NCBI RefSeq assembly: GCF_030142075.1
Contig: NZ_CP126241.1
Span: 62,001 to 126,000, forward strand
Source of the DNA: Arthrobacter sp. zg-Y20
GTDB taxonomy: Bacteria > Actinomycetota > Actinomycetes > Actinomycetales > Micrococcaceae
Direction of reading: 5' to 3'
Length of the DNA: 64,000 nucleotides
The position numbers and the translations under genes are program-made. Each line of letters begins with the position of its first letter. The first letter of the stretch is position 1. The notes beneath the pieces were generated by a model. That model did no database searches, had not been told where the DNA came from, and saw only the letters and a list, made by a program, of their open reading frames with translations. Below, piece by piece: positions 1 to 64,000 of this stretch.

Positions 1-161
1 AAGACACCGTAGTGGCCGCGCTGAGCGTTTCAGCGCTTTCCTCGCGCATGACACCGCGGCGGGTGCGGGAAGTAGGGCAAATGGCCGTGGAAACCAGCCT
101 GCGGATTTCCGCGAAACTGGGTTCCCGCCGTGCACGCGGGCGCCTGACCGCTCCGCTTTGA
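1..161 (+). CDS. IclR-family regulator, C-terminal end only (cut by window edge)
   Basis: An open frame runs from the window edge to a TGA at 159-161, giving about 52 residues. The translation (VVAALSVSALSSRMTPRRV, then a helix ending in AKLGSRRARG) resembles the last strand and helix of the IclR effector domain, where 'AALSVSGP..R.T' followed by a terminal 'ISARLG' helix is usual. It converges on ridA, with a hairpin between them. It is a different gene from the complete IclR regulator at 617-1381. The family call rests on a short segment only. Confidence 0.62.
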   Translation, partial: DTVVAALSVSALSSRMTPRRVREVGQMAVETSLRISAKLGSRRARGRLTAPL

Positions 162-184
162 GCGGGGCTGCAGTGCAGGCCGGC

Positions 185-209
185 CCGGTGCCGCTGCACG
201 CGGCACCGG
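185..209. terminator. Hairpin between convergent genes
   Basis: A perfect 10-bp stem (CCGGTGCCGC / GCGGCACCGG) encloses a 5-base loop. It lies between the stop of the partial IclR gene (161) and the stop of ridA (220). There is no clear T-run on either side, so it may be a bidirectional or factor-assisted terminator. Confidence 0.5.
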
Positions 210-219
210 TGCTCCGCTG

Positions 220-624
220 CTAGCCGGTGATTGCCAGGGCGTCGATTTCCACGAGCATGACTTCGTGCGGAAGGTCAACGAAAACGGTGGTCCGCCCCGG
301 AAGGGCGCCGCTGGGTACGTTTTCCTTGATGAACTCTCCGTAGGCTTCGTTCATGGCCGCGAAATCCCCGCGGGTGGTGAGATAGACACGGAACATCAGC
401 ACGTCCTCCACGGAGGAGCCGCCGGCTTCAAGGATTGCCTTGACGTTTTCGAGGGTCCGGCGGGTCTGTGCCCGGACATCCCCTTCGGCAATGTACTTGT
501 TGGTGGCCGGGTCCATGGGGCCCTGTCCGGACACCTGCAGGAAGCCCCCCTTCCGAACTCCCTGGGAGAAAACGTGCGCGGGCGCGGGGGCGTTCTCGGT
601 CAGTACAACGGTCTTTTCACTCAT
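220..624 (-). CDS. ridA: RidA-family enamine/imine deaminase
   Basis: This 134-residue protein has the usual length and sequence of the YjgF/YER057c/UK114 (RidA) family: FSQGVRKGGFLQVSGQGPMD near residue 20, QTRRTLENVKAILEAGG in the middle and the C-terminal VEIDALA strand. RidA proteins hydrolyse the reactive enamine/imine intermediates released by PLP dehydratases to the 2-oxo acid and ammonia. It is the last gene of the leftward operon: its ATG overlaps the IclR stop by 8 bases. The divergent operon encodes a PLP D-amino-acid dehydratase, whose product chemistry is what RidA would clear. The partner substrate is inferred. Confidence 0.9.
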   Translation of the reverse strand: MSEKTVVLTENAPAPAHVFSQGVRKGGFLQVSGQGPMDPATNKYIAEGDVRAQTRRTLENVKAILEAGGSSVEDVLMFRVYLTTRGDFAAMNEAYGEFIKENVPSGALPGRTTVFVDLPHEVMLVEIDALAITG

Positions 625-1381
625 GGTTGTCCTTTCGGGGGTTGATCCAGCCGAGGTCCGACGAAATGGCCTCGGTGCAGGCTTGGAGCTGCGGCAGCAT
701 ACCGAGAAGTCCCTCGTAGCTGAGCATGACTATGGGTACGGAGAAGGACGCGGCGGCAACGGCGTTTCCCCGGCCGTCCCGGATGGGGGCGGCAATGCAG
801 TGGACAAAGGATTCGTGTTCGGCGTTGTCATGCGCCCAGCCCTGCGCCTTGACCTGTTCCAGTTCGGCCAGCAATGCTTCCGGGCCGGCCAGGGTGTTCG
901 GCGTGAACCTGACGTAGTCCAGTCCGGCCGCGATGTGTTCCTGCTCGGCACGCGGCAGGTCCGCCAGCAGGACCTTCGCCACCGCCGCCGAGTGCAGTGC
1001 CGCCGTCAGGCCGATCCGTGAATACATCCGGACCGGATGGTGGGACTCGAACTTGTCGATGTAGATGACGTCGTTGCCCTCGAAGGCGGCCAGGTGGACC
1101 GTGTGTCCGGTGCGGGCGTTCAGGTCGGCCAGGTGCGGACGTGCGACGGCGCGGATGTCGCGTTGCTCCAGTGCCAGCGAGGACAGTTCAAAGAACTTGG
1201 GTCCCAGCCGGAAACGCTGCTCCTTGTCGCGGACCACGAAACGCCGCTCTTCCATTGCATGCAGCAGGCGCATGATGGTGGTTTTGTGCACGGTGGCCCG
1301 GGATGCCAGTTCGTCCAGGGTTGCAGGCTGCTCGGCAAGCTCGCCCAGCAGGTCCATGGCCCGCATAAGGCTTTGGCTCAC
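617..1381 (-). CDS. IclR-family transcriptional regulator (KdgR-like role inferred)
   Basis: A 254-residue protein with an N-terminal winged helix (ATLDELASRATVHKTTIMRLL, about residues 20-40) and an IclR effector domain containing GHTVHLAAFEGNDVIYIDK and RIGLTAALHSAAVAKVLLA. The ATG overlaps the TGA of the upstream kinase (ATGA), so the two are translationally coupled. The IclR family includes KdgR regulators that sense 2-keto-3-deoxygluconate. Because a KDG kinase and a KDPG aldolase lie in the same locus, KDG or a close analogue is a reasonable guess for the ligand. The likely operators are the half-sites at 2569-2598. Confidence 0.9.
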   Translation of the reverse strand: MSQSLMRAMDLLGELAEQPATLDELASRATVHKTTIMRLLHAMEERRFVVRDKEQRFRLGPKFFELSSLALEQRDIRAVARPHLADLNARTGHTVHLAAFEGNDVIYIDKFESHHPVRMYSRIGLTAALHSAAVAKVLLADLPRAEQEHIAAGLDYVRFTPNTLAGPEALLAELEQVKAQGWAHDNAEHESFVHCIAAPIRDGRGNAVAAASFSVPIVMLSYEGLLGMLPQLQACTEAISSDLGWINPRKDNHE

Positions 1382-2433
1382 GGGTCCGCCTTTCCAGGGA
1401 TTGGGGAAATAGTCGAACTTGCAAGGTTATCAACGGCGGGAGAACGGATTTCGCCCGCAGCCACGGAGGTGTTTCCCCAGTCCGCGTCGCTGCACCCGAC
1501 GAGTGCCGTCAGCAGCGGCGCCGGCGGGAGCGGGCCGCGGTCGCCGGGAACGGTCAGCGTGCAGGCGGCGCTGATGTGCCCGCGCCGCAGGCTTGCCTTT
1601 AAATCGAGCCCCAGCAGCATCCCGCTCAGGTATCCGGCAGCGAAGGAATCACCTGCCCCCACGGGTTCAAGCACCTCGACCGACAAGGCTGGAACTTCTT
1701 CACGGGCACCGCTGCGCTCCAAGGCGACGGCGGTGAAGGCCTCGTTCTTGATCACCAGTACCTCCGGGTCCGGGAGGAGTGCACGAAGCTCCTGCTCGTT
1801 GCCCGTCCCGAAGGCGTGTTCGGCTTCGTCACTGCCGACCAGGACCACATCGGCAAGGTTTGCGAGCTCCTGGAGGACGCCGTGGTCCTTGCCGTGCCAA
1901 AGGGCGGGCCGCCAGTTGACGTCAAAGCTGATGATGCGGCCGTTCCTCGGCAGGGAAAGCACTGCACGGCACAATTCCAGGCAGTCGGGGGAGAGGGCGG
2001 GCGTAATGCCGCTGAGGTGGATCAGGCGGGCATCAGCCAGCAGGCCGGCGACCACTTTGTCCGAGAGCAGGTCCGGTCCCATGGCAGAGGCTGCGGAGTC
2101 CTGCCGGTAATACAGCATTGAGCTGCCGGACCCGCTCTGCCCTTCCTGCGCGGGAACTTTGACGTAGAGCCCGGTGTGGCGCAGCGGGTCGCGCTGGACG
2201 CCTGTTGTCCCCACGGAGTGGGCGCGGAGGTCCGCCAGGATCCGGGAGCCGAAGCCGTCCTCGCCCACCCGGCCTATCCAGTGGGTCTCGATGCCCATGG
2301 CGGCCAGGCCCATGGCGACGTTGGATTCGGCCCCGCCCAGCCCCACCTGCAGGACATCTGCCTGCTCGAGTGTCTGTTCGCTTGCAGGAGTCAGCATGGC
2401 CATTGACTCGCCTAGGCATACGGCTGAAAGCAC
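1378..2433 (-). CDS. kdgK: PfkB-family sugar kinase, probable 2-keto-3-deoxygluconate kinase
   Basis: A PfkB/ribokinase fold begins at VLSAVCLGESMAMLTP and continues with the substrate glycine run GLGGAESNVAMGLAAMG. It ends with the catalytic motif EPVGAGDSFAAGYLSGML (catalytic Asp near residue 262 of 351). A longer ATG frame exists (2556), but its first 41 residues are not kinase-like. The GTG at 2433 is preceded by AGGA at good spacing and is preferred. The family phosphorylates KDG to KDPG, the substrate of the aldolase encoded in the divergent operon. First gene of the leftward operon, coupled to iclR by ATGA. Substrate is inferred from context: PfkB sequences alone do not settle it. Confidence 0.82.
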   Translation of the reverse strand: MLSAVCLGESMAMLTPASEQTLEQADVLQVGLGGAESNVAMGLAAMGIETHWIGRVGEDGFGSRILADLRAHSVGTTGVQRDPLRHTGLYVKVPAQEGQSGSGSSMLYYRQDSAASAMGPDLLSDKVVAGLLADARLIHLSGITPALSPDCLELCRAVLSLPRNGRIISFDVNWRPALWHGKDHGVLQELANLADVVLVGSDEAEHAFGTGNEQELRALLPDPEVLVIKNEAFTAVALERSGAREEVPALSVEVLEPVGAGDSFAAGYLSGMLLGLDLKASLRRGHISAACTLTVPGDRGPLPPAPLLTALVGCSDADWGNTSVAAGEIRSPAVDNLASSTISPIPGKADP

Positions 2434-2568
2434 TTGTTTCCTGTTCTCACCCTGGGCTGCGTCGTCCTGCGATCGCCGGGCACTGAAGCCCGGGAGAAAA
2501 TGCGGCGGACACTGCTGAGCGTTCCTTGACTCACGATTCGCCACCATGTTAGACATATCACCATCAGA

Positions 2569-2598
2569 TTTGCAACGAACGTTGCAAAATACGCAACG
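2569..2598. promoter_or_regulatory. Operator-like alternating half-sites between divergent operons
   Basis: TTTGCAACG (2569-2577), AA, CGTTGCAAA (2580-2588) form a perfect 9-bp-arm inverted repeat. A third half-site GCAACG (2593-2598) makes a second inverted repeat with CGTTGC (2580-2585) across 7 bases. The array lies in the 208-bp gap between the preferred starts of the kinase (2433) and the dehydratase (2642). The TTGCAA at 2582-2587 could itself be the -35 of the rightward promoter, with a weak TATCT near 2606. Binding by the neighbouring IclR protein is inferred. Confidence 0.65.
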
Positions 2599-2641
2599 GG
2601 GTGGCTATCTGCTCCGCAGTCCTTTGAAGGGATCCGCAGCG

Positions 2642-3958
2642 GTGTCAACCCCCATCCAGGCGCCGGCCATTAACGCCGACGCGGTATCAGACCTGCAGTC
2701 CACCGTCCTGGGCTGGCGGCACAAGGCAGCCCCCTCAAGCTCGCAGGGCCGCACGGTAAAGGACTTCCTGGCGTCTGCTCCGCACCTTTCGGACTTCCAC
2801 ACCCCGCTGCTCACCCTGGACGGGACAGCCGTGCAGTACAACATGCGCCGGCTTGCCCAGTGGTGCAGGGACCACAATGTGCTGCTGGCGCCGCACGGGA
2901 AAACCACCATGGCACCGCAGCTGTGGGCCCGGCAGTTGGAGGAGGGTGCGTGGGGAATCACCCTGGCGAACCTGGCACAGCTGCGCGTGGCACGTGCCTT
3001 TGGCGTCCACCGGCTGCAGCTGGCCAACACCCTGGCCGACCCCGAAGCGATCAGCTGGGCCGCGGATGAAGCGGCCGCCGGGCGGCCCATCCTGTCCTGG
3101 GTGGACTCCGTGGACAGTGTCCGAAACCTCGAACTGATCCTGTCCAAGCGGCACGACGGTGCCGTATTGGATGTGCTGGTGGAGCTGGGCGGCCATGGCG
3201 GGCGGACCGGAGCCCGGAGTGTCGAGGCGGCGCTGGAGGTTGCCAGAGCGGCGGGTTCGTCGCCCGTCCTGAACCTGGTGGGAATTTCCGGGTACGAAGG
3301 CGCCTTGGCGCATACCGCCGACGCCGCGGGACTGGCAGCGGTGCGCGGTTACCTGCAGCAGATGGCGCACCTGCACGCTGCCGTGCTGGAGGAGGGGTTG
3401 TACACCCCGGGTGCGGGAGTAATCCTCACCGCCGGCGGCAGCGCGTATTTTGACGATGTGGTCCAGGTCCTGTCTCCGCTCTGCACCCCGGGCGATGCCA
3501 ACGGACCCGCCGTGCAGCTCATGATCCGCAGCGGAGCCTACGTCATCCACGATGACGGGTTTTACCGGGAAATCTCACCGCTTTCCCGCGACGGCGGAAC
3601 GCCGCTTGCGGCCGGTATGCACGGCTGGGCGCGGGTAGTGTCCCGGCCGGAACCCGGGCTGGCCATTCTCGATGCCGGCAAACGTGATCTCCCGGTGGAC
3701 GAAGGGTTGCCGGAGCCGCAGCTGGTTGGCCCGGCGCTGGGCGGTCCGATGCGGCCCCTGAAGGGCCGGATCACGGCGGTCAATGACCAGCACTGCTTCC
3801 TGGCCGTCGATGCGGGGGAATCGATACGGGTGGGGGACGTGGTCCGGCTGGGGCTGTCCCACCCCTGCACGGCCCTGGACAAATGGACACTCATTCCGGT
3901 GCTGGCCGACACGGACCGCGACGGCGCGGTTGTGGACCTCATCCAGACATTCTTTTAG
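2642..3958 (+). CDS. DSD1-type PLP D-amino-acid dehydratase/deaminase (candidate D-glucosaminate dehydratase)
   Basis: A 438-residue protein of the alanine-racemase-fold type III D-serine dehydratase / D-threonine aldolase family. Lys87 in APHGKTTM is the PLP Schiff-base lysine. The C-terminal SHPCTALDKW carries the H-x-C zinc pair (His407, Cys409) typical of DSD1-type dehydratases. The family removes ammonia from D-amino acids with a beta-hydroxyl. I place the start at GTG 2642, preceded by GAAGGG. The in-frame ATG at 2546 would run through the operator and adds non-conserved residues. Next to KDG kinase, KDPG aldolase and RidA, the likely substrate is D-glucosaminate (2-amino-2-deoxy-D-gluconate), giving KDG. 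D-serine or D-threonine remain alternatives. Confidence 0.8.
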   Translation: MSTPIQAPAINADAVSDLQSTVLGWRHKAAPSSSQGRTVKDFLASAPHLSDFHTPLLTLDGTAVQYNMRRLAQWCRDHNVLLAPHGKTTMAPQLWARQLEEGAWGITLANLAQLRVARAFGVHRLQLANTLADPEAISWAADEAAAGRPILSWVDSVDSVRNLELILSKRHDGAVLDVLVELGGHGGRTGARSVEAALEVARAAGSSPVLNLVGISGYEGALAHTADAAGLAAVRGYLQQMAHLHAAVLEEGLYTPGAGVILTAGGSAYFDDVVQVLSPLCTPGDANGPAVQLMIRSGAYVIHDDGFYREISPLSRDGGTPLAAGMHGWARVVSRPEPGLAILDAGKRDLPVDEGLPEPQLVGPALGGPMRPLKGRITAVNDQHCFLAVDAGESIRVGDVVRLGLSHPCTALDKWTLIPVLADTDRDGAVVDLIQTFF

Positions 3959-3968
3959 GGGGCCGGAC

Positions 3969-5618
3969 ATGAGCATCCTCATCAGCAACGCAACCCTGGT
4001 GGACGGCACGGGCAATGAGCGCCGTGCCGCCGACGTCGTGGTGGAGGGAACCGCAATTGCCGCGGTCACAGCTGCCGGCGAAGCGGACCCTTCAGCCCCC
4101 GGCACCGAGCGGGTTATTGACGCTTCCGGGCTGGTCCTGGCTCCGGGGTTCATCGACATGCACGCCCATTCCGACCTCCAGCTGCTCGCGGAGCCGGGCC
4201 ACTACGCCAAGCTCAGCCAAGGGGTAACCACTGAGCTGCTGGGACAGGACGGACTGTCCTACGCTCCCGTGGACACTCCAACCCTGGAGGGCATCCGCCA
4301 GAAGATTGCAGGGTGGAACGACGACCCGCAGGGATTTGCCTACGACTGGCGCAGTGTCGGTGAGTATCTGGACCGTCTTGACGCTGCCGGTCCATGCGGC
4401 CGCATAGCCACGAACGCCGCGTACCTGGTCCCGCAGGGCACGGTCCGGGCAATGGTGATGGGTTTTGCGGAGGGCACACCAACCGCTGCACAGATGGAGC
4501 AGATGGAGGACGCCGTACGCACCGGGCTGGCGGAGGGGGCCGTGGGAATGTCCTCGGGCCTGACATACACGCCCGGAATGTACGCCGACACCGAGGAACT
4601 GGCGGCCCTGTGCCGGGTGGTAGCTGAGCACGGCGGCTTTTATGCTCCGCATCACCGGTCCTACGGGAAAAATGCACTCGCTGCCTACGCCGAGATGATC
4701 GGCCTGTGCCGGGACAGCGGGTGCGCGCTCCACCTCTCCCACGCCACCATGAACTTTGCCGAAAACAAGGGGCGTGCCGGTGAACTCCTGGCATTGATCG
4801 ACGAGGCGCTTGACGACGGCGTCGACATCACGTTGGACACGTATCCCTACCTGCCGGGCGCTACGACGCTTTCGGCGATCCTTCCCAGTTGGGCGTCATC
4901 GGGCGGGACGGCGCAAACCCTGCAGCGGCTGGCGGACCCGGCGAGCCTGGAACGCATCCGCAAGGATGTGGAAGTCAACGGGTCCGACGGATGCCACGGA
5001 GTGGTGGCGGAATGGGACACGCTGGAAATCAGCGGCGTCCGCAACCCGGCTCTGGGCGGTTTTGTGGGGCGGACCATCGCCGCCATCGCTGCAGAGAGCG
5101 ATACAGCACCTTTCGACGTTTTCGTGCACATCCTGCGCGCGGACAGCTTGGGTACCGGCATCCTCCAGCATGTGGGACACGAGGAGAACGTCCGGACCAT
5201 CATGACCCACCGCTCCCACACGGGCGGCAGCGACGGCATCCTGGTGGGGGACAAGCCCCATCCCCGGTCATGGGGCACTTTCCCCCGTTACCTTTCCCGT
5301 TATTGCAGGGAATTGGGGCTATTGACGCTCGAAGAGACCGTCCACCACCTCACCGGCCGTCCTGCTGCCCGGTTGAAGCTGGACCGCCGGGGGCTTGTCC
5401 GCCCCGGCTGGGCCGCCGACCTGGTGTTATTTGACCCCCGGACCATTGCGGACCGGGCCACTTTCGACCAGCCGCGCCAGCCGGCTGCCGGCATCCCCTA
5501 TGTATTCGTCAACGGCACCGCGGCGATTGACGGCGGAAAGCCGACCGGTGCCCGTGCCGGCCGTGCCCTCCGCCGCCATCCCGACGGCAAAACCCGGATT
5601 GGAAAAACAAGCATATGA
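3969..5618 (+). CDS. D-aminoacylase-like amidohydrolase (N-acyl-D-amino-acid deacylase family)
   Basis: A 549-residue amidohydrolase. The N-terminal small beta domain is followed by the metal motif DMHAHSD (His65, His67), APHHRSYGKNAL, the HLSHA loop, HRSHTGGSDGILVGDKPH and the C-terminal GLVRPGWAADLVLFDP. The order and length match N-acyl-D-amino-acid deacylases. The place where classical D-aminoacylases have the metal-bridging Cys (an NCG turn) reads LGQDGLSYAP, with Asp94, so the enzyme belongs to a divergent subgroup. AGGGGG precedes the ATG, 10 bases after the dehydratase stop. Removing an acyl group from a D-configured 2-amino acid, such as N-acetyl-D-glucosaminate, would supply the dehydratase. 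Exact substrate unknown. Confidence 0.85.
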   Translation: MSILISNATLVDGTGNERRAADVVVEGTAIAAVTAAGEADPSAPGTERVIDASGLVLAPGFIDMHAHSDLQLLAEPGHYAKLSQGVTTELLGQDGLSYAPVDTPTLEGIRQKIAGWNDDPQGFAYDWRSVGEYLDRLDAAGPCGRIATNAAYLVPQGTVRAMVMGFAEGTPTAAQMEQMEDAVRTGLAEGAVGMSSGLTYTPGMYADTEELAALCRVVAEHGGFYAPHHRSYGKNALAAYAEMIGLCRDSGCALHLSHATMNFAENKGRAGELLALIDEALDDGVDITLDTYPYLPGATTLSAILPSWASSGGTAQTLQRLADPASLERIRKDVEVNGSDGCHGVVAEWDTLEISGVRNPALGGFVGRTIAAIAAESDTAPFDVFVHILRADSLGTGILQHVGHEENVRTIMTHRSHTGGSDGILVGDKPHPRSWGTFPRYLSRYCRELGLLTLEETVHHLTGRPAARLKLDRRGLVRPGWAADLVLFDPRTIADRATFDQPRQPAAGIPYVFVNGTAAIDGGKPTGARAGRALRRHPDGKTRIGKTSI

Positions 5619-6250
5619 CCCCGGAAGAATTCACCCGCCAGCTCCGCGAGGACGCCACCTTGGCCGTGGTCAGGGCTCCCGGCATCCCCGACCCGGCGGC
5701 GCTGTGCACCGCGCTGGTCGCGGGAGGCATCCGCACCGTGGAACTCACCTACACCATCCCGGACGCGCTCAAGCACCTGCGCACGGCGGTGGACGCCGCC
5801 CTCGACCATGGTGCCCTGGTGGGCATGGGCACGGTGCTGACGGCAGACCAGGCCCGTGCTGCCATTGACGCCGGGGCGGGTTTCCTGGTGACTCCCGGAC
5901 TGCGGCCGGAGGTTGCCGCCGTCGCAGCCGAGGCGGGCATTCCCTTCAGCCTTGGCGCCATGACGCCCACGGAAGTGGCGCAGGCGGTGGACCTGGGCGC
6001 TACCGCCGTCAAGATCTTCCCCGCCCGGCAGCTGGGGCCCGCGTACCTGAAGGATCTCCAGGGCCCGTATCCGGGTATTGCGCTGCTTCCCTCCGGCGGC
6101 ATCGACGCCGGCAATGCTTCCGATTACCTCCGTGCCGGGGCCATTGCCGTGTGCTGCGGGACCAGTGTCGTCCCACCGGCTGCAGTGGCTGCCGGTGACT
6201 GGACGGACATCCAGGTCCGTGCAGCCGGTTTCACCGGCACACTCCGCTAG
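5615..6250 (+). CDS. eda: KDPG/KHG aldolase
   Basis: A 211-residue class I aldolase of the Eda family. Glu43 in TVELTYTIPDAL and the Schiff-base Lys133 in ATAVKIFPARQLGPAYL are in place, as is the phosphate-binding LLPSGGI loop. It cleaves 2-keto-3-deoxy-6-phosphogluconate to pyruvate and glyceraldehyde 3-phosphate. ATG overlaps the deacylase stop (ATGA), so the two are translationally coupled. With the divergent kinase it completes a KDG-to-central-metabolism module. Confidence 0.93.
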   Translation: MTPEEFTRQLREDATLAVVRAPGIPDPAALCTALVAGGIRTVELTYTIPDALKHLRTAVDAALDHGALVGMGTVLTADQARAAIDAGAGFLVTPGLRPEVAAVAAEAGIPFSLGAMTPTEVAQAVDLGATAVKIFPARQLGPAYLKDLQGPYPGIALLPSGGIDAGNASDYLRAGAIAVCCGTSVVPPAAVAAGDWTDIQVRAAGFTGTLR

Positions 6251-6296
6251 ACCTTTCCTTTCCTTCCTGTCTCGAACACCGAGTAGAGAGAACCTC

Positions 6297-7691
6297 ATGC
6301 AAGATGTAATTAGCTGGCTGCGCGAAGATACTGCCGGCCTCCTCCTGCTGGCGGCTGCCGGCATTGCGCTGCTCCTCTTCCTGATTATCAGGATCAAGCT
6401 GGAACCCTTCATTGCACTGGTGGCCACCGGCGTCCTCGTGGCTCTGGCCGGCGGTGTGCCGATCAATGATCTGGTGGGCACAGCGACCAAGAGCAGCGAC
6501 GCCCTCATTGAAAAGGGCTTCGCCGGCATCCTGGGCCACATTGCCCTGATCATTGGCCTGGGCACGGTTCTGGGTGCCATCCTCGAGCGGTCCGGCGGCG
6601 CAGAAGTGCTGCTGGGGCGGCTGGTGAAAATCTTCGGGGAGAAGGGCACCCCGCTGGCCATGGGCATTACCGGGTTTGTCCTGGGCATCCCGGTGTTCTT
6701 CGACATCGGTATCTTTGTCCTGGCTCCGCTGGTGTACGTTGCGGCGGTCCGCGGCGGCAAGTCACTGCTGCTCTACGCCCTGCCCCTGTTGGCGGGCCTC
6801 TCGGTCACCCACGCCTTCCTGCCGCCGCACCCCGGCCCGGTGGCCGCCGCCGGGCTGCTGCACGTGGAACTGGGCTGGATCATCATCATGGGTCTCGCCT
6901 GCGGCATTCCCGCATGGTTCGCCTCAGGCATCCTGTGGGGTACCTGGATCGGCAAGCGCGTGCACATCAACGTGCCCGAAGACCGCATTGTCCCCGAAAC
7001 CGCTGAAGACCGCGGATTCGGGGCTCCGTCCCTGGCGGTGGTGCTGGCCTGCATCGGACTGCCCATGCTGCTCATCCTGGGTGGAACCTTCGGCAACATC
7101 TTCCTGCCCGAAAGCCCGTTCCGCTCCGCCCTGCAGTTCTTCGGGAACCCGGCAATCGCCCTGACCGTGGCTGTGCTCATTGCCATGTGGCTCCTGGGTA
7201 CGAACCGCGGGATGACCTCCTCCGAACTGGCGGAGCTCACCTCCTCCTCGCTTCGCCCGGTGGGCATGATCCTGCTGGTAGTCGGCGCCGGGGCGTTCTT
7301 CGGAGCCGTGCTCACGGCAACCGGTGTTGGCACCGCAGTGGCCGAATCGCTGGCCACGGCGGGACTTCCGCTGCTGGTTTCGGCCTTTGTGATCAGCGCC
7401 GGGATGCGTATTGCCCAGGGCTCCGCGACCGTTGCCATTGTCACCACCGGCGGCATCCTCGCGCCGGGCCTGCTGGAAGGCGGGTACTCCCAGCCGCAGC
7501 TTGCCCTGATTACCATGGCGATTTCTTCCGGGTCCATCATTGCCAGCCATGTGAACGACGGCGGTTTCTGGATTATCGCGAAGTACTTCAATATGTCGGT
7601 CAAGGACACCCTGAAGACCTGGACGGTGCTGGAAACGGTCCTGTCCCTCGTGGGCTTCGGAATGGCCGCCCTGCTGTACCAGTTCGTCTAG
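6297..7691 (+). CDS. GntP-family permease (sugar-acid transporter)
   Basis: A 464-residue integral membrane protein with about 12 hydrophobic segments. Family landmarks are the conserved early loop GFAGILGHIALIIGLGTVLGAILE, FDIGIFVLAPLVY, AFLPPHPGPVAAAGLL and the C-terminal SGSIIASHVNDGGFWII. GntP proteins import gluconate and related sugar acids with protons. ATG lies 46 bases after eda, with a purine-rich AGAGAGAA leader. In this operon a 2-amino- or 2-acetamido-gluconate is a plausible cargo. Specificity is inferred from neighbours only. Confidence 0.9.
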   Translation: MQDVISWLREDTAGLLLLAAAGIALLLFLIIRIKLEPFIALVATGVLVALAGGVPINDLVGTATKSSDALIEKGFAGILGHIALIIGLGTVLGAILERSGGAEVLLGRLVKIFGEKGTPLAMGITGFVLGIPVFFDIGIFVLAPLVYVAAVRGGKSLLLYALPLLAGLSVTHAFLPPHPGPVAAAGLLHVELGWIIIMGLACGIPAWFASGILWGTWIGKRVHINVPEDRIVPETAEDRGFGAPSLAVVLACIGLPMLLILGGTFGNIFLPESPFRSALQFFGNPAIALTVAVLIAMWLLGTNRGMTSSELAELTSSSLRPVGMILLVVGAGAFFGAVLTATGVGTAVAESLATAGLPLLVSAFVISAGMRIAQGSATVAIVTTGGILAPGLLEGGYSQPQLALITMAISSGSIIASHVNDGGFWIIAKYFNMSVKDTLKTWTVLETVLSLVGFGMAALLYQFV

Positions 7692-7725
7692 GACCCGGCC
7701 CCGTCCGGACCGTGAAGAGGATGAC

Positions 7726-8505
7726 ATGCCTGCCATGAAGTATTCGTACGGTCCCGGGCCGGAACAGTATGCCGAACTAACCCTCCCGGCCTCAGGCCCG
7801 TCCGGCCGGGAGGGTGCCCCGCGCAACGGGACCGTCGTGATCATCCACGGTGGCTACTGGCGCTCGAAATACACCGCTGAGCTTGGCTGGCCGCTGGCCC
7901 GGGACCTCGCCGCCCGCGGCTTTGCCTGCTGGAACATGGAGTACCGGCGGGCCGGGAACGGCGGCGGCTGGCCGCAAACGCTCGAAGATGTCCTGGCCGG
8001 CATCAACGCCCTGTCCCCGGCGGCAGAGGCCGAGGGCGCGGACCTGTCCCGGGTCACCCTGCTGGGCCACTCGGCCGGCGGCCACCTGGCCGTGCTGGCC
8101 GCAAAAGCCGCCAAGGCCGAACCGTCCGCGGTAACCGTTACCGGCGTCGTGAGCCAGTCAGGGGTGCTGGACCTGGCCGCGGCGCACCGGCTGGGCCTCA
8201 GCGACGGCGCCGTGGAAAACTTCCTGGGCTGCCCACCGGGCCTGGATCCGCAACGCTATGTGGACGCGGACCCTATGCAGGCGCTGCCGCTGCCCGTACC
8301 GGCCTGGGTGCTCCACGGAGCGGAAGACACCACGGTTCCGGCAGGATTCTCCACCTCCTGGGCCCAGGCGGCCGCCGCAGCCGGCACCCGTGTGCAGCTG
8401 CGCACCATCCCGGGGGACCACTTCGCCATGATCACCCCCGGCACCGCCGCCTGGGCCGCCGTCGTCGAGGCGCTTCACGAAGCAGCAGGAAACCGGGTTC
8501 CTTAG
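7726..8505 (+). CDS. Alpha/beta hydrolase, kynurenine-formamidase-like
   Basis: A 259-residue alpha/beta hydrolase. HGGYWRSKY near residue 43 matches the oxyanion HGGxW motif of arylformamidases. LLGHSAGGHLAVLA carries the nucleophile Ser in GHSAG. VLHGAEDTTVP holds the likely acid, and GDHFAM the catalytic His. ATG is 34 bases after the permease stop, with GAAGAGG just upstream, so it could be the last gene of the rightward operon. It may hydrolyse an amide, ester or lactone belonging to the pathway. There is no tryptophan catabolism gene nearby to support a kynurenine role. Confidence 0.8.
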   Translation: MPAMKYSYGPGPEQYAELTLPASGPSGREGAPRNGTVVIIHGGYWRSKYTAELGWPLARDLAARGFACWNMEYRRAGNGGGWPQTLEDVLAGINALSPAAEAEGADLSRVTLLGHSAGGHLAVLAAKAAKAEPSAVTVTGVVSQSGVLDLAAAHRLGLSDGAVENFLGCPPGLDPQRYVDADPMQALPLPVPAWVLHGAEDTTVPAGFSTSWAQAAAAAGTRVQLRTIPGDHFAMITPGTAAWAAVVEALHEAAGNRVP

Positions 8506-8527
8506 AGAAACGGGTACCCGGCTCTGT

Positions 8528-8533
8528 TAGGTT
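8528..8533 (+). promoter_or_regulatory. -10 box for leaderless transcription of fructokinase gene
   Basis: TAGGTT ends 7 bases before the ATG at 8541 and no Shine-Dalgarno is present, the arrangement expected when transcription starts on the start codon. It implies the fructokinase gene has its own promoter. Confidence 0.5.
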
Positions 8534-8540
8534 TGACAGC

Positions 8541-9449
8541 ATGCTTACAGTGATCGGTGAAGCCCTGGTGGATGAAGTGGTCAGCGACACTGCGCCGCGG
8601 CGCTCCCACCCGGGCGGCAGTCCCCTGAACGTCGCTGTGGGCGTGGCCCGGCTGGGGCGGCCGGTGCAGTTTGTGGGCCGTTTCGGCTCCGACAGTTACG
8701 GCGCCCTGATCGCCGAGCACCTGCGCGCCAACTCCGTGCTTACCGCCTTCGCCGCCGACGACCTGCCCACCAGCGTGGCCACCGCGGTCCTCGATCCGGC
8801 CGGCGGCGCCCGCTACACCTTCGACCTCGAATGGGAACTGCCTGGCCTGGACCTGCCGGTGCTGCTGGACGGCACCACCATGCTGCACACCGGCTCCATC
8901 GCCGCCATGCTCTCACCGGGTGCCGACCATGTGCTCCGCGCCGTGGAGCACGCCCGGCCCGCCGCCACCGTCACCTATGACCCCAACTGCCGGCCCTCCA
9001 TCATCACCGACGTATCCTATGCCCGGGAACAGGCCGAAAAGTTCGTAGCCCTTGCCGACGTGGTCAAGGCCTCGGACGAGGACCTGCAATGGCTGTACCC
9101 CGATGAGTCCCCGGAGGAATCCGCCCGCCGCTGGCTTGCCGCCGGGCCATCCCTAGTGGTCCTGACCCGCGGGTCCAAGGGGCCGTGGGCCGTGGCGGCG
9201 GCAGGGGAATGCGCTGTCCCCGCGCCAACGGTCACCGTAGTGGATACGGTGGGCGCCGGTGATTCCTTTATGTCCGCGCTGCTGGTGGGCCTGATGGACC
9301 GGGAGCTCGACGGCGGTGCACGGCGCAGCGATCTGGCGCGGATCCGCGTCGATGAGGTCGAGAAACTGCTCTCCTTCGCCGCCCGGGCCGCCGCAGTGAC
9401 CGTCTCCCGCGCCGGGGCGAACCCGCCCTACCGCAACGAACTTCCGTAA
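8541..9449 (+). CDS. PfkB-family fructokinase-like carbohydrate kinase
   Basis: A 302-residue kinase beginning with VIGEALVDEVV and the substrate loop HPGGSPLNVAVGVARLG, followed by GRFGSDSYGALI. It ends with VDTVGAGDSFMSALLVGL, whose GAGD Asp is the catalytic base. The arrangement is typical of fructokinases. It has no ribosome site but a TAGGTT 7 bases before its ATG, which suggests leaderless expression separate from the catabolic operon. The substrate could be fructose or another hexose. Confidence 0.85.
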   Translation: MLTVIGEALVDEVVSDTAPRRSHPGGSPLNVAVGVARLGRPVQFVGRFGSDSYGALIAEHLRANSVLTAFAADDLPTSVATAVLDPAGGARYTFDLEWELPGLDLPVLLDGTTMLHTGSIAAMLSPGADHVLRAVEHARPAATVTYDPNCRPSIITDVSYAREQAEKFVALADVVKASDEDLQWLYPDESPEESARRWLAAGPSLVVLTRGSKGPWAVAAAGECAVPAPTVTVVDTVGAGDSFMSALLVGLMDRELDGGARRSDLARIRVDEVEKLLSFAARAAAVTVSRAGANPPYRNELP

Positions 9450-9503
9450 GTCCCCGGTTCCGGCCCGCGGGCCGCCCGGTCAAGAACCGCCAGAGGAGAA
9501 GCA

Positions 9504-10040
9504 GTGGAAAGCCGAGACCCGTACAAGGACCTTCCGCAGGTGCCGCAGTTCGCCGTTGAGAGCGAGGAATTCACCAGCGGCTGTCCCTTCGCGCCCGCCC
9601 AGTACAGCGCCAGGCTGGGTGTGCCCGGAGGCAAGGATGCCTCCCCGCAGCTCGCCTGGTCCGGGTTCCCGGAAGGGACGCGCAGTTTCGCCCTCACCAT
9701 GTATGACCCGGACGCGCCCACCGCCAGCGGCTACTGGCACTGGGCGGCGTTCAACATCCCCGCGGCCGTCACCGGCCTCGACGGGGACGCAGCCAACAGC
9801 GGGCAGATGCCCGGGGGCACGGTGCAGCTGGCCAACGACGCCGGGTTCGCCGGTTTTGTGGGTGCCGCCCCGCCTGCCGGACACGGCCGGCACCACTACT
9901 ACGTGGTGGTCCACGCGGTGGACACGGAGGAACTGGACGTGGCCCCTGACGCCAGTCCCGCCGCACTGGGATTCGCCCTGTATACGCATACCCTGGGCCG
10001 CGCCGTCATGGTCGGCACGGCCGAAATCCCCGCGGACTGA
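9504..10040 (+). CDS. YbhB/YbcL-family PEBP (Raf kinase inhibitor-like) protein
   Basis: A 178-residue phosphatidylethanolamine-binding-protein family member. PQLAWSGFPEGTRSFALTMYDPDAP carries the conserved DPDAP anion-binding loop. YWHWAAFNIPAAVTGL and GRHHYYVVVHAVD (usually GxHRY) follow. The bacterial family is cytoplasmic or periplasmic and its role is poorly defined; there is no signal peptide here. It starts at GTG 9504, with GAGGAGAAG at good spacing. Confidence 0.9.
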   Translation: MESRDPYKDLPQVPQFAVESEEFTSGCPFAPAQYSARLGVPGGKDASPQLAWSGFPEGTRSFALTMYDPDAPTASGYWHWAAFNIPAAVTGLDGDAANSGQMPGGTVQLANDAGFAGFVGAAPPAGHGRHHYYVVVHAVDTEELDVAPDASPAALGFALYTHTLGRAVMVGTAEIPAD

Positions 10041-10055
10041 CGCCGGCGCGGGACG

Positions 10056-10061
10056 TAAGCT
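10056..10061 (+). promoter_or_regulatory. -10 box for leaderless HAD gene
   Basis: TAAGCT ends 7 bases before the ATG at 10069. The intervening AAAAGGC could also serve as a weak ribosome site, so leaderless initiation is likely but not certain. Confidence 0.4.
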
Positions 10062-10068
10062 AAAAGGC

Positions 10069-10920
10069 ATGCAGGAGCAGCGTGGCCCGGTGCGGCTGAT
10101 AGCAAGTGACATGGACGGCACCATTGTGGGAGCCGGCAACAGTATCAGCGACCGGACGGTGCGCGCCTTCCAGGCCTGCCGGGACGCGGGGATCGACGTC
10201 GTTTTCGTCACCGGACGCCCGCCCCGCTGGCTGGATCCGCTGCGCGAGCGGATCGGCCACACAGGTACCGTCATCTGCTCCAACGGAGCCATCACGTATG
10301 ACCTCGGGGCCGGGAAGGTGCTGGCCAGCAGCCTGCTTCCGCTTGCGCAGATGTTCTCCGCCGCGGAAGTCATCCGGGACCTGTTCCCCGCAGTCACCTT
10401 CGCAGCCGAAACCGTGGACGGGATCCATCTGGAACCCGGTTTCTCAGACACCGGATCCACCGAAATCCTCGGCGGCATTGTTCCCCGCCCGCTTCACGAA
10501 TCCCTGAACGGCCAGGCCGGCGTGGCCAAGTTCCTGGCCCGTGCCTCCGGGATCTCGCCGGACGAGTTCCTGCACCGGGTGGCACCGGCGGTCTCATCAC
10601 TGGTGGCCACCACCCACTCCGCACCCACCATGCCCTTGCTGGAAATGTCCCTGCCAGGGCTGAACAAGGCCGTCACACTCGCGGACTACGCCGCGCAGAA
10701 GGGGATCACCGCCGAGGAGACCGTGGCCTTCGGCGATATGCCCAATGACATCCAGATGCTGGACTGGGCCGGGCACGGCTATGCGATGGCCTCCGGCCAT
10801 GCCGCAGCCCGTGCGGCGGCGGACTTCACGGCCCCCGCTTTCAACGACGACGGCGTGGCGGTGATCCTGGAACGGCTTCTCGGCGACCGTGCAGGCGCCG
10901 CAGAAGCTGGTGTGCGGTAA
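10069..10920 (+). CDS. Cof-type HAD-family hydrolase
   Basis: A 283-residue HAD phosphatase. Motif I is IASDMDGTIVG near residue 12, motif II is VVFVTGRP, the Cof-specific CSNGAITYD follows, and motif IV is VAFGDMPNDIQMLDWAG near the end. Cof-type enzymes dephosphorylate sugar phosphates and similar metabolites, often with broad specificity. The last 80 bases overlap the 3' end of the convergent PAP2 gene. ATG 10069 is chosen because an in-frame longer reading has no family match. Confidence 0.9.
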   Translation: MQEQRGPVRLIASDMDGTIVGAGNSISDRTVRAFQACRDAGIDVVFVTGRPPRWLDPLRERIGHTGTVICSNGAITYDLGAGKVLASSLLPLAQMFSAAEVIRDLFPAVTFAAETVDGIHLEPGFSDTGSTEILGGIVPRPLHESLNGQAGVAKFLARASGISPDEFLHRVAPAVSSLVATTHSAPTMPLLEMSLPGLNKAVTLADYAAQKGITAEETVAFGDMPNDIQMLDWAGHGYAMASGHAAARAAADFTAPAFNDDGVAVILERLLGDRAGAAEAGVR

Positions 10921-11638
10921 TCACCACCGCCAGCCAGGCCGCTCCAAGGGTCCAGGCAACCAGAACGTCCGTAAGCCAGTGGTGGCCCAAATAGACCCGG
11001 CTTAGCCCCACGGCCAGGGTAAACACGGCGGCCGCCAGCACCGCAGCGGCCTTCGCGCGGCGGGTGTGCACATGCAGGATCACCAAATAGGCAAGGATCC
11101 CGGCGATCACGATTGAGTTCAGGGTGTGTCCGCTCGGAAATGAGGCGGAGGACTCATACGGAGGAACGGCGTCGGCCAGGTCCGGGCGGGTGCGCCCGAT
11201 AATCGCCTTCCCGGAAATCGTCATCAGGAGGGAGCCGGCCGCCGCCGCTGCAGTGAGCACCAGCGGTGTCCAGGACCGCCAGCGCAGGCACATCCCCAGC
11301 ACTATCAGCCCGGCGATGATCGGCATGCCGATGCTGCCGGCCAGGTTGGTGAACCCCGTGACGGCGGCGTCCAGGCCGGGGGACCGCAGCGTCAGGGCGT
11401 ATTCCAGAACCGGCCGGTCCAGGCCTGCAATACCGTCGGATTCGGCCACTGATTCGTAAACCTCGGCGGAGACCAGGGTCAGGGCCAGTGCGGGCACCAA
11501 ACCCACGGCCAGGATCAGCAGCAGGGTTAAATGCGGGGAGGATACCCGGCTGATCCACTGCAGCAGGTCCCGGATCCGGCTGCCCGGTCCGCCGCCGGTC
11601 CGGCCGGTGCGGGTGTGTGGTCCAGGGTCGCGGGTCAT
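10841..11638 (-). CDS. PAP2-family membrane phosphatase
   Basis: A 265-residue multi-pass phosphatidic-acid-phosphatase-type enzyme. The three catalytic blocks are present: K144-x6-R151-P152 (KAIIGRTRP), PSGH at 168-171, and SR-x5-H (Arg214, His220 in SRVYLGHHWLTD). It removes phosphate from lipid phosphates such as phosphatidate, phosphatidylglycerol phosphate or undecaprenyl pyrophosphate on the outer membrane face. The start at 11638 is set by an ATGA overlap with the esterase stop. It is the third gene of a lipid-modification operon, and its 3' end overlaps the convergent HAD gene by 80 bases. Confidence 0.92.
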   Translation of the reverse strand: MTRDPGPHTRTGRTGGGPGSRIRDLLQWISRVSSPHLTLLLILAVGLVPALALTLVSAEVYESVAESDGIAGLDRPVLEYALTLRSPGLDAAVTGFTNLAGSIGMPIIAGLIVLGMCLRWRSWTPLVLTAAAAAGSLLMTISGKAIIGRTRPDLADAVPPYESSASFPSGHTLNSIVIAGILAYLVILHVHTRRAKAAAVLAAAVFTLAVGLSRVYLGHHWLTDVLVAWTLGAAWLAVVITAHQLLRRLHGRREAVPGSPPRRRR

Positions 11639-12936
11639 GGTTCCAGTATCCCAAGCCGGGTGCACAACCAGCTCAGGTTGTTTTCCAATCCGGCCCCCCA
11701 CACCTGCCAGGAGTGCCCGCCCGGAAGCGTCTGGAACTGCACATTGGCACCGGCCGCCGTGGCGTCGTCGTACACCGTCTTTCCCTCCGGCGCGTAGACC
11801 TTGTCATCCTGGCCGACGACGACGATTCCCGCCGTATCCGGAAACCGCATTGCGGCAAACAGGTCCGCGGCGTTCTGTTTCCGGAATGCGTCCTCGTCAC
11901 CGTTGAAGTAGGTGTCCAACAGTTCGTGGTGGCCGCCGGCGACGGTCGGCTCGTTCTCCCCGGCGATATCCAGGAAGGTGGGATAAACCCCCGGATAGTT
12001 TGCGGCCAGCTGGACGGCGCACGTGCCGCCGTAGGAATAACCGCCGATCGCCCACTGCTGCGGCCCCGCGGTGCCGGTGCCCAGATTGTCCTGTACCCAG
12101 GCCGGCAGGTCCTGGGCCAAATAGGTGGCCGAGTTGCTGACCGTGGTATCCAGGCACAACGGCCAGTTGCTGTTCCCGGCATTGCTGAGGTCCGGAAGCA
12201 CCACTACCGGGGCCAGGCCGTGGTGCCGCGCGGCAAATGAATCCATGATCTCCGCCAGTCCGCCGCTGACCAGCCAATCCTCCGGGGACCCCGGCTGCCC
12301 GTGGACCAGAACCAGGACCGGCAGGTTCACGTTGCCCGGATCGGCCAGATAAGCCGGCGGAAGGTAGATCAGCGCCGGATTTGAGGCATATCCGGACCGG
12401 CCCCCCGGGATCTGCTGGTGGAACACCTTGCCGGCGGCAGGCATGCCCGGGGGCGCAGTCCAGTTTTCCGCAGACGCCGCAGGCAGGTCCCGGCGGACCT
12501 CCGCCGGCCGCGGCAGCGGATCATCCGTGACCGGCGGTGGGGTGAACAGTGCAGCTACCGTGGGGTACTGGTGGTAGGCGATATTCACCGTGCCGGCCAG
12601 GGCCAGCAGCACCAGGAGACCCGCCGCGACGCCGGCTACCCGCCGGCGGATCCGGATGCCGGACGCGAGCACGCGCAACACCGCCAGCTGGACCCCGAGG
12701 ATGGTCAGGGCGCTGAACAGGTAGAGCAGCCGCGGCAGGGAAGCATTCCACCAACGGAATACATACTCCGCCAGCACGTAGATCAGTGCGGTAAGGGCGC
12801 ATGCCGCCAGCACAACGGCCAGGGCGCGCTTCCAGCCCAGGCGCTGCCCGCTGACGCCGAGCCAGACCAAGGAGACAGCGCCCAGGATCAGCAGGACGAT
12901 CGGAAGGATGCCGTCGACCAGTGACAGGGACATCAT
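11635..12936 (-). CDS. Membrane-anchored esterase (Esterase-D/mycolyltransferase fold)
   Basis: A 433-residue protein with about four N-terminal membrane helices (residues 1-125), then an extracytoplasmic alpha/beta hydrolase of the putative esterase / antigen-85-like group. LPVLVLVHGQPGSPEDW precedes the nucleophile elbow AIGGYSYGGTCAVQLA (Ser in GYSYGG). GQDD and GGHSWQVW supply the likely acid and histidine. ATGA overlap with the upstream synthase gene. In Corynebacterium an esterase next to an alanyl-phosphatidylglycerol synthase hydrolyses the aminoacyl lipid (recalled). The same partnership is inferred here. Confidence 0.85.
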   Translation of the reverse strand: MMSLSLVDGILPIVLLILGAVSLVWLGVSGQRLGWKRALAVVLAACALTALIYVLAEYVFRWWNASLPRLLYLFSALTILGVQLAVLRVLASGIRIRRRVAGVAAGLLVLLALAGTVNIAYHQYPTVAALFTPPPVTDDPLPRPAEVRRDLPAASAENWTAPPGMPAAGKVFHQQIPGGRSGYASNPALIYLPPAYLADPGNVNLPVLVLVHGQPGSPEDWLVSGGLAEIMDSFAARHHGLAPVVVLPDLSNAGNSNWPLCLDTTVSNSATYLAQDLPAWVQDNLGTGTAGPQQWAIGGYSYGGTCAVQLAANYPGVYPTFLDIAGENEPTVAGGHHELLDTYFNGDEDAFRKQNAADLFAAMRFPDTAGIVVVGQDDKVYAPEGKTVYDDATAAGANVQFQTLPGGHSWQVWGAGLENNLSWLCTRLGILEP

Positions 12937-15467
12937 CCTGTCCGTTCCACGATCCGGCGGGCGAGGACAAGCCCCTGGCCCAGGGACAGATCCGGAAGGT
13001 AGGCCCGGGTCAGGGCGTTGGCGATGGCCGGCAGTGCGGCCGGATCCGGGTAGGTCATAAAAAGCGGCACGTACTGCGGGGCGAACTTGGACTTGAAGGC
13101 CAGAAGGGAACGGAAGCCGTAAACCGGCTCAAGGGTTGCGCCGAGCAGATCCAGCAGACGGTCCATCACCGGTGAACCGTCGACGTCCGGCTCCCGGGCC
13201 ACCGCCCGGGCCAGGGGTGCTCCGGAAAGGCTCAGGAACCGGCTCCCTTCATCCTGCAGGGACAGGGCTGCGGACGCGATCAGAAAATCCATTCCCAGAC
13301 GGAAACCGGTACCGCGCCGGCGCATGAAGTCCAACGTCCAGCCGGTCACAATCCCGTCCCGGTACACGGGCAGCCAGGATGTCACGGCATGGACCGTTCC
13401 GTCATTGTCGACGGCCACCAGGCAGCGGACTTCCGGATCATCCAACTCTTGCAGCCCGCCCAAAGTGAAGCCCATTTCCGGCATCTTCTTATCTGCCACC
13501 CATTCCTCGGAGATGGCCCGCAACTGGTCCAGAACGGCCAGGGGAGCGGTGGGATAGCTGATCCACTGCGCGCTGATGCCTTGTTTCCGGGCAGCGTTCA
13601 GTGCGGTGCGGATGTCTTGGAATTTCTTGCCCTTGAAAGCCAGTGAGCCCAGCGGAAGCACGGTTTCCTCGGCCACCTGCAGGGATAAAAACCCCAGCGC
13701 AGCAGTCAACTCACGCACCTTCCCGCCCACCGAGTAGAAGCAGGGCGTGATGCCGTTGTCCGTGCAGGACTCAGCAAAGCCCGCCACCGTCTGCTGAAGT
13801 TCACCGGGCGGCCCCACGGGGTCTCCCACCGTGACCGCCACGCCGCTGTCCACCCGATAGGCCACATAGGAGTTGCCGGTGGGGGAAAACCAATAGGTGT
13901 TGCCCTGCCAGAGGGTCATCCAGGCCATGGTGCTTCCACCATGGGTCTTCAGCAGCGAACGGGCCCGCTCTTCATCCCGGGCTGTCAGGTTCCGTGGCGG
14001 GACCAGGAAGGAACGCAGCAGGAGCAGGCAGGTTAATACCCAGAACAGCACGCCCACGCCTTCGTAGACCAGGACGGCGGGAAGATTCTCCGGGTCAAGG
14101 GCAGGCGTACTGTAGGCCACCTCGGCAATGGGAAGAAACCGCCCGGGCAGGTCCGCTGCGAGCAGCCCCAGGGTGGCAGCCGGGCTGAAACCGTCGCGGT
14201 TCAGCAGTCCGGCACCGAGATACAGAGAGGCCAGCACCGCCGCGGATGTCCCGACAGCCGCGGCCACCCGGCGGTAGGTTCCGTCGGGGGCGCGGGCCGG
14301 AAACAACCGGCGGGTGAAAAGCAGCAGCACAAAGACCGCCAATGGAACCACCATGGGCAGTACCAGCGCAATGACAATGCCTGGTCCCGGCGGCAGGAGG
14401 GCAAGCTCACCTCGGGCGAGGGCCCGCCCGAGCCGGACGGTGGCCAGCACCGTCATGGTGCCCTGCAGCAGCAATGCTGCCAGCCAGGCAAACCGGCGGC
14501 CGCGCCGCAGCCCCTCGGAGAAGGTGGCCAACAGGACCTGGGGCAGGACGGCCAGGAAGAACCCGGCCGGTCCGGCGCGCAACTGGATGCGGGCCACGGC
14601 GCACTCGCGGGCGGCGGCAGATCCATTGCAGAGCTCCGCCAACTCGTTCGGAGTATTCACCTCGACGCTGGTGAACAGATACCGCAGCACTGCAAGCGGT
14701 CCCACTGCGGAGGTGCTGAGCGCGGCAATAACGGGTCCGACGGCGGAGGCAAGGACCACCAGCGCCACCAGGACTGCGGCCTCACGCCGGCTGGTGACCA
14801 GCCGCTCCGGGACCGTGGGCCGCCGTCCGGCCAGGAACGGTCCCATGAACGCACCCGTAACGGCCGCGCCCAGGACCATCAGGTCTGTGAAACTCCCGGC
14901 GTAAAGGGCCAGCAATACCAGCAGGGTGAACATGGTGATCCGCAGGCGCCTGCGCCACAAAGTGCTGACCTGTGCGCTGGCTGCGGCCACAACCGCGGCG
15001 ATGAAGGCAAGCGGACCAACATAGGATTCTGACACCAATGCGCGGGACCAGTCACCGATCGAGGCACTGGTGGCAGACGCGAAACCGATGGCAAGCAGCG
15101 CGCCAACAATCTGCCCGGTGAAACCAACCATAAGGAACCGTCCGGTGCCCAGCAGCCGCTCGCAGGACAAACCGGCCATCAGGGCCAGCAGCGTGCCGCC
15201 TATATAGCCTCCGATTCCGCTGGCCCAGAGACAGCACAGGAGCAGGGCCGCCGGGTTCCCGGTCAAGGTATGCGCGGAAAGGGTGGCCCAGTCCTGCAGG
15301 TGCCCTTCCGGGCCCGTAACCAGCGAGGAAGTGAGCGCTCCGAGCACCCAGAAGGAGGCAATAAAAACCAAGGTGGCCGGCGACCGCCGGACACTGCCCC
15401 GAAGCCACTGCAGCGGCCAGTGCACAAACCGCTCAAAGCGGCGTGGGGCGGGAAGAACGTCAGCCAC
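12933..15467 (-). CDS. MprF-like aminoacyl-phosphatidylglycerol synthase with rhomboid-like N-terminus
   Basis: About 844 residues. An N-terminal multi-helix block resembles rhomboid-like membrane domains (GNPAALLLCCLWASGIGGY and neighbours) and a larger flippase-type membrane region follows. A cytosolic DUF2156/GNAT-like domain (about residues 500-830) includes GNTYWFSPTGNSYVAYRV, KFQDIRTALNAARKQG and DFMRRRGTGFRLGMDFLI. DUF2156 enzymes move an amino acid from tRNA to phosphatidylglycerol or diacylglycerol. I place the start at GTG 15467 after GGAGG. The ATG at 15674 would overlap the divergent phosphodiesterase gene. It heads a coupled operon with the esterase and PAP2 genes. Which amino acid is transferred is not visible. 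Confidence 0.82.
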   Translation of the reverse strand: MADVLPAPRRFERFVHWPLQWLRGSVRRSPATLVFIASFWVLGALTSSLVTGPEGHLQDWATLSAHTLTGNPAALLLCCLWASGIGGYIGGTLLALMAGLSCERLLGTGRFLMVGFTGQIVGALLAIGFASATSASIGDWSRALVSESYVGPLAFIAAVVAAASAQVSTLWRRRLRITMFTLLVLLALYAGSFTDLMVLGAAVTGAFMGPFLAGRRPTVPERLVTSRREAAVLVALVVLASAVGPVIAALSTSAVGPLAVLRYLFTSVEVNTPNELAELCNGSAAARECAVARIQLRAGPAGFFLAVLPQVLLATFSEGLRRGRRFAWLAALLLQGTMTVLATVRLGRALARGELALLPPGPGIVIALVLPMVVPLAVFVLLLFTRRLFPARAPDGTYRRVAAAVGTSAAVLASLYLGAGLLNRDGFSPAATLGLLAADLPGRFLPIAEVAYSTPALDPENLPAVLVYEGVGVLFWVLTCLLLLRSFLVPPRNLTARDEERARSLLKTHGGSTMAWMTLWQGNTYWFSPTGNSYVAYRVDSGVAVTVGDPVGPPGELQQTVAGFAESCTDNGITPCFYSVGGKVRELTAALGFLSLQVAEETVLPLGSLAFKGKKFQDIRTALNAARKQGISAQWISYPTAPLAVLDQLRAISEEWVADKKMPEMGFTLGGLQELDDPEVRCLVAVDNDGTVHAVTSWLPVYRDGIVTGWTLDFMRRRGTGFRLGMDFLIASAALSLQDEGSRFLSLSGAPLARAVAREPDVDGSPVMDRLLDLLGATLEPVYGFRSLLAFKSKFAPQYVPLFMTYPDPAALPAIANALTRAYLPDLSLGQGLVLARRIVERTG

Positions 15468-15572
15468 GGAACCTCCATCAGCCCGGAGCCAGCCGGGGTC
15501 GGGGTCCTGCCATTCTAGGGCCGCGGAGTCCGGGAGCGGTGCTGCCCGGCCCAGTGCGTGCCGCAGGTTGGA

Positions 15573-15578
15573 TAAAGT
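15573..15578 (+). promoter_or_regulatory. -10 box for leaderless glycerophosphodiesterase gene
   Basis: TAAAGT followed by 6 bases and the GTG at 15585, without a Shine-Dalgarno. It lies in the 117-bp gap between divergent genes. Confidence 0.5.
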
Positions 15579-15584
15579 ACGAGC

Positions 15585-16394
15585 GTGAACGCAATGCATC
15601 CGTACTTCCGTGCGCCCCGTGACAATCCGCCGTCCGGCGCAGCGGACCGGCCCGAGCCCATTGCCCTGGCGCACCGCGGCTTTTCTCCGGACGGGTACGA
15701 GAACACACTCGCCGCGTTCCGCGCCGCCGCCGACCTAGGCATCAGCTACCTGGAAACGGACGTGCGCACCAGCCGGGACGGCGTCCTGATGGCCTTCCAC
15801 GACGAGACGGTGGACCGGATTTCCGGGGGAGTGGCGGGAAAGATCAGCCAACTCACCAGCCGTGAGCTCAACGAGGTCCTGGTGGCCGGCTCCGAACGGA
15901 TCCCCACTTTCGAGGAACTGCTGACCGAATGGCCGGATATGCGGCTGAACGTGGATGTCAAGGACGCACCAGGCGCAAAACTGCTCGCCGCGCTGATCGA
16001 AAAACACTCGGCGCAGGACCGGGTGCTGGTGGCGTCCTTCTCGGACCGACGCCGCCTCCGCACACTGAAGCACCTGGGCCGGCCCGCGGCCAGCTCGGCG
16101 GGCACTGCCCTGACCGTCCTGTTGCGGCTGCTGGCGCCGCTGGGCGCCGCCGGCCTGGTATCCCGGCTGGGCCGGTTCCAATGCATCCAGGTGCCGGTGG
16201 CATTCGGACCGGTCCGCGTGGTCACCTCGTACTTCCTGAGCCGCTGCCACCGTGCCGGATTGCAGGTCCATGTGTGGACCGTCAATGACGAAGAGACCAT
16301 GAACCGGTTGCTGGACCTGGGTGTGGACGGCATTGTCTCGGACCGGTCAGACCTCCTGGTGAAGGTGCTCAAGGACCGCGGGCAGTGGCGGTAG
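15585..16394 (+). CDS. Glycerophosphodiester phosphodiesterase
   Basis: A 269-residue GDPD TIM-barrel enzyme. IALAHRGFSPDGYENTLAAF and LETDVRTSRDGVLMAFHDE carry the catalytic His pair and metal-binding Glu/Asp of the family, and the C-terminal HVWTVNDEETMNRLLDLGVDGIVSD is the classic ending. It splits glycerophosphodiesters into glycerol 3-phosphate and an alcohol. No signal peptide is seen, so a cytoplasmic role is likely. GTG start, apparently leaderless. It is divergent from the aminoacyl-lipid operon, which may point to a shared theme of phospholipid turnover. Confidence 0.93.
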   Translation: MNAMHPYFRAPRDNPPSGAADRPEPIALAHRGFSPDGYENTLAAFRAAADLGISYLETDVRTSRDGVLMAFHDETVDRISGGVAGKISQLTSRELNEVLVAGSERIPTFEELLTEWPDMRLNVDVKDAPGAKLLAALIEKHSAQDRVLVASFSDRRRLRTLKHLGRPAASSAGTALTVLLRLLAPLGAAGLVSRLGRFQCIQVPVAFGPVRVVTSYFLSRCHRAGLQVHVWTVNDEETMNRLLDLGVDGIVSDRSDLLVKVLKDRGQWR

Positions 16395-16455
16395 GGGTGC
16401 GGCGGCGTCGAAGACAGGTAGCCGCCATGTCACCCCCGGCTGGCAGGATGAAGAC

Positions 16456-17565
16456 ATGCGCGTAGTTATTGCCCCGGACAAGTTCAAAGGCTCCCTCACC
16501 TCCGCAGAAGCCGCGGCAGCCATGGCTGAGGGAGTGCTCGCGGTGTACCCCGAGGCCACCGTGACGGTGGTTCCGGTGGCCGACGGCGGCGAGGGCACCT
16601 TGGATGCCGCGTTGGGCGCCGGTGCCGAACCCCGCACGGCCCGCGTCACGGGGCCGCTGGGCCGGGACACCACGGCCGTCTGGGCCCTGTCCGGCGACAC
16701 GGCCCTGATCGAAACCGCACGCGCCTCGGGGCTGGTCCTGCTGGATCCTTCCCCGGAGACGGCACTGGCTGCAGGCAGCTACGGCAGCGGACAGTTGATC
16801 GCCCACGCGCTGGAGGCGGGGGCGAAAACCATCATCCTGGGCATCGGCGGTTCGGCCATGACCGACGGCGGATCCGGGGCACTGTGCGCGCTGGGCCTGA
16901 AGATCCTGGACCGGGATGGAAATCCTGTGCCGCCCGGCGGCGCGGGGTTGCTGAACGCGGCATCAGTGGATGCGTCCGGATTGGATCCGCGGCTGGCGGG
17001 GGTGGACCTGCGGATTGCCGCCGACGTCCGGAACCCGCTCCTGGGTTATGAAGGAACGGCGGCGGTCTTCAGCGGCCAGAAAGGCGCGGGCGCAGCGGAG
17101 CAGCAGCTGCTCGAAGAGGCGCTGGACAACTGGGCGCGGCTCCTGAAGGAGGCCACCGGCGTCGACGTTGATGTCCCCGGGGCGGGTGCGGCCGGCGGCT
17201 TCCCCTCGGGGTTCCTGGCCTTCACCGGGGCATCCCTGCACCCGGGATTCGAACTGCTCTCGGCCTTCACCGGACTTGATGAATCATTGACCCGCTGCGA
17301 TCTGGTCCTCACCGGCGAAGGCTCCCTGGACAACCAGTCCCGCTACGGGAAGGCTCCGCTGGAAGTTGCGGCCCGGGCCCGGGATGCCGGTATTCCCGTG
17401 GTTGCCGTGGCCGGGCAGATTACACTGACCCCGGACCAACTGCAGGAGTACGGGATTGTTGCGGCCGTCAGCCTGCTGGATGTGGTGCAGCGGCCGCAGG
17501 ATGCAATGTCCCAGGCGGCAAAATACGTTGCCTGGGCAACCCGGCAGGTCCTCGAAGGCGCCTGA
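16456..17565 (+). CDS. Glycerate kinase (GlxK/GarK family)
   Basis: A 369-residue type II glycerate kinase. It begins with RVVIAPDKFKGSLTSAEAAAAM, continues with VPVADGGEGTLDA and LGIGGSAMTDGGSGAL, and has the C-terminal LTGEGSLDNQSRYGKAP. The enzyme phosphorylates D-glycerate to 2- or 3-phosphoglycerate, feeding glycolysis. CAGGAT sits 6 bases before the ATG and could act as a -10 box or, as AGGA, as a ribosome site. No glyoxylate or tartronate gene is adjacent. Confidence 0.93.
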   Translation: MRVVIAPDKFKGSLTSAEAAAAMAEGVLAVYPEATVTVVPVADGGEGTLDAALGAGAEPRTARVTGPLGRDTTAVWALSGDTALIETARASGLVLLDPSPETALAAGSYGSGQLIAHALEAGAKTIILGIGGSAMTDGGSGALCALGLKILDRDGNPVPPGGAGLLNAASVDASGLDPRLAGVDLRIAADVRNPLLGYEGTAAVFSGQKGAGAAEQQLLEEALDNWARLLKEATGVDVDVPGAGAAGGFPSGFLAFTGASLHPGFELLSAFTGLDESLTRCDLVLTGEGSLDNQSRYGKAPLEVAARARDAGIPVVAVAGQITLTPDQLQEYGIVAAVSLLDVVQRPQDAMSQAAKYVAWATRQVLEGA

Positions 17566-17592
17566 GCGCCCGCGGCCGCCGTTCCGCCGCCG

Positions 17593-18906
17593 TTAGCCCA
17601 GCCGGCTGGGGGTGGCCCCGGCGTCCTCCGCCGGCTCGTCGGGGTCGGTGCCCCGCCAGCGGGCGATGGCCTGCATGCCGTGGTAGGCCACCAGGGTCGC
17701 GCCGGTGCCCAGGGCAATGCCGCCGAAAGTCAGGTCCCCAATGACCCAGGTGAAGTCCGCGATGGCCACGATAAGGCCAAGGCCGGCGGCGGACAGGTTG
17801 ATCGGGTTGGAGAAGTTCACCCGGTTATCCACCCAGATCCGCACACCCAGGATGCCGATCATGCCGTACAGCACGACGCCGGCGCCGCCGAGCACACCGG
17901 GCGGAACGGTGGCGATGAGCGCACCGAACTTCGGGAACAGGCTGAGCAGGACGGCCACAATGCCGGCCACCCAGTAGGCCGCCGTGGAGTACACCCGGGA
18001 GGCGGCCATCACGCCGATGTTCTCGGCATAGGTGGTGGTGGCCGAACCGCCGCCTGAACCGGCCAGCATGGTCGCCAGGCCATCGGCCATCAGCGCCCGG
18101 CCCGCGTACGGGTCCAGGTCCCGGCCGGTCATGGCGGCCACGGACTTCACATGCCCGATGTTCTCGGCCACAAGCACCAGCACCACCGGCACGAACAAGC
18201 CGATCACGGAGAAGTGGAAGCTTGGCGCGTGGAAGTCCGGCAGGCCGAACCAGGCCGCGGAACTGATCGCCTCGAAATCCACTTCGCCGCGCAGCATGGC
18301 CACCCCGTAGCCGGCCAGGACGCCGATCAGGATGGACAGCCGGCCGAAGAAGCCGCGGAAGAGGACCGTGGCCAGCAGGATCACGGCTACCGTGACCACA
18401 GCCGTCACCGGCCCCTTTTCGAAGTTGGTCCGGGCCGAGCCGGCCAGGTTCAACCCGATCAGCGCCACGATGGTACCGGTGACCACCGGCGGCATCAGGA
18501 GCTGGATCCAGCGCGTGCCGGCCACCTGCGCGGCCAGGCCGATGAGGAACAGCGCCGCGCCGGCCATGATGATGCCGCCCAGCGCACCGCCGGGCCCGTG
18601 CTGGCTGGTGGCCGCGGTGATGGGGGCGATAAAGGCGAAGGAGGAACCGAGGTAGCTGGGCACTTTCCCGGCGGTGATGATCAGGAACAGGATCGTACCG
18701 ATACCGGAGAACAGCAGGGTGGTGGCCGGCGGGAAGCCGGTCAGCAGCGGAACCAGGAACGTCGCGCCGAACATCGCCACAACGTGCTGGGAACCAATGC
18801 CGATGGTGCGCGGCCAGCTCAGGCGCTCCTCCGGGGCAACATAGGCGCCGGGCTTGATGGTCTTACCGTCTCCATGGAGGGTCCAGGCCGTACCGAATCT
18901 GCTCAT
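17593..18906 (-). CDS. NCS2-family uracil/xanthine permease
   Basis: A 437-residue nucleobase-cation symporter-2 protein with about 14 hydrophobic segments. ATFLVPLLTGFPPATTLLFSGIGT in the first helices, VVLVLVAENIGHVKSVAAMTGRD (the conserved Glu region of helix 8) and GGSATTTYAENIGVMAASRVYST (helix 10) identify the family. The AENIGH and TYAENIG signatures favour a uracil permease (UraA type) over xanthine or urate. No pyr gene is adjacent. Confidence 0.9.
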   Translation of the reverse strand: MSRFGTAWTLHGDGKTIKPGAYVAPEERLSWPRTIGIGSQHVVAMFGATFLVPLLTGFPPATTLLFSGIGTILFLIITAGKVPSYLGSSFAFIAPITAATSQHGPGGALGGIIMAGAALFLIGLAAQVAGTRWIQLLMPPVVTGTIVALIGLNLAGSARTNFEKGPVTAVVTVAVILLATVLFRGFFGRLSILIGVLAGYGVAMLRGEVDFEAISSAAWFGLPDFHAPSFHFSVIGLFVPVVLVLVAENIGHVKSVAAMTGRDLDPYAGRALMADGLATMLAGSGGGSATTTYAENIGVMAASRVYSTAAYWVAGIVAVLLSLFPKFGALIATVPPGVLGGAGVVLYGMIGILGVRIWVDNRVNFSNPINLSAAGLGLIVAIADFTWVIGDLTFGGIALGTGATLVAYHGMQAIARWRGTDPDEPAEDAGATPSRLG

Positions 18907-19045
18907 GGTTGTGCCTTCCGAAGACAGGGGGTTTTACCAAAATTCTAACCGGCAACGATTGCCGGGATGTTACGTTGCAATAAGACCCGCGCGCCGCGCG
19001 GACCGGTCACAACGTTGGATCCGTACCGCTAGACGATGGAGCAGC

Positions 19046-19909
19046 ATGAGCATTTCAGTTTCAGGACGGGTGGTCCTTATCACGGGCGCGGCAATGGGCA
19101 TGGGCAGGCTTTATGCCGAACGCGCCGTCCGCGAAGGCGCGGCTGGCGTGGTGCTGTGGGACCTCAACGCCGAGGCCTTGGAACGCACCGCCGCCGAACT
19201 GCGCGAGCAGGGCGCATCGGCTGTCTACCCCTATGCGGTGGACGTCAGTTCACTGCCGGATATTGAGGCTGCGGCGGAAAAGGTGATCCGCGACGCCGGC
19301 GTTCCGGACATCCTCATCAACAATGCGGGCATTGTGCGCGGCAAATACTTCTGGGAGCACGCCCCGAAGGCAGACATCGACGCCGTGATGGCCGTGAACA
19401 CCCTGGCCCCCATGCAGGTCACCCGGGCCTTCCTGCCCGGGATGATCGAGCGCCGCACCCCGGCCCGGATCCTCAACGTTGCCTCCGCCTCTGGCACACT
19501 GTCCGTGCCGAAGATGAGTGTGTACACGGCGTCGAAATGGGCCGTGATTGGCTGGAGCGACTCCATGCGCCTGGAGCTGAATGAATCCGGCAACGGCCAC
19601 GTGGCCGTCACCACCCTGATCCCCAGCTACATCAAGACCGGGATGTTCGAAGGTGCCCGCGGGCCGCTGCTGACCCCGCTGATGGAACCGCAGCACGTGG
19701 TGGACCGGGCCTGGAGCGCGATGCTGGCCGGCAAGGCACGGATCCAGCTGCCGTGGACCGTGGCCCTGGGCAGTGCCCTGCGCAATGTGCTGCCGCAGCC
19801 GGCCTGGGACGTGGTTGCCGGCCGTGTTTTCAAGGTTTACCAGTCCATGGACCACTTCACCGGACGGAAACCGGCGGACGATGGCGCGAAGGAAGAGGCC
19901 AGGGCATGA
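19046..19909 (+). CDS. SDR-family oxidoreductase
   Basis: A 287-residue short-chain dehydrogenase. The cofactor loop is TGAAMGMGRLYAE, with NNAGIV, the catalytic Ser in NVASASGTLSVPKMS and YTASKWAVIGW (Y-x3-K). Asp/Asn choices after strand 2 (LWDLNAEALE) suggest NAD. ATG is preceded by GGAGCAGC. The gene is coupled to the aldehyde dehydrogenase by an ATGA overlap, so the pair may oxidise an alcohol to an acid in two steps. The substrate is not evident. Confidence 0.9.
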   Translation: MSISVSGRVVLITGAAMGMGRLYAERAVREGAAGVVLWDLNAEALERTAAELREQGASAVYPYAVDVSSLPDIEAAAEKVIRDAGVPDILINNAGIVRGKYFWEHAPKADIDAVMAVNTLAPMQVTRAFLPGMIERRTPARILNVASASGTLSVPKMSVYTASKWAVIGWSDSMRLELNESGNGHVAVTTLIPSYIKTGMFEGARGPLLTPLMEPQHVVDRAWSAMLAGKARIQLPWTVALGSALRNVLPQPAWDVVAGRVFKVYQSMDHFTGRKPADDGAKEEARA

Positions 19910-21333
19910 GCGAAATGGTTTCCGCCTTTTCGGACCCGGAATCCTCCCTGTCCGCCGAATCAGCGGCAGTGGTGCCGGCCGTCCTGGCGCGGGTCCGGAA
20001 GGCTTACGCATCCGGGCGTACCCGTCCGCTGGCGTGGCGGCGTGCCCAGCTCACGGGCCTCATCCGCCTGTTCCGGGAACGCGAACAGGAGCTGGCGGAC
20101 GCACTGGCAGCGGACCTGGGCAAGAACCCGCTGGAAAGCTACGTCACGGAACTCTCGCTGGTCCGGGCCGAGGCCGGGCATGCGCTGAAGCACCTGGACA
20201 AGTGGACCCGCAGCCGCCGGGTTCCGGTGCCGCTGGGGCTGCTGCCTGCGTCGGCCAAAACAGAGCCGCAGCCGCTGGGCGTGGTGCTGATCATCGGGCC
20301 GTGGAACTATCCGGTGCAGCTGGTGCTGGCCCCGCTGGTGGGCGCCTTGGCGGCCGGTAACGCGGCCGTGCTCAAGCCCAGTGAATTGGCCCCGGCCACC
20401 TCTGCGGTACTCGCCGACCTGGTACCGCGTTACCTGGATTCCGACGCCGTCGCGGTGGTCGAGGGCGGGCAGGACATCAGCACCGCACTGCTTCGGGAAC
20501 GCTTTGATTCCATCTTCTTCACCGGCGGGGAGCGTGTGGGACGGATTGTGCTGCAGGCAGCAGCCGAGCACCTGACTCCGGTCACCTTGGAGCTGGGCGG
20601 CAAATCCCCAGCCGTGGTGCTGGACGGCAACTGGGCCGGCGTCGCCCGGCGTCTGGTGTTCGGCAAGCTGCTCAACGCCGGACAGACCTGCGTGGCGCCG
20701 GACTACGTGCTGGTCACCGAGGAAGCCGCGCCCGCACTGCGCAAACACCTCGTCAAGGCCGTGGCGGAACTGTTCGGGAAGGACCCGGCCAAGAGCAGGG
20801 ACTTCGGCCGGATCGTGAATGAACAGCACTGGGAGCGGCTGGTGGGGCTGCTGGACAGCGGGACAATCCTGGCCGGCGGCCGCAGCGACCGTGCCGGCCT
20901 GTATCTTGAACCGACCATTCTTACGGACGTGGATCCGCAGTCGCCGGTGATGCAGGAAGAGATTTTCGGACCCATCCTGCCCGTGCTGACCGTGAAGGAC
21001 CTGGACGAGGCGATGGAGTTCATCAACGCCCGCCCGGTTCCGCTCTCCGCCTACCTGTACACCAATTCGGCAGCTGCGCGGCAGGCGTTCGAGGCCGGCG
21101 TACGGGCAGGCAGCATCAACCACAACGCCAGCACCGTGCAGCTGGCCGTGCCGGGGCTGCCGTTCGGCGGCGCCGGGGCCAGCGGAACCGGCGCGTACCA
21201 CGGCAAGTACTCCTTCGATACGTTCAGCCAGCTGCGCCCGGTCTTCAGCAAGGGCACCCTGCTGGATACGCTCCGGTTCGCGTACCCGCCGTACAACGGA
21301 GTGAAGAAACAGATCCTGCGCCGGCTGCTCTAG
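19906..21333 (+). CDS. Aldehyde dehydrogenase (class 3-like)
   Basis: A 475-residue NAD(P)-dependent aldehyde dehydrogenase. WNYPVQLVLAPLVGALAAGN is the conserved N-terminal block, VTLELGGKSPAVVL carries the general-base Glu, NAGQTCVAPDYV the nucleophile Cys, and EEIFGPILPVL the cofactor-domain Glu. The short length and the C-terminal hydrophobic YPPYNGVKKQILRRLL resemble fatty-aldehyde-type class 3 enzymes. ATGA overlap with the SDR gene indicates co-translation. A long hairpin terminator follows. Confidence 0.92.
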   Translation: MSEMVSAFSDPESSLSAESAAVVPAVLARVRKAYASGRTRPLAWRRAQLTGLIRLFREREQELADALAADLGKNPLESYVTELSLVRAEAGHALKHLDKWTRSRRVPVPLGLLPASAKTEPQPLGVVLIIGPWNYPVQLVLAPLVGALAAGNAAVLKPSELAPATSAVLADLVPRYLDSDAVAVVEGGQDISTALLRERFDSIFFTGGERVGRIVLQAAAEHLTPVTLELGGKSPAVVLDGNWAGVARRLVFGKLLNAGQTCVAPDYVLVTEEAAPALRKHLVKAVAELFGKDPAKSRDFGRIVNEQHWERLVGLLDSGTILAGGRSDRAGLYLEPTILTDVDPQSPVMQEEIFGPILPVLTVKDLDEAMEFINARPVPLSAYLYTNSAAARQAFEAGVRAGSINHNASTVQLAVPGLPFGGAGASGTGAYHGKYSFDTFSQLRPVFSKGTLLDTLRFAYPPYNGVKKQILRRLL

Positions 21334-21337
21334 CGCC

Positions 21338-21387
21338 CGTTAACGGCAAAAGGGCGGACCTCCTGGTCCGCCCTTTTGCCGTTAACG
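21338..21387. terminator. Long bidirectional terminator between convergent genes
   Basis: Two perfectly complementary 23-base arms (from CGTTAACGGC to GCCGTTAACG) flank a TCCT loop, 5 bases after the dehydrogenase stop and 9 bases before the pgm stop. The AAAAGGGCGG/CCGCCCTTTT core supplies a T-rich 3' arm in both directions. Confidence 0.85.
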
Positions 21388-21395
21388 CGGTATCG

Positions 21396-23027
21396 CTAGG
21401 AGATGACGCCGTCAACAATGGCCTTGGCTTCAGCCTGCACCTGGTGCAGGTGCTCCAACCCCTTGAAGGACTCGGCATAGATTTTGTATACGTCCTCCGT
21501 TCCGGAGGGGCGCGCGGCGAACCAGGCGTTTTCCGTGGTCACTTTCAGTCCGCCGATGGGTGCACCGTTGCCGGGAGCTTCAGTCAGGCGGGCGGTGATT
21601 TCCTCGCCGGCCACGGTGGTGGCGGTGACGTCCGACGGCGAGAGCTTGGCCAACGCCGCCTTCTGCTCCCGGGTGGCCGGGGCGTCCACCCGGGCATACT
21701 CCGGGTCGCCGAACCTGTTGGTCAGTTCGCGGTACCGCTGGGACGGGGTCTTGCCGGTCACTGCGGTCATTTCCGAGGCGAGCAGGGCCAGCAGGAGACC
21801 GTCCTTGTCGGTGCTCCACGGGCTGGCATCCAGGCGCAGGAAGGAAGCGCCGGCGGATTCCTCGCCGCCGAAAGCGGTCTCGCCGGAGAGCAGGCCCGGG
21901 ACAAACCACTTGAAGCCCACGGGAACCTCCATCAGCACCCGGCCCAGGTCCGCCGTCACGCGGTCGATCATGGAGGAGGACACCAGGGTCTTGCCCACCA
22001 TGGCGTCTGCGCTCCAGCCCGAGCGGTTGCGGTAAAGGTAGTCGATGGCCGTGGCCAGGTAGTGGTTCGGGTTCATCAGCCCGCCGTCGGGGGTGACAAT
22101 GCCGTGCCGGTCGGCGTCGGCGTCGTTGCCCGTGGCTATGTCGTATTCGTCGGCGCGGGCAATCAAGGAGGCCATGGCGTACGGGGAGGAGCAGTCCATG
22201 CGGATCTTCTCGTCCCAGTCCAGGGTCATGAATGCCCACTGCGGATCCACGTTGGGGTTCACTACGGTCAGGTTCAGCTGGTGCTGCTCCGCAATGGCGC
22301 CCCAGTAGTCCACAGAAGCACCGCCCAGCGGATCGGCGCCGATGTGCAGGCCGGCGCTGCGGATCGCATCCAGGTTCAGCACCGAGGGGAGGTCTTCGAC
22401 GTAGTTCTGCAGGAAGTCGTACGTGCCCACGGAATCGGCCAGGCGTGCTTCGCCCAGCGGAATGCGCTTCACTCCGTTCAGGCCGGCTTCCAGCAGTTCG
22501 TTGGCGCGGTCGGCAATCCAGTTGGTGATGTCCGAACCGGCAGGCCCGCCCGTGGGCGGGTTGTACTTGAAGCCGCCGTCAGCGGGGGGATTGTGCGAGG
22601 GCGTCACCACAATGCCGTCGGACTGGTCCGTCCGTGACGCGTTGTACTTCAGGATGGCGTGGCTGACGGCCGGGGTGGGGGTGAAGCCGTTCCGCGCATC
22701 AATGAGCACGTTCACGCCGTTGGCCGCCAGGACCTCCAGTGCGGTGTTCTGCGCCGGTTCGGAAAGGGCATGGGTATCTTTGCCCATGAACAGGGGTCCG
22801 GTGATGCCCGCAGAACGGCGGTACTCAACGATCGCCTGGGTGATGGCGGCAATGTGCTGCTCGTTGAAGGCGCCGTTCAGCGATGATCCCCGGTGCCCGG
22901 AAGTACCGAACGCAACGCGCTGCGCCACGTTCGAAGGATCCGGCGCGACGTCGTAATAGGCGTCCAACAGCGCGGTGAGATCTACAAGGTCGGATGGTTC
23001 AGCGGGTTTTCCTGCACGATTAGACAT
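21396..23027 (-). CDS. pgm: Phosphoglucomutase (alpha-D-glucose phosphate-specific)
   Basis: A 543-residue hexose-phosphate mutase. [13 protein letters not shown] is the N-terminal block, [17 protein letters not shown] holds the phosphoserine, [14 protein letters not shown] the Mg-binding Asp loop, and [15 protein letters not shown] the C-terminal phosphate-binding loop. It interconverts glucose 1- and 6-phosphate for glycogen, trehalose and cell-wall sugar synthesis. [14 protein letters not shown] matches the usual family N-terminus, so ATG 23027 is preferred over the in-frame ATG at 23039. Confidence 0.95.
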
Positions 23028-23146
23028 ACCCCTAAGCATGCCAAAGAAACGGCAGGTGCGGCAGACACCCGCCTACGTGTAAAGCTGCCCGTCCGGCCGT
23101 ATGCTCGATCGGACAGCCGCGAGGGCGCGGCGGAGAGGGGAACACC

Positions 23147-23497
23147 ATGGCGGCCAGTGCGGTACCGGCGCAGCTTCAGCCCGGAATGCGCCGCGGCACC
23201 CGGGCAGCCATGGCGGTCCTGAACATCATCTACGTATGCGCCGCCCCGGTTTTCTGGTTCTTTTGGAGCCAGCGCCGGCAGTTCGACCTCCCGGCCTGGG
23301 CCGAGCAGGCCGCCGGATTCGCCGCCGGTGTCCTGCCGGTCCTGGTGTTCCTGGCAGCTTGGCTGAGCGCAGCGGTCCTGTTTAGCCGGGGCCGGCGCCA
23401 AGACGGCGGCAGCGCCTTTAGCACCCTGGGCGGCCTGGGCCTGCTGGCGGCGGCCAGCGGAATGCTGGCGCTGGCCGCCGCCGGGCTGGACAGCTAG
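23147..23497 (+). CDS. Small membrane protein of unknown function
   Basis: A 116-residue protein with three predicted membrane helices (about 20-42, 54-77 and 90-112) separated by short basic loops (SQRRQ, SRGRRQDGG). GAGAGGGG precedes the ATG. I do not recognise a family. It converges with the small acidic protein gene, 7 bases between stops. Confidence 0.7.
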   Translation: MAASAVPAQLQPGMRRGTRAAMAVLNIIYVCAAPVFWFFWSQRRQFDLPAWAEQAAGFAAGVLPVLVFLAAWLSAAVLFSRGRRQDGGSAFSTLGGLGLLAAASGMLALAAAGLDS

Positions 23498-23504
23498 GAA
23501 GCCC

Positions 23505-23717
23505 TCACTTGTCGTTGTGCTTGGCCTTGAAATTCTCGTTGTCGGAGTTCAGGCCCTGCGCAAGGTTGGAGTGGACCTCCGTGCGCGGGTCGGAGTGGTC
23601 CTGGCTGCCGCTGCCGTCGGGAACTTCCGCGGAGGTGGACATCAGGTTTTCCACCGCGTTCTCAATCGGATTCGCGGACTCGTTCTTAGGGTCGCCGGCT
23701 TTCGGATCAGTCATCAT
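23505..23717 (-). CDS. Small hydrophilic protein of unknown function
   Basis: A 70-residue protein almost without hydrophobic residues, rich in Asp, Glu, Asn and Ser (DPKAGDPKNESANPIENAV near the N-terminus, NDK at the end), and probably disordered. AAGGAG precedes a pair of ATG codons (23717 or 23714). Such hydrophilin-like proteins often go with stress in actinobacteria, but no function can be assigned. Confidence 0.65.
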   Translation of the reverse strand: MMTDPKAGDPKNESANPIENAVENLMSTSAEVPDGSGSQDHSDPRTEVHSNLAQGLNSDNENFKAKHNDK

Positions 23718-23791
23718 CAGCTCCTTGAAGGTAATTCATCAGTAGCCTTACGAATCCCACTCTAGGGCACACCAAGCCTGCCCGCACCGGG

Positions 23792-24997
23792 TCACCATAG
23801 ACGGCTGCTGGCCAGCCGCGCACCTTCGCCGAGGGCTTCGAGCTTGGCCGCCGCGATCTGCGGGTGCACGCGGCCGCCCAGCCCGCAGTCCGTAGACGCA
23901 ATCACGTTTTCGCGGCCGACCAGCCGGGCGAAGCGCTCAATCCGGTCCGCCACCAACTGCGGATGCTCCACTACGTTCGTTGCATGGGAGACGACGCCGG
24001 GAATGATCACCTTGCCGTCCGGCAGCTTGGTGTCTTCCCAGACCCGCCATTCGTGCTCGTGCCGTACGTTGCCGGCTTCGAAGCTGTAACCGCCGGCGTT
24101 GATCTTCAGCAGGGTGTCCGCCAGGTGCCGGAACTCGATGTCCGTCGTGTGCGGTCCGTGCCAGGAGCCCCAGCACAGGTGGAAGCGGATCTGCTCCTCG
24201 GGAAGGCCGCGCAGTGCGTAATTCAGGGCCTCAACCCGGATTTCGGTGAAGCGCAGGTAGTCCTCGACGGACGGCTCGGGATTGATCTGGTCCCAGTTCT
24301 CCGCAATGGACGGATCGTCGATCTGCACAATCAGGCCGGCGTCGATAATCGCCTTGTATTCCTCCCGCATCGCGTCCGCGCAGGCGTAGATGAACTCCTC
24401 CTCGGTGGCGTAGTACTCGTTGGCGATGCGTGAACAGGAACCGGGGGAAAGCGAGGCGAGGAAACCTTCCTCCAGCCCCGCCGCCGCCAGCCCTGACTTG
24501 AGGTTGCGGATGTCGCCGGCAACGGCGTCGTACCCGGTGTATTCCACCTTGCCGGTGACCTTCGGGAAGACCTTCTGGGCGCCGGTGGTGATGCCCGACG
24601 ACGGGTCGGTGTAGGCCTCGCGGAAGCGCCCCCGGTCGCGGCGGTCACCGAAGCTGGTGAGGACCGGTTTTCCCGGCTCGGAACGGACGGGCTCCATCTC
24701 CCAGATGCCGGTCTCCGCCACGGTCAGGCCGCTGAGCCGGGCAAAGGAATAGGACCACCAGGCCCCGTAGTCCACCTCGGCGGACATTGAGTGCCCGTAC
24801 TCGCCGTCGTTGGGGATGTCGATGCCGGCCCGCTGCTGGCGCAGCACCAGGTCGGCGACGGCCTCGCTGAGCAGTTCGGCATAGCCCCCGGTGTCGGAGG
24901 GGTCCGCGTCCCGAGCCGCGTTGGCCGCGAGGAGTTCGGGGGTGCGGGGCAGGGAACCGGCATGGGTGGCCAGGATACGGTCGGTGCTTTTGCGCAT
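23792..24997 (-). CDS. Cobalamin-independent methionine synthase II family protein (MetE C-terminal type)
   Basis: A 401-residue protein equivalent to the catalytic C-terminal barrel of MetE. ATHAGSLPRTPELLAAN starts the family, RFHLCWGSWHGPH carries the zinc His and Cys, and ASTDCGLGGR the third zinc Cys. These enzymes transfer a methyl group to homocysteine or a related thiol. The N-terminal folate-binding half of full MetE is absent, so the methyl donor is uncertain. AAGGAT lies 8 bases before the ATG. A SAM-I/IV-like riboswitch in the leader supports a role in methionine/SAM supply. Confidence 0.85.
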   Translation of the reverse strand: MRKSTDRILATHAGSLPRTPELLAANAARDADPSDTGGYAELLSEAVADLVLRQQRAGIDIPNDGEYGHSMSAEVDYGAWWSYSFARLSGLTVAETGIWEMEPVRSEPGKPVLTSFGDRRDRGRFREAYTDPSSGITTGAQKVFPKVTGKVEYTGYDAVAGDIRNLKSGLAAAGLEEGFLASLSPGSCSRIANEYYATEEEFIYACADAMREEYKAIIDAGLIVQIDDPSIAENWDQINPEPSVEDYLRFTEIRVEALNYALRGLPEEQIRFHLCWGSWHGPHTTDIEFRHLADTLLKINAGGYSFEAGNVRHEHEWRVWEDTKLPDGKVIIPGVVSHATNVVEHPQLVADRIERFARLVGRENVIASTDCGLGGRVHPQIAAAKLEALGEGARLASSRLW

Positions 24998-25027
24998 GGA
25001 AATAATCCTTGGGATTCACGTGCTCTT

Positions 25028-25062
25028 GCCTGCACCGGATGCCTGGAAAAGGCGGTGCAGGC
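25028..25062 (-). promoter_or_regulatory. Leader hairpin between aptamer and methionine synthase-like gene
   Basis: A perfect 10-bp stem (GCCTGCACCG / CGGTGCAGGC) with a 15-base loop lies directly 3' of the riboswitch P1 and about 30 bases before the start codon. No U-run follows, so it is not a canonical terminator. It could be part of the expression platform. Confidence 0.5.
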
Positions 25063-25063
25063 C

Positions 25064-25143
25064 GCTTCGTCATCCGAACCACCCGCGAAGCATGGGGTTG
25101 GTGCACGGCCAAGTCGGAGCTTGGCGGCCGTGTCTCCTGAAGC
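25064..25143 (-). ncRNA. SAM-I/IV-clan riboswitch aptamer
   Basis: Read on the minus strand, P1 is GCTTC (25143-25139) with GAAGC (25068-25064). AGGAG follows the 5' arm and GGATGAC precedes the 3' arm, matching the conserved ATGAG and GGTGAC flanks of SAM-IV-type aptamers. P2 is CACGGCC/GGCCGTG with an inner AAG/CTT and a CTCCGA loop. P3 is CCAACCC/GGGTGG. The P2 loop TCCGA can pair with TCGGA after P3, the pseudoknot of this clan, and the pairing is preserved although the bases differ from the usual CCCGG/CCGGG. It lies upstream of a methionine synthase-like gene. Confidence 0.82.
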
Positions 25144-25151
25144 TGGTGCCC

Positions 25152-25181
25152 ATCCTAACCACGACGCCGGGCGCAGGCCAA
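25152..25181 (-). promoter_or_regulatory. Probable promoter of the riboswitch leader
   Basis: On the minus strand TTGGCC (25181-25176), 18 bases, then TAGGAT (25157-25152). Transcription would begin a few bases before P1 of the riboswitch. Confidence 0.45.
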
Positions 25182-25197
25182 GCATGTGACGGCAGGC

Positions 25198-25238
25198 AAA
25201 AAGAACGGCGGCCCCGGGGTTGCCCGGTGCCGCCGTCC
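25198..25238 (-). terminator. Intrinsic terminator of the peptide transporter gene
   Basis: On the minus strand a 16-base arm GGACGGCGGCACCGGG, CAAC loop and complementary arm (14 of 16 pairs) is followed by CTTTTTG. It begins 30 bases after the transporter stop and separates it from the riboswitch transcript. Confidence 0.85.
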
Positions 25239-25268
25239 TGGTGGAACTGAAACTGTTGCGCCGGTCGG

Positions 25269-26738
25269 TTAGCGCACGCCGCTCATCAGCTTCTTGATGG
25301 CCGGGGTCGCCGCTGCCAGGGCGATGCCCAGGACAATGGCGGTTCCGCCGCTGAACAGGAAGTAGCTGACCTCGGTTTCGGGGTCGTAGAACTGTGCCAG
25401 CCAGCCGGCCAGCGTGGTGCCCAGGGAGACCGAAAGGAAGAACAGCGCCACCATCTGGGTCCGGAAAATTTCCGGCGCCAGCTTGGTTGCCACGGACAGG
25501 CCGATCGGGGAGATAAACAGCTCAGCGAAGGTGAACAGCAGCAGGATGCCGACGATCGCCAGCAGCGGGGTGCTGTTGGGGCCGCCGCCGGAGAACGGGA
25601 TGAAGGCCAGGAAGGCCAGGCCCATTACGGCAAGTCCCAGGGAGAACTTCAGCGGCGAGGACGGCTGCCGGTCGCCCAGCTTGGTCCAGACCGCGGCGAA
25701 GACGGCCGCGAAGATGATGATGAAGATCGGGTTGATGGACTGCACCCAGGCCGCCGGCATGGTGAAGCCGAAGATGGACCGGTCCAGCGAGGTGTCCGCG
25801 TACAGCGCCACCACGGTGAACTGCTGCTGGAACAGGGCCCAGAAAGCGGCGCTGGCGATGAACAGCGGCATGAAGGAGTACACGCGGCGGCGTTCGACGG
25901 CGCCCACCTTCGGGCTGCGCAGGATGATCACGAAGTATGCGATCGAGGCAAGGATGGCCACGGTCGCCATGACCACTGCGAGGTTCTCCGCCTTGAGCAG
26001 GCCGAAGACCACGGCCAGGGCAACGATGACCACAACGCCGGCGGCAACGCCGCCCATGGTGGCGTACTTGCGGCGCGGCAGCGGGTTGGTCACCTGGTGG
26101 GCTGCCTCGGGCAGGTACTTGCGGGTCAGGCCGTACTGGACGAGGCCGATGGCCATGCCAATGGCGGCCAGGCCGAAGCCGTAGTGGAAGCCGAGCTTCA
26201 CCTGGAGCAGGCCGGTGAGGAGGGGGCCGACCAGGGCGCCGAGGTTGATGCCCATGTAGAAGAGGGAGAAACCGGCGTCGCGCCGTTCATCCTTTTCGTC
26301 GTACAGGGTCCCCACCAGCGAAGTGGCGTTGGCTTTGACGCCGCCGGAACCCAGGGCAATCAGGATCAGGCCGGCGGCCAGTCCCACTGCGCCCGGGAGC
26401 ACGGCCAGCGAAATGTGGCCGAGCACAACAATCGCGGCGGAGTAGAAGAGCACGCGTTCGGATCCGAGGACCCGGTCCGCAAGCCACGCACCAATGATGG
26501 TGGACAGGTACACACCACCGCCGTATGCGCCCACCAGCGAGGTGGCGATGGCTTTGTCGATGCCAAGGCCGCCCTCGGTGACGCTGTAGTACATGTAGTA
26601 CAGCAGGATGCCCTGCATGCCGTAGAACGAGAAGCGTTCCCACAACTCGACACTGAAAAGATTGGCCAACATCCGGGGATGGCCGAAGAAGGTTTTACGC
26701 GCTTCTTGGACGCCTGGGTTACTGGGGGTATGGCTCAC
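25269..26738 (-). CDS. POT/PTR-family proton-dependent oligopeptide transporter
   Basis: A 489-residue major-facilitator protein with about 14 helices. GHPRMLANLFSVELWERFSFYGMQGILLYYM holds the ExxERFxYY-type proton-coupling motif of helix 1 (read E-LWERFSFYG), with GAYGGGVYLSTIIGAWLADRVLG and FSLFYMGINLGALVGPLLTG. The family imports di- and tripeptides with protons. Starts at GTG 26738; GGGA is about 11 bases upstream. It is divergent from the flavin oxidoreductase gene across a 229-bp gap in which I see no clear operator. Confidence 0.93.
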   Translation of the reverse strand: MSHTPSNPGVQEARKTFFGHPRMLANLFSVELWERFSFYGMQGILLYYMYYSVTEGGLGIDKAIATSLVGAYGGGVYLSTIIGAWLADRVLGSERVLFYSAAIVVLGHISLAVLPGAVGLAAGLILIALGSGGVKANATSLVGTLYDEKDERRDAGFSLFYMGINLGALVGPLLTGLLQVKLGFHYGFGLAAIGMAIGLVQYGLTRKYLPEAAHQVTNPLPRRKYATMGGVAAGVVVIVALAVVFGLLKAENLAVVMATVAILASIAYFVIILRSPKVGAVERRRVYSFMPLFIASAAFWALFQQQFTVVALYADTSLDRSIFGFTMPAAWVQSINPIFIIIFAAVFAAVWTKLGDRQPSSPLKFSLGLAVMGLAFLAFIPFSGGGPNSTPLLAIVGILLLFTFAELFISPIGLSVATKLAPEIFRTQMVALFFLSVSLGTTLAGWLAQFYDPETEVSYFLFSGGTAIVLGIALAAATPAIKKLMSGVR

Positions 26739-26967
26739 GGATTAATGGTCCCACTCCCCGCGGGGGTAAGCGCCGGGAAAACCGGCGTATTCCGCCCCGA
26801 ACCGGGCAGGTTTCCCTTGGCCATGTGCTGAAGGTCACCCGTTTGCAGGTCGATTTCCGCGAGATTACGTGCAATAGGGCCCCCGTTACGCCCGGATTTT
26901 GCGCAAACCCGGGGCGCTGCCTACAAGCAGCCGGAATTCCGGGGGAGTGTGCAGGGTTGCCACCGGT

Positions 26968-27948
26968 ATGCCCACCCGCGTCCCCCTCTCGATCCTTGAC
27001 CGCGCCAACTCACGGCTGGGCTTTTCCGAGGCCCATGCCCTGCAGGCAGTCCTCGAGCGTGCCGAAGCCGCTGAAGCGCTTGGGTACCGGCGCTTCTGGG
27101 TGGCCGAACACCATGCCGTGGCCGGTATTGCCGGTTCAGCACCGGCGGTGCTGATGGCCGCCCTTGCCGCCCGGACCAGCAGCATCCGCATCGGTTCCGG
27201 CGGCATCATGCTGCCCAACCATCCGCCGCTGCTGGTCGCCGAGCAGGCCGCCACCCTGTCCGCCCTCTACCCGGACCGCATTGACCTGGGGCTGGGCCGT
27301 TCGGTGGGTTTCACGCAGGCGGTGCGGCGGGCACTAAAGGCAGGAACGGCTGAGGCCGAACGGTTCGAAGCGGACCTGGCGGAACTGCTGGCCTACCTCG
27401 ACGGCACGGCACCGATCGCGGTGCGGCCGCGGGACTCCGGCCAAACCCCGGTTTTTGTGATGGCCACCGGAGCCGGTGCCGATATCGCTGCGCGTGCGGG
27501 CCTGGGCCTGGTCTTCGGCGGGCCGGGCCTGTTCCGAAACAACCCCGGGCAGGTGCTGGAACGGTACCGGACATCCTTCCGCCCCTCGGACCGGTTCCCG
27601 CGCCCCTACGTGCTGGCCGCGGTGAACGTGGCGGTTGCCGGCACGGAAAGGGCAGCCGCTGAACTGCTCCTCCCCGAGGCCGCGGCCCTGGCCGATTCAC
27701 GTACCAAGGGTGTGTTCCCCGCCCTGGCCGGGAGCGGCAGCGCTGCGGAAGGCCCGGAACGCCGGCAGGAACTTATCCGGGAATCACTGGCCAATTCCAT
27801 CCACGGCACCCCGGACCAGGTCCGCGAGAAGCTGGGCGGGCTCGTGGCCGCAACCGGTGCCGATGAACTCCTGGCCACCGGGGGAGCCTATGACCTCGCG
27901 GGCCAACGGGAGTCCGACCGGCTGCTCGCCGGCCTGTTCACGGATTAG
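26968..27948 (+). CDS. Luciferase-like (LLM) flavin-dependent oxidoreductase
   Basis: A 326-residue TIM-barrel protein of the bacterial luciferase superfamily, MsnO8-like subgroup. VPLSILDRAN opens the barrel, YRRFWVAEHHAVAGIAGSAP and SSIRIGSGGIMLPNHPPLLVAEQ are the conserved blocks, and GTPDQVREKLGGLVAATGADELL closes it. It uses FMNH2 or F420-type cofactors and its substrate cannot be told. ATG 26968 is chosen where homology begins. Convergent with the amidase gene, 27 bases between stops. Confidence 0.9.
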   Translation: MPTRVPLSILDRANSRLGFSEAHALQAVLERAEAAEALGYRRFWVAEHHAVAGIAGSAPAVLMAALAARTSSIRIGSGGIMLPNHPPLLVAEQAATLSALYPDRIDLGLGRSVGFTQAVRRALKAGTAEAERFEADLAELLAYLDGTAPIAVRPRDSGQTPVFVMATGAGADIAARAGLGLVFGGPGLFRNNPGQVLERYRTSFRPSDRFPRPYVLAAVNVAVAGTERAAAELLLPEAAALADSRTKGVFPALAGSGSAAEGPERRQELIRESLANSIHGTPDQVREKLGGLVAATGADELLATGGAYDLAGQRESDRLLAGLFTD

Positions 27949-27975
27949 CGGCCCCGCCTGGATGGGGAACCGGGG

Positions 27976-29358
27976 TCAGTAGCCAAGCTGCGCGGCGACG
28001 GCGAGCAGGTCGGCTTCGGCCCCCGGACGGCCGATGAGCTGGATACCCATCGGCAGTCCGGCCTCCGTGTTGTACACGGGGACGGAGATGGCGGGAAGTC
28101 CGCACACATTAACCATGGACGTGAACGGCGAGTAGAGGCACTGCCGTACATAGTCTTCCTCCCCGCCGCCGTCCGTGTACCAGCCGATGGGCCGCGGCGT
28201 CATGCCCAGGGACGGCGTGAGGATCATGTCATAGGCACCGAACTGCCGGATGGCGTCGGTTTCGAAGGTGCGCAGGATGTCAATGGCCGTGACCAGGTCC
28301 GCAGCGCTTCGGCCCAGTGCCCGCTGCCGCTTGGACGCTGCAATGCCGGTGAGTTCCGATTCGGCCCCCGGCTCCAGCACAGCCGTAGCCAGGAACGCCG
28401 TCCACACCGCCTCGAACGCATCCGGATACCGTTCGTCGTAGCGCAGGTCCGTGTCCACCAGGTCGTGGCCTGCCGCACTTAGCGCGGCCGACCCGGCGTC
28501 GAGCGCCTGAAGCGCCTCGGGATCAAGGCGGATCTCCAGCCTGGACTCGAAGGGTGAGCGGGTGCTGACGCCTATCCGGAATGTGCCTTCGGCCCGCTGC
28601 GCAGCGGCCAGGAAGCCGTCCGTGGACGGCGGTGCGCTGGTGGCGCGGTGGTTCGGCCCGGCAACCATGGCGTCCAGCAGCAGTCCGGCGTCGGCCGCGG
28701 TTCGGGCCAGTGGACCGGCCACCACAAACTGGCCCAAATCCTGCTGGGCGGAGCCGGAGGGGACCCTGCCGCGGTTGGGCTTAAGCCCTACCAGCCCGGT
28801 GGCGGCGGCGGGGATGCGTACCGAACCGCCGCCGTCGGTGCCCGGTGCGAAGGGAATCAGCCCGGCAGCTACGGCCGCTGCGCTGCCACCGGAGGATCCG
28901 CCGGGGCTCAACCGCAGATCCCGCGGGTTCCGCGCCGGCGGGCCCACCAGGTTTTCGCTGTAGCTGCTCAGCCCGAATTCCGGCACCTGGGTTTTGCCGA
29001 GGCTGATGGCTCCGGCCCGGCGCAGTACGGCCGGGAGCGGGCCGTCGGTGTCCGCCGTCCACGGCTTCAACGCGGCGCTGCCCATGGTGGTACGGACGCC
29101 GGCCACATCGGTCAGGTCTTTGTGGGCCAGCGGCATGCCGTGCAGCATGCCCAGCTTTTCTCCCCGGGCGCGCCGCGCATCAGCGGCCCGCGCCTCGGCC
29201 ACGGCAAGCTCAGGGGTGGGCGTGAGGAAGGCGCCCAGCGCGGGGTTGAGCTCTTCGATCCGCTGCAGGTAGTGGGTGGTCAACTCTTCGGCGCCGAGCC
29301 GGCCGGCTGCCAGTTCATCCCGCAGCTCGACGGCGGTCATCTCGTGGGGAGCGGGCAA
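27976..29358 (-). CDS. Amidase signature enzyme
   Basis: A 460-residue amidase. The Ser-cisSer-Lys triad is visible: Lys in MPLAHKDLTDVAG, the first Ser in GGSSGGSAAAVAAGLIPFA and the nucleophile in DGGGSVRIPAAATGLVGLKP. It hydrolyses a carboxamide; there is no gatB or gatC nearby, so it is not GatA. The start is placed at TTG 29358 because GGAGG lies 6 bases upstream. The in-frame ATG at 29376 has no ribosome site and would add MHRRYK. Confidence 0.9.
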   Translation of the reverse strand: MPAPHEMTAVELRDELAAGRLGAEELTTHYLQRIEELNPALGAFLTPTPELAVAEARAADARRARGEKLGMLHGMPLAHKDLTDVAGVRTTMGSAALKPWTADTDGPLPAVLRRAGAISLGKTQVPEFGLSSYSENLVGPPARNPRDLRLSPGGSSGGSAAAVAAGLIPFAPGTDGGGSVRIPAAATGLVGLKPNRGRVPSGSAQQDLGQFVVAGPLARTAADAGLLLDAMVAGPNHRATSAPPSTDGFLAAAQRAEGTFRIGVSTRSPFESRLEIRLDPEALQALDAGSAALSAAGHDLVDTDLRYDERYPDAFEAVWTAFLATAVLEPGAESELTGIAASKRQRALGRSAADLVTAIDILRTFETDAIRQFGAYDMILTPSLGMTPRPIGWYTDGGGEEDYVRQCLYSPFTSMVNVCGLPAISVPVYNTEAGLPMGIQLIGRPGAEADLLAVAAQLGY

Positions 29359-29501
29359 TTTGTACCTCCGGTGCATGGGACCTGGACGTTTATTTCTTCG
29401 GGCCGCGTCCCACTATAGGCTGGACAAAACGAACGCCGCGGCCCAAGAAGCTCGGGTGCGGCGGCGGCGCGGAACAACCCGGTTCAACAGTGAGGGCAGC
29501 A

Positions 29502-29828
29502 ATGAGTGAGATGCAGAGCGTATCCGTAGACAGCATTCCGGCGGGCGCAAAAATCCTCGATGTGCGGGAGGACTATGAATGGGAGGCCGGTCACGTGGAC
29601 GGCGCCGTCCATATCCCGCTGGACCAGCTGCCCGAAAGCCTTGACAGCCTGGACCCCGACCAGGATCTGGCCGTTATCTGCCGCACCGGCGGCCGCAGCG
29701 CCCGCGCCACTGCGTGGCTGGACGCACAGGGCTACTCGGCCGTTAACGTCAACGGCGGAATGGGCGCCTGGCTGGAAGCGGGCAAGCCCATGGTTTCGGA
29801 CAATGGCCAGGAGCCGACCGTTCGATGA
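29502..29828 (+). CDS. Single-domain rhodanese-like sulfurtransferase
   Basis: A 108-residue rhodanese domain. ILDVREDYEWEAGHVDGAVHIPL is the N-terminal signature and the active-site loop is ICRTGGRSARA with Cys60. It carries sulfane sulfur in thiol or cofactor metabolism. AGGG is 7 bases before the ATG; the in-frame GTG at 29490 is less likely. Its stop overlaps the pheA start (ATGA), a coupling with no obvious biochemical reason. Confidence 0.92.
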   Translation: MSEMQSVSVDSIPAGAKILDVREDYEWEAGHVDGAVHIPLDQLPESLDSLDPDQDLAVICRTGGRSARATAWLDAQGYSAVNVNGGMGAWLEAGKPMVSDNGQEPTVR

Positions 29829-30805
29829 CGCACACGGCGCACGCCCAAGCTGCTCCGCACCATTCCGGCCCGTCGGGCGAGACCGTGGTGTACACCTATC
29901 TCGGCCCGGAAGGAACGTTCACGGAAGCGGCCCTGCTGCAGGTGCCCGGCGCGAAGGATGCCGTCCGTGTACCGTCCGCCAGCGTGAACACCGCATTGGA
30001 AATGGTCCGCTCCGGTCAGGCCAATGCCGCCGTGGTTCCGATCGAGAACTCGGTGGAGGGCGGCGTCAGCGCCACCCTCGATGCGCTTTCGGCCGGCGCC
30101 ACTCTTCGGATCCTGCGCGAAATCCTGGTACCTATTACCTTTGTGCTGGCAGCCCGGCCGGGAGTGGCGCTTGAGGATGTCCGCACGGTGTCTACCCACT
30201 CGCATGCCTGGGCCCAGTGCCGCGAATGGGCCGCGGCGAATATTCCCGAAGCGGAATATCTCCCTGCGTCCTCCACTGCCGCAGCCGCCGTGGAACTTAG
30301 CGGTGCGGAGCCCTCCTTCGACGCTGCTATCTGCGCGCCGCTGGTCGCCGAACGGCTGGGGCTGACGGTGCTGCGGGAAGACATCGGAGACGTGCGCGAC
30401 GCCGTGACCCGGTTCGTGATGATCAGCCAGCCTGGCCTGCTGCCCGAGCCCACCGGATCGGACAAGACCACCCTGGTGATCCCGCTGCCGGAGGACCACC
30501 CGGGTGCCCTGATGGAAATCCTTGAGCAGTTCTCCACCCGCGGGGTAAACCTGAGCCGGATCGAGTCCCGCCCCACCGGCATGTTCCTCGGCGACTACTT
30601 CTTCAGCATTGACGCCGACGGACACGTGGCCGATGCCCGGATGGCGGATGCGTTGAAGGGCCTGCACCGGATCAGCCCGGAAATGCGTTTCCTAGGCTCC
30701 TACCCCCGGGCGGACCGCCGGGAGCCCGAGGTCTCCCGGCACACCAGCGACGAAGCTTTCCGGGACGCGGATATTTGGCTCGAATCCCTGCTGAACGGAT
30801 ACTAG
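29825..30805 (+). CDS. pheA: Prephenate dehydratase
   Basis: A 326-residue monofunctional prephenate dehydratase. YTYLGPEGTFTEAALLQV opens the catalytic domain and VVPIENSVEGGVSATLDALS and DAVTRFVMISQPG follow. A C-terminal ACT domain (LVIPLPEDHPGALMEILEQF then LSRIESRPTG) is the expected phenylalanine-sensing site. It converts prephenate to phenylpyruvate in phenylalanine synthesis. Translationally coupled to the rhodanese gene. No chorismate mutase domain is fused. Confidence 0.95.
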   Translation: MTHTAHAQAAPHHSGPSGETVVYTYLGPEGTFTEAALLQVPGAKDAVRVPSASVNTALEMVRSGQANAAVVPIENSVEGGVSATLDALSAGATLRILREILVPITFVLAARPGVALEDVRTVSTHSHAWAQCREWAAANIPEAEYLPASSTAAAAVELSGAEPSFDAAICAPLVAERLGLTVLREDIGDVRDAVTRFVMISQPGLLPEPTGSDKTTLVIPLPEDHPGALMEILEQFSTRGVNLSRIESRPTGMFLGDYFFSIDADGHVADARMADALKGLHRISPEMRFLGSYPRADRREPEVSRHTSDEAFRDADIWLESLLNGY

Positions 30806-30861
30806 GGCTGGAAGCATGCCGCGGCCGGACCGGCTGCGGCGCCGGGTGAAAGGGAAGCACC

Positions 30862-31836
30862 ATGGCTCGACTGAGGCGCAGCAACTGCGAGCATCCCGGC
30901 TACTCCCGGCGGCGCTGGGGAAAAGGCTTCAGCTACCGGGACATCCGCGGCGGGGTGATCACTGACCGGCAGGTGCTGGCACGCATCCGTTCGCTGGCGA
31001 TCCCGCCGGCGTGGACCAGCGTCTGGATCAGCCCCTACGCCAACGGCCACATCCAGGCCACCGGCACAGACGGGGCCGGGCGGAAGCAGTACATCTACCA
31101 TCCGCACTGGCGGGAAATGAAGGACCGGGAAAAGTTCGACCGCGCCTTGGCCTTTGCGCAGTCCCTTCCGCCGGCCCGCCGCCTGATTACCAAGCATTTG
31201 CGTGCCGAAGGGGTGGGTCCCGAACGTGCCCTCGCCGCCGCGCTGCGCATTGTCGACGCCGGTGCCCTGCGGGTGGGCGGCACCCGGTATGCCGAGGCCA
31301 ACGGTTCCTACGGCACGACCACCCTGCGCATTGAGCACGTGAATCTGGCCGGCACCGAGGTCCGCTTCGATTTCCCGGGCAAGAGCGGCCAGGAATGGCA
31401 CACGTCCATCAATGACGAGGACCTCGCCGCAGCGCTGGAGCCCATGCTCGAACGGCCCGGCGCCGACACGGCCCTGGCCTACATCGGTTCGGACGGCAGC
31501 TGGCACAGTGTGGACGCCGCAGCGCTGAACGCTTTCCTGAAGGAAGTAACCGGCGGGGATTTCAGCGCCAAGGACTTCCGCACCTGGCAGGCCACGGTAG
31601 TTGCTGCAATGTCCCTGGCCCGGCTCGCGCCCGAAGCCGTCACTAAACGGGCCAAGCTGAAGGCCGTGGCGGCAACCGCCCGGGACGTCGCGGACCACCT
31701 GGGCAACACGCCGGCTATCGCCCGCAAGTCCTACATTGATCCCCGCGTGGTGGACCGGTTCTTTGACGGCGACGTCATCCCCGTTACCGGGTTTTCGGCG
31801 TCGGAGACCGCGGTGCGCCTGATGCTCGAGGACTAA
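30862..31836 (+). CDS. Type IB DNA topoisomerase
   Basis: A 324-residue poxvirus-type topoisomerase IB. GGVITDRQVLARIRSLAIPPAW and HIQATGTDGAGRKQYIYHPHWR form the N-terminal clamp. ALRIVDAGALRVGG and the catalytic ARKSYIDPRVV (Tyr291) belong to the tyrosine-recombinase-like core. It relaxes supercoils through a 3'-phosphotyrosine. GGGAAG precedes the ATG. Bacterial members are common in Arthrobacter-like genomes and are thought dispensable. Confidence 0.93.
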   Translation: MARLRRSNCEHPGYSRRRWGKGFSYRDIRGGVITDRQVLARIRSLAIPPAWTSVWISPYANGHIQATGTDGAGRKQYIYHPHWREMKDREKFDRALAFAQSLPPARRLITKHLRAEGVGPERALAAALRIVDAGALRVGGTRYAEANGSYGTTTLRIEHVNLAGTEVRFDFPGKSGQEWHTSINDEDLAAALEPMLERPGADTALAYIGSDGSWHSVDAAALNAFLKEVTGGDFSAKDFRTWQATVVAAMSLARLAPEAVTKRAKLKAVAATARDVADHLGNTPAIARKSYIDPRVVDRFFDGDVIPVTGFSASETAVRLMLED

Positions 31837-31931
31837 CCGGGTTTCCGCGGCGCCCGGCAATAAGTATGCTGATGGAAGGCGCGCGCAGTATTGGCGCACT
31901 GGACAACCACCCCAAGAAGGAAGGTGCCGGC

Positions 31932-32198
31932 ATGAGCGAGTACCCCAATGAAGAAGAACAGCTCAAGGACCCGAAGCCCAGCGGTGTTTCCACCAATGAT
32001 GACAACTACCGCGGCGATGTCGGCGACCAGGGCAACGACATCCGCTTTGCCGAGGAAGAGGCACTGATCCGGGAACAGTCCTCCGGATCCTCCCTGCCTA
32101 AGGAAGAAGGCGAGTACACCGACGCCGACGGCGCCCGGACGGACCGCAACCGCGAAGGCGGCTACACCGATTCCGAGGGAACCCAGGACGGGAAGTAG
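31932..32198 (+). CDS. Small acidic hydrophilic protein of unknown function
   Basis: An 88-residue, strongly acidic, hydrophobic-poor protein (EEEQLKDPKPSG; DVGDQGNDIRFAEEEALI; two similar GEYTDADGA / GGYTDSEGT repeats near the end). It is probably unfolded. AAGGAAGGTG precedes the ATG. It resembles in style the small hydrophilic protein at 23505-23717. No family recognised. Confidence 0.75.
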   Translation: MSEYPNEEEQLKDPKPSGVSTNDDNYRGDVGDQGNDIRFAEEEALIREQSSGSSLPKEEGEYTDADGARTDRNREGGYTDSEGTQDGK

Positions 32199-32236
32199 TC
32201 CGTCCCGGTTCCGCCGCCGGCATCAACTCCGGTAAC

Positions 32237-32270
32237 AACGGGGCCGCATCCGAAAGGGTGCGGCCCCGTT
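32237..32270. terminator. Bidirectional terminator hairpin
   Basis: 15-base arms (AACGGGGCCGCATCC / GGGTGCGGCCCCGTT, one wobble pair) with a GAAA tetraloop lie between the convergent small protein and lipid kinase genes. Confidence 0.8.
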
Positions 32271-32283
32271 GCATATTCCCTGG

Positions 32284-33384
32284 CTAGGCCGTTGCGGCGG
32301 CGTTGCTGCGGTTCTTCGGTACAGGCAGCGCGGGGGCCTGCGGTACCCGCACGAGCAAGGCCCCGGGATCCACCTGGACGGTGATGGACGTGGCCGCCCC
32401 GGTCAGGTCCCCGTCGAGCTGGGTCTGCGTGGGTTCGGCCACCGACACGGTCACTTTCCGGGCCCGGTGGTGGTGGATGACCGGCAGGTCCTTGGGGTAG
32501 CGCGTCATCACCTTGCCGGCCACCCAGGCCCAGCCCAGGACGCTGCGCGGACTCATGATGATGATGTCCAGCAACCCGTCATCCACTACGGCATCCGGGA
32601 TGAAGTCGATTCCGGCAGGCAGCCGTCCGGTATTGGCCACCAGCACGCTGTGCACTTTCTGCGAATGGACCGGGGCGTCGTCAATGCTGATGTTCATGCG
32701 GGTGCGGCGCCCCGGCAGCAGGCGCACACCGGCTTCGCTGTAGGCCAGCCAGCCGACCCGCTTTTTCAGCTCGTCGCGCGTCGCGGCAATGACTTCGGCA
32801 TCCAAGCCGATGCCGCCCATCACCAGGAAAGCGTTGCGGGAGGCCGTTCCGGCGGTTGAATCCTCCAGTTGGATGGTGGCCATGTCGATCCGGCGGGTAT
32901 CCCCGTGCAGTGCGTTGCGGACATTGCCCGTCAGGTCGGCCACCGAAATGTCGAGGTTCCGCGCCAGCAGGTTGCCGGTGCCCAGCGGCACCAGCCCCAG
33001 CGAGGCGTTGGAATGCGCCGCGGCCCGGGAGACCTCGCGGATGGTGCCGTCCCCGCCTGCCGCCACAACGACATCGGCACCGGCTTCCAGTGCCCGCACC
33101 GCCTGCAGGTAGCCGGGAGAATCCACGGTGGTCTCCAGGATCAGGGGAGCGTCCCAGCCGGCCAGCTCGCAGGCCGCTTCCAGCAGTGCCCGGGCCTCGT
33201 CTGCCTGCGCCTTGATCGGGTTAATGACCATCGCCACCCGCTGGTGGGCTGCCCCGCGCGGGGCGAAGACGGCCGCCTCGGCCGCAAGCCGCCGTCGGCT
33301 TCGCTTTGCAAGGATGGCCCAGGTTGCCGCGGAGGCCAGCAGGGCCGCGAACAGCACAAGGAGGAGGGTAATTTCTACGGGCAT
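32284..33384 (-). CDS. Diacylglycerol-kinase-family lipid kinase
   Basis: A 366-residue protein with an N-terminal membrane helix (ITLLLVLFAALLASAATWAIL) and then a DAGK/YegS catalytic fold. VAMVINPIKAQADEAR, the nucleotide loop VVAAGGDGTIREVSRA, LVPLGTGNLLARNLDI and a beta domain with AVVDDGLLDIII are typical. It phosphorylates diacylglycerol or a similar lipid. ATG 33384 follows GGGAAG; longer frames would overlap the divergent serS. Confidence 0.92.
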   Translation of the reverse strand: MPVEITLLLVLFAALLASAATWAILAKRSRRRLAAEAAVFAPRGAAHQRVAMVINPIKAQADEARALLEAACELAGWDAPLILETTVDSPGYLQAVRALEAGADVVVAAGGDGTIREVSRAAAHSNASLGLVPLGTGNLLARNLDISVADLTGNVRNALHGDTRRIDMATIQLEDSTAGTASRNAFLVMGGIGLDAEVIAATRDELKKRVGWLAYSEAGVRLLPGRRTRMNISIDDAPVHSQKVHSVLVANTGRLPAGIDFIPDAVVDDGLLDIIIMSPRSVLGWAWVAGKVMTRYPKDLPVIHHHRARKVTVSVAEPTQTQLDGDLTGAATSITVQVDPGALLVRVPQAPALPVPKNRSNAAATA

Positions 33385-33439
33385 GATGCTTCCCAGAATA
33401 GTCCCCGCCCGGCGAACCAAAGGCCCGGCCGCTTTTCGG

Positions 33440-33445
33440 TACTCT
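33440..33445 (+). promoter_or_regulatory. -10 box for leaderless serS
   Basis: TACTCT, 6 bases, then the GTG start of serS at 33452. No Shine-Dalgarno is present. Confidence 0.5.
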
Positions 33446-33451
33446 TGAGAC

Positions 33452-34726
33452 GTGATCGATGTAAATGAGCTCCGCGAAAACCCCGAAAAATTCCGAGCCT
33501 CGCAGCGCGCCCGGCTGGCCGACGAGAGCATTGTGGACGCGATCATTTCCGCCGACGCTGCCCGCCGTGACGCCCGGACCCGCTACGAGACCCTGCGCGC
33601 CGAGCAGAACGCCTTCGGCAAGCGCGTGGCGCAGGCCAAGGGCGAGGAAAAGCAGGCCCTGCTGGCCGAGGTGAAGGAACTGGCCGCAGCCGTCAAGGCT
33701 GCCGGCGCCGAAGCCGACACCATCCAGGCCGAATCCGATGCCCTCCTGCGCCGGATCCCGAACCTGGTGTCCGACGGCGTTCCCACCGGCGGCGAAGACG
33801 ACTTCGAGGTTGTCAAGACGGTCGGCACGCCGCGGAACTTCGAGGCCGAGGGTTTTGCGCCCCGCGACCACCTGGAACTGGGCGAGATGCTGGGCGCCAT
33901 CGACATGGAGCGCGGCGCCAAGGTCTCCGGCTCCCGCTTCTACTTCCTGCGCGGCGTCGGAGCCCGCCTGGAACTGGCCCTGCTGAACATGGCCATGGAC
34001 CAGGCCGTGAAGGCCGGCTTCGTTCCCATGATCACCCCCACCCTGGTCCGCCCGGAAACCATGCAGGGCACCGGCTTCGACGTGGCCCACGACGCCGAGA
34101 TCTACCGTCTGGCTGAAGACGACCTGTACCTGGTGGGCACGTCCGAGGTGCCGCTGGCCGGCTACCACGCCGATGAAATCCTTGAGCTCGACGGCGGCCC
34201 TGTCCGTTACGCCGGCTGGTCCTCCTGCTACCGCCGGGAAGCCGGCTCGCACGGCAAGGACACCCGCGGCATTATCCGCGTCCACCAGTTCAACAAAGTG
34301 GAAATGTTCGTCTACACCCGCCCCGAGGATGCTGCCGAAGAGCACAAGCGGCTGCTCGCCTGGGAAGAGGAAATGCTGGCCAAGGTGGAACTGCCGTACC
34401 GGGTCATCGACACGGCCGCGGGTGATCTGGGCATGTCCGCCGCCCGGAAGTTCGACTGCGAAGCCTGGGTTCCCACCCAGAACGCGTACCGCGAGCTGAC
34501 CTCAACCTCCAACTGCACCACGTTCCAGGCCCGGCGCCTGAACATCCGCGAACGCCAGGCCGAAGGCAAGGGAACCCGCGCCGTCGCTACCCTGAACGGA
34601 ACGCTGGCCACCACCCGCTGGATTGTGGCCATCCTGGAGCACCACCAGAACCCGGACGGCTCCGTCAACGTGCCGGCTGCGCTGCAGCCCTACCTTGGCG
34701 GCTTGGAAGTCCTGCCGGTTCTGTAA
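33452..34726 (+). CDS. serS: Seryl-tRNA synthetase
   Basis: A 424-residue class II synthetase. The N-terminal coiled-coil arm (about residues 25-105, alternating Glu/Lys/Ala) is the tRNA-binding hairpin. Motif 2 lies around [24 protein letters not shown], and the C-terminal [18 protein letters not shown] is motif 3. It charges tRNA-Ser. GTG start, apparently leaderless, divergent from the lipid kinase across 67 bases. Confidence 0.97.
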
Positions 34727-34793
34727 GGGGTCTTCTGTGCGGCCTGAGAACCGCGCGTGGTCTGCGTCCTAGCCGCCTTTGCCCGGAATCTGC

Positions 34794-34799
34794 TTAGAT
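34794..34799 (+). promoter_or_regulatory. -10 box for leaderless HAD gene
   Basis: TTAGAT, 6 bases, then ATG 34806, with no ribosome site; TAGATA shifted by one base is an alternative reading. Confidence 0.45.
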
Positions 34800-34805
34800 A
34801 AAACG

Positions 34806-35654
34806 ATGACAACTCTGAGTACTGCTGGCATCGAAGACCAGCAAATTCCTGACAAAAGACACCTTGTTGCACTGGACGTTGACGGGACCCTCGTGGACCA
34901 CGACGGACACATGTCCCCGGGCGTGCGCCGTGCCGCGCGGGACGCCATCGCCGCCGGGCACCACTTGGTCATTGCCACCGGACGGTCCTACGGGGCGGCC
35001 CTGCCCATCCTTGAGCTGCTTGGACTGACCGAGGGCTACTGCGTCTGCTCCAACGGCGCTGTGACCCTGCGCCTGGATCCGGCGCTGGAGGACGGCTACG
35101 AAGTGGTGGACCGCGTGGTGTTCGATCCGAAACCTGCGCTGGCCGCGCTGCGCGACAAACTCCCCACGGCCAAGTTCGCCCTGGAAGATGCGGAGGGGCG
35201 TTTCCTGTCCACTGAACGCTTCCAGGACGCGAGTTTCGGGGCCGAAGCCCACGCCGTGGATTTCGAGTCCCTGCTGGATGCCCGCGCTGTGCGCGTGGTG
35301 GTTTTCAGCACCGACAGCACGGCGGAGCAGTTTGGCTCCGCAGTGGCTTCAATCGGCTTGCACGGGGTGACGTATTCCGTGGGCTGGACGGCGTGGCTGG
35401 ATATCGCCGCCGCCGGCGTTACCAAGGCCAGCGCGCTGGAGCAGGTCCGCTCCCGGCTTGAGGTGGATCCCGCCCTGACCGTTGCCCTTGGCGACGGGCG
35501 GAATGACATTGAGATGCTGGGCTGGGCCGGGCGCGGGGTCGCCATGGGCCAGGCGCCGGACGAAGTGCTCGCTGTGGCTGCCGAGGTAACCGGGACGGTT
35601 TACGAAGACGGCGCCGCGAGCGTGCTCAACAGTGTGCTGGAACGCGGCGTCTAG
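34806..35654 (+). CDS. Cof-type HAD-family phosphatase
   Basis: A 282-residue HAD hydrolase. VALDVDGTLVDHDGHMSPGV is motif I, VIATGRSYGAA motif II, CSNGAVTLRLD the Cof signature, and VALGDGRNDIEMLGWAGRGVAMG motif IV. It is a paralogue of the protein at 10069-10920. ATG 34806 is preceded by a TTAGAT at leaderless spacing. The stop is only 5 bases from the stop of the convergent SatD-like gene. Confidence 0.92.
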   Translation: MTTLSTAGIEDQQIPDKRHLVALDVDGTLVDHDGHMSPGVRRAARDAIAAGHHLVIATGRSYGAALPILELLGLTEGYCVCSNGAVTLRLDPALEDGYEVVDRVVFDPKPALAALRDKLPTAKFALEDAEGRFLSTERFQDASFGAEAHAVDFESLLDARAVRVVVFSTDSTAEQFGSAVASIGLHGVTYSVGWTAWLDIAAAGVTKASALEQVRSRLEVDPALTVALGDGRNDIEMLGWAGRGVAMGQAPDEVLAVAAEVTGTVYEDGAASVLNSVLERGV

Positions 35655-35659
35655 TCCGC

Positions 35660-36295
35660 TCAGGCACGGTAGGGCAGCACGGCCGGCGGCAGCGACGCCG
35701 GGCCGTAGGCCAGTCCCAGCAACCGGGCGGCCGCGGGGCGCGTGGCCCATTCCTCGTTCCAATGCGAGCGGACCACCGCCTTGCTCACCGCCTGGGCGGT
35801 GATGCCCAGTTCCTGGGCCACGAATTTCTGCTGCCCGCGGGCGCCGGGGGTCATCAGGTCCAGTACCTTCCATTCCGCTTCGGTCCGTGCCGCCACGATC
35901 AGGCCCAGCAGCCGGAGCACCGCTTCGGCTTCTGCGGCCAGTTCCGCGTCCGGTCCCTCGACGGCCAGCGGAACCCGGTCGCCGCTGCGCTGGGCCCGTT
36001 CTACGGCGCGCCGGGCATAAACCAGTCCGTAGCCGCGGGCGTCCGTGAGGTCGGCGGGCAATGGAACATGCAGTTCCCCGACGCCGATGCCCACGTGCCA
36101 GCGGCGTTCCCTAACTGCGGACAGCGCGGCAGCCACCGCCGCGGACGCGTCGTTCAGCACACCGGAAGCCTCGTCGCCCACTGTGCGCTGGAAGGGGAGG
36201 GCCGCCGGCAGGTGCCGCAGTGAGCGGATCAGCTGCGGGACCAGGTCCCCTGCCTCGCGGGAGTCCCGCTGGTTGATGGTCAGCACAAAATGCAT
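35660..36295 (-). CDS. SatD-like protein with C-terminal helix-turn-helix
   Basis: A 211-residue protein. The N-terminal about 125 residues resemble the SatD family: MHFVLTINQRDSREAGDLVP, FQRTVGDEASGVL and WHVGIGVGELHVPL correspond to its strand, GDE and GIGxGE blocks. The C-terminal part ends with QQKFVAQELGITAQAVSKAVVRS, a clear helix-turn-helix that would read as MarR-like in a scan. This suggests a DNA-binding protein with a cyclase-like or nucleotide-binding sensor domain. ATG 36295 fits the SatD start; longer frames are not conserved. No ligand is evident. Confidence 0.7.
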   Translation of the reverse strand: MHFVLTINQRDSREAGDLVPQLIRSLRHLPAALPFQRTVGDEASGVLNDASAAVAAALSAVRERRWHVGIGVGELHVPLPADLTDARGYGLVYARRAVERAQRSGDRVPLAVEGPDAELAAEAEAVLRLLGLIVAARTEAEWKVLDLMTPGARGQQKFVAQELGITAQAVSKAVVRSHWNEEWATRPAAARLLGLAYGPASLPPAVLPYRA

Positions 36296-36484
36296 GGCAT
36301 CAGCATCGCAGACCCCGTGCACAAACAACCGAATGCGGTTGCGGCGCGCCCGAGCCGTGCCGCTGTGCGCCGGACTTCCCACGCTTCGTTACAGATGGGG
36401 CTGGCGGGGTCCCATCAGCCCCATGCGTACCGGAGGGTGGGAAGCCTGGTTCCTGCAGCCCGGCCCGGAGGAACCGGACGCGGG

Positions 36485-36490
36485 TAGAGT
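36485..36490 (+). promoter_or_regulatory. -10 box for leaderless small membrane protein gene
   Basis: TAGAGT, 7 bases, then ATG 36498. It supports the reality of the short gene that follows. Confidence 0.45.
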
Positions 36491-36497
36491 CTGCCGC

Positions 36498-36743
36498 ATG
36501 ACCAGCACCCCGCCGGAGCACACCGGGCCTGACCGCCCTGGACCGAACCGCCCTGGATCGAACCGCCCCCCGCTGCTGCCCCTGCTGTTTGCCTGCGGGG
36601 TCATCCTGTTGGGCCTCTGGGCGGCGTGGTTGACTTCGAGCTGGGTGGTCCTTGCAGTTGCGGTTGCCGTAGCCCTTTTCCCTGCACGGACCCATGCCTC
36701 GGATGTGCGTGCCTGGGCCCGGCGGCAGGACCGCCGGGGGTAA
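36498..36743 (+). CDS. Small membrane protein of unknown function
   Basis: An 81-residue protein. A proline-rich cytoplasmic-type N-terminus contains imperfect repeats (DRPGPNRPGSNRPP). One long or two short membrane helices follow (about residues 26-62) and a basic tail (RTHASDVRAWARRQDRR). ATG 36498 has a -10-like TAGAGT 7 bases upstream and no ribosome site. No family recognised. Confidence 0.6.
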   Translation: MTSTPPEHTGPDRPGPNRPGSNRPPLLPLLFACGVILLGLWAAWLTSSWVVLAVAVAVALFPARTHASDVRAWARRQDRRG

Positions 36744-36839
36744 GGCCTCTTTCGGGGATCCGCTGCCGTATTGAACATCTGCTGCCCGTTCCATGCGGCA
36801 GCAGAAACCGGAGGCGGCAGCAGAAGCCGGGTTAAACGC

Positions 36840-36877
36840 CGACGGCGGCCGCCCCCGGAAGGGAACAGCCGCCGTCG
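36840..36877 (-). terminator. Probable terminator of ppa
   Basis: A 10-bp stem (CGACGGCGGC / GCCGCCGTCG) with an 18-base loop lies 28 bases past the ppa stop. The T-run after it on the minus strand is weak (GCGTTTAA). Confidence 0.5.
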
Positions 36878-36904
36878 TACCGGCCGGGCCGGTGGAAGGA
36901 AACG

Positions 36905-37450
36905 CTAGTTGTTGACCGGGTTGGCGTCGACGTCGCGGCCCTGGGACTGGTCCTCTTCGTGGCCTTCGCCAAGCGCCTTGAAGCGGGCGAGGGAAGCCTC
37001 AACCTCAGCTTCGGCTGCTTCGCGGCCGGCCCAGTCAGCGGCTTCAACCCACTTGCCGGGCTCCAGGTCCTTGTACTTTGTGAAGAAGTGCTTGATTTCG
37101 TCCAGCAGGAAGTCGGACACGTCGGAGAGGTCCTGGATGTGGTCGAAGCGCGGATCCACCGGCACGCAGAGGACCTTGGCGTCTCCGCCGCCGTCATCCA
37201 CCATATTGAATACACCGATGGGGCGGGATTCCACCAGGACGCCGGGCATCAGGTCGAAGTCCTGCAGCATCACCAGGGCGTCCAGCGGATCGCCGTCTTC
37301 ACCCAGGGTGTTCTCGAAGAACCCGTAGTGCGTGGGGTAGGCCATGGACGTGAACAGGACCCGGTCCAGGCGCAGGCGGTGGGTTTCGTGGTCAATTTCG
37401 TACTTGACCCGGGATCCCTTGGGGATCTCGATGGTTACGTCGAGCTTCAT
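36905..37450 (-). CDS. ppa: Inorganic pyrophosphatase (family I)
   Basis: A 181-residue soluble pyrophosphatase. [20 protein letters not shown], the signature [13 protein letters not shown] with metal-binding Asp residues, and [17 protein letters not shown] are all present. It hydrolyses pyrophosphate to two phosphates and drives biosynthesis. The acidic tail ([20 protein letters not shown]) is longer than in enterobacterial enzymes. GAGGAG precedes the ATG. Divergent from dacB. Confidence 0.96.
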
Positions 37451-37664
37451 AATTGCGACTCCTCACTGGCGTGGCCCGCGGAGGAACCACTGGAAAGACT
37501 TGCTAAAGGATCATGCGCCGACGCGTCCGTGGACGGCCCGCGGGGCGGGGTCAGGGAAGACGCCGGCGTCGGTCTAGTCTTAAAGATATATGTCCTGTGC
37601 GCTGAACGGTGCATGGGGGCGGACGGGCCGGGGAAACCGGCGGACGGAAAGAGTCGGTGAGGAC

Positions 37665-39092
37665 ATGTCTCGGGTGTTCTCCGGCGCACTGCTGGCGCTT
37701 GCCTTTGCGGTGTTGCTGGTTCCTCTGGCCTGCTATGTCCTGCCTCCCGTTGCCGAGTCCATGGCCGGGTCCGGGGTGGAGCGGGCCGAGGCGGTGCCGG
37801 ACTACCAGGAGCCGCCGTCGGAGCTCGAAGGCACCGGCCCGGTGTCCGCACCGCGCCCCGAAGACCCGATGCCGGACGCAGTGCGGCTGGGCCAGCTGCT
37901 GGACGAGGAGCTGTCCATCGAGGGCAGCGGCAGTTTCCATGCGGTGGTTTCGGATGCGCTGACCGGCACGGTGCTATATGAGCGCGGGGGGAGCACGGGT
38001 CTCGCACCGGCGTCGAACCTGAAGGTCCTCACCGCTGCGGCCGCACTGTCCGCCATGGATGCCGACACCCGCTTTGCCACCACCGTGCTGGCCGGGGAAG
38101 AGCCCGGCACCGTGGTGCTGCGCGGCGGCGGCGATGTGCTGCTGACGGCCGGGGCCTCCAGCCCGGACACGGTGGCCGGCCGCGCCGGCCTGGCGACCCT
38201 GGCGCAGCGGACCGCTGCCGCCCTCACCGCAGACGGCACCGGTTCGCCGGTGCGGGTCCGCGTTGATGACACGCTGTTCACCGGGCCCGCACTGTCCGAC
38301 GCGTGGGGAGCCGCTGACGTGGAAGCCGGCGAGATTGCCCCCGTCCATGCCCTTGCCGTCAGCTCCGCGTGGGCGGAGGAAGGCACCGGTCCAGGGCCGC
38401 GGGTGGACGACGCCGCGCTGGCCGCCGCACAGTCCTACCGGGACGCCCTCGCCGAGGCCCTGGCCCCGGCCGGCATCGACGTGGAACCCGTGGCGGAACG
38501 CGGCACCGCCCCCGCCGACGCCGCAGCCCTGGCAGAGGTCCGCTCGGCACCGCTCGCCGAGCAGGTGGATTACATGCTGCTGAACTCCGACAACTACCTG
38601 GCCGAAGCACTGGCCCGGCTGACCGCTTCCGCCACCGGCAGGGACGCCTCCTTTGCCGGGGGCATCGAGGCCGTCCAGGCGGAAATAGCCGAACTGGGAG
38701 TGGACACTTCGGCCATGGTGCTCGGCGACACCAACGGACTGTCCGCCGAAACCTCCGTTTCGGCGGCCCAGCTGACCTCGCTGATGCGGATCCTGCTGAC
38801 CACTTCGGATCCGGATCTGCGCTCGGTGGCCGGCGGCCTGCCCGTTGCCGCGCTGAGCGGGACGCTGGCTGGACGCTACGACGAGGCCGCCGACTCCGGT
38901 GCCGCCGGTATTGTCCGGGCCAAGACCGGCACCCTGCTGGCCGTCACGGCGCTGAGCGGCTACGCCACTGACGCGGACGGAAGGGTCCTGGTCTTCACCT
39001 TCGTGGCCACCGGGCTGGACGGGAACACCATGGCGGCCCGTGATGCCGTGGATGCGGCCGCCGCGGTTCTCGCCGGCTGCGGCTGCCGCTGA
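37665..39092 (+). CDS. dacB: D-alanyl-D-alanine carboxypeptidase/endopeptidase (PBP4 type)
   Basis: A 475-residue S13 penicillin-binding protein. The N-terminal hydrophobic segment (FSGALLALAFAVLLVPLACY) is a signal or anchor. The three catalytic motifs are S117-x-x-K120 (SNLK), S308-D309-N310 and K420-T421-G422. It trims peptidoglycan peptides outside the cell. GAGG precedes the ATG. The large insert between the first two motifs (about 190 residues) is normal for this class. First gene of a rightward run to ftsH. Confidence 0.94.
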   Translation: MSRVFSGALLALAFAVLLVPLACYVLPPVAESMAGSGVERAEAVPDYQEPPSELEGTGPVSAPRPEDPMPDAVRLGQLLDEELSIEGSGSFHAVVSDALTGTVLYERGGSTGLAPASNLKVLTAAAALSAMDADTRFATTVLAGEEPGTVVLRGGGDVLLTAGASSPDTVAGRAGLATLAQRTAAALTADGTGSPVRVRVDDTLFTGPALSDAWGAADVEAGEIAPVHALAVSSAWAEEGTGPGPRVDDAALAAAQSYRDALAEALAPAGIDVEPVAERGTAPADAAALAEVRSAPLAEQVDYMLLNSDNYLAEALARLTASATGRDASFAGGIEAVQAEIAELGVDTSAMVLGDTNGLSAETSVSAAQLTSLMRILLTTSDPDLRSVAGGLPVAALSGTLAGRYDEAADSGAAGIVRAKTGTLLAVTALSGYATDADGRVLVFTFVATGLDGNTMAARDAVDAAAAVLAGCGCR

Positions 39093-39141
39093 CCCGCATC
39101 AGCTTCCGCCCGCCTGCGGAGGAGGTGTGGACATTGTCCTC

Positions 39142-40332
39142 ATGTGGTCGAATGGACCAATGGAGAGCAACGATCGAAGCCTGGCACCTGACCACAGTCC
39201 GTCCACCGAGAAGTCTCCGTCCGCATCCTCCGTTCCGTCCCTGGTGAACTGGGACCTTGCCGCGTCCACCGCAGCAGCCATGGTGGCGCCCGGCCCGAAG
39301 ATGTCCGCCCGTGAAATCCGCGATGCCGTGGCCGACCTGCGTGCCGCCGCCGACGCATCAGTGGCCCACGTGCACCGGATTACCGGCCTCGAAGCAGCAC
39401 GCGACCTGCGCGACTCCGACGTGCTGATTGTGGACCGTGCGTCCTGGGCCCGCGCGAACTCGCAGAGTTTCTCCGTGCTGATGGGTCCGGCCCTGGAGCA
39501 CCTGGCCACCACACGTCCGGAGCAGCTGGAAGCAGCCAATACAGCCCTGGGCGGCACCCTGACCGGCGCGCAGCTCGGTGCTGTCCTGGCCTTCCTTTCG
39601 AGCAAGGTCCTGGGCCAGTATGATCCGTTTGCCGCGCTGGGCGGCGTGGGCAAGCCCGGCGGGCGCCTGCTGCTCGTGGCACCGAACATCATCACCCTGG
39701 AGCGGGAACTCAACGTAGACCCGGACGACTTCCGGCTGTGGGTCTGCCTGCACGAGCAGACCCACCGGGTTCAGTTTGCCGCTGCCCCCTGGCTGCGCGA
39801 ACACATGCTGGAGCAGATCAGCCAGCTTTCCAACGGCATGATGGACAAGGCGGAAACCCTCTCCGAACGCCTGGGCACCGCAGTCAAGGCCCTGACTGCC
39901 CGCAAGGACGGAAAGGACGGCAACGACGGCGACGGCGTGCCGCAGAAGCCGGCGGACCTGCTGTCCCTGCTGCAGGACCCGGAGGACAAGGAACGGCTAT
40001 CGCACCTGACCGCGGTGATGTCCCTGCTGGAGGGCCATGCCAACGTTGTGATGGACGCCGTCGACTCGAGCATTGTGCCCAGCGTCAAGACCATCCGGCA
40101 GCGGTTCAACAACCGCGGTGCCAAGCGCGGCTGGATCGACCGGTTCCTCCGCCAGGTCCTGGGCCTGGACGCCAAGATGCGCCAGTACAGCGACGGCGCC
40201 CGCTTTGTCCGCGCCGTCACCGACCAGGTGGGCATGGAGGGCTTCAACCGGGTATGGGAACGCGCAGAAAACCTGCCGTCCGAGGCGGAAATCCACTCGG
40301 CCGACCTTTGGATCACTCGGATGGGACTGTAA
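39142..40332 (+). CDS. Zinc-dependent metalloprotease family (F420-biosynthesis-associated family)
   Basis: About 396 residues. The conserved core begins at VNWDLAASTAAAMVAPGP. HEQTH at residues 204-208 (CLHEQTHRVQFAAAPWL) is an HExxH zinc site. IHSADLWITRMGL ends the protein. The family is annotated from genomic association with coenzyme F420 genes, but its substrate is unknown. Start is uncertain: ATG 39142, ATG 39160, or a GTG near 39127 right after GGAGGAGG. It sits between dacB and tilS, a common actinobacterial order. Confidence 0.85.
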   Translation: MWSNGPMESNDRSLAPDHSPSTEKSPSASSVPSLVNWDLAASTAAAMVAPGPKMSAREIRDAVADLRAAADASVAHVHRITGLEAARDLRDSDVLIVDRASWARANSQSFSVLMGPALEHLATTRPEQLEAANTALGGTLTGAQLGAVLAFLSSKVLGQYDPFAALGGVGKPGGRLLLVAPNIITLERELNVDPDDFRLWVCLHEQTHRVQFAAAPWLREHMLEQISQLSNGMMDKAETLSERLGTAVKALTARKDGKDGNDGDGVPQKPADLLSLLQDPEDKERLSHLTAVMSLLEGHANVVMDAVDSSIVPSVKTIRQRFNNRGAKRGWIDRFLRQVLGLDAKMRQYSDGARFVRAVTDQVGMEGFNRVWERAENLPSEAEIHSADLWITRMGL

Positions 40333-40338
40333 CCGAAC

Positions 40339-41463
40339 GTGCTGGAAGAGAATAAAACCGGAAACCTGTCCGGCATGTCCCAGCGTGCCCCGAGGGTCCG
40401 CAAGCGGCTCCTGCCCACCCTGGGCAACGCCCGGAACGCGGTCCGTGATGCACTGCGCGACGCCGGCCTGGCCCCGGGCGGGGAGCGCCCGCCGCTGATC
40501 CTGGTCGCCTGCAGCGGCGGACCCGATTCCCTGGCACTGGCCGAAGCCGCCTCCTTCTTCGCCCGGCGCGGGGACTACCGCGTGGGCGCCGTCGTTGTGG
40601 ACCACGGACTGCAGGAAGGCAGCGCCGAGGTGGCAGCGCAGGCCCGCGGCAAGCTCGAGCGGATGGGGCTGGACCCCGTGCTGGTCCGCCGGGTTACCGT
40701 GCCCGCCTCCGGGATGGGACCGGAAGCGGCCGCCCGTACGGTCCGGTACGCCGCCCTGGATGCCGCCGCAGCCGAGCTGGGCGCCTCCGCCGTCCTGCTG
40801 GGGCACACGCTGGATGACCAGGCCGAGCAGGTGCTGCTGGGGCTGATGCGGGGCTCCGGCACCCGTTCCCTGGCCGGGATGCCCGCGGTGCGCGGTATCT
40901 ACCTGCGGCCCTTCCTGGGGCTGCGCCGGGAACAGACCCTGGAAATCTGCGCGCACACCGGGCTGGACCCGTGGCAGGATCCCAGCAACAGCGACCCGGC
41001 CTACGCCCGGTCGCGGGTACGCACCGAGGTGCTGCCGTTCCTGGAGGAGAAACTCGGGCCCGGCATCGCCGAGGCGCTGTTCCGTTCCTCACGTATCCTC
41101 TCCGCCGACGCCGACTATATGGATGCCGTGGCTGCGCGTACCTTCGAGGAACTGCGGGCCGCTCCGCCGGCCGGCGAGGGGGCCGGAGCCGAAGAGCTGC
41201 TGCTGCCCGAAGCACAGCTTCGCGGGCTCGCTCCTGCCGTGCGGCAGCGCGTCCTGGCGCTCGCCGCGCTCGCCCTGGGCGGTGCGCAGCCCAGCTATGA
41301 GCGGCTCGCCGCCGTGGAGTCGCTGCTGCGCCGGACCGGCTCGGCCGGGCCCGTGCAGCTGGTGGGCAAAGTCAGTGTGTACCGCCAGCCCCGCTCTACA
41401 TCGGTTCACCACGGCACCGCAAGCTATGGCAATCTTGTTTTTAGGAAAAAGAGCAGCACCTAA
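40339..41463 (+). CDS. tilS: tRNA(Ile)-lysidine synthase
   Basis: A 374-residue N-type ATP pyrophosphatase. The PP-loop is [12 protein letters not shown] near residue 58, with [36 protein letters not shown] and the [14 protein letters not shown] domain. It converts C34 of the CAU-anticodon tRNA to lysidine so that it reads AUA, an essential step. GTG 40339 lies 6 bases after the protease stop; ATG 40375 is an alternative start. The compact C-terminus is usual in actinobacteria. Confidence 0.94.
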
Positions 41464-41501
41464 CATCCAAAGCTGCAACACTGCGCACCCGGGAGTCATT
41501 C

Positions 41502-42053
41502 GTGGATTCACACGACGTCCAGTCAGACCTCAAGCACGTTCTCTACACCAAGGAACAGATCCAAACCCGGATCACGGAACTGGCGGCCGAAATTGACCGC
41601 GACTACGCCGGCCGCGACGTCCTCCTTGTGGGTGTCCTCAAGGGCGCCGTCATGGTGATGGCCGATCTCTCCCGGGCCCTGCACAGCCACGTCACCATGG
41701 ACTGGATGGCAGTGTCCTCGTACGGCTCCGGCACCCAGTCCTCCGGCGTCGTCCGCATCCTCAAGGACCTGGAAACGGACCTGCTGGGCAAGCACGTGCT
41801 CATTGTCGAAGACATCATCGACTCCGGCCTCACGCTGTCCTGGCTGCGCACGAACCTGGAATCCCGCGGCCCGGCCAGCGTGGAAATCTGCACCCTGCTG
41901 CGCAAGCCGGACGCTGCGAAGGTGGAAATCGACGTCAAGTACGTCGGCTACGAGATCCCCAACGAATTCGTGGTGGGCTTCGGCTTGGACTTTGCCGAGC
42001 GCTACCGCAACCTGGACTTCATCGGCACGCTGGCACCGCACGTCTACGAGTAA
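41502..42053 (+). CDS. hpt: Hypoxanthine phosphoribosyltransferase
   Basis: A 183-residue type I phosphoribosyltransferase. [21 protein letters not shown], the PRPP loop [17 protein letters not shown] and [21 protein letters not shown] are diagnostic. It salvages hypoxanthine and guanine to IMP and GMP. GTG 41502 is preceded by GGGAG at 7 bases. The tilS-hpt-ftsH order is conserved across Gram-positive bacteria. Confidence 0.96.
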
Positions 42054-42209
42054 ACGCCGGACTCCCCGTCCCGCGGCCTCGCAAAAGCGATGACCGTCAC
42101 GGAAATACCGCTACGCCCACAGGGAACTAAACCCCGCCTTGGACCGTGTTCCTCTGGGGGACGGTGTATAGCTAGTAGGTAAATTCCGCGCAAAGCAGCG
42201 TTGTTGATC

Positions 42210-42240
42210 AGGAGGGACGGGGCACAAGCCCTGACGACGA
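42210..42240 (+). promoter_or_regulatory. Distant Shine-Dalgarno with intervening mini-hairpin before ftsH
   Basis: AGGAGGG lies about 24 bases before the ftsH ATG, too far for normal use. Between them GGGC-ACAA-GCCC can form a 4-bp hairpin that would bring the two closer. No nearer ribosome site is visible. Confidence 0.35.
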
Positions 42241-44331
42241 ATGAAATCCAAGAACTTCTTCAAGGGTCCGCTGATATGGATCGTGCTGGCCTTGGCCGCT
42301 CTTTTGATCATCCTGCCCAGCCTTTCTGCAGGGAACACCAAACAGGTGGATACCAAGGAGGGCCTGGATCTGCTCAGGGGTCCGGACGTGTCCCAGGCCA
42401 AGATTTACGACGGCGAGCAGCGGGTCGATCTGACCCTCAAGGACGACGCCGTCAAGGAACAGGGCACCAGCGACGTCCAGTTCTACTTCAGCACTGCGCG
42501 CGGCGAGGAAATAGTCCAGGCCGTCAATAATTCCGGTGCGAACTACACGGACCAGCCGGTGCAGACCAACTGGTTCACCAGTTTCCTGGGCCTGTTCCTG
42601 CCGTTCATCATCATTGGCCTGATTTTCTGGTTCCTGATGTCCCGCATGCAGGGCGGCGGTTCCCAGGTCATGAAGTTCGGCAAGTCCAAGGCCAAGCTGA
42701 CCAATAAGGACATGCCGCAGGTGACGTTCGACGACGTCGCCGGTGCCGATGAGGCCGTGGAGGAACTGCACGAAATCAAGGAGTTCCTGCAGGACCCGGG
42801 CAAGTTCCAGGCCGTGGGCGCCAAGATTCCCAAGGGCGTGCTGCTGTACGGCCCTCCCGGCACCGGCAAGACCCTGCTGGCGCGCGCCGTTGCCGGTGAG
42901 GCCGGCGTGCCGTTCTACTCGATTTCCGGTTCCGACTTCGTGGAAATGTTCGTTGGCGTGGGCGCCTCCCGTGTCCGCGACCTCTTTGAGCAGGCGAAGT
43001 CCAACTCCCCGGCCATTATCTTCGTGGATGAAATTGACGCCGTCGGCCGCCACCGCGGTGCCGGCGTGGGCGGCGGCAATGACGAACGCGAGCAGACGCT
43101 GAACCAGCTGCTGGTGGAAATGGACGGTTTTGACGGCAACACCAACGTCATCCTGATTGCCGCCACCAACCGGCCCGACGTCCTGGACCCGGCCCTGCTG
43201 CGCCCGGGCCGTTTCGACCGGCAGATCGGCGTCGAGGCGCCGGACATGCAGGGGCGCCTGCGCATCCTGCAGGTCCATGCCAAGGGCAAGCCCATGGCCG
43301 ACGGCGTGGATCTGGAGACCGTGGCCCGCAAGACCCCGGGCTTCACCGGCGCGGACCTGGCCAACGTACTCAACGAAGCCGCGCTGCTGACCGCCCGCTC
43401 CAACGCGGACCTCATTGACGACCGCGCCCTGGACGAAGCGATCGACCGCGTGGTTGCCGGGCCGCAGAAGCGCAGCCGCGTGATGAAGGAACTGGAACGC
43501 AAGATCACCGCGTACCACGAGGGTGGACACGCCCTGGTGGCGGCGGCGCTGCGGAACACGGACCCGGTCACCAAGGTGACCATCCTGCCGCGCGGCCGGG
43601 CCCTGGGCTACACCATGGTGCTGCCGCAGGACGACAAGTACTCGGTCACGCGCAACGAACTGCTGGACCAGCTGGCCTACGCAATGGGTGGCCGGGTAGC
43701 GGAGGAGATCGTTTTCCACGATCCTTCCACCGGTGCCTCCAACGACATCGAAAAGGCCACCTCCACGGCCCGCAAGATGGTCACCCAGTACGGCATGAGC
43801 GAGCGGATCGGCTCCGTCAAGCTGGGCTCCGGCGGCGGCGAACCGTTCCTGGGCCGCGACATGAGCCAGGAACGGAACTACTCCGACCAGGTGGCCTACG
43901 TGGTGGATGAAGAAGTCCGGCGCCTGCTGGACAACGCCCATGACGAGGCGTACCAGATCCTCACGGAGAACCGCGACGTGCTGGACCGGCTGGCCCTGGA
44001 ACTGCTGGAACGCGAGACGCTGAACCAGCAGGAAATCGCCGAGGTCTTCTCCGACGTGCGCAAGCGCGACGTCCGCGAGGTCTGGCTGTCCAAGCCCACC
44101 CGCCCGGTGCACAGCATGCCGCCCGTGGTGTCCCCGAAGGAACGGCGCGAAGCCAAGGAGCTCGGCGCTCCGGACCCTGCATCGGTTGCTCCGCAGGACC
44201 AGATTGCCGACGCCGACCTGCCGCAGGACTTCGATGTCTCCGGCAACGGCCTGCCGCAGCCCGAAAGCAGCGGCCAGGGCAGCCATTCCGGCCGCGGCGG
44301 AAGCTCCGGCAGCTCGGCACCGGAAGCGTAG
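42241..44331 (+). CDS. ftsH: ATP-dependent zinc metalloprotease FtsH
   Basis: A 696-residue membrane AAA+ protease. Two membrane helices (about residues 9-27 and 112-135) flank an extracytoplasmic domain. Walker A GPPGTGKT is near 204-211, [13 protein letters not shown] is Walker B, the second region of homology ends [10 protein letters not shown], and the zinc site HEGGH is at 426-430. It degrades misfolded membrane and regulatory proteins. A Pro/Ser/Gly-rich tail (about the last 80 residues) is typical of actinobacteria. A hairpin terminator follows. Confidence 0.97.
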
Positions 44332-44351
44332 GCACCGGGAAATACCACAGT

Positions 44352-44377
44352 GCGGGCGGTCCTTCGGGGCCGCCCGC
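44352..44377 (+). terminator. Terminator after ftsH
   Basis: GCGGGCGGTCC, TTCG loop, GGGCCGCCCGC (11 bp, one wobble), then TTTCGT. It lies 20 bases after the ftsH stop and separates ftsH from the folate operon. Confidence 0.8.
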
Positions 44378-44416
44378 TTTCGTCTGCCGTCCGCCGGGAC
44401 GCATGCCCGGGCGCGA

Positions 44417-44422
44417 TAGGAT
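44417..44422 (+). promoter_or_regulatory. -10 box for leaderless folE
   Basis: TAGGAT, 6 bases, GTG 44429, with no ribosome site. With the terminator just upstream it suggests that the folate operon has its own leaderless promoter. Confidence 0.55.
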
Positions 44423-44428
44423 CGACCA

Positions 44429-45037
44429 GTGACGGATTTCGACGACGAACTACTGCCCGCGGCAGAAGACTCCCCGGTGGACCAGCCCCGCATCGAACGG
44501 GCGGTCCGGGAGATACTCATCGCCATCGGGGAGGACCCGGACCGGGACGGATTGAAGGACACCCCCAGCCGGGTGGCGAAGTCCTACACGGAAATCTTCG
44601 CCGGGCTGCACGAGAGTCCCTCGGACCTGCTGGCCACCACCTTTGACCTGGACCATGAGGAAATGGTCCTGGTGAAGGACATTGCCTTCTACTCCACGTG
44701 CGAGCACCATCTGGTGCCTTTCCACGGCACGGCGCATATTGGCTACATCCCCTCCCACGAGGGCAAGGTGACGGGCCTGTCCAAGCTGGCCCGCCTGGTG
44801 GAGGTCTACGCCCGCCGTCCGCAGGTGCAGGAGCGGCTGACTACCCAGATCGTGGACGCGCTGATGACTAATCTTTCCCCCCGCGGTGCCATAGTGGTTA
44901 TTGAATGCGAGCACCTGTGCATGTCGATGCGCGGGGTCCGCAAGCCGGGCGCCAAAACCGTGACTTCGGCGGTGCGCGGCCAGCTGCGCGAGACCGCGAC
45001 CCGCGCCGAAGCAATGAGCCTGATACTCGGACGATAG
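44429..45037 (+). CDS. folE: GTP cyclohydrolase I
   Basis: A 202-residue enzyme. Zinc ligands lie in [10 protein letters not shown] and [11 protein letters not shown], with the [20 protein letters not shown] and [14 protein letters not shown] blocks. It makes 7,8-dihydroneopterin triphosphate from GTP, the first step of folate synthesis. It heads the folE-folP-folB-folK operon. GTG start; see the -10 box. Confidence 0.97.
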
Positions 45038-45044
45038 GACCACC

Positions 45045-45950
45045 ATGGATTCACTCGCTGCCGCGCCCGGCACCGGACCGGCCACGTCGCCGCTGCCCGT
45101 ACTGCGCCCCGCCCGTTCGCCGCGGAAGCTGGCGGACCTGCCGACGGACCGCACCCTGGTGATGGGCATCCTGAACGTCACGCCCGATTCCTTCAGCGAC
45201 GGCGGACAGTTCGCCGATACTGACGCGGCCATCCGCGCCGGACTCAAAATGCACTACGAGGGTGCGGACATCATCGACGTCGGCGGCGAATCCACCAGGC
45301 CGGACGCCGTCCGGGTTCCGCCCGAAGAAGAGCAGGCACGCGTGCTGCCCGTGGTTCAGGCCCTGGTCCGGGCCGGCGCCCTGGTCAGCGTTGACACCAT
45401 GAACGCCTCCACTGCCCAGCAGGCCATCGATGCCGGCGCGGCGATAGTCAATGACGTGTCCGGCACTGAAATCGATTCTGACATGCCCGCACTGGTGGCC
45501 CGCACAGGCGTGTCTTATGTGCTGATGCACAGCCGCGGCAGTGTACGCAGCGATGATCCCAATGCCAGCTACGACGACGTCGTCGAGGAAGTGGTCGCTG
45601 AACTGGCGAAGGTGCGTGACCGGTTCTATGCCGCAGGGGTAGCCCCCGAGCAGATCATTGTTGACCCCGGGCTGGGCTTCTCCAAGAATGCTGAGCATGA
45701 CTGGCAGCTGCTGCGCGGCCTCGACCGGCTGGGGTCCCTCGGCCACCGTGTCCTGGTGGGTGCCTCCCGCAAGCGTTTCCTGGGTTCGCTGCTCACATCT
45801 TTCGGCAAGGCTGCCCCGCCGCTGGAACGCGACAACGCAACGGCCGCTGTATCCGCCCTGGCCGCCCGCTCCGGCGCCTGGGCGGTGCGCGTGCACAACG
45901 TGCCCGCCAATCTGGACGCGGTCAAAGTCGCCGCTGCCTGGAAAGGCTAA
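45045..45950 (+). CDS. folP: Dihydropteroate synthase
   Basis: A 301-residue TIM-barrel enzyme. VMGILNVTPDSFSDGGQF and IIDVGGESTRPDA are the pterin-binding signatures, DPGLGFSKNAEHDWQLL and VGASRKRFLGSLL follow. It joins dihydropterin pyrophosphate to p-aminobenzoate and is the sulfonamide target. ATG is 7 bases after folE. A 35-residue N-terminal extension precedes the usual core. Confidence 0.96.
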   Translation: MDSLAAAPGTGPATSPLPVLRPARSPRKLADLPTDRTLVMGILNVTPDSFSDGGQFADTDAAIRAGLKMHYEGADIIDVGGESTRPDAVRVPPEEEQARVLPVVQALVRAGALVSVDTMNASTAQQAIDAGAAIVNDVSGTEIDSDMPALVARTGVSYVLMHSRGSVRSDDPNASYDDVVEEVVAELAKVRDRFYAAGVAPEQIIVDPGLGFSKNAEHDWQLLRGLDRLGSLGHRVLVGASRKRFLGSLLTSFGKAAPPLERDNATAAVSALAARSGAWAVRVHNVPANLDAVKVAAAWKG

Positions 45951-45953
45951 GGG

Positions 45954-46373
45954 ATGACCGGCACGGCTCCGGGGCGGCCTGCACTGCGGCAAACACCGGA
46001 AACCACGGGTTTGGACCGGATCTCACTGCGCGGGATCACGGCCACCGGCTACCACGGCGTCTTCCCTGAGGAACGGCGTGACGGCCAGCCGTTTGTGGTG
46101 GACCTGGTGCTGTTCACCGACCTTGCCCCGGCAGCCCAAAGCGATGACCTGACCAAGACCGCGCATTACGGCGAGGTGGCCGAACTGGTGGTCCAGGTCA
46201 TTACGGGCGAACCCCTGAACCTCATCGAGGCCCTGGCCGGCCGCATCGCCGGTGCCGTTCTCACGTCCTTCAGTGTCCTCGCAGCAGTGGAAGTCACCGT
46301 ACACAAACCGAAGGCGCCCATCGCCGTGGAGTTCGGCGACGTCGCTGTCACCATCTACCGGGAGCGCCCATGA
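45954..46373 (+). CDS. folB: Dihydroneopterin aldolase
   Basis: A 139-residue protein. ISLRGITATGYHGVFPEERRD opens the T-fold, with VDLVLFTDLAPAAQSDDL, TAHYGEVAELV and HKPKAPIAVEFGDVAVTI. It cleaves dihydroneopterin to 6-hydroxymethyldihydropterin and glycolaldehyde. The start is 3 bases after folP and the stop overlaps folK (ATGA). Confidence 0.95.
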   Translation: MTGTAPGRPALRQTPETTGLDRISLRGITATGYHGVFPEERRDGQPFVVDLVLFTDLAPAAQSDDLTKTAHYGEVAELVVQVITGEPLNLIEALAGRIAGAVLTSFSVLAAVEVTVHKPKAPIAVEFGDVAVTIYRERP

Positions 46374-46861
46374 GCACCGTGCACGCCATCCTGGCCATGG
46401 GCAGCAATTTGGGCGAAAGCCGGGACACCCTTTCCAGCGCCGTCGCCGAGCTGGCCGACCATCCGCAGGTAGTACTGACCGCCGTTTCACCGGTGGTCCG
46501 CACCCGCCCGGTGGGCGGGCCCGAGCAGCCGGACTACCTGAACCTGGTGGTGGCGGTGGAAACCGGCCTGGAACCGCACGCCCTGCTGGCACACTGCCAA
46601 GCGGTTGAGGCACGCCATCACCGCGAACGGATAGTACGGTGGGGCCCGCGCACGCTCGACGTCGACATCATTGCCTACGGTGACCTGCGCCTTGAGGATG
46701 AAGATCTCACCATTCCGCACCCGCGCGCGGCCTCACGCGCTTTTGTCCTGCAGCCCTGGGCCTGGATGGAGCCGGACGCCGTGCTGAACGGGGTGCCGGT
46801 GGCCGAACTGGCCGCCAAAGCCGAGGATCTCCCCGGACTGGAAATCTTCGAAGGAGAATGA
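46370..46861 (+). CDS. folK: 6-hydroxymethyl-7,8-dihydropterin pyrophosphokinase
   Basis: A 163-residue HPPK. AILAMGSNLGESRDTL, PEQPDYLNLVVAVET and the signature RWGPRTLDVDIIAYGD are all present. IPHPRAASRAFVLQPWAWM completes the active site. It transfers pyrophosphate from ATP to the pterin alcohol to make the FolP substrate. ATGA overlap with folB. Confidence 0.96.
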   Translation: MSTVHAILAMGSNLGESRDTLSSAVAELADHPQVVLTAVSPVVRTRPVGGPEQPDYLNLVVAVETGLEPHALLAHCQAVEARHHRERIVRWGPRTLDVDIIAYGDLRLEDEDLTIPHPRAASRAFVLQPWAWMEPDAVLNGVPVAELAAKAEDLPGLEIFEGE

Positions 46862-46865
46862 GCCC

Positions 46866-47384
46866 GTGATCACCATCCGCTACCGGTGGCTGGCCGTGAT
46901 TGCCCTTGCCGCCGGGATTGTGGGCTGGGCCGTGAACACCTTCCTCGCGGACAACGGTTACCCCTCGCCCGTCCTCAACCCGGTGGCGCTGGTGGCCATC
47001 ATCCTGGTGACGGCTGCCACGCTTGTCCTGGGACTGCGGGTGCGGCGGTGGCGCAACGGCCGGCGGGACCGTGAACTGGACCCGCTGGCCGCTGCCCGGA
47101 CAGTGGTCCTGGCGCAGGCCGTGGCCTACGCCGGTGCCCTGCTGCTGGGTTGGCACGCGGGCGTTTTCCTGGACCTGCTGCCGCTGTGGCAGCTGCGGCC
47201 GGGCCATGCCGCCACCTTGGCTTCCCTGGCCGTCACCGCGGGCGGGATCCTGATGGTGGCGACCGGGCTGACCGTGGAGCGGTTCTGCAAATTGCCGCCC
47301 GATGACCGGAACGGCACCGGACCGGCGTCCGGGAGCGGCACCGGGGAAGACGGCGGCTCAGAAGGCGGAGGACAACTTGCCTAG
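46866..47384 (+). CDS. DUF3180 family membrane protein
   Basis: A 172-residue protein with four membrane helices (about 7-27, 37-58, 78-98 and 113-135) and a Gly/Ser/Glu-rich tail. DUF3180 proteins follow the folate genes in many actinobacteria and have no known role. GTG 46866 starts 4 bases after folK. Its last 8 bases overlap the start of the next gene. Confidence 0.85.
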   Translation: MITIRYRWLAVIALAAGIVGWAVNTFLADNGYPSPVLNPVALVAIILVTAATLVLGLRVRRWRNGRRDRELDPLAAARTVVLAQAVAYAGALLLGWHAGVFLDLLPLWQLRPGHAATLASLAVTAGGILMVATGLTVERFCKLPPDDRNGTGPASGSGTGEDGGSEGGGQLA

Positions 47385-47889
47385 CGAAGCCATTGACCCG
47401 CCGGCACTTCAATGGCAGCGGGTCTCGCCCCGGTACCTGCGGCTGCGGCTGCTGGGCTGGGGCCTGGAAACCGTCATCACCCTCTTGGTGACCGGCGTGC
47501 CGCTGGTGCTGTTGCTGACCGGGATCTGGCCTGGATACCCAGCCTGGCTGGCCTGGGCCCTGCCGGTCTTTTTCGCCGTGACCCTGCTGTGGCGCGGACT
47601 GCTGCTGCCGCGCCAGGTCCGGGCCATCGGCTATGCCGAACGCAACGAGGACCTGCTGCTGCGCCGCGGCATCTTTTTCCAGCGCACCCTGGTGGTCCCG
47701 TACGGCCGCATGCAGTACGTGGATGTGGCGGTGGGTCCGCTGGAGCGGGCGTTCGGCCTGTGTACCCTCAAACTGCACACCGCCTCACCGGGCACCAACG
47801 CCTCCATCGCCGGACTGCCCGCCGCCGAGGGCGCCCGCCTGCGTGAGCACCTGTCCGCGCGCGGCGAAGCGCAGCTGGCCGGACTGTGA
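47377..47889 (+). CDS. PH-domain (YdbS-like, bPH2) membrane protein
   Basis: A 170-residue protein with two membrane helices (about 25-70) followed by a bacterial pleckstrin-homology domain: RNEDLLLRRGIFFQRTLVVPYGRMQYVDV and GPLERAFGLCTLKLHTAS. I set the start at TTG 47377, which has GGAGG at 5-6 bases. The in-frame ATG at 47302 lies within the preceding gene. The YdbS/YdbT pair is membrane-associated, and in Bacillus is linked to bacteriocin resistance (recalled). Confidence 0.85.
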   Translation: MPSEAIDPPALQWQRVSPRYLRLRLLGWGLETVITLLVTGVPLVLLLTGIWPGYPAWLAWALPVFFAVTLLWRGLLLPRQVRAIGYAERNEDLLLRRGIFFQRTLVVPYGRMQYVDVAVGPLERAFGLCTLKLHTASPGTNASIAGLPAAEGARLREHLSARGEAQLAGL

Positions 47890-49409
47890 CCGGGGGAGAA
47901 GCAGCTCCCGTCCCGGACGGGCCGCCGGACGCCCCTGAACCGGCGGGTACCGCCGCGGAACCGGCCTGGAACCGGGTGCATCCGGTATCCCCGCTGGTCC
48001 ACGGCTGGATAGCACTGGCCGCCGTGGCCTACTTCGTGGGCCGCGACCAGGCCGAAGGCTGGTTCTCGGGCGGCGGCATGCGGCTCCCGCATGGCGAAGC
48101 ACTGTTCTGGACCCTGCTGATCCTGGGCGCGGTGCTGGTCCTGATTGCCGGCGCTTTTTTCCTGTCCTGGTGGTTCACGCGCTACCAGCTCGCTTCCGAA
48201 CACATCCGGGTACATTCGGGCGTGCTTTTCCGCCAGCAGCGCCAGGCCCGGCTGGACCGCGTCCAGGCCATAGACATTGTCCAGCCGCTGTTGGCGCGCA
48301 TCTTCGGCCTGGCCGAACTGCGTTTCGAGGTGGCCGACGCCGGCGAATCCGCAGTGCGCCTGGCCTACCTCCGGCTTCCGGATGCGCAGGCACTGCGGGA
48401 ACGGATCCTCCGGGGGGCGTCCGGCGCCGGTGAAGATCCGGAGGAGGCCGCCGCCGGCGGCAGTACGCCCACAGTGCCCGGTGAGCAGGAGGTGCTGTCC
48501 CTTTCCGCCGGGCGGGTCATCGGCTCGGCCGTGCTCTCCAGCACCACGGTGCTGCTGCTGCTGGCCGTGGCCGCCGTGGTTATCCTGACCAAAGTCACCG
48601 GCGAGCTCGGCTCAGTGGCCGCGATGGTCCCGATCATCTTCGGTTTTGGCAGTGCCTACTGGGGCATGTTCAGTTCTTCCTTCAACTTCCGGGCCTCCGT
48701 GTCCCGTGACGGGATCCGGATCCGCTCGGGCCTGCTGGACACGCGGGCCCAAACGGTTCCCCCGGGCCGCATCCAGGCTGTGGCCGTGCGGCAGTCACCG
48801 CTGTGGCGGCTCGCCGGCTGGTACTCGGTGTCAGTGAACGTGGCCGGTTACGGTGCAGGTTCCTCCACCGGGGACAGCGCCGCCCGTACCCGGCTCCTGC
48901 CGGTGGGCACAGCCGAGGAGGTGTTCCGCATGCTCGCCCTGGTGCTTCCCGATCCCGGGACCAAGGACCCCGTGGAAGTTTTCACGGCCGGAATGAACGG
49001 CAGCGGGGAACGTGCCGGATATACCGTCTCTCCGCGGCGGGCACGCTGGCTGTCCCCTTTGTCCCGCCGCCGGAACGGTTTCCTGGTGACCGGTTCCGCG
49101 CTGCTGGCGCGCCGCGGCTATTTCTGGCGCTCCCTGGACGTGGTGCCGCACAGCCGCACCCAGTCCCTGGCGCTGGAACAGGGTCCGGTGCAGCGCCGGC
49201 TGCGGCTGGCCAGCCTGGTGCTGCATTCCACGCCCGGCCCGGTGTCCCCCAAAGTGGTGGAGCTCGACGCCGGCACTGCCCTGGCGCTGCTGGACGAACA
49301 GGCGGCCCGGGCCCGTGCGGCCCGGCACCGCGACCTGCCCGAACAGTGGCTGCGGCACAACCCCAACTACCCGCTATCCCTCTCCAAGGAGGAGCATGAA
49401 CACCCCTGA
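47886..49409 (+). CDS. PH-domain (YdbT-like) membrane protein
   Basis: A 507-residue protein with three bPH2 modules, each ending in a 'R..IQ/DR.QAI' strand (RQQRQARLDRVQAIDIVQPL, TRAQTVPPGRIQAVAVRQSP, SLDVVPHSRTQSLALEQGPV). Pairs of membrane helices sit between them. GTGA overlap with the YdbS-like gene shows that the two are produced together. Function unknown. Confidence 0.87.
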   Translation: MTGGEAAPVPDGPPDAPEPAGTAAEPAWNRVHPVSPLVHGWIALAAVAYFVGRDQAEGWFSGGGMRLPHGEALFWTLLILGAVLVLIAGAFFLSWWFTRYQLASEHIRVHSGVLFRQQRQARLDRVQAIDIVQPLLARIFGLAELRFEVADAGESAVRLAYLRLPDAQALRERILRGASGAGEDPEEAAAGGSTPTVPGEQEVLSLSAGRVIGSAVLSSTTVLLLLAVAAVVILTKVTGELGSVAAMVPIIFGFGSAYWGMFSSSFNFRASVSRDGIRIRSGLLDTRAQTVPPGRIQAVAVRQSPLWRLAGWYSVSVNVAGYGAGSSTGDSAARTRLLPVGTAEEVFRMLALVLPDPGTKDPVEVFTAGMNGSGERAGYTVSPRRARWLSPLSRRRNGFLVTGSALLARRGYFWRSLDVVPHSRTQSLALEQGPVQRRLRLASLVLHSTPGPVSPKVVELDAGTALALLDEQAARARAARHRDLPEQWLRHNPNYPLSLSKEEHEHP

Positions 49410-50325
49410 GTCCCACAGCGCAGAAGAACGACGGCGCCGCGGCCGGCTGGGTATCGGGGTGATCGGCGCGGGCCGCGTCGGTGCCGTGCTCGGTGCCGCC
49501 CTGCGCGCTGCCGAACACGCCGTCGTCGGCGTCTCCGCCGTGTCCGAAGCCAGCCGGGAGCGGGCCGAGAACCTGCTGCCCGGGGTGCCGATCCTGGACA
49601 TTCCCGACATTGTGGAACGGTCCGAGCTCGTGCTCCTGGCCGTCCCGGACGACGCCCTGGGCCCGCTTGTTTCCGGGCTGGCCAAAACCGGTGCATGGCA
49701 GCCCGGCCAGCTGGTGGCCCACACGTCCGGCCGGTTCGGCACCGAGATCCTGGCGCCTGCCCGGGCGGCCGGGGCCATCCCGCTGGCCCTGCACCCCGCC
49801 ATGACCTTCACCGGCATGAGCCTGGACCTGACCCGGCTGGCGGACTGCTCCTTCGGCATCAGCGCCCCGGCGGCCGTCCTGCCCATTGCCCAGGCGCTGG
49901 TGGTGGAAATGGGCGCCGAGCCGGTGGTCATCGACGACGAAGACCGGGTGCTCTACCACGCAGCCCTGGCCCATGCTTCAAACCACCTGGTCACGCTCGC
50001 CGCCCAGTCCACCCAGCTGCTGGCGTCCCTCGGCGTCGAACACCCGGACCGCCTGCTGGGACCGCTGATGCGCGCGTCGCTGGAAAATGCCCTCGCCTCC
50101 GGTGAAGGTGCACTGACCGGGCCGGTGGCCCGCGGCGATGTCGGCACCGTTGAGGCGCACACCCGTGCCCTTGCCGATGCCGGCACCGAAGACTTCCGCG
50201 CCGCATACGGCGCGCTTTCAGCGGCCACCGCCTCCCGGGCTGCGGACCGAGGCCTGCTCAGTACCGAACAGCGTGATGCGATCCTCAAGGCATTGCAGCC
50301 GGAACTGCCGGGCCCGGAAGAATAA
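49396..50325 (+). CDS. Rossmann-fold DUF2520 protein (dehydrogenase-like)
   Basis: A 309-residue protein. GIGVIGAGRVGAVLGAALR is an NAD(P) loop, with LVLLAVPDDALGPLVSGL and then a C-terminal helical DUF2520 domain (ALHPAMTFTG; VLYHAALAHASNHLVTL; GPLMRASLENAL). The layout is like 6-phosphogluconate or ketopantoate reductases. It stands 60 bases before panC, so a ketopantoate-related step is possible, but this is inference. AAGGAGGAGC precedes the ATG, inside the end of the PH-protein gene. Confidence 0.85.
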   Translation: MNTPESHSAEERRRRGRLGIGVIGAGRVGAVLGAALRAAEHAVVGVSAVSEASRERAENLLPGVPILDIPDIVERSELVLLAVPDDALGPLVSGLAKTGAWQPGQLVAHTSGRFGTEILAPARAAGAIPLALHPAMTFTGMSLDLTRLADCSFGISAPAAVLPIAQALVVEMGAEPVVIDDEDRVLYHAALAHASNHLVTLAAQSTQLLASLGVEHPDRLLGPLMRASLENALASGEGALTGPVARGDVGTVEAHTRALADAGTEDFRAAYGALSAATASRAADRGLLSTEQRDAILKALQPELPGPEE

Positions 50326-50341
50326 GTCCGGAAGAATAAGT
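50313..50341 (+). repeat. 14-bp tandem duplication at the DUF2520 stop
   Basis: CCGGAAGAATAAGT occurs twice in tandem. The first copy contains the stop codon TAA (50323-50325) of the DUF2520 gene. It looks like a recent slippage duplication. Confidence 0.75.
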
Positions 50342-50385
50342 TCCAGAAGCCCAAACCCACAAGAACCAAACCCAGAAGGACAGCG

Positions 50386-51279
50386 TTGAACACCCCCCGC
50401 CTTGTCACCACTGCTGCAGAACTGCGCTCCGCCACTGCGGAGCTGCTCACCCGGGCGGCGGCCGCGAATCCCGCCCGTCTGCCCAGCCTCGCCCTGGTGC
50501 CCACCATGGGTGCCCTGCACGAAGGCCACGCCTCCCTGATGTCCGCCGCCCGGGCGGACAACGACGTCGTCACCGCCTCGGTCTTCGTCAACCCGCTCCA
50601 GTTCGACGACCCCGCCGACCTTGAGCGCTACCCCCGCACCCTCGACGCGGACCTGGAACTGCTGGGCCGGGCCGGGGTGGACCTGGTGTTCGCCCCTTCC
50701 GTGGAGGAGGTGTATCCCGACGGGGTGCCGCAGGTGCGGCTCAGCGCCGGCACCATGGGCACCCGCTGGGAGGGAGCATCCCGGCCCGGACACTTCGACG
50801 GAGTGCTCACCGTGGTGGCCAAGCTCTTCCACTACGCCGCCCCGCCGGTGCCCGCCCGCTTCCGGGCCTACTTTGGGCAGAAGGACGCCCAGCAGGTTGC
50901 CCTGATCCGCCGGATGGTCGCCGACCTGGACTTCCCGGTCGAAATCACCGCGGTGCCCATTGTCCGGGCCGCGGACGGCCTGGCCGAGTCCAGCCGCAAC
51001 CGGTTCCTGGACGCCGGCCAGCGGCAGGCAGCCCTGGTGCTGTCCAAGGCCCTGACCATGCTGAAGGACCGGGCTGCCGCCGGCGAAGCGCTGGACCTGG
51101 CAGCCGCCGTCGACCTGGTCCGCTCCCAGCCCGGCGTGGACCTGGACTATTTCGAAGTAGTGGATCCGCGCACGCTGGAACCGCTCGCCGCGGACGAACC
51201 CCTGGCCGGGCCGGCCCTGGCCCTGCTGGCCGCACGGGTGGGCCCGGTCCGGCTGATCGACAATGCCGTCCTGGCCTGA
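50386..51279 (+). CDS. panC: Pantothenate synthetase
   Basis: A 297-residue enzyme. [20 protein letters not shown] carries the HxGH ATP site, with [27 protein letters not shown] and the [12 protein letters not shown] block. It joins pantoate and beta-alanine using ATP. The start is TTG 50386, with AGAAGGA upstream. No panB or panD is nearby. Confidence 0.95.
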
Positions 51280-51394
51280 GCAGGGCCCGCGGGCCGTGGT
51301 CCTGGAGGAATACCCGGGCATTTCTCCCGTGCTCCGCACGCATCCCGACGGGGTGCCCGGAGTGCGGGAGAGGCAGCGGCGCTTTGCTCTGTAA
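51263..51394 (+). CDS. Possible 43-residue ORF overlapping the panC end
   Basis: An ATG inside the last codons of panC opens a frame of 43 residues ([20 protein letters not shown] to RRFAL), with mostly G/C third positions as in neighbouring genes. It fills the gap before lysS. No ribosome site is seen, so it would depend on coupling to panC. It also contains the 51324-51370 inverted repeats. It may be non-coding. Confidence 0.35.
51324..51370. repeat. Nested inverted repeat before lysS
   Basis: CTCCCG/CGGGAG, CTCCG/CGGAG and inner GCATCCC/GGGGTGC pair in order, giving an interrupted hairpin of 47 bases. No T-run follows. It could be a terminator relic or a structured leader. Confidence 0.45.
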
Positions 51395-51405
51395 ACTTAA
51401 TAACC

Positions 51406-52908
51406 GTGACCACATCTAACTCCGTTCCCGAAGCCGCTGATACCTCCGAGCAGATGCGCATCCGCGCCGAAAAGCGTTCGCGGCTCATTGACCGCGGAGA
51501 CGAGGCATACCCGGTAGGGGTGGAACGCACGTCCTCACTCAAAGAGGTCCGGGAAAAGTTCGGACACCTGCAGGCTGATGAAGCCAGCGGGGAGACGGTG
51601 GGAGTCACCGGCCGCGTTGTGTTTATCCGCAACACCGGCAAGCTCTGCTTTGCAACGCTCCAGGAGGGCAACGGCACCCGGCTGCAGGCCATGCTCAGCC
51701 TCGCGGTGGTGGGCGAGGAGTCCCTGGCGGACTGGAAGTCCCTGGTGGATCTGGGCGACATTGTTTTCATCCGCGGCGAAGTTATTTCCTCCCGCCGAGG
51801 TGAACTCTCCGTGATGGCCCAGTCCTGGTCCATGGCCTCCAAGGCCTTGCGGCCGCTGCCCGTGCTGCATGCCGGATTGAATGAGGAAACCCGCGTCCGG
51901 CAGCGCTACGTGGACCTGATGGTCCGCGATGAGGCGCGGGACATGGTCTACAACCGCGCCGCCATCATCCGCGGGGTCCGCGACACCCTGCACGGCCACG
52001 GCTACGTGGAAGTGGAAACCCCCATGCTGCAGCTGGTGCACGGCGGTGCCGCTGCCAGGCCGTTCGAGACGCACCTGAATGCCTTTGACCAGAAAATGAC
52101 CCTGCGCATCGCCACCGAGCTGTACCTCAAGCGTGCAGTGGTGGGCGGTATCGAGCGCGTCTTCGAAATCGGGCGCATATTCCGCAACGAGGGCGTGGAC
52201 TCCACCCATTCCCCGGAATTCACAACGCTTGAATGCTACGAGGCCTATGCCGACCAGTACGTGATGGCCGACCGGATGAAGGAAATCATCCTGCACTGCG
52301 CCGACCTGATGGGCAGCAGGCAGATCGAGACCGCTGCGGGAACCATCGACCTCGACGGCGAATGGCGCTGGCTGAGCGTCTACCCCGGCCTGTCCGAAGC
52401 CGTAGGCACCGAAATCACCCCTGACACCGACGCTGAGCAGCTGCGGGAGATTGCCGATAAGCACGGCGTGAAGGTGGATCCCAAGTGGGATGCGGAAAAG
52501 CTTGTCATTGAGCTGTTCGGCGAAATTGTTGAACCGACGCTGCTCCAGCCCACCTTCGTTTATGACTACCCGCCCTCAGCCCAGCCGCTGGCCCGTCCCA
52601 ACCGGGACGATCCCCGGCTGATTGAAGCTTGGGACCTGATCATCGGGGGCATGGAACGGGGTACGGCGTTCTCGGAGCTGATTGACCCGGTAATCCAGCG
52701 GGAGCGCCTCACCGAGCAGTCACGTCTTGCCGCCAACGGCGATGACGAGGCCATGGCATTGGACGAGGACTTCCTGCGGGCACTGGAATACGGCGCTCCT
52801 CCCATGGGTGGCATTGGCCTGGGAATTGACCGCCTTGTGATGCTTTTCACGAATACCGGAATCAGGGAAACAATTCTGTTTCCCCTCCTTAAGCCGGAAA
52901 TGGGTTAG
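51406..52908 (+). CDS. lysS: Lysyl-tRNA synthetase (class II)
   Basis: A 500-residue synthetase. An OB-fold anticodon domain (about 55-150) is followed by the class II core: VHGGAAARPFETHLNAF, motif 2 at GRIFRNEGVDSTHSPEFT, and motif 3 GGIGLGIDRLVMLFT near the end. It charges tRNA-Lys. GTG 51406; TAAACT lies 8 bases upstream, close to leaderless spacing. Followed after 2 bases by a small membrane-peptide gene. Confidence 0.97.
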   Translation: MTTSNSVPEAADTSEQMRIRAEKRSRLIDRGDEAYPVGVERTSSLKEVREKFGHLQADEASGETVGVTGRVVFIRNTGKLCFATLQEGNGTRLQAMLSLAVVGEESLADWKSLVDLGDIVFIRGEVISSRRGELSVMAQSWSMASKALRPLPVLHAGLNEETRVRQRYVDLMVRDEARDMVYNRAAIIRGVRDTLHGHGYVEVETPMLQLVHGGAAARPFETHLNAFDQKMTLRIATELYLKRAVVGGIERVFEIGRIFRNEGVDSTHSPEFTTLECYEAYADQYVMADRMKEIILHCADLMGSRQIETAAGTIDLDGEWRWLSVYPGLSEAVGTEITPDTDAEQLREIADKHGVKVDPKWDAEKLVIELFGEIVEPTLLQPTFVYDYPPSAQPLARPNRDDPRLIEAWDLIIGGMERGTAFSELIDPVIQRERLTEQSRLAANGDDEAMALDEDFLRALEYGAPPMGGIGLGIDRLVMLFTNTGIRETILFPLLKPEMG

Positions 52909-52910
52909 AC

Positions 52911-53090
52911 ATGGAATATGTAGAAGTACTCTTGCCGTCAGTTTGTGTTGCAGCTCTCTTTTATTTCGTGATGAAGGCTCTCCTGAACTCGGACCGCGCC
53001 GAACGGAAGGCGCTGGCGGAGGCGGAACGTGAAGTTGACCAGAGTGTAGACCAGCAACCTTTGAAGAAAACAGGTGAAGAAGAGAATTAA
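52911..53090 (+). CDS. 59-residue membrane peptide downstream of lysS
   Basis: ATG 52911, only 2 bases after the lysS stop, opens a 59-residue frame. A single hydrophobic helix (VEVLLPSVCVAALFYFVMKAL, about residues 4-24, quoted short of its ends) is followed by a charged helical tail (SDRAERKALAEAEREVDQ) ending EEEN. The N-out/C-in design with an amphipathic tail is plausible for a small membrane protein. GGAAATGGGT is the only upstream ribosome-like sequence, so it probably relies on lysS translation. No known family. Confidence 0.7.
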   Translation: MEYVEVLLPSVCVAALFYFVMKALLNSDRAERKALAEAEREVDQSVDQQPLKKTGEEEN

Positions 53091-53102
53091 TACCCGAGTG
53101 CT

Positions 53103-53132
53103 TTGACGGGGCTTTGCTAATTGCGCCATACT
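53103..53132 (+). promoter_or_regulatory. Candidate lsr2 promoter
   Basis: TTGACG (53103-53108), 18 bases, CATACT (53127-53132), in a locally AT-rich gap, about 53 bases before the lsr2 ATG. Lsr2 prefers AT-rich DNA, so self-regulation here is possible but only inferred. Confidence 0.4.
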
Positions 53133-53184
53133 CTAAGTGGTCTCATATTAAGTCTTCCCGTTTTTAGCTGCTTAGGAGCCTGTC

Positions 53185-53511
53185 ATGGCACAAAAGGTAA
53201 AAATCATTCTCGTGGACGACCTCGACGGTGGAAGTGCGGATGAGACCGTTCGGTTCGCCCTCGACGGGTCACAGTACGAGATTGATCTGTCGAAGGACAA
53301 TGCGAAAAGTCTCCGCGATGCGCTGAAGACCTATGTAGATGCAGGCCGCAAGGTGGGTGGCCGCACCGGCCGTCCGCGCAGCGCCGGCTCCGCCCGCAGC
53401 AACGAAGCGGCGCAGATCCGCGAATGGGCCCGCAAGAACGGATACAACGTTTCCGAGCGCGGCCGCGTCAACAGCGAGATCATCGACGCCTACCGCGCCG
53501 CCCAGGGCTAG
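53185..53511 (+). CDS. lsr2: Lsr2-family nucleoid protein
   Basis: A 108-residue H-NS-like xenogeneic silencer. The N-terminal dimerisation domain (KVKIILVDDLDGGSADETVRF) and the C-terminal DNA-binding domain (EAAQIREWARKNGYNVSERG then RVNSEIIDAYRAA) with the RGR minor-groove hook are complete. It bridges AT-rich DNA and silences acquired genes. TTAGGAG precedes the ATG. Confidence 0.95.
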   Translation: MAQKVKIILVDDLDGGSADETVRFALDGSQYEIDLSKDNAKSLRDALKTYVDAGRKVGGRTGRPRSAGSARSNEAAQIREWARKNGYNVSERGRVNSEIIDAYRAAQG

Positions 53512-53539
53512 GCCTGCACAGGCGGGTTTCCGCGCAGGT

Positions 53540-53557
53540 CTCACGCCGACGGCGAAC
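53540..53557 (+). promoter_or_regulatory. ClgR-like operator upstream of clpC
   Basis: CGC-CGACG-GCG followed by AAC, preceded by CTCA, fits 17 of 18 positions of the ClgR consensus recalled for Corynebacterium (WNNWCGCYNANRGCGWWS). It lies about 64 bases before the clpC ATG and just upstream of a possible -35 TTGCAC (53567-53572), the expected place for an activator. Confidence 0.6.
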
Positions 53558-53620
53558 AAGCCCCTATTGCACCCCTCAGGCACGTAGCATCGAATTACGC
53601 GTTAGCTAGGAGTGTGCCTC

Positions 53621-56128
<2,508 letters not shown>

Positions 56129-56162
56129 CCCCTAAGCCCGCCCTGCAGGCGCAAGGTTCCAC

Positions 56163-56198
56163 CAAAGGGAGCCCCGGAGCAATCCGGGGCTCCCTTTG
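56163..56198 (+). terminator. Terminator after clpC
   Basis: A perfect 16-bp stem (CAAAGGGAGCCCCGGA / TCCGGGGCTCCCTTTG) with a GCAA loop, 34 bases after the stop, ending in a TTTGTG stretch. Confidence 0.85.
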
Positions 56199-56288
56199 TG
56201 TTCCCGGCAGGCTCCCGACCCGGAACCCGGTCCACCGCCGCGAGTCCGCCTGTTACGGCCGCGCGGCGGCAGGCTCGGTTGGAAGTCC

Positions 56289-56294
56289 TAGACT
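56289..56294 (+). promoter_or_regulatory. -10 box for leaderless acetyltransferase gene
   Basis: TAGACT, 6 bases, ATG 56301; there is no ribosome site. It supports the first of the two adjacent ATG codons. Confidence 0.5.
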
Positions 56295-56300
56295 GGTCCG

Positions 56301-56816
56301 ATGATGTCCGCTTCGCAAATCACCGTCCGCCGTGCCCGAACCGCAGATGTCCATGACATCCGACGGCTCGTGGCGCCGCTGGCCCGCGAGCGGGTCCTGA
56401 TTGCGAAGGAAGCGGTTGCCTACTACGAAGGGCTGCAGGAATTCCGGATCGCGGAGGACGGCGACGGCAACGTCATCGGCTGCGGAGCGTTGCACGTGAT
56501 GTGGGAAGACCTTGCCGAGGTGCGCACACTGGCGACCGATCCCGCGGCCCGCGGACAAGGGGTGGGGCATGCCCTGCTGGAGACCTTGCTGGGGGATGCC
56601 CTGGATATTGGAGTGGCGCGCGTCTTCTGCCTGACCTTCGAGGTGGAGTTCTTCGAGCGGCACGGTTTCAAGGTCATGGAGAACCAGAATGCGGTGGATC
56701 CAGTGGTGTACTCCGAGCTGCTGCGCTCCCATGACGAGGGTGTTGCGGAGTTCCTGGATTTGGCCCGGGTGAAGCCCAACACCCTTGGAAATACGCGGAT
56801 GATCCGCTGGCTCTAG
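56301..56816 (+). CDS. argA: GNAT-type amino-acid N-acetyltransferase (N-acetylglutamate synthase-like)
   Basis: A 171-residue GNAT enzyme. VRRARTADVHDIRRLVAPLA starts the fold, VRTLATDPAARGQGVGHALL is the acetyl-CoA loop (RGQGVG), and VFCLTFEVEFFERHGFKVME the C-terminal strand pair. This pattern matches the short stand-alone N-acetylglutamate synthases of actinobacteria that start arginine synthesis. There are no other arg genes here, so a different amine acceptor is possible. Confidence 0.8.
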   Translation: MMSASQITVRRARTADVHDIRRLVAPLARERVLIAKEAVAYYEGLQEFRIAEDGDGNVIGCGALHVMWEDLAEVRTLATDPAARGQGVGHALLETLLGDALDIGVARVFCLTFEVEFFERHGFKVMENQNAVDPVVYSELLRSHDEGVAEFLDLARVKPNTLGNTRMIRWL

Positions 56817-56862
56817 TGTCCGCTGCCGTAAGTCCCGGCCGGCCTCCGGTGGCGATTGGGCG

Positions 56863-56886
56863 GCTTACGCGATAGTGTAAGGGTAC
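56863..56886 (+). promoter_or_regulatory. Sigma-B-type promoter upstream of csbD
   Basis: GCTT (56863-56866), 14 bases, GGGTAC (56881-56886) fits the GNNT-N14-16-GGGTA[CT] pattern recalled for actinobacterial sigma-B-type factors. It lies about 92 bases before the CsbD start codon. Confidence 0.6.
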
Positions 56887-56977
56887 TTAGCATCATCCGA
56901 TGCCGACGGAAAGCCAGCCGCACTATGGACCTTCGCGGCAGGTAATTCCGGAAGCCGATCAGAAAGCGAGTTCAGTA

Positions 56978-57154
56978 ATGGGCGCAGATGACAAGATGCA
57001 GAATAAGGCTGAGAACCTTGGCGGCAAGGTGAAGGAAGGCGTTGGCAAGGCCACCGGCAACGAGCGCATGGAGGCCGAGGGCCACGGCGACCAGGCCAAG
57101 TCCAAGCTCAAGGATGCCGGCGAAAACGTGAAGGACGCCTTCAAGGGCAAGTAG
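56978..57154 (+). CDS. CsbD-family general stress protein
   Basis: A 58-residue, charged, helical protein. MGADDKMQNKAENLGGKVKEG with its KVKEGVGKATGNERMEAEGH repeat matches the CsbD family, named for sigma-B control in Bacillus. Molecular role unknown. The ribosome site is poor (AAAGCGAG about 9 bases up). An in-frame ATG at 56900 adds 26 unrelated residues and is not preferred. Promoter and terminator both fit a single-gene stress transcript. Confidence 0.88.
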   Translation: MGADDKMQNKAENLGGKVKEGVGKATGNERMEAEGHGDQAKSKLKDAGENVKDAFKGK

Positions 57155-57190
57155 CGTAGCCGGCCCGCTGAAGCGGGCGCCAAGGCATGG

Positions 57191-57221
57191 AAAGCGGGAG
57201 GGGTAACCCCTCCCGCTTTTT
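57191..57221 (+). terminator. Intrinsic terminator after csbD
   Basis: AAAGCGGGAGGGG, TAA loop, CCCCTCCCGCTTT (13 bp perfect), continuing into TTTTT. Confidence 0.92.
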
Positions 57222-57248
57222 GTTGTCCGGATGTTTTTGTTGTCCGGA
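57217..57248. repeat. 15-bp tandem repeat overlapping the terminator tail
   Basis: TTTTTGTTGTCCGGA occurs at 57217-57231 and again at 57234-57248, two bases apart. The first copy begins in the T-run of the csbD terminator. Confidence 0.8.
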
Positions 57249-57366
57249 CGCCCGGGCGGGCTGTCCGCGCTGACCCTGTTGCACCGCGCCCGGCGCGGGT
57301 AGGGTCGAGACCGGACGTGGGGGTCGTTCTGTGCCGGAGGAAGTTCTACGAAGGAGTTCCAGCGCC

Positions 57367-58368
57367 ATGAAGAAACTGATCAACAACCCCCGATCCGTGG
57401 TTGCGGAATCGCTGGAGGGGTTCGGGCAGGCCCACCGGGACCTGGTGGAAGTCCACCTGGATCCCGACTATGTGGTGCGGCGGGACGCGCCGGTGCAGGG
57501 CAAGGTGGCCCTGGTCTCGGGCGGCGGCAGCGGCCACGAACCGCTGCACAGCGGATACGTTGGGGCGGGCATGCTCACAGCGGCGGTTCCCGGCGCTGTG
57601 TTTACCTCACCCACACCGGACCAGATCCTTCCCGCCATCGTGAAGAGTGACTCGGGTTCGGGTGTGCTGCTCGTGGTCAAGAATTACACCGGGGACATCC
57701 TGAACTTCGAAACCGCCGCCGAACTGCCCGGCGTGGAAGGCATCGACGTCCGTACCGTGGTGGTGAACGACGACGTCGCAGTGGAGGACTCCACCTACAC
57801 CGCCGGACGGCGCGGGGTGGCCGGCACCGTGCTGCTGGAGCGGATAGCCGGCGGGTCGGCGGACCGCGGGGATGATTTGGCGAAGGTGGCGGAGGTTGCC
57901 GAACGGGTCAACGCGAATGTCCGGTCCATGGGTGTGGCCCTTGCCCCGTGCACGGTGCCCCATGCCGGTGAGCCGAGTTTCACCCTCGCCGAGGACGAGA
58001 TCGAGATGGGGGTGGGCATTCACGGGGAACCGGGCCGGCACCGGGTGCCCATGACCAATGCGGATTCGATTACCGACCAGCTGATGGAACCCGTGCTGAG
58101 CGACCTGGGCATCACCGGTTCGGACAAGGTGCTGCTCTTTGTGAACGGGATGGGCGGAACACCCCTGAGTGAGCTCTACATCGTGTACCGCCGCGCCGCC
58201 CAGATCCTGGCAGAACGCGGGGTGGACATTCAACGGTCTCTGGTGGGCAACTACATCACCGCCCTGGAAATGGAGGGGGCCTCAGTCACTGTCCTGCGTT
58301 TGGATGATGAGCTGACGGAGCTGTGGGACTCGCCGGTCAACACGCCGGCCATGCGGTGGGGAGTGTAG
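57367..58368 (+). CDS. dhaK: Dihydroxyacetone kinase subunit DhaK
   Basis: A 333-residue substrate-binding subunit. VSGGGSGHEPLHSGYVG holds the first catalytic His (57). MGVGIHGEPGRHR contains His219, which forms the hemiaminal with dihydroxyacetone. ATG 57367 follows GAAGGAG. With DhaL and DhaM it forms the PTS-dependent kinase that makes dihydroxyacetone phosphate. First gene of dhaKLM. Confidence 0.95.
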   Translation: MKKLINNPRSVVAESLEGFGQAHRDLVEVHLDPDYVVRRDAPVQGKVALVSGGGSGHEPLHSGYVGAGMLTAAVPGAVFTSPTPDQILPAIVKSDSGSGVLLVVKNYTGDILNFETAAELPGVEGIDVRTVVVNDDVAVEDSTYTAGRRGVAGTVLLERIAGGSADRGDDLAKVAEVAERVNANVRSMGVALAPCTVPHAGEPSFTLAEDEIEMGVGIHGEPGRHRVPMTNADSITDQLMEPVLSDLGITGSDKVLLFVNGMGGTPLSELYIVYRRAAQILAERGVDIQRSLVGNYITALEMEGASVTVLRLDDELTELWDSPVNTPAMRWGV

Positions 58369-58371
58369 GGG

Positions 58372-59013
58372 ATGGAACTGGACGCAGCATGGGCAGACCG
58401 CTGGATGCGTTTGAGCGCGCAGGCCATGACCGAAAACCGTCAGCGCCTGACCACCCTGGACCGGGAAATCGGAGACGCGGACCACGGGGAGAACATGGAA
58501 CGCGGCTTCACCGCCATTGTGGAGAAGATGGATACCGACGGCACGCCGGACACTCCGGGGGAGGTGTTCAAGACCGCTGCCATGACGCTGATGTCGAAGG
58601 TGGGCGGGGCGGCGGGGCCGCTGTACGGAACCGCCTTCCTGCGAGCCTCCACGGCCGCGGGAAGCTCTGCCGCCCTGGGGCCGCAGGAGCTGGTGGCCGT
58701 CCTGACTGCCGCCCGCGATGGCATTGTGGCACGCGGGAAGGCGGAAACCGGCGATAAAACGATGATCGATGCCTGGACGCCCGCGGTGGATGCCGCGGCC
58801 ACGGCGCAAGCGGCCGATGCCACGCCCGTTGGGATCCTGATTGCCGCCGCCAATGCCGCCGAGGCCGGCCTGGCCGGAACCGAGCCGCTGGTTGCCCGCA
58901 AGGGCAGGGCCAGCTATCTGGGTGAGCGGAGCGCCGGGCACCTGGATCCGGGGGCGGCATCCACGGCCCTGATCCTGCAGGCGGCCGTGCAAGCGGCGGA
59001 GGCCGCGGCATGA
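58372..59013 (+). CDS. dhaL: Dihydroxyacetone kinase subunit DhaL
   Basis: A 213-residue ADP-binding subunit. LDREIGDADHGENMERGF carries the Mg-binding Asp cluster, MSKVGGAAGPLYGTAF and TGDKTMIDAWTPAV the nucleotide pocket, and YLGERSAGHLDPGAAS the C-terminus. In PTS-type systems ADP stays bound and is rephosphorylated by DhaM. Starts 3 bases after dhaK; stop overlaps dhaM (ATGA). Confidence 0.95.
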   Translation: MELDAAWADRWMRLSAQAMTENRQRLTTLDREIGDADHGENMERGFTAIVEKMDTDGTPDTPGEVFKTAAMTLMSKVGGAAGPLYGTAFLRASTAAGSSAALGPQELVAVLTAARDGIVARGKAETGDKTMIDAWTPAVDAAATAQAADATPVGILIAAANAAEAGLAGTEPLVARKGRASYLGERSAGHLDPGAASTALILQAAVQAAEAAA

Positions 59014-59708
59014 GCGTAGGGCTGGTGGTTGTTTCGCACAGCCGGAAATTGGCCGAAGGAGTGTGCGAATTGGCAGCGCAAATGGCGGCGGACGTGCATC
59101 TTGCGGCCGCAGGCGGTACCGACGACGACGGCATCGGCACCAGCCTGGAGAAAATCCAGGCCGGCATCGCCTCGGCCGACACCGGCGACGGGGTGCTCCT
59201 GCTGACGGACCTCGGTTCGGCAGTGATGACCGCGGAGATGGCGTTGGAGTTCCTCGACCCGGATCAGCAGCAGCGGGTGCGGATGGCCGACGCCGCGTTG
59301 GTGGAAGGTACCGTGGCCGCCGCCGTCGCCGCGCAGACCGGAAAGCGATTGCCCGAGGTGCTGGCTGCCGCCGAAGCAGCTGTGCAGCCTGCGGCACCCG
59401 GCACTGACACCGGGCAAGCGGCCGGGACTGACGCCGGGACCGAGGCGGGGGATGAAGCCAGCGGTTCGTGGACGCTGGTGAACCCGATGGGCCTGCATGC
59501 GCGCCCGGCCGCTGCGGTGGCGCAGCTGCTGGCGGATCTCGATGCGGAAATTACCATCAACGGCGTGGACGGAAAATCCGTCATGATGCTGATGACCCTC
59601 GGGCTGAAACCGGGTGAAACGCTCAGTGCCACCGCAACGGGACCGGACGCTGACCGGGCCATTGAGCTGCTCGGTGCAGAGGTCCGCAACGGTTTCGGAG
59701 AAATGTAG
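59010..59708 (+). CDS. dhaM: DhaM phosphotransfer protein (EIIA-HPr fusion)
   Basis: A 232-residue protein in two parts. The N-terminal EIIA-Man-like domain (about 1-130) has the active His10 in VVVSHSRKLAEG and a LTDLGSAVMTAEMALE helix. After a Gly/Thr/Ala linker, an HPr domain (about 153-232) carries His163 in NPMGLHARPAAAVAQ. Unlike the enterobacterial protein there is no enzyme I-like domain, so phosphate must come from general enzyme I. Coupled to dhaL by ATGA. Confidence 0.93.
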   Translation: MSVGLVVVSHSRKLAEGVCELAAQMAADVHLAAAGGTDDDGIGTSLEKIQAGIASADTGDGVLLLTDLGSAVMTAEMALEFLDPDQQQRVRMADAALVEGTVAAAVAAQTGKRLPEVLAAAEAAVQPAAPGTDTGQAAGTDAGTEAGDEASGSWTLVNPMGLHARPAAAVAQLLADLDAEITINGVDGKSVMMLMTLGLKPGETLSATATGPDADRAIELLGAEVRNGFGEM

Positions 59709-59734
59709 CGCGGGGCCGGCCGCCGCAGCCGGCA

Positions 59735-60679
59735 TTACAGCGGAAGCGACACTCCGTGGTGATCTTCGGCGGCGAGCCGGTCCTTGATCAACCCGGCCAA
59801 GGCACGTTCCAGCTGCTCCTGGGGCGCCTGCAGCCGGTGCAGGGCCTGCAGCGGAGACAGTTCCGCTGCCGCCCGCGGCTCCGTTGCCAGGTCAACGGGA
59901 GCGTGCAGCAGCAGTTCCCGGCGTACCGGTTCCGTCGCGTGCCGCAGCACGGCCATCATGGCGCCGCGTACCTGCCGGTCCGTTCCCGCCCAGGCCTGGC
60001 CTTTGGCCGTATAGTGCGGTTCGGGACGGCCGGCGGCCACCCATGCGCAGCGGTCCAGGACCGGACATTCGGCGCACCGCGGGCTGCGGGCGGTGCAGAT
60101 CAGCGCGCCCAGTTCCATCACCGCCGCGTTCCAGGCTACTGATTCGACGCGGTCGGCGGGCAGGAGGGAACGGGCCAGCCGCATTTCCGCAGCAGTGAGG
60201 GAAGGCGAGGGCAGGGCGTCGCCGGTCACGGCGCGGGCATGCACCCGTCGGATATTGGTGTCCACCACGCACTCGCGCCTGCCGAAGGCGAAAGCCGCCA
60301 CCGCCGCCGCGGTGTAGTCCCCGACGCCGGGGAGGGCCAACAGTGCGGCGTGAGTGGAGGGAACCTCGCCGGCGGAATCCGCGGTAATGGCGGTGGCGGC
60401 GGCATGCAGCCGCAGCGCGCGGCGCGGATAGCCGAGCCGGCCCCACGCCCGCACGGCCTCACCGCTGGGCTCGGCGGCCAGAGCTGCGGGGGTGGGCCAG
60501 CGCCGCATCCATTCCTCCCAGACGGGCAGGACACGGACCACAGGTGTCTGCTGGAGCATGATTTCGCTGACCAATACGCCCCAAGGGCTGCATTCGGGAT
60601 CCCGCCACGGCAGCGTGCGGGCATTGGCCGCGAACCACTCAGTAATACTGCGGTGCAGCGTTTCTGCCTGCGGATCCAT
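59735..60679 (-). CDS. mutY: A/G-specific adenine DNA glycosylase
   Basis: A 314-residue HhH-GPD glycosylase. LPWRDPECSPWGVLVSEIMLQQTPV opens the family, LPGVGDYTAAAVAAFAFG is the helix-hairpin-helix, VDTNIRRV contains the catalytic Asp, and a C-x6-C-x2-C-x5-C cluster (CTARSPRCAECPVLDRC) binds 4Fe-4S. It removes adenine opposite 8-oxoguanine. ATG 60679 follows GGGAG. The C-terminal recognition domain is short, as usual in actinobacteria. Confidence 0.95.
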   Translation of the reverse strand: MDPQAETLHRSITEWFAANARTLPWRDPECSPWGVLVSEIMLQQTPVVRVLPVWEEWMRRWPTPAALAAEPSGEAVRAWGRLGYPRRALRLHAAATAITADSAGEVPSTHAALLALPGVGDYTAAAVAAFAFGRRECVVDTNIRRVHARAVTGDALPSPSLTAAEMRLARSLLPADRVESVAWNAAVMELGALICTARSPRCAECPVLDRCAWVAAGRPEPHYTAKGQAWAGTDRQVRGAMMAVLRHATEPVRRELLLHAPVDLATEPRAAAELSPLQALHRLQAPQEQLERALAGLIKDRLAAEDHHGVSLPL

Positions 60680-60754
60680 CCGGCGCTCCCTTGTTATGAC
60701 CAGCAATACTCTACTGATCGGCGTGGTGTGCCCAGTAATCGCACCCCTAATACC

Positions 60755-60760
60755 TAGCCT
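60755..60760 (+). promoter_or_regulatory. -10 box for leaderless exported-protein gene
   Basis: TAGCCT, 6 bases, ATG 60767, with no ribosome site. It sits in the 87-bp divergent gap with mutY. Confidence 0.5.
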
Positions 60761-60766
60761 TGAAGC

Positions 60767-61453
60767 ATGGACGGGAAAGGAACTGAGCAGCTGCAGCGCC
60801 CGGGTGCGCCCAGGCGGCCAAACCCGGCGGTCTACCGCCGGCGCAGGCTGGTGGCCGGCGTTCTTGCCGTGCTGGTCCTGGTCGGACTGATCCTCGCCGT
60901 GACCTCGGTGGTCAGGGCCCTGTCCCCGGATGAACAGTCCGTCCCTGCAACCGTTCCCGGACCAACCCAGAGTCCGGCAGGCAGCGTACCCGCCGGAACA
61001 CCCGTTGCCGCGGCGCCCGCCCCGGCAACGCCCTCTGCCACCCCGACGGCCGCGAAGCCGGCGGGGTCCGCCTGCCCGGCCGACAAGGTGAAGGTGAGCG
61101 CCTCCACCGACGCGGTGGTCTATCCGGCCGGCTCCAGCCCGTTGCTGACCATGACCGTGACCAACACCAGTGACACGGCGTGCGAGATCAACGTCGGCAC
61201 CACGCAGATGGAGTTCATCGTTGCCAGCGGATCCGACCGGATCTTCTCGTCAATGGACTGCCAGGACGGGGCCCAGGACTACGTCAAGAAGGTGGAGCCG
61301 GGCGCTTCGGAGACGGCCAACTTCCCGTGGGAGCGCAACCGGTCCGCACCGGGCTGTGCCGCCGTGGCCTCCAACCCCAACCCGGGGTACTACATCTTCA
61401 CCGCCCGGCTGGGGCAGACCAGCAGCGAAAACGCCGTTTTCCAGCTGGAGTAG
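60767..61453 (+). CDS. Single-pass membrane-anchored extracytoplasmic protein of unknown function
   Basis: A 228-residue protein. A basic cytoplasmic N-terminus (RRPNPAVYRRRR), one helix (LVAGVLAVLVLVGLILAV), a Pro/Ala/Thr/Ser linker (about 60-105) and a beta-rich domain with four spaced Cys residues (CPADKV, ACEIN, DCQDG, GCAAV) that may form disulfides. LTMTVTNTSDTACEINVG has the look of an Ig-like or DUF4232-type fold. Leaderless start. Convergent with disA, 12 bases apart. Confidence 0.75.
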   Translation: MDGKGTEQLQRPGAPRRPNPAVYRRRRLVAGVLAVLVLVGLILAVTSVVRALSPDEQSVPATVPGPTQSPAGSVPAGTPVAAAPAPATPSATPTAAKPAGSACPADKVKVSASTDAVVYPAGSSPLLTMTVTNTSDTACEINVGTTQMEFIVASGSDRIFSSMDCQDGAQDYVKKVEPGASETANFPWERNRSAPGCAAVASNPNPGYYIFTARLGQTSSENAVFQLE

Positions 61454-61465
61454 CCCGGCGGCCGG

Positions 61466-62542
61466 CTACATGAACCGGTCCAGCAGGCTGGTCTCGGCGA
61501 TCCGGGACAGTCCCTCGCGTACGGTGCGCGCCCGCTGCTCACCGATGCCGTCGACGGTCATCAGGTCATCAATGTTGGCGGCCATCAGGTTCTGGAGACC
61601 GCCGAAGTGGTCCACAAGGCGGTTGGACACTGCCGGCGGCACGGATTTGATGTTGCTCAGCAGGCGGTAACCGCGCGGCTGAACCACTGCTTCCAGAGAG
61701 TCCTGGCCGGGATGGAAACCAACCACCGAGGCGATCTTGCCCAGATCAACCATTTCCGAGGAACTCATGTTCTGCAGAGTGGCGATCTGCTCCTCGATGT
61801 TCCGCTGGCCGTTGTTGAGGTCGGCATAGTCCCGCAGGATCATTTCGCTGCCGGGGCCGAGCCCGGTGGTCAGTTCCTCGAGCTGGAGGGAGAGCAACCG
61901 GCCATCCAGGCCGAGTTCCAGGACGTACTGGGAAATTTCCTCGGAGATCCGGCGGACCATTTCCTGGCGCTGGAGCGTAACCGCGACGTCGCGGACGGTG
62001 ACCATGGCTTCGATTTCCAGTGCGGAGAGGGAATTGGTGACCTGGTCCAGCCTTGCCCGGTAGCGTTCCAGGGTGGCCAGCGCCTGGTTGGCACGAGCCA
62101 GGACCGGTTCCGAACCCTCCAGGACGTGCCGGAGCCCGCCCACATATAGCTGGATGATCTGCATTGACTGGCTGACCGAAATCACGGGGAATCCGGTCTG
62201 GATGGCCACCCGTTCGGCGGTCCGGTGCCTGGTGCCGGACTCATGCGTTTCGATGGTGTGGTCCGGGACCAGCTGCACTGCCGCCCGGAGGATGTTCTTG
62301 GCATCGCGGTCGCATACAATCGCGCCGTCCATCTTGGCGAGCTCACGAAGCCGGGTGGGGGAGAAGTCAATGCCGATGTCGAAACCGCCGGAGCAGATGG
62401 AATCCACGGTCCGGTCAAAGCCGAGCACAATCAGGGCGCCGGTGCGTCCGCGCAGGATGCGTTCCAGCCCGTCGCGCAGTTCGGTTCCGGGTGCAACCCG
62501 CGCCAGTGTTGCTTTCAGCGCGTCTTCCGGGCTGCGGGCCAT
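61466..62542 (-). CDS. disA: DNA integrity scanning protein, diadenylate cyclase DisA
   Basis: A 358-residue protein. The DAC domain carries the DGA (72-74) and RHR (105-107) catalytic motifs. A long helical spine and a C-terminal HhH DNA-binding domain (MTVDGIGEQRARTVREGL) follow. It makes c-di-AMP and pauses on DNA branch points. ATG 62542 after AAGGAAG is preferred to the GTG at 62548, which would abut the ribosome site. Next to radA, its usual partner. Confidence 0.96.
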   Translation of the reverse strand: MARSPEDALKATLARVAPGTELRDGLERILRGRTGALIVLGFDRTVDSICSGGFDIGIDFSPTRLRELAKMDGAIVCDRDAKNILRAAVQLVPDHTIETHESGTRHRTAERVAIQTGFPVISVSQSMQIIQLYVGGLRHVLEGSEPVLARANQALATLERYRARLDQVTNSLSALEIEAMVTVRDVAVTLQRQEMVRRISEEISQYVLELGLDGRLLSLQLEELTTGLGPGSEMILRDYADLNNGQRNIEEQIATLQNMSSSEMVDLGKIASVVGFHPGQDSLEAVVQPRGYRLLSNIKSVPPAVSNRLVDHFGGLQNLMAANIDDLMTVDGIGEQRARTVREGLSRIAETSLLDRFM

Positions 62543-62694
62543 GGTCACTTCCTTCCGGCCCGGGGGCCCTGGACGATCCTGGGCAAGGCTTGCCCGTCCC
62601 TATACTAGTGCGAGTTGGCAAGGGTCAGCCGCACCGGCACCGCCACCGGCAGGTCCGGTCACGTCCGGTCGCTTCAGTCAGGTCCGGCCAGGGG

Positions 62695-64000
62695 CTAGAA
62701 CAGCAACTCCAGTGCCTCGGCCAGGGTGGAGACCTCGCGGACCTTGAACCCGGCGGGCACGTTTCCCGGTCCGTTGGGGGAAGCGGGAACCACGGCGTGC
62801 GTAAAACCAAGGCGCTCAGCCTCGTTGATGCGGCGTCCGATGCCCGGGACGGGGCGGACCTCGCCGGCCAGGCCGACCTCGCCGAAGGCTATGAGCTGCG
62901 CCGGCAGCGGTTTGTTCATTTTTGCCGAGGCAACGGCCAGGGCCACTGCGAGGTCCGTGGCGGGCTCGCCCAGTTTCACGCCGCCCACGGTGGACACGTA
63001 ACTGTCATCCTTGGCCAGGCTCATGGAAGCCCGCTGCTGCAGGACGGCCAGGAGCATGGCCACCCGGGAGGCGTCCACGCCGCTGGTGGCACGCCGGGCC
63101 TGGGCGTTCCCGGTTTCAGCCACGAGGGACTGCACCTCGGCGACCAGAGGCCGCTTGCCCTCGAGGGTAACGGTGATGCAGGTGCCGGACACGGGGTCCT
63201 TGGTGCGCGATACGAACAGGCCGCTGGGATCGGCCAGCCCCTCGATGCCGTCTTCGGTCAGGTCGAAGCAGCCGACCTCGTCGGTGGGTCCGTACCGGTT
63301 CTTGACCGCCCGCAGCAGGCGGAGCCGGGAGTGCCGGTCACCGTCGAACTGGCATACAACGTCCACGAGGTGTTCCAGCAGCCGCGGGCCGGCAATGGAA
63401 CCATCCTTGGTGACGTGCCCAACCAGCAGGGTTGTCATGTTGCGGGTCTTGGCGGCATTGATAAGTGACGCGGCAACTTCACGGACCTGGCTGACGCCGC
63501 CTGCGCTGCCGTCCACCGCGGTGCTGCTCAGGGTCTGGACCGAGTCCACGATCAGCAGCCCCGGAGCCACCTGCTCCACCTGCCCCAGCGCCTGGCCCAG
63601 GTCTGTTTCGGCACTGAGGTAGAGGTTGTCCGATACCGCACCGATGCGCTCGGCGCGCAGCTTCACCTGCGCCGTGGATTCCTCGCCCGTCACGTACAGG
63701 ACGTCGCGGCCGGCGCCTGCCACGCGCGAGGCCACATCCAGGAGCAGTGTGGACTTGCCCACCCCCGGCTCGCCGGCCAGGAGGATGACGGCGCCGGGCA
63801 CCAGGCCGCCGCCCAGCACCCGGTCCAGTTCGCCCACACCGGTGGCCTGGTAGGCGGCGGTGGTGGCATCCACCTCGCCGATCCGCTGCGCCGGACGGGC
63901 CACCACGGTGGCGGCTGTGGTGCGGGCCAGGACCTCGCCGGATTCCTCCACCGTTCCCCACGCCTGGCACTCGCCGCAGCGTCCCACCCATTTGGCCGTG
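62695..64000 (-). CDS. radA: DNA repair protein RadA (5' end beyond window)
   Basis: At least 434 codons, open to the window edge. The first visible residues include KWVGRCGECQAW, the second half of the RadA zinc finger, so the true start lies outside. Walker A GEPGVGKSTLLLD, the RadA-specific KNRYG motif (AVKNRYGPTDEVG) and the Lon-like C-terminal domain (PLPAQLIAFGEVGLAGEVRP) are complete. It is a RecA-like branch-migration factor. Same strand as disA, 152 bases upstream. Confidence 0.96.
   Translation of the reverse strand, partial: TAKWVGRCGECQAWGTVEESGEVLARTTAATVVARPAQRIGEVDATTAAYQATGVGELDRVLGGGLVPGAVILLAGEPGVGKSTLLLDVASRVAGAGRDVLYVTGEESTAQVKLRAERIGAVSDNLYLSAETDLGQALGQVEQVAPGLLIVDSVQTLSSTAVDGSAGGVSQVREVAASLINAAKTRNMTTLLVGHVTKDGSIAGPRLLEHLVDVVCQFDGDRHSRLRLLRAVKNRYGPTDEVGCFDLTEDGIEGLADPSGLFVSRTKDPVSGTCITVTLEGKRPLVAEVQSLVAETGNAQARRATSGVDASRVAMLLAVLQQRASMSLAKDDSYVSTVGGVKLGEPATDLAVALAVASAKMNKPLPAQLIAFGEVGLAGEVRPVPGIGRRINEAERLGFTHAVVPASPNGPGNVPAGFKVREVSTLAEALELLF

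Follow-up and report, generated by a model that had tools for sequence, protein, structure and literature searches.

Gene content of the locus

Seven genes in two divergent arms are present in the 64,000-nucleotide window (the whole stretch of DNA analysed), at the positions given by the original prediction, as judged from the ORF layout and family searches of the window (Table 1). All genes of the two divergent operons that it had described were found: the RidA and IclR genes overlap by 8 bp, the IclR and kinase genes by 4 bp, and the deacylase and aldolase genes by 4 bp, overlapping ends that suggest coupling within each arm, and gaps of 10 bp and 46 bp separate the PLP gene from the deacylase gene and the aldolase gene from that of GntP, respectively. 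Within the promoter region that the arms share, the longest open reading frames of the kinase (to 2556) and of the PLP enzyme overlap; upstream sequences point to GTG 2433 as the likely start of the kinase (AGGA five bases upstream; 351 aa) and to GTG 2642 as that of the PLP enzyme (GAAGGGA upstream; 438 aa).

Table 1. Features of the locus, with window positions and the matches on which each assignment rests
Feature	Position	Strand	Evidence
RidA (enamine/imine deaminase family), 134 aa	220..624	-	PF01042 E 1.7e-29; near deacylase gene in 74/80 loci
IclR-family regulator, 254 aa, GTG start	617..1381	-	PF01614 E 6.6e-48, PF09339 E 4.8e-9; 72/80 loci
PfkB sugar kinase, probable KDG kinase, 351 aa	1378..2433	-	PF00294 E 1e-44; 68/80 loci
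Possible promoter of plus-strand operon: TTGACT, 18 nt, TAGACA	2526..2555	+	intergenic alignment
Three-box operator (predicted) TTGCAACGAACGTTGCAAAATACGCAAC	2570..2597		intergenic alignment; core in 74/80 loci
DSD1-type (fold type III) PLP dehydratase/deaminase, 438 aa	2642..3958	+	PF14031 E 1.6e-18; 80/80 loci
D-aminoacylase-like amidohydrolase, probable deacylase of N-acyl-D-aminosugar acid, 549 aa	3969..5618	+	PF07969 E 8.9e-37; 1m7j E 1.9e-81
KDPG/KHG aldolase, 211 aa	5615..6250	+	TIGR01182 179.3 bits, cut-off 156.05
GntP-family permease, 464 aa	6297..7691	+	PF02447 E 1.4e-122; TIGR00791 367.1 bits, cut-off 292.75

The predicted gene families were recovered by Pfam and NCBIfam matches, with the aldolase and GntP above their curated cut-offs, except that the kinase falls below the NCBIfam equivalog cut-offs for 2-keto-3-deoxygluconate (KDG) kinase (best 153.2 bits vs 440). 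It belongs to the PfkB family, and its closest solved relative by sequence is the KDG kinase 1v19 (E 3e-45). The PLP enzyme combines the PF14031 domain with the PLP Lys and HxC metal motif of DSD1-type enzymes; with a Pseudoalteromonas OngC-type protein it shares 35% identity and the APHGKTTM and SHPC motifs.

Conservation of the gene set and its probable operator

The spread of the system was assessed in the best 80 deacylase relatives from named genomes, whose neighbours were sought up to 8 kb on each side; these loci having been collected via the deacylase, its pairing with the PLP gene is counted from the deacylase side. The PLP enzyme gene was found in all 80 loci, RidA in 74, IclR in 72, the kinase in 68, GntP in 50 and the aldolase in 30, so that within this distance the kinase was absent from 12 loci and the window-type aldolase from 50. 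In Tsukamurella, all seven genes of the set are annotated together. The recurrence of the same genes together in dozens of genomes indicates that the set did not arise by chance. The system is common to many actinobacteria, including most Streptomyces examined, and a restriction to Micrococcaceae, where the original prediction had seen its novelty, is ruled out by loci found across Actinomycetes.

With regard to the control region, most Micrococcaceae sequences in the intergenic alignment keep the promoter-like pair TTGACT/TAGACA, which a consensus promoter scan did not report. The boxes of the adjacent three-box IclR-type operator read GCAAY/RTTGC, and this is probably the cluster's control site. 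Its palindromic core occurs in 74 of the 80 loci, against 0.4 expected, namely in 70 of the 72 loci with IclR and four of the eight without; two of these four end at contig ends. The whole operator is a single site in the organism's own genome, and each of the 19 genomes searched carries it at the cluster; in one Arthrobacter genome there is another match, beside which no relevant gene was recognised. Three-box IclR operators, described for 32 orthologous groups, consist of a palindrome and an external direct half-site with alternating box direction (PMC8222616). The predicted operator shares this architecture, but differs from the described sites in its boxes, and this regulon was not met in the searched passages of the literature on such operators (PMC8222616 among it), supplements aside.

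Of 150 Streptomyces genomes, 141 contain the full operator at some position and nine lack the exact site; a reversed control pattern gave four matches. We typed the sites of the first 16 listed Streptomyces genomes with at least two listed sites (39 sites), together with one from a further genome (G544), chosen as probably not at the cluster. Among these 40 listed sites, 16 lie at the cluster, 13 adjoin an unlinked KDPG aldolase gene, eight adjoin a relative of the PF10282 lactonase and three are unexplained. None was assigned to a chitinase or LPMO, in a typing restricted to lactonase, aldolase and cluster genes plus one neighbour. The operator-preceded Streptomyces sugar lactonase has a twin-arginine-like start. 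Eleven of the 80 loci also have a lactonase gene close to the cluster; ten belong to Amycolatopsis, Saccharopolyspora or Actinokineospora, and nine of these ten lactonases have such a start. A genome search found no PF10282 lactonase in the organism's own genome. In Streptomyces coelicolor, the operator-preceded KDPG aldolase may be SCO2298, a guess from its gene neighbours. The Entner–Doudoroff pathway of this species is described as not complete (PMC7494193), and the present system would offer a reason for its KDPG aldolase.

Comparison with the marine Ong pathway

The marine precedent invoked for an oxidised-chitin end-route is real. In Pseudoalteromonas prydzensis, the ong cluster of the oxidative chitin pathway comprises OngB, OngC, OngD, KdgK, OngR, OngIT and OngA, and the same chemistry has been demonstrated for OngB, OngC and KdgK; in the survey of that report, complete versions of the pathway were confined to Gammaproteobacteria and one Achromobacter (PMC9537276). 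Both clusters unite genes for a deacylase, a DSD-like fold type III PLP enzyme, RidA and a sugar kinase (in the window, the putative KDG kinase), with identical proposed reactions through KDG-6-P, and an aldolase gene is likewise present in the Vibrio, Klebsiella and Serratia ong versions (PMC9537276). The window, however, has GntP in place of an SSS transporter and IclR in place of a MurR/RpiR repressor; its seven genes include neither GH20 nor a TonB receptor, and in some lineages a lactonase is tied to the window-type system, unlike the ong cluster.

The deacylase and PLP enzyme are 30% and 35% identical, respectively, to the P. shioyasakiensis proteins, and both fall outside the ong clades. 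The row comparison used only translations of at least 330 residues (107 deacylase and 95 PLP rows), and the trees were built on 31 and 25 chosen rows. In the PLP tree, two ong rows join two proteobacterial rows (99/99), apart from the actinobacterial rows, which are united by a split of 88/89, so that the window enzyme lies outside the OngC clade.

Active-site residues of the deacylase were compared in 87 cluster, seven sister and nine paralogue rows. OngB has a Cys/His/His metal site and contacts N-acetyl-D-glucosaminate (GlcNAc1A) through Glu226, Lys254, Ser290, Ser292 and Gln298 (PMC12017989). At the first four contact positions, the window protein reads Tyr, Thr, Gly and Thr, as do 87, 84, 87 and 87 of the 87 cluster rows, respectively; the Gln298 position reads Arg in 81 of 87 rows, in a loop that is doubtfully aligned. 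The metal Cys (GNCG) and carboxylate-site Lys are common to OngB, AfDam, a Klebsiella protein and 9g5m, whereas Asp (GQDG) replaces this Cys in 87/87 cluster and 7/7 sister rows, and Thr replaces the Lys in the window deacylase. Together with the tree, these residues rule out that the deacylase is an OngB. By sequence family, it resembles the D-aminoacylases of amidohydrolase subtype V (AfDam 1m7j, BbDam 3gip), with which it shares the HxH pair, the two metal His, the catalytic Asp and the carboxylate-site Tyr and Arg; besides its Asp for the metal Cys and Thr for the carboxylate Lys, it differs in that the pocket Phe and Met of AfDam become Thr (84/87) and Asn (87/87) in its clade. The deacetylating enzyme thus appears to differ from the marine-bacterial one, and a plain Ong pathway label would not fit.

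Proposed pathway and alternative substrates

Its sequence features make it probable that the cluster forms a regulated unit that breaks down a 2-(acylamino)-2-deoxy-D-aldonic acid. The likeliest substrate is GlcNAc1A, chitin's C1-oxidised end, which best matches an acid that comes from a lactone and would lose its acyl group, then its amino group, before being phosphorylated and split as KDPG. Where a lineage has the beta-propeller lactonase, this enzyme, probably exported, would open the lactone. GntP may import the acid and the amidohydrolase take off the acyl group; the DSD1-type enzyme would then convert D-glucosaminate, with loss of water and ammonia, into KDG, RidA would clear the enamine/imine, the PfkB kinase would form KDPG, and the aldolase would cleave it into pyruvate and glyceraldehyde 3-phosphate. 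This order of steps, already part of the original prediction, is supported by the operator copies at the Streptomyces aldolase and lactonase genes and by the frequency of the kinase. The three-box operator lies directly downstream of the probable promoter, where bound IclR would repress both arms; an inducer, which may be the acid or KDG, would lift this repression.

It is unlikely that the same chemistry serves another sugar acid, of which the C4 epimer N-acetyl-D-galactosaminate (2R like D-glucosaminate), via KDGal and KDPGal, would be the most plausible. The kinase's best models are bifunctional KDG/KDGal kinases, with scores under their cut-offs, and galacto versions may exist, given that on a Klebsiella plasmid an OngB-type deacylase gene is clustered with genes annotated as 2-dehydro-3-deoxygalactonokinase and 2-dehydro-3-deoxy-6-phosphogalactonate aldolase. 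However, the window aldolase, above the general Eda cut-off, is far below that of the KDPGal aldolase model (105.1 vs 207), and soil sources of galactosaminate seem less obvious. The kinase and aldolase leave the gluco and galacto readings unsettled.

Slightly less likely still is ordinary use of N-acyl-D-amino acids, such as those of D-serine or D-threonine, with the sugar genes as bystanders. In its favour, the proteins belong to families of D-amino acid metabolism, plasmids of Pantoea and Klebsiella variicola carry DSD-type enzymes with IclR, RidA and amino-acid ABC transporters, and OngC itself accepts D-serine and D-threonine (PMC9537276); but neither kinase nor KDPG aldolase is present in the three Pantoea/Klebsiella variicola stretches, and this reading leaves unexplained the kinase in 68/80 loci, the KDPG aldolase and sugar lactonase at the same operator, and GntP. 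Least probable is a reading in which the deacylase serves a side substrate and the cluster acts on free D-glucosaminate or on some other acid derived from a lactone: the PLP enzyme, kinase and aldolase would suffice for glucosaminate and the deacylase active site is unusual, but the deacylase and PLP genes stand together in 80/80 loci, though these were found through the deacylase.

Returning to GlcNAc1A, Streptomyces are called major soil chitin decomposers, and a Streptomyces coelicolor LPMO frees lactones and aldonic acids from chitin (PMC9820598). The LPMO family PF03067 is also present in 42 of the 55 cluster carriers found among 296 genomes of the class (Fisher p 2e-14), an association driven by related Streptomyces-family genomes (29/29, against 13/26 elsewhere); we set it aside as proof on account of this kinship. 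GH18 does not track the cluster, with a match in two of six Micrococcaceae carriers of a 119-genome set (weak in G047, strong in G052). Searches of the organism's own genome found no AA10 LPMO and no GH18 match, which leaves a link to chitin breakdown of its own unsupported; it would therefore scavenge. The odds seem about even that actinobacteria, most sampled Streptomyces among them, possess a dedicated route of their own for the last steps in using the oxidised monomer of chitin. It would have been put together independently of the marine Ong pathway and be centred on an Asp-ligand amidohydrolase, and one IclR regulon would link an aldonolactonase that is exported with a KDPG aldolase that is otherwise an orphan. 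If true, such a route would supply an intracellular end that LPMO chemistry in soil has been missing; the gene set is a concrete candidate for actinobacterial handling of LPMO-released chitin ends, with a specific operator and specific enzymes open to testing.

In Pseudomonas and Agrobacterium, the PLP enzyme D-glucosaminate dehydratase (EC 4.3.1.9) forms KDG and ammonia from D-glucosaminate, a reaction that the window's PLP enzyme would share. DGL, the enzyme of a phosphate-first route, belongs to a PLP family other than that of the window's enzyme. In the DGL route, the phosphorylated acid is deaminated (PMC9529869), and the D-glucosaminate carbon would end as KDPG in both that route and the window's. 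Chitin-using haloarchaea are predicted to have a comparable phosphate-first route, whose genes include IclR and RutC (PMC12343721).

Gene families and distribution

Pfam and NCBIfam assignments bore out the original prediction, which had described seven genes of these kinds: Pfam recognised RidA (PF01042), the IclR regulator (PF01614 plus HTH_IclR), the PLP enzyme (PF14031) and the deacylase (Amidohydro_3), and the aldolase and permease scored above the NCBIfam cut-offs of TIGR01182 (KDPG aldolase) and TIGR00791 (GntP), respectively. The kinase is of the PfkB family and fell below the cut-off of all NCBIfam models matched, its top solved relative by sequence being the 2-keto-3-deoxygluconate (KDG) kinase 1v19 (E 3e-45). 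An alpha/beta hydrolase gene follows GntP; the relatives compared showed none in the vicinity of their clusters.

Deacylase matches at E up to 1e-30 are present in 27 of 119 related genomes, 13 of which, strain zg-Y20 included, hold close relatives (at least 48% identity). Several Micrococcaceae share the full group of seven genes, as does, by annotation, Tsukamurella tyrosinosolvens; remoter loci have the deacylase and PLP genes without aldolase or GntP. When one genome per species was scanned and the best 80 of 518 confirmed deacylase relatives were kept, the PLP gene was found within 8 kb on either side in 80 of 80 loci, RidA in 74, IclR in 72, the kinase in 68, GntP in 50 and a window-type KDPG aldolase in 30, contig ends cutting some loci and part of the GntP and IclR matches being weak or away from the cluster. 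The complete set, whose recurrence in related genomes had been proposed as a check, occurs in 18 of these best 80 loci. Across the class, 55 of 296 sampled genomes carry a deacylase relative at E up to 1e-130.

A putative three-box operator and its further sites

Start contexts place the kinase start at GTG 2433 and that of the PLP enzyme at GTG 2642, with a divergent control region of 208 bp between them. Alignment of this region from the window and 17 relatives revealed a block, TTGCAAC-N3-CGTTGCAA in its window form, with a third box (GCAAY) after it. Its layout, a palindrome and an external box of alternating direction, matches one known for IclR-family operators (excerpts of PMC8222616). 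The palindromic core (GCAAY, 3-6 bases, RTTGC) is present in 74 of the 80 loci no more than 450 bp upstream of where the PLP gene starts in the alignment, against 0.4 expected from 200 shufflings of two-base blocks. The 27-base pattern TTGCAAC-N3-CGTTGCAA-NNTNN-GCAA occurs once in the zg-Y20 genome, even allowing three mismatches. From the co-occurrence of regulator and site, we infer that the cluster IclR binds this putative operator.

All 19 genomes searched contain the exact pattern GCAAY-N4-RTTGC-N7-GCAAY, each time at the cluster, as judged by matching site positions against known cluster loci. Six of them, five Streptomyces and one Arthrobacter, have a second exact site. In Streptomyces it precedes a lactonase gene in four cases and a KDPG aldolase gene (PF01081, 236.9 bits) in one; three of these lactonases are PF10282 by Pfam, and the fourth is 90% identical to one of the three. 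At the Arthrobacter site, no relevant gene was recognised. At least one exact site is present in 141 of 150 Streptomyces genomes, a reversed control pattern giving 4. Among 40 sites examined, 16 lie at the cluster, 13 beside a KDPG aldolase whose aligned start is 27-96 bp away and 8 beside a lactonase, leaving 3 unexplained, one of them at a contig end. In the 16 genomes with all listed sites examined, chosen for having two or more, an aldolase site was found in 12 and a lactonase site in 8. The window-type aldolase is absent from the stretch in 25 of the 28 Streptomyces loci among the best 80 of 518, a gap that an unlinked KDPG aldolase beside the same operator would fill.

Cluster neighbourhoods contain a lactonase gene too, in 11 of the best 80 loci and likewise in L030, a sister locus. 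Twin-arginine-like starts, which suggest that the enzyme is exported, are carried by 9 of 10 cluster-linked lactonases, by all four of the Streptomyces loci L159-L162 and, among the 8 typed Streptomyces lactonases, by all 6 whose starts were viewed; none was seen in the lactonases of L095, L114 or L030. A protein of about 350 residues is encoded just upstream of the lactonase in L159-L162, with no Pfam match in the two scanned. Since the operator sits between the stop of this gene and the lactonase start, the gene is probably not a target.

In one Streptomyces (L216), the lactonase operator also faces two ORFs resembling, by eye, hydroxypyruvate isomerase and tartronate semialdehyde reductase. 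In another Streptomyces stretch (L207), an operator-like site is flanked by an IclR paralogue (32%) on one side and, on the other, by an ORF that by eye is aldehyde dehydrogenase-like; similar sequences occur in a few other Streptomyces, and the site possibly belongs to another regulator. L040 holds an IclR paralogue (36%) beside RidA.

Positions of features in the window and in stretches from relatives
Stretch	Positions	Strand	Feature
Window	7726-8505		alpha/beta hydrolase
L159 (Streptomyces)	8013-9071	as lactonase	~350-aa protein
L160 (Streptomyces)	6843-7892	as lactonase	~350-aa protein
L161 (Streptomyces)	6919-7974	as lactonase	~350-aa protein
L162 (Streptomyces)	6921-7994	as lactonase	~350-aa protein
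L207 (Streptomyces)	3001-3026		operator-like site
L216 (Streptomyces)	1678-5007		lactonase operator and two ORFs
L040	9403-10032 (ends near window base 32)	plus	IclR paralogue beside RidA
L051 (Klebsiella pneumoniae plasmid NZ_OP378649.1)	6565-13829		OngB/OngC-type cluster
L033	9235-12367		deacylase paralogue, aldolase, FAA hydrolase
L043 (Natrinema zhouii plasmid)	7995-17587		amidohydrolase and neighbours

Proposed route and its relation to chitin

One operator ties together lactonase, importer, N-deacylase, dehydratase, RidA, kinase and KDPG aldolase. With a 2-acylamino-2-deoxy-D-aldonate as substrate, these would form a complete route, which needs the D configuration at C2. The sugar lactonase would open the lactone and the gluconate-family importer take up the acid, on which the N-deacylase, and then the D-amino acid dehydratase with RidA, would act, a KDG-type kinase followed by KDPG aldolase finishing the route. 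N-acetyl-D-glucosaminate is the obvious acid of this type. It is produced as chain ends by chitin-active LPMOs, with lactone and acid in equilibrium (excerpts of PMC12017989 and PMC9820598). In the marine Pseudoalteromonas oxidative-chitin (Ong) pathway, the same reactions have been demonstrated for OngB, OngC and KdgK, and growth requires the RidA protein OngD (excerpts of PMC9537276).

The original prediction had named linkage to chitin genes as a check. The LPMO family PF03067 is present in 42 of the 55 carriers of a deacylase relative versus 93 of 296 genomes overall, but this co-occurrence arises mostly via one family, and genome searches found PF03067, PF00704 and PF10282 all absent from zg-Y20, which is likelier to scavenge acids made by others. 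None of the typed operator sites could be linked to a chitinase or LPMO gene, the genes sought beside them being those of the cluster, the lactonase, the aldolase and one further neighbour. Among the open-access titles and abstract beginnings surveyed, none describes an actinobacterial N-acetyl-D-glucosaminate pathway or matching regulon; an Aeromonas chitin study sought OngB and OngC, with distant matches or none reported in excerpts (PMC11653859).

The deacylase compared with OngB and D-aminoacylase

Compared with P. shioyasakiensis counterparts, the deacylase shares 30% identity with OngB and the PLP enzyme 35% with OngC; for RidA the identity is 32% over 87 residues, and for the kinase it is 26% over 177. 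When positions were taken from the PpOngB complex, the 87 aligned cluster deacylases retained OngB's two barrel His and two metal His as well as its catalytic Asp, Tyr194, Tyr285 and Arg379. In all 87, the metal Cys is replaced by Asp, Glu226 by Tyr, Ser290 by Gly and Ser292 by Thr, and 84 have Thr in place of Lys254; at Ser291, the window enzyme carries Ala and the clade varies between Ala, Ser and Cys. Alignment is unsure in the loops that hold the Leu116 and Gln298 positions, and at the latter the D-aminoacylase AfDam (1m7j) has Arg in the alignment versus Leu in an excerpt of PMC12017989. At two further positions, where AfDam has Phe and Met and OngB has Ala, the cluster deacylases carry Thr (84 of 87) and Asn (87 of 87); the more polar pocket that this would give suits hydroxyls without proving their recognition. 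In the tree, OngB and AfDam group together, separate from the actinobacterial clade. Residues and tree thus place the deacylase outside the OngB enzyme family, though the cluster may function in the manner of the Ong pathway.

Besides an SSS transporter, the Klebsiella cluster of L051 encodes proteins that its annotation names 2-dehydro-3-deoxygalactonokinase and 2-dehydro-3-deoxy-6-phosphogalactonate aldolase. Its deacylase resembles the solved 9g5m at the start and matches it in the residue comparison, and a galacto-specific version is possible. L033 encodes a deacylase paralogue in which metal and catalytic residues are substituted; after it come a KDPG aldolase with 58% identity to that of the window and an FAA hydrolase. 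The Asp-for-Cys amidohydrolase group is wider than the cluster pathway, as the archaeal L043 encodes an amidohydrolase with the same GQDG motif, neighboured by sulfatase, PIG-L deacetylase and GH20 genes.
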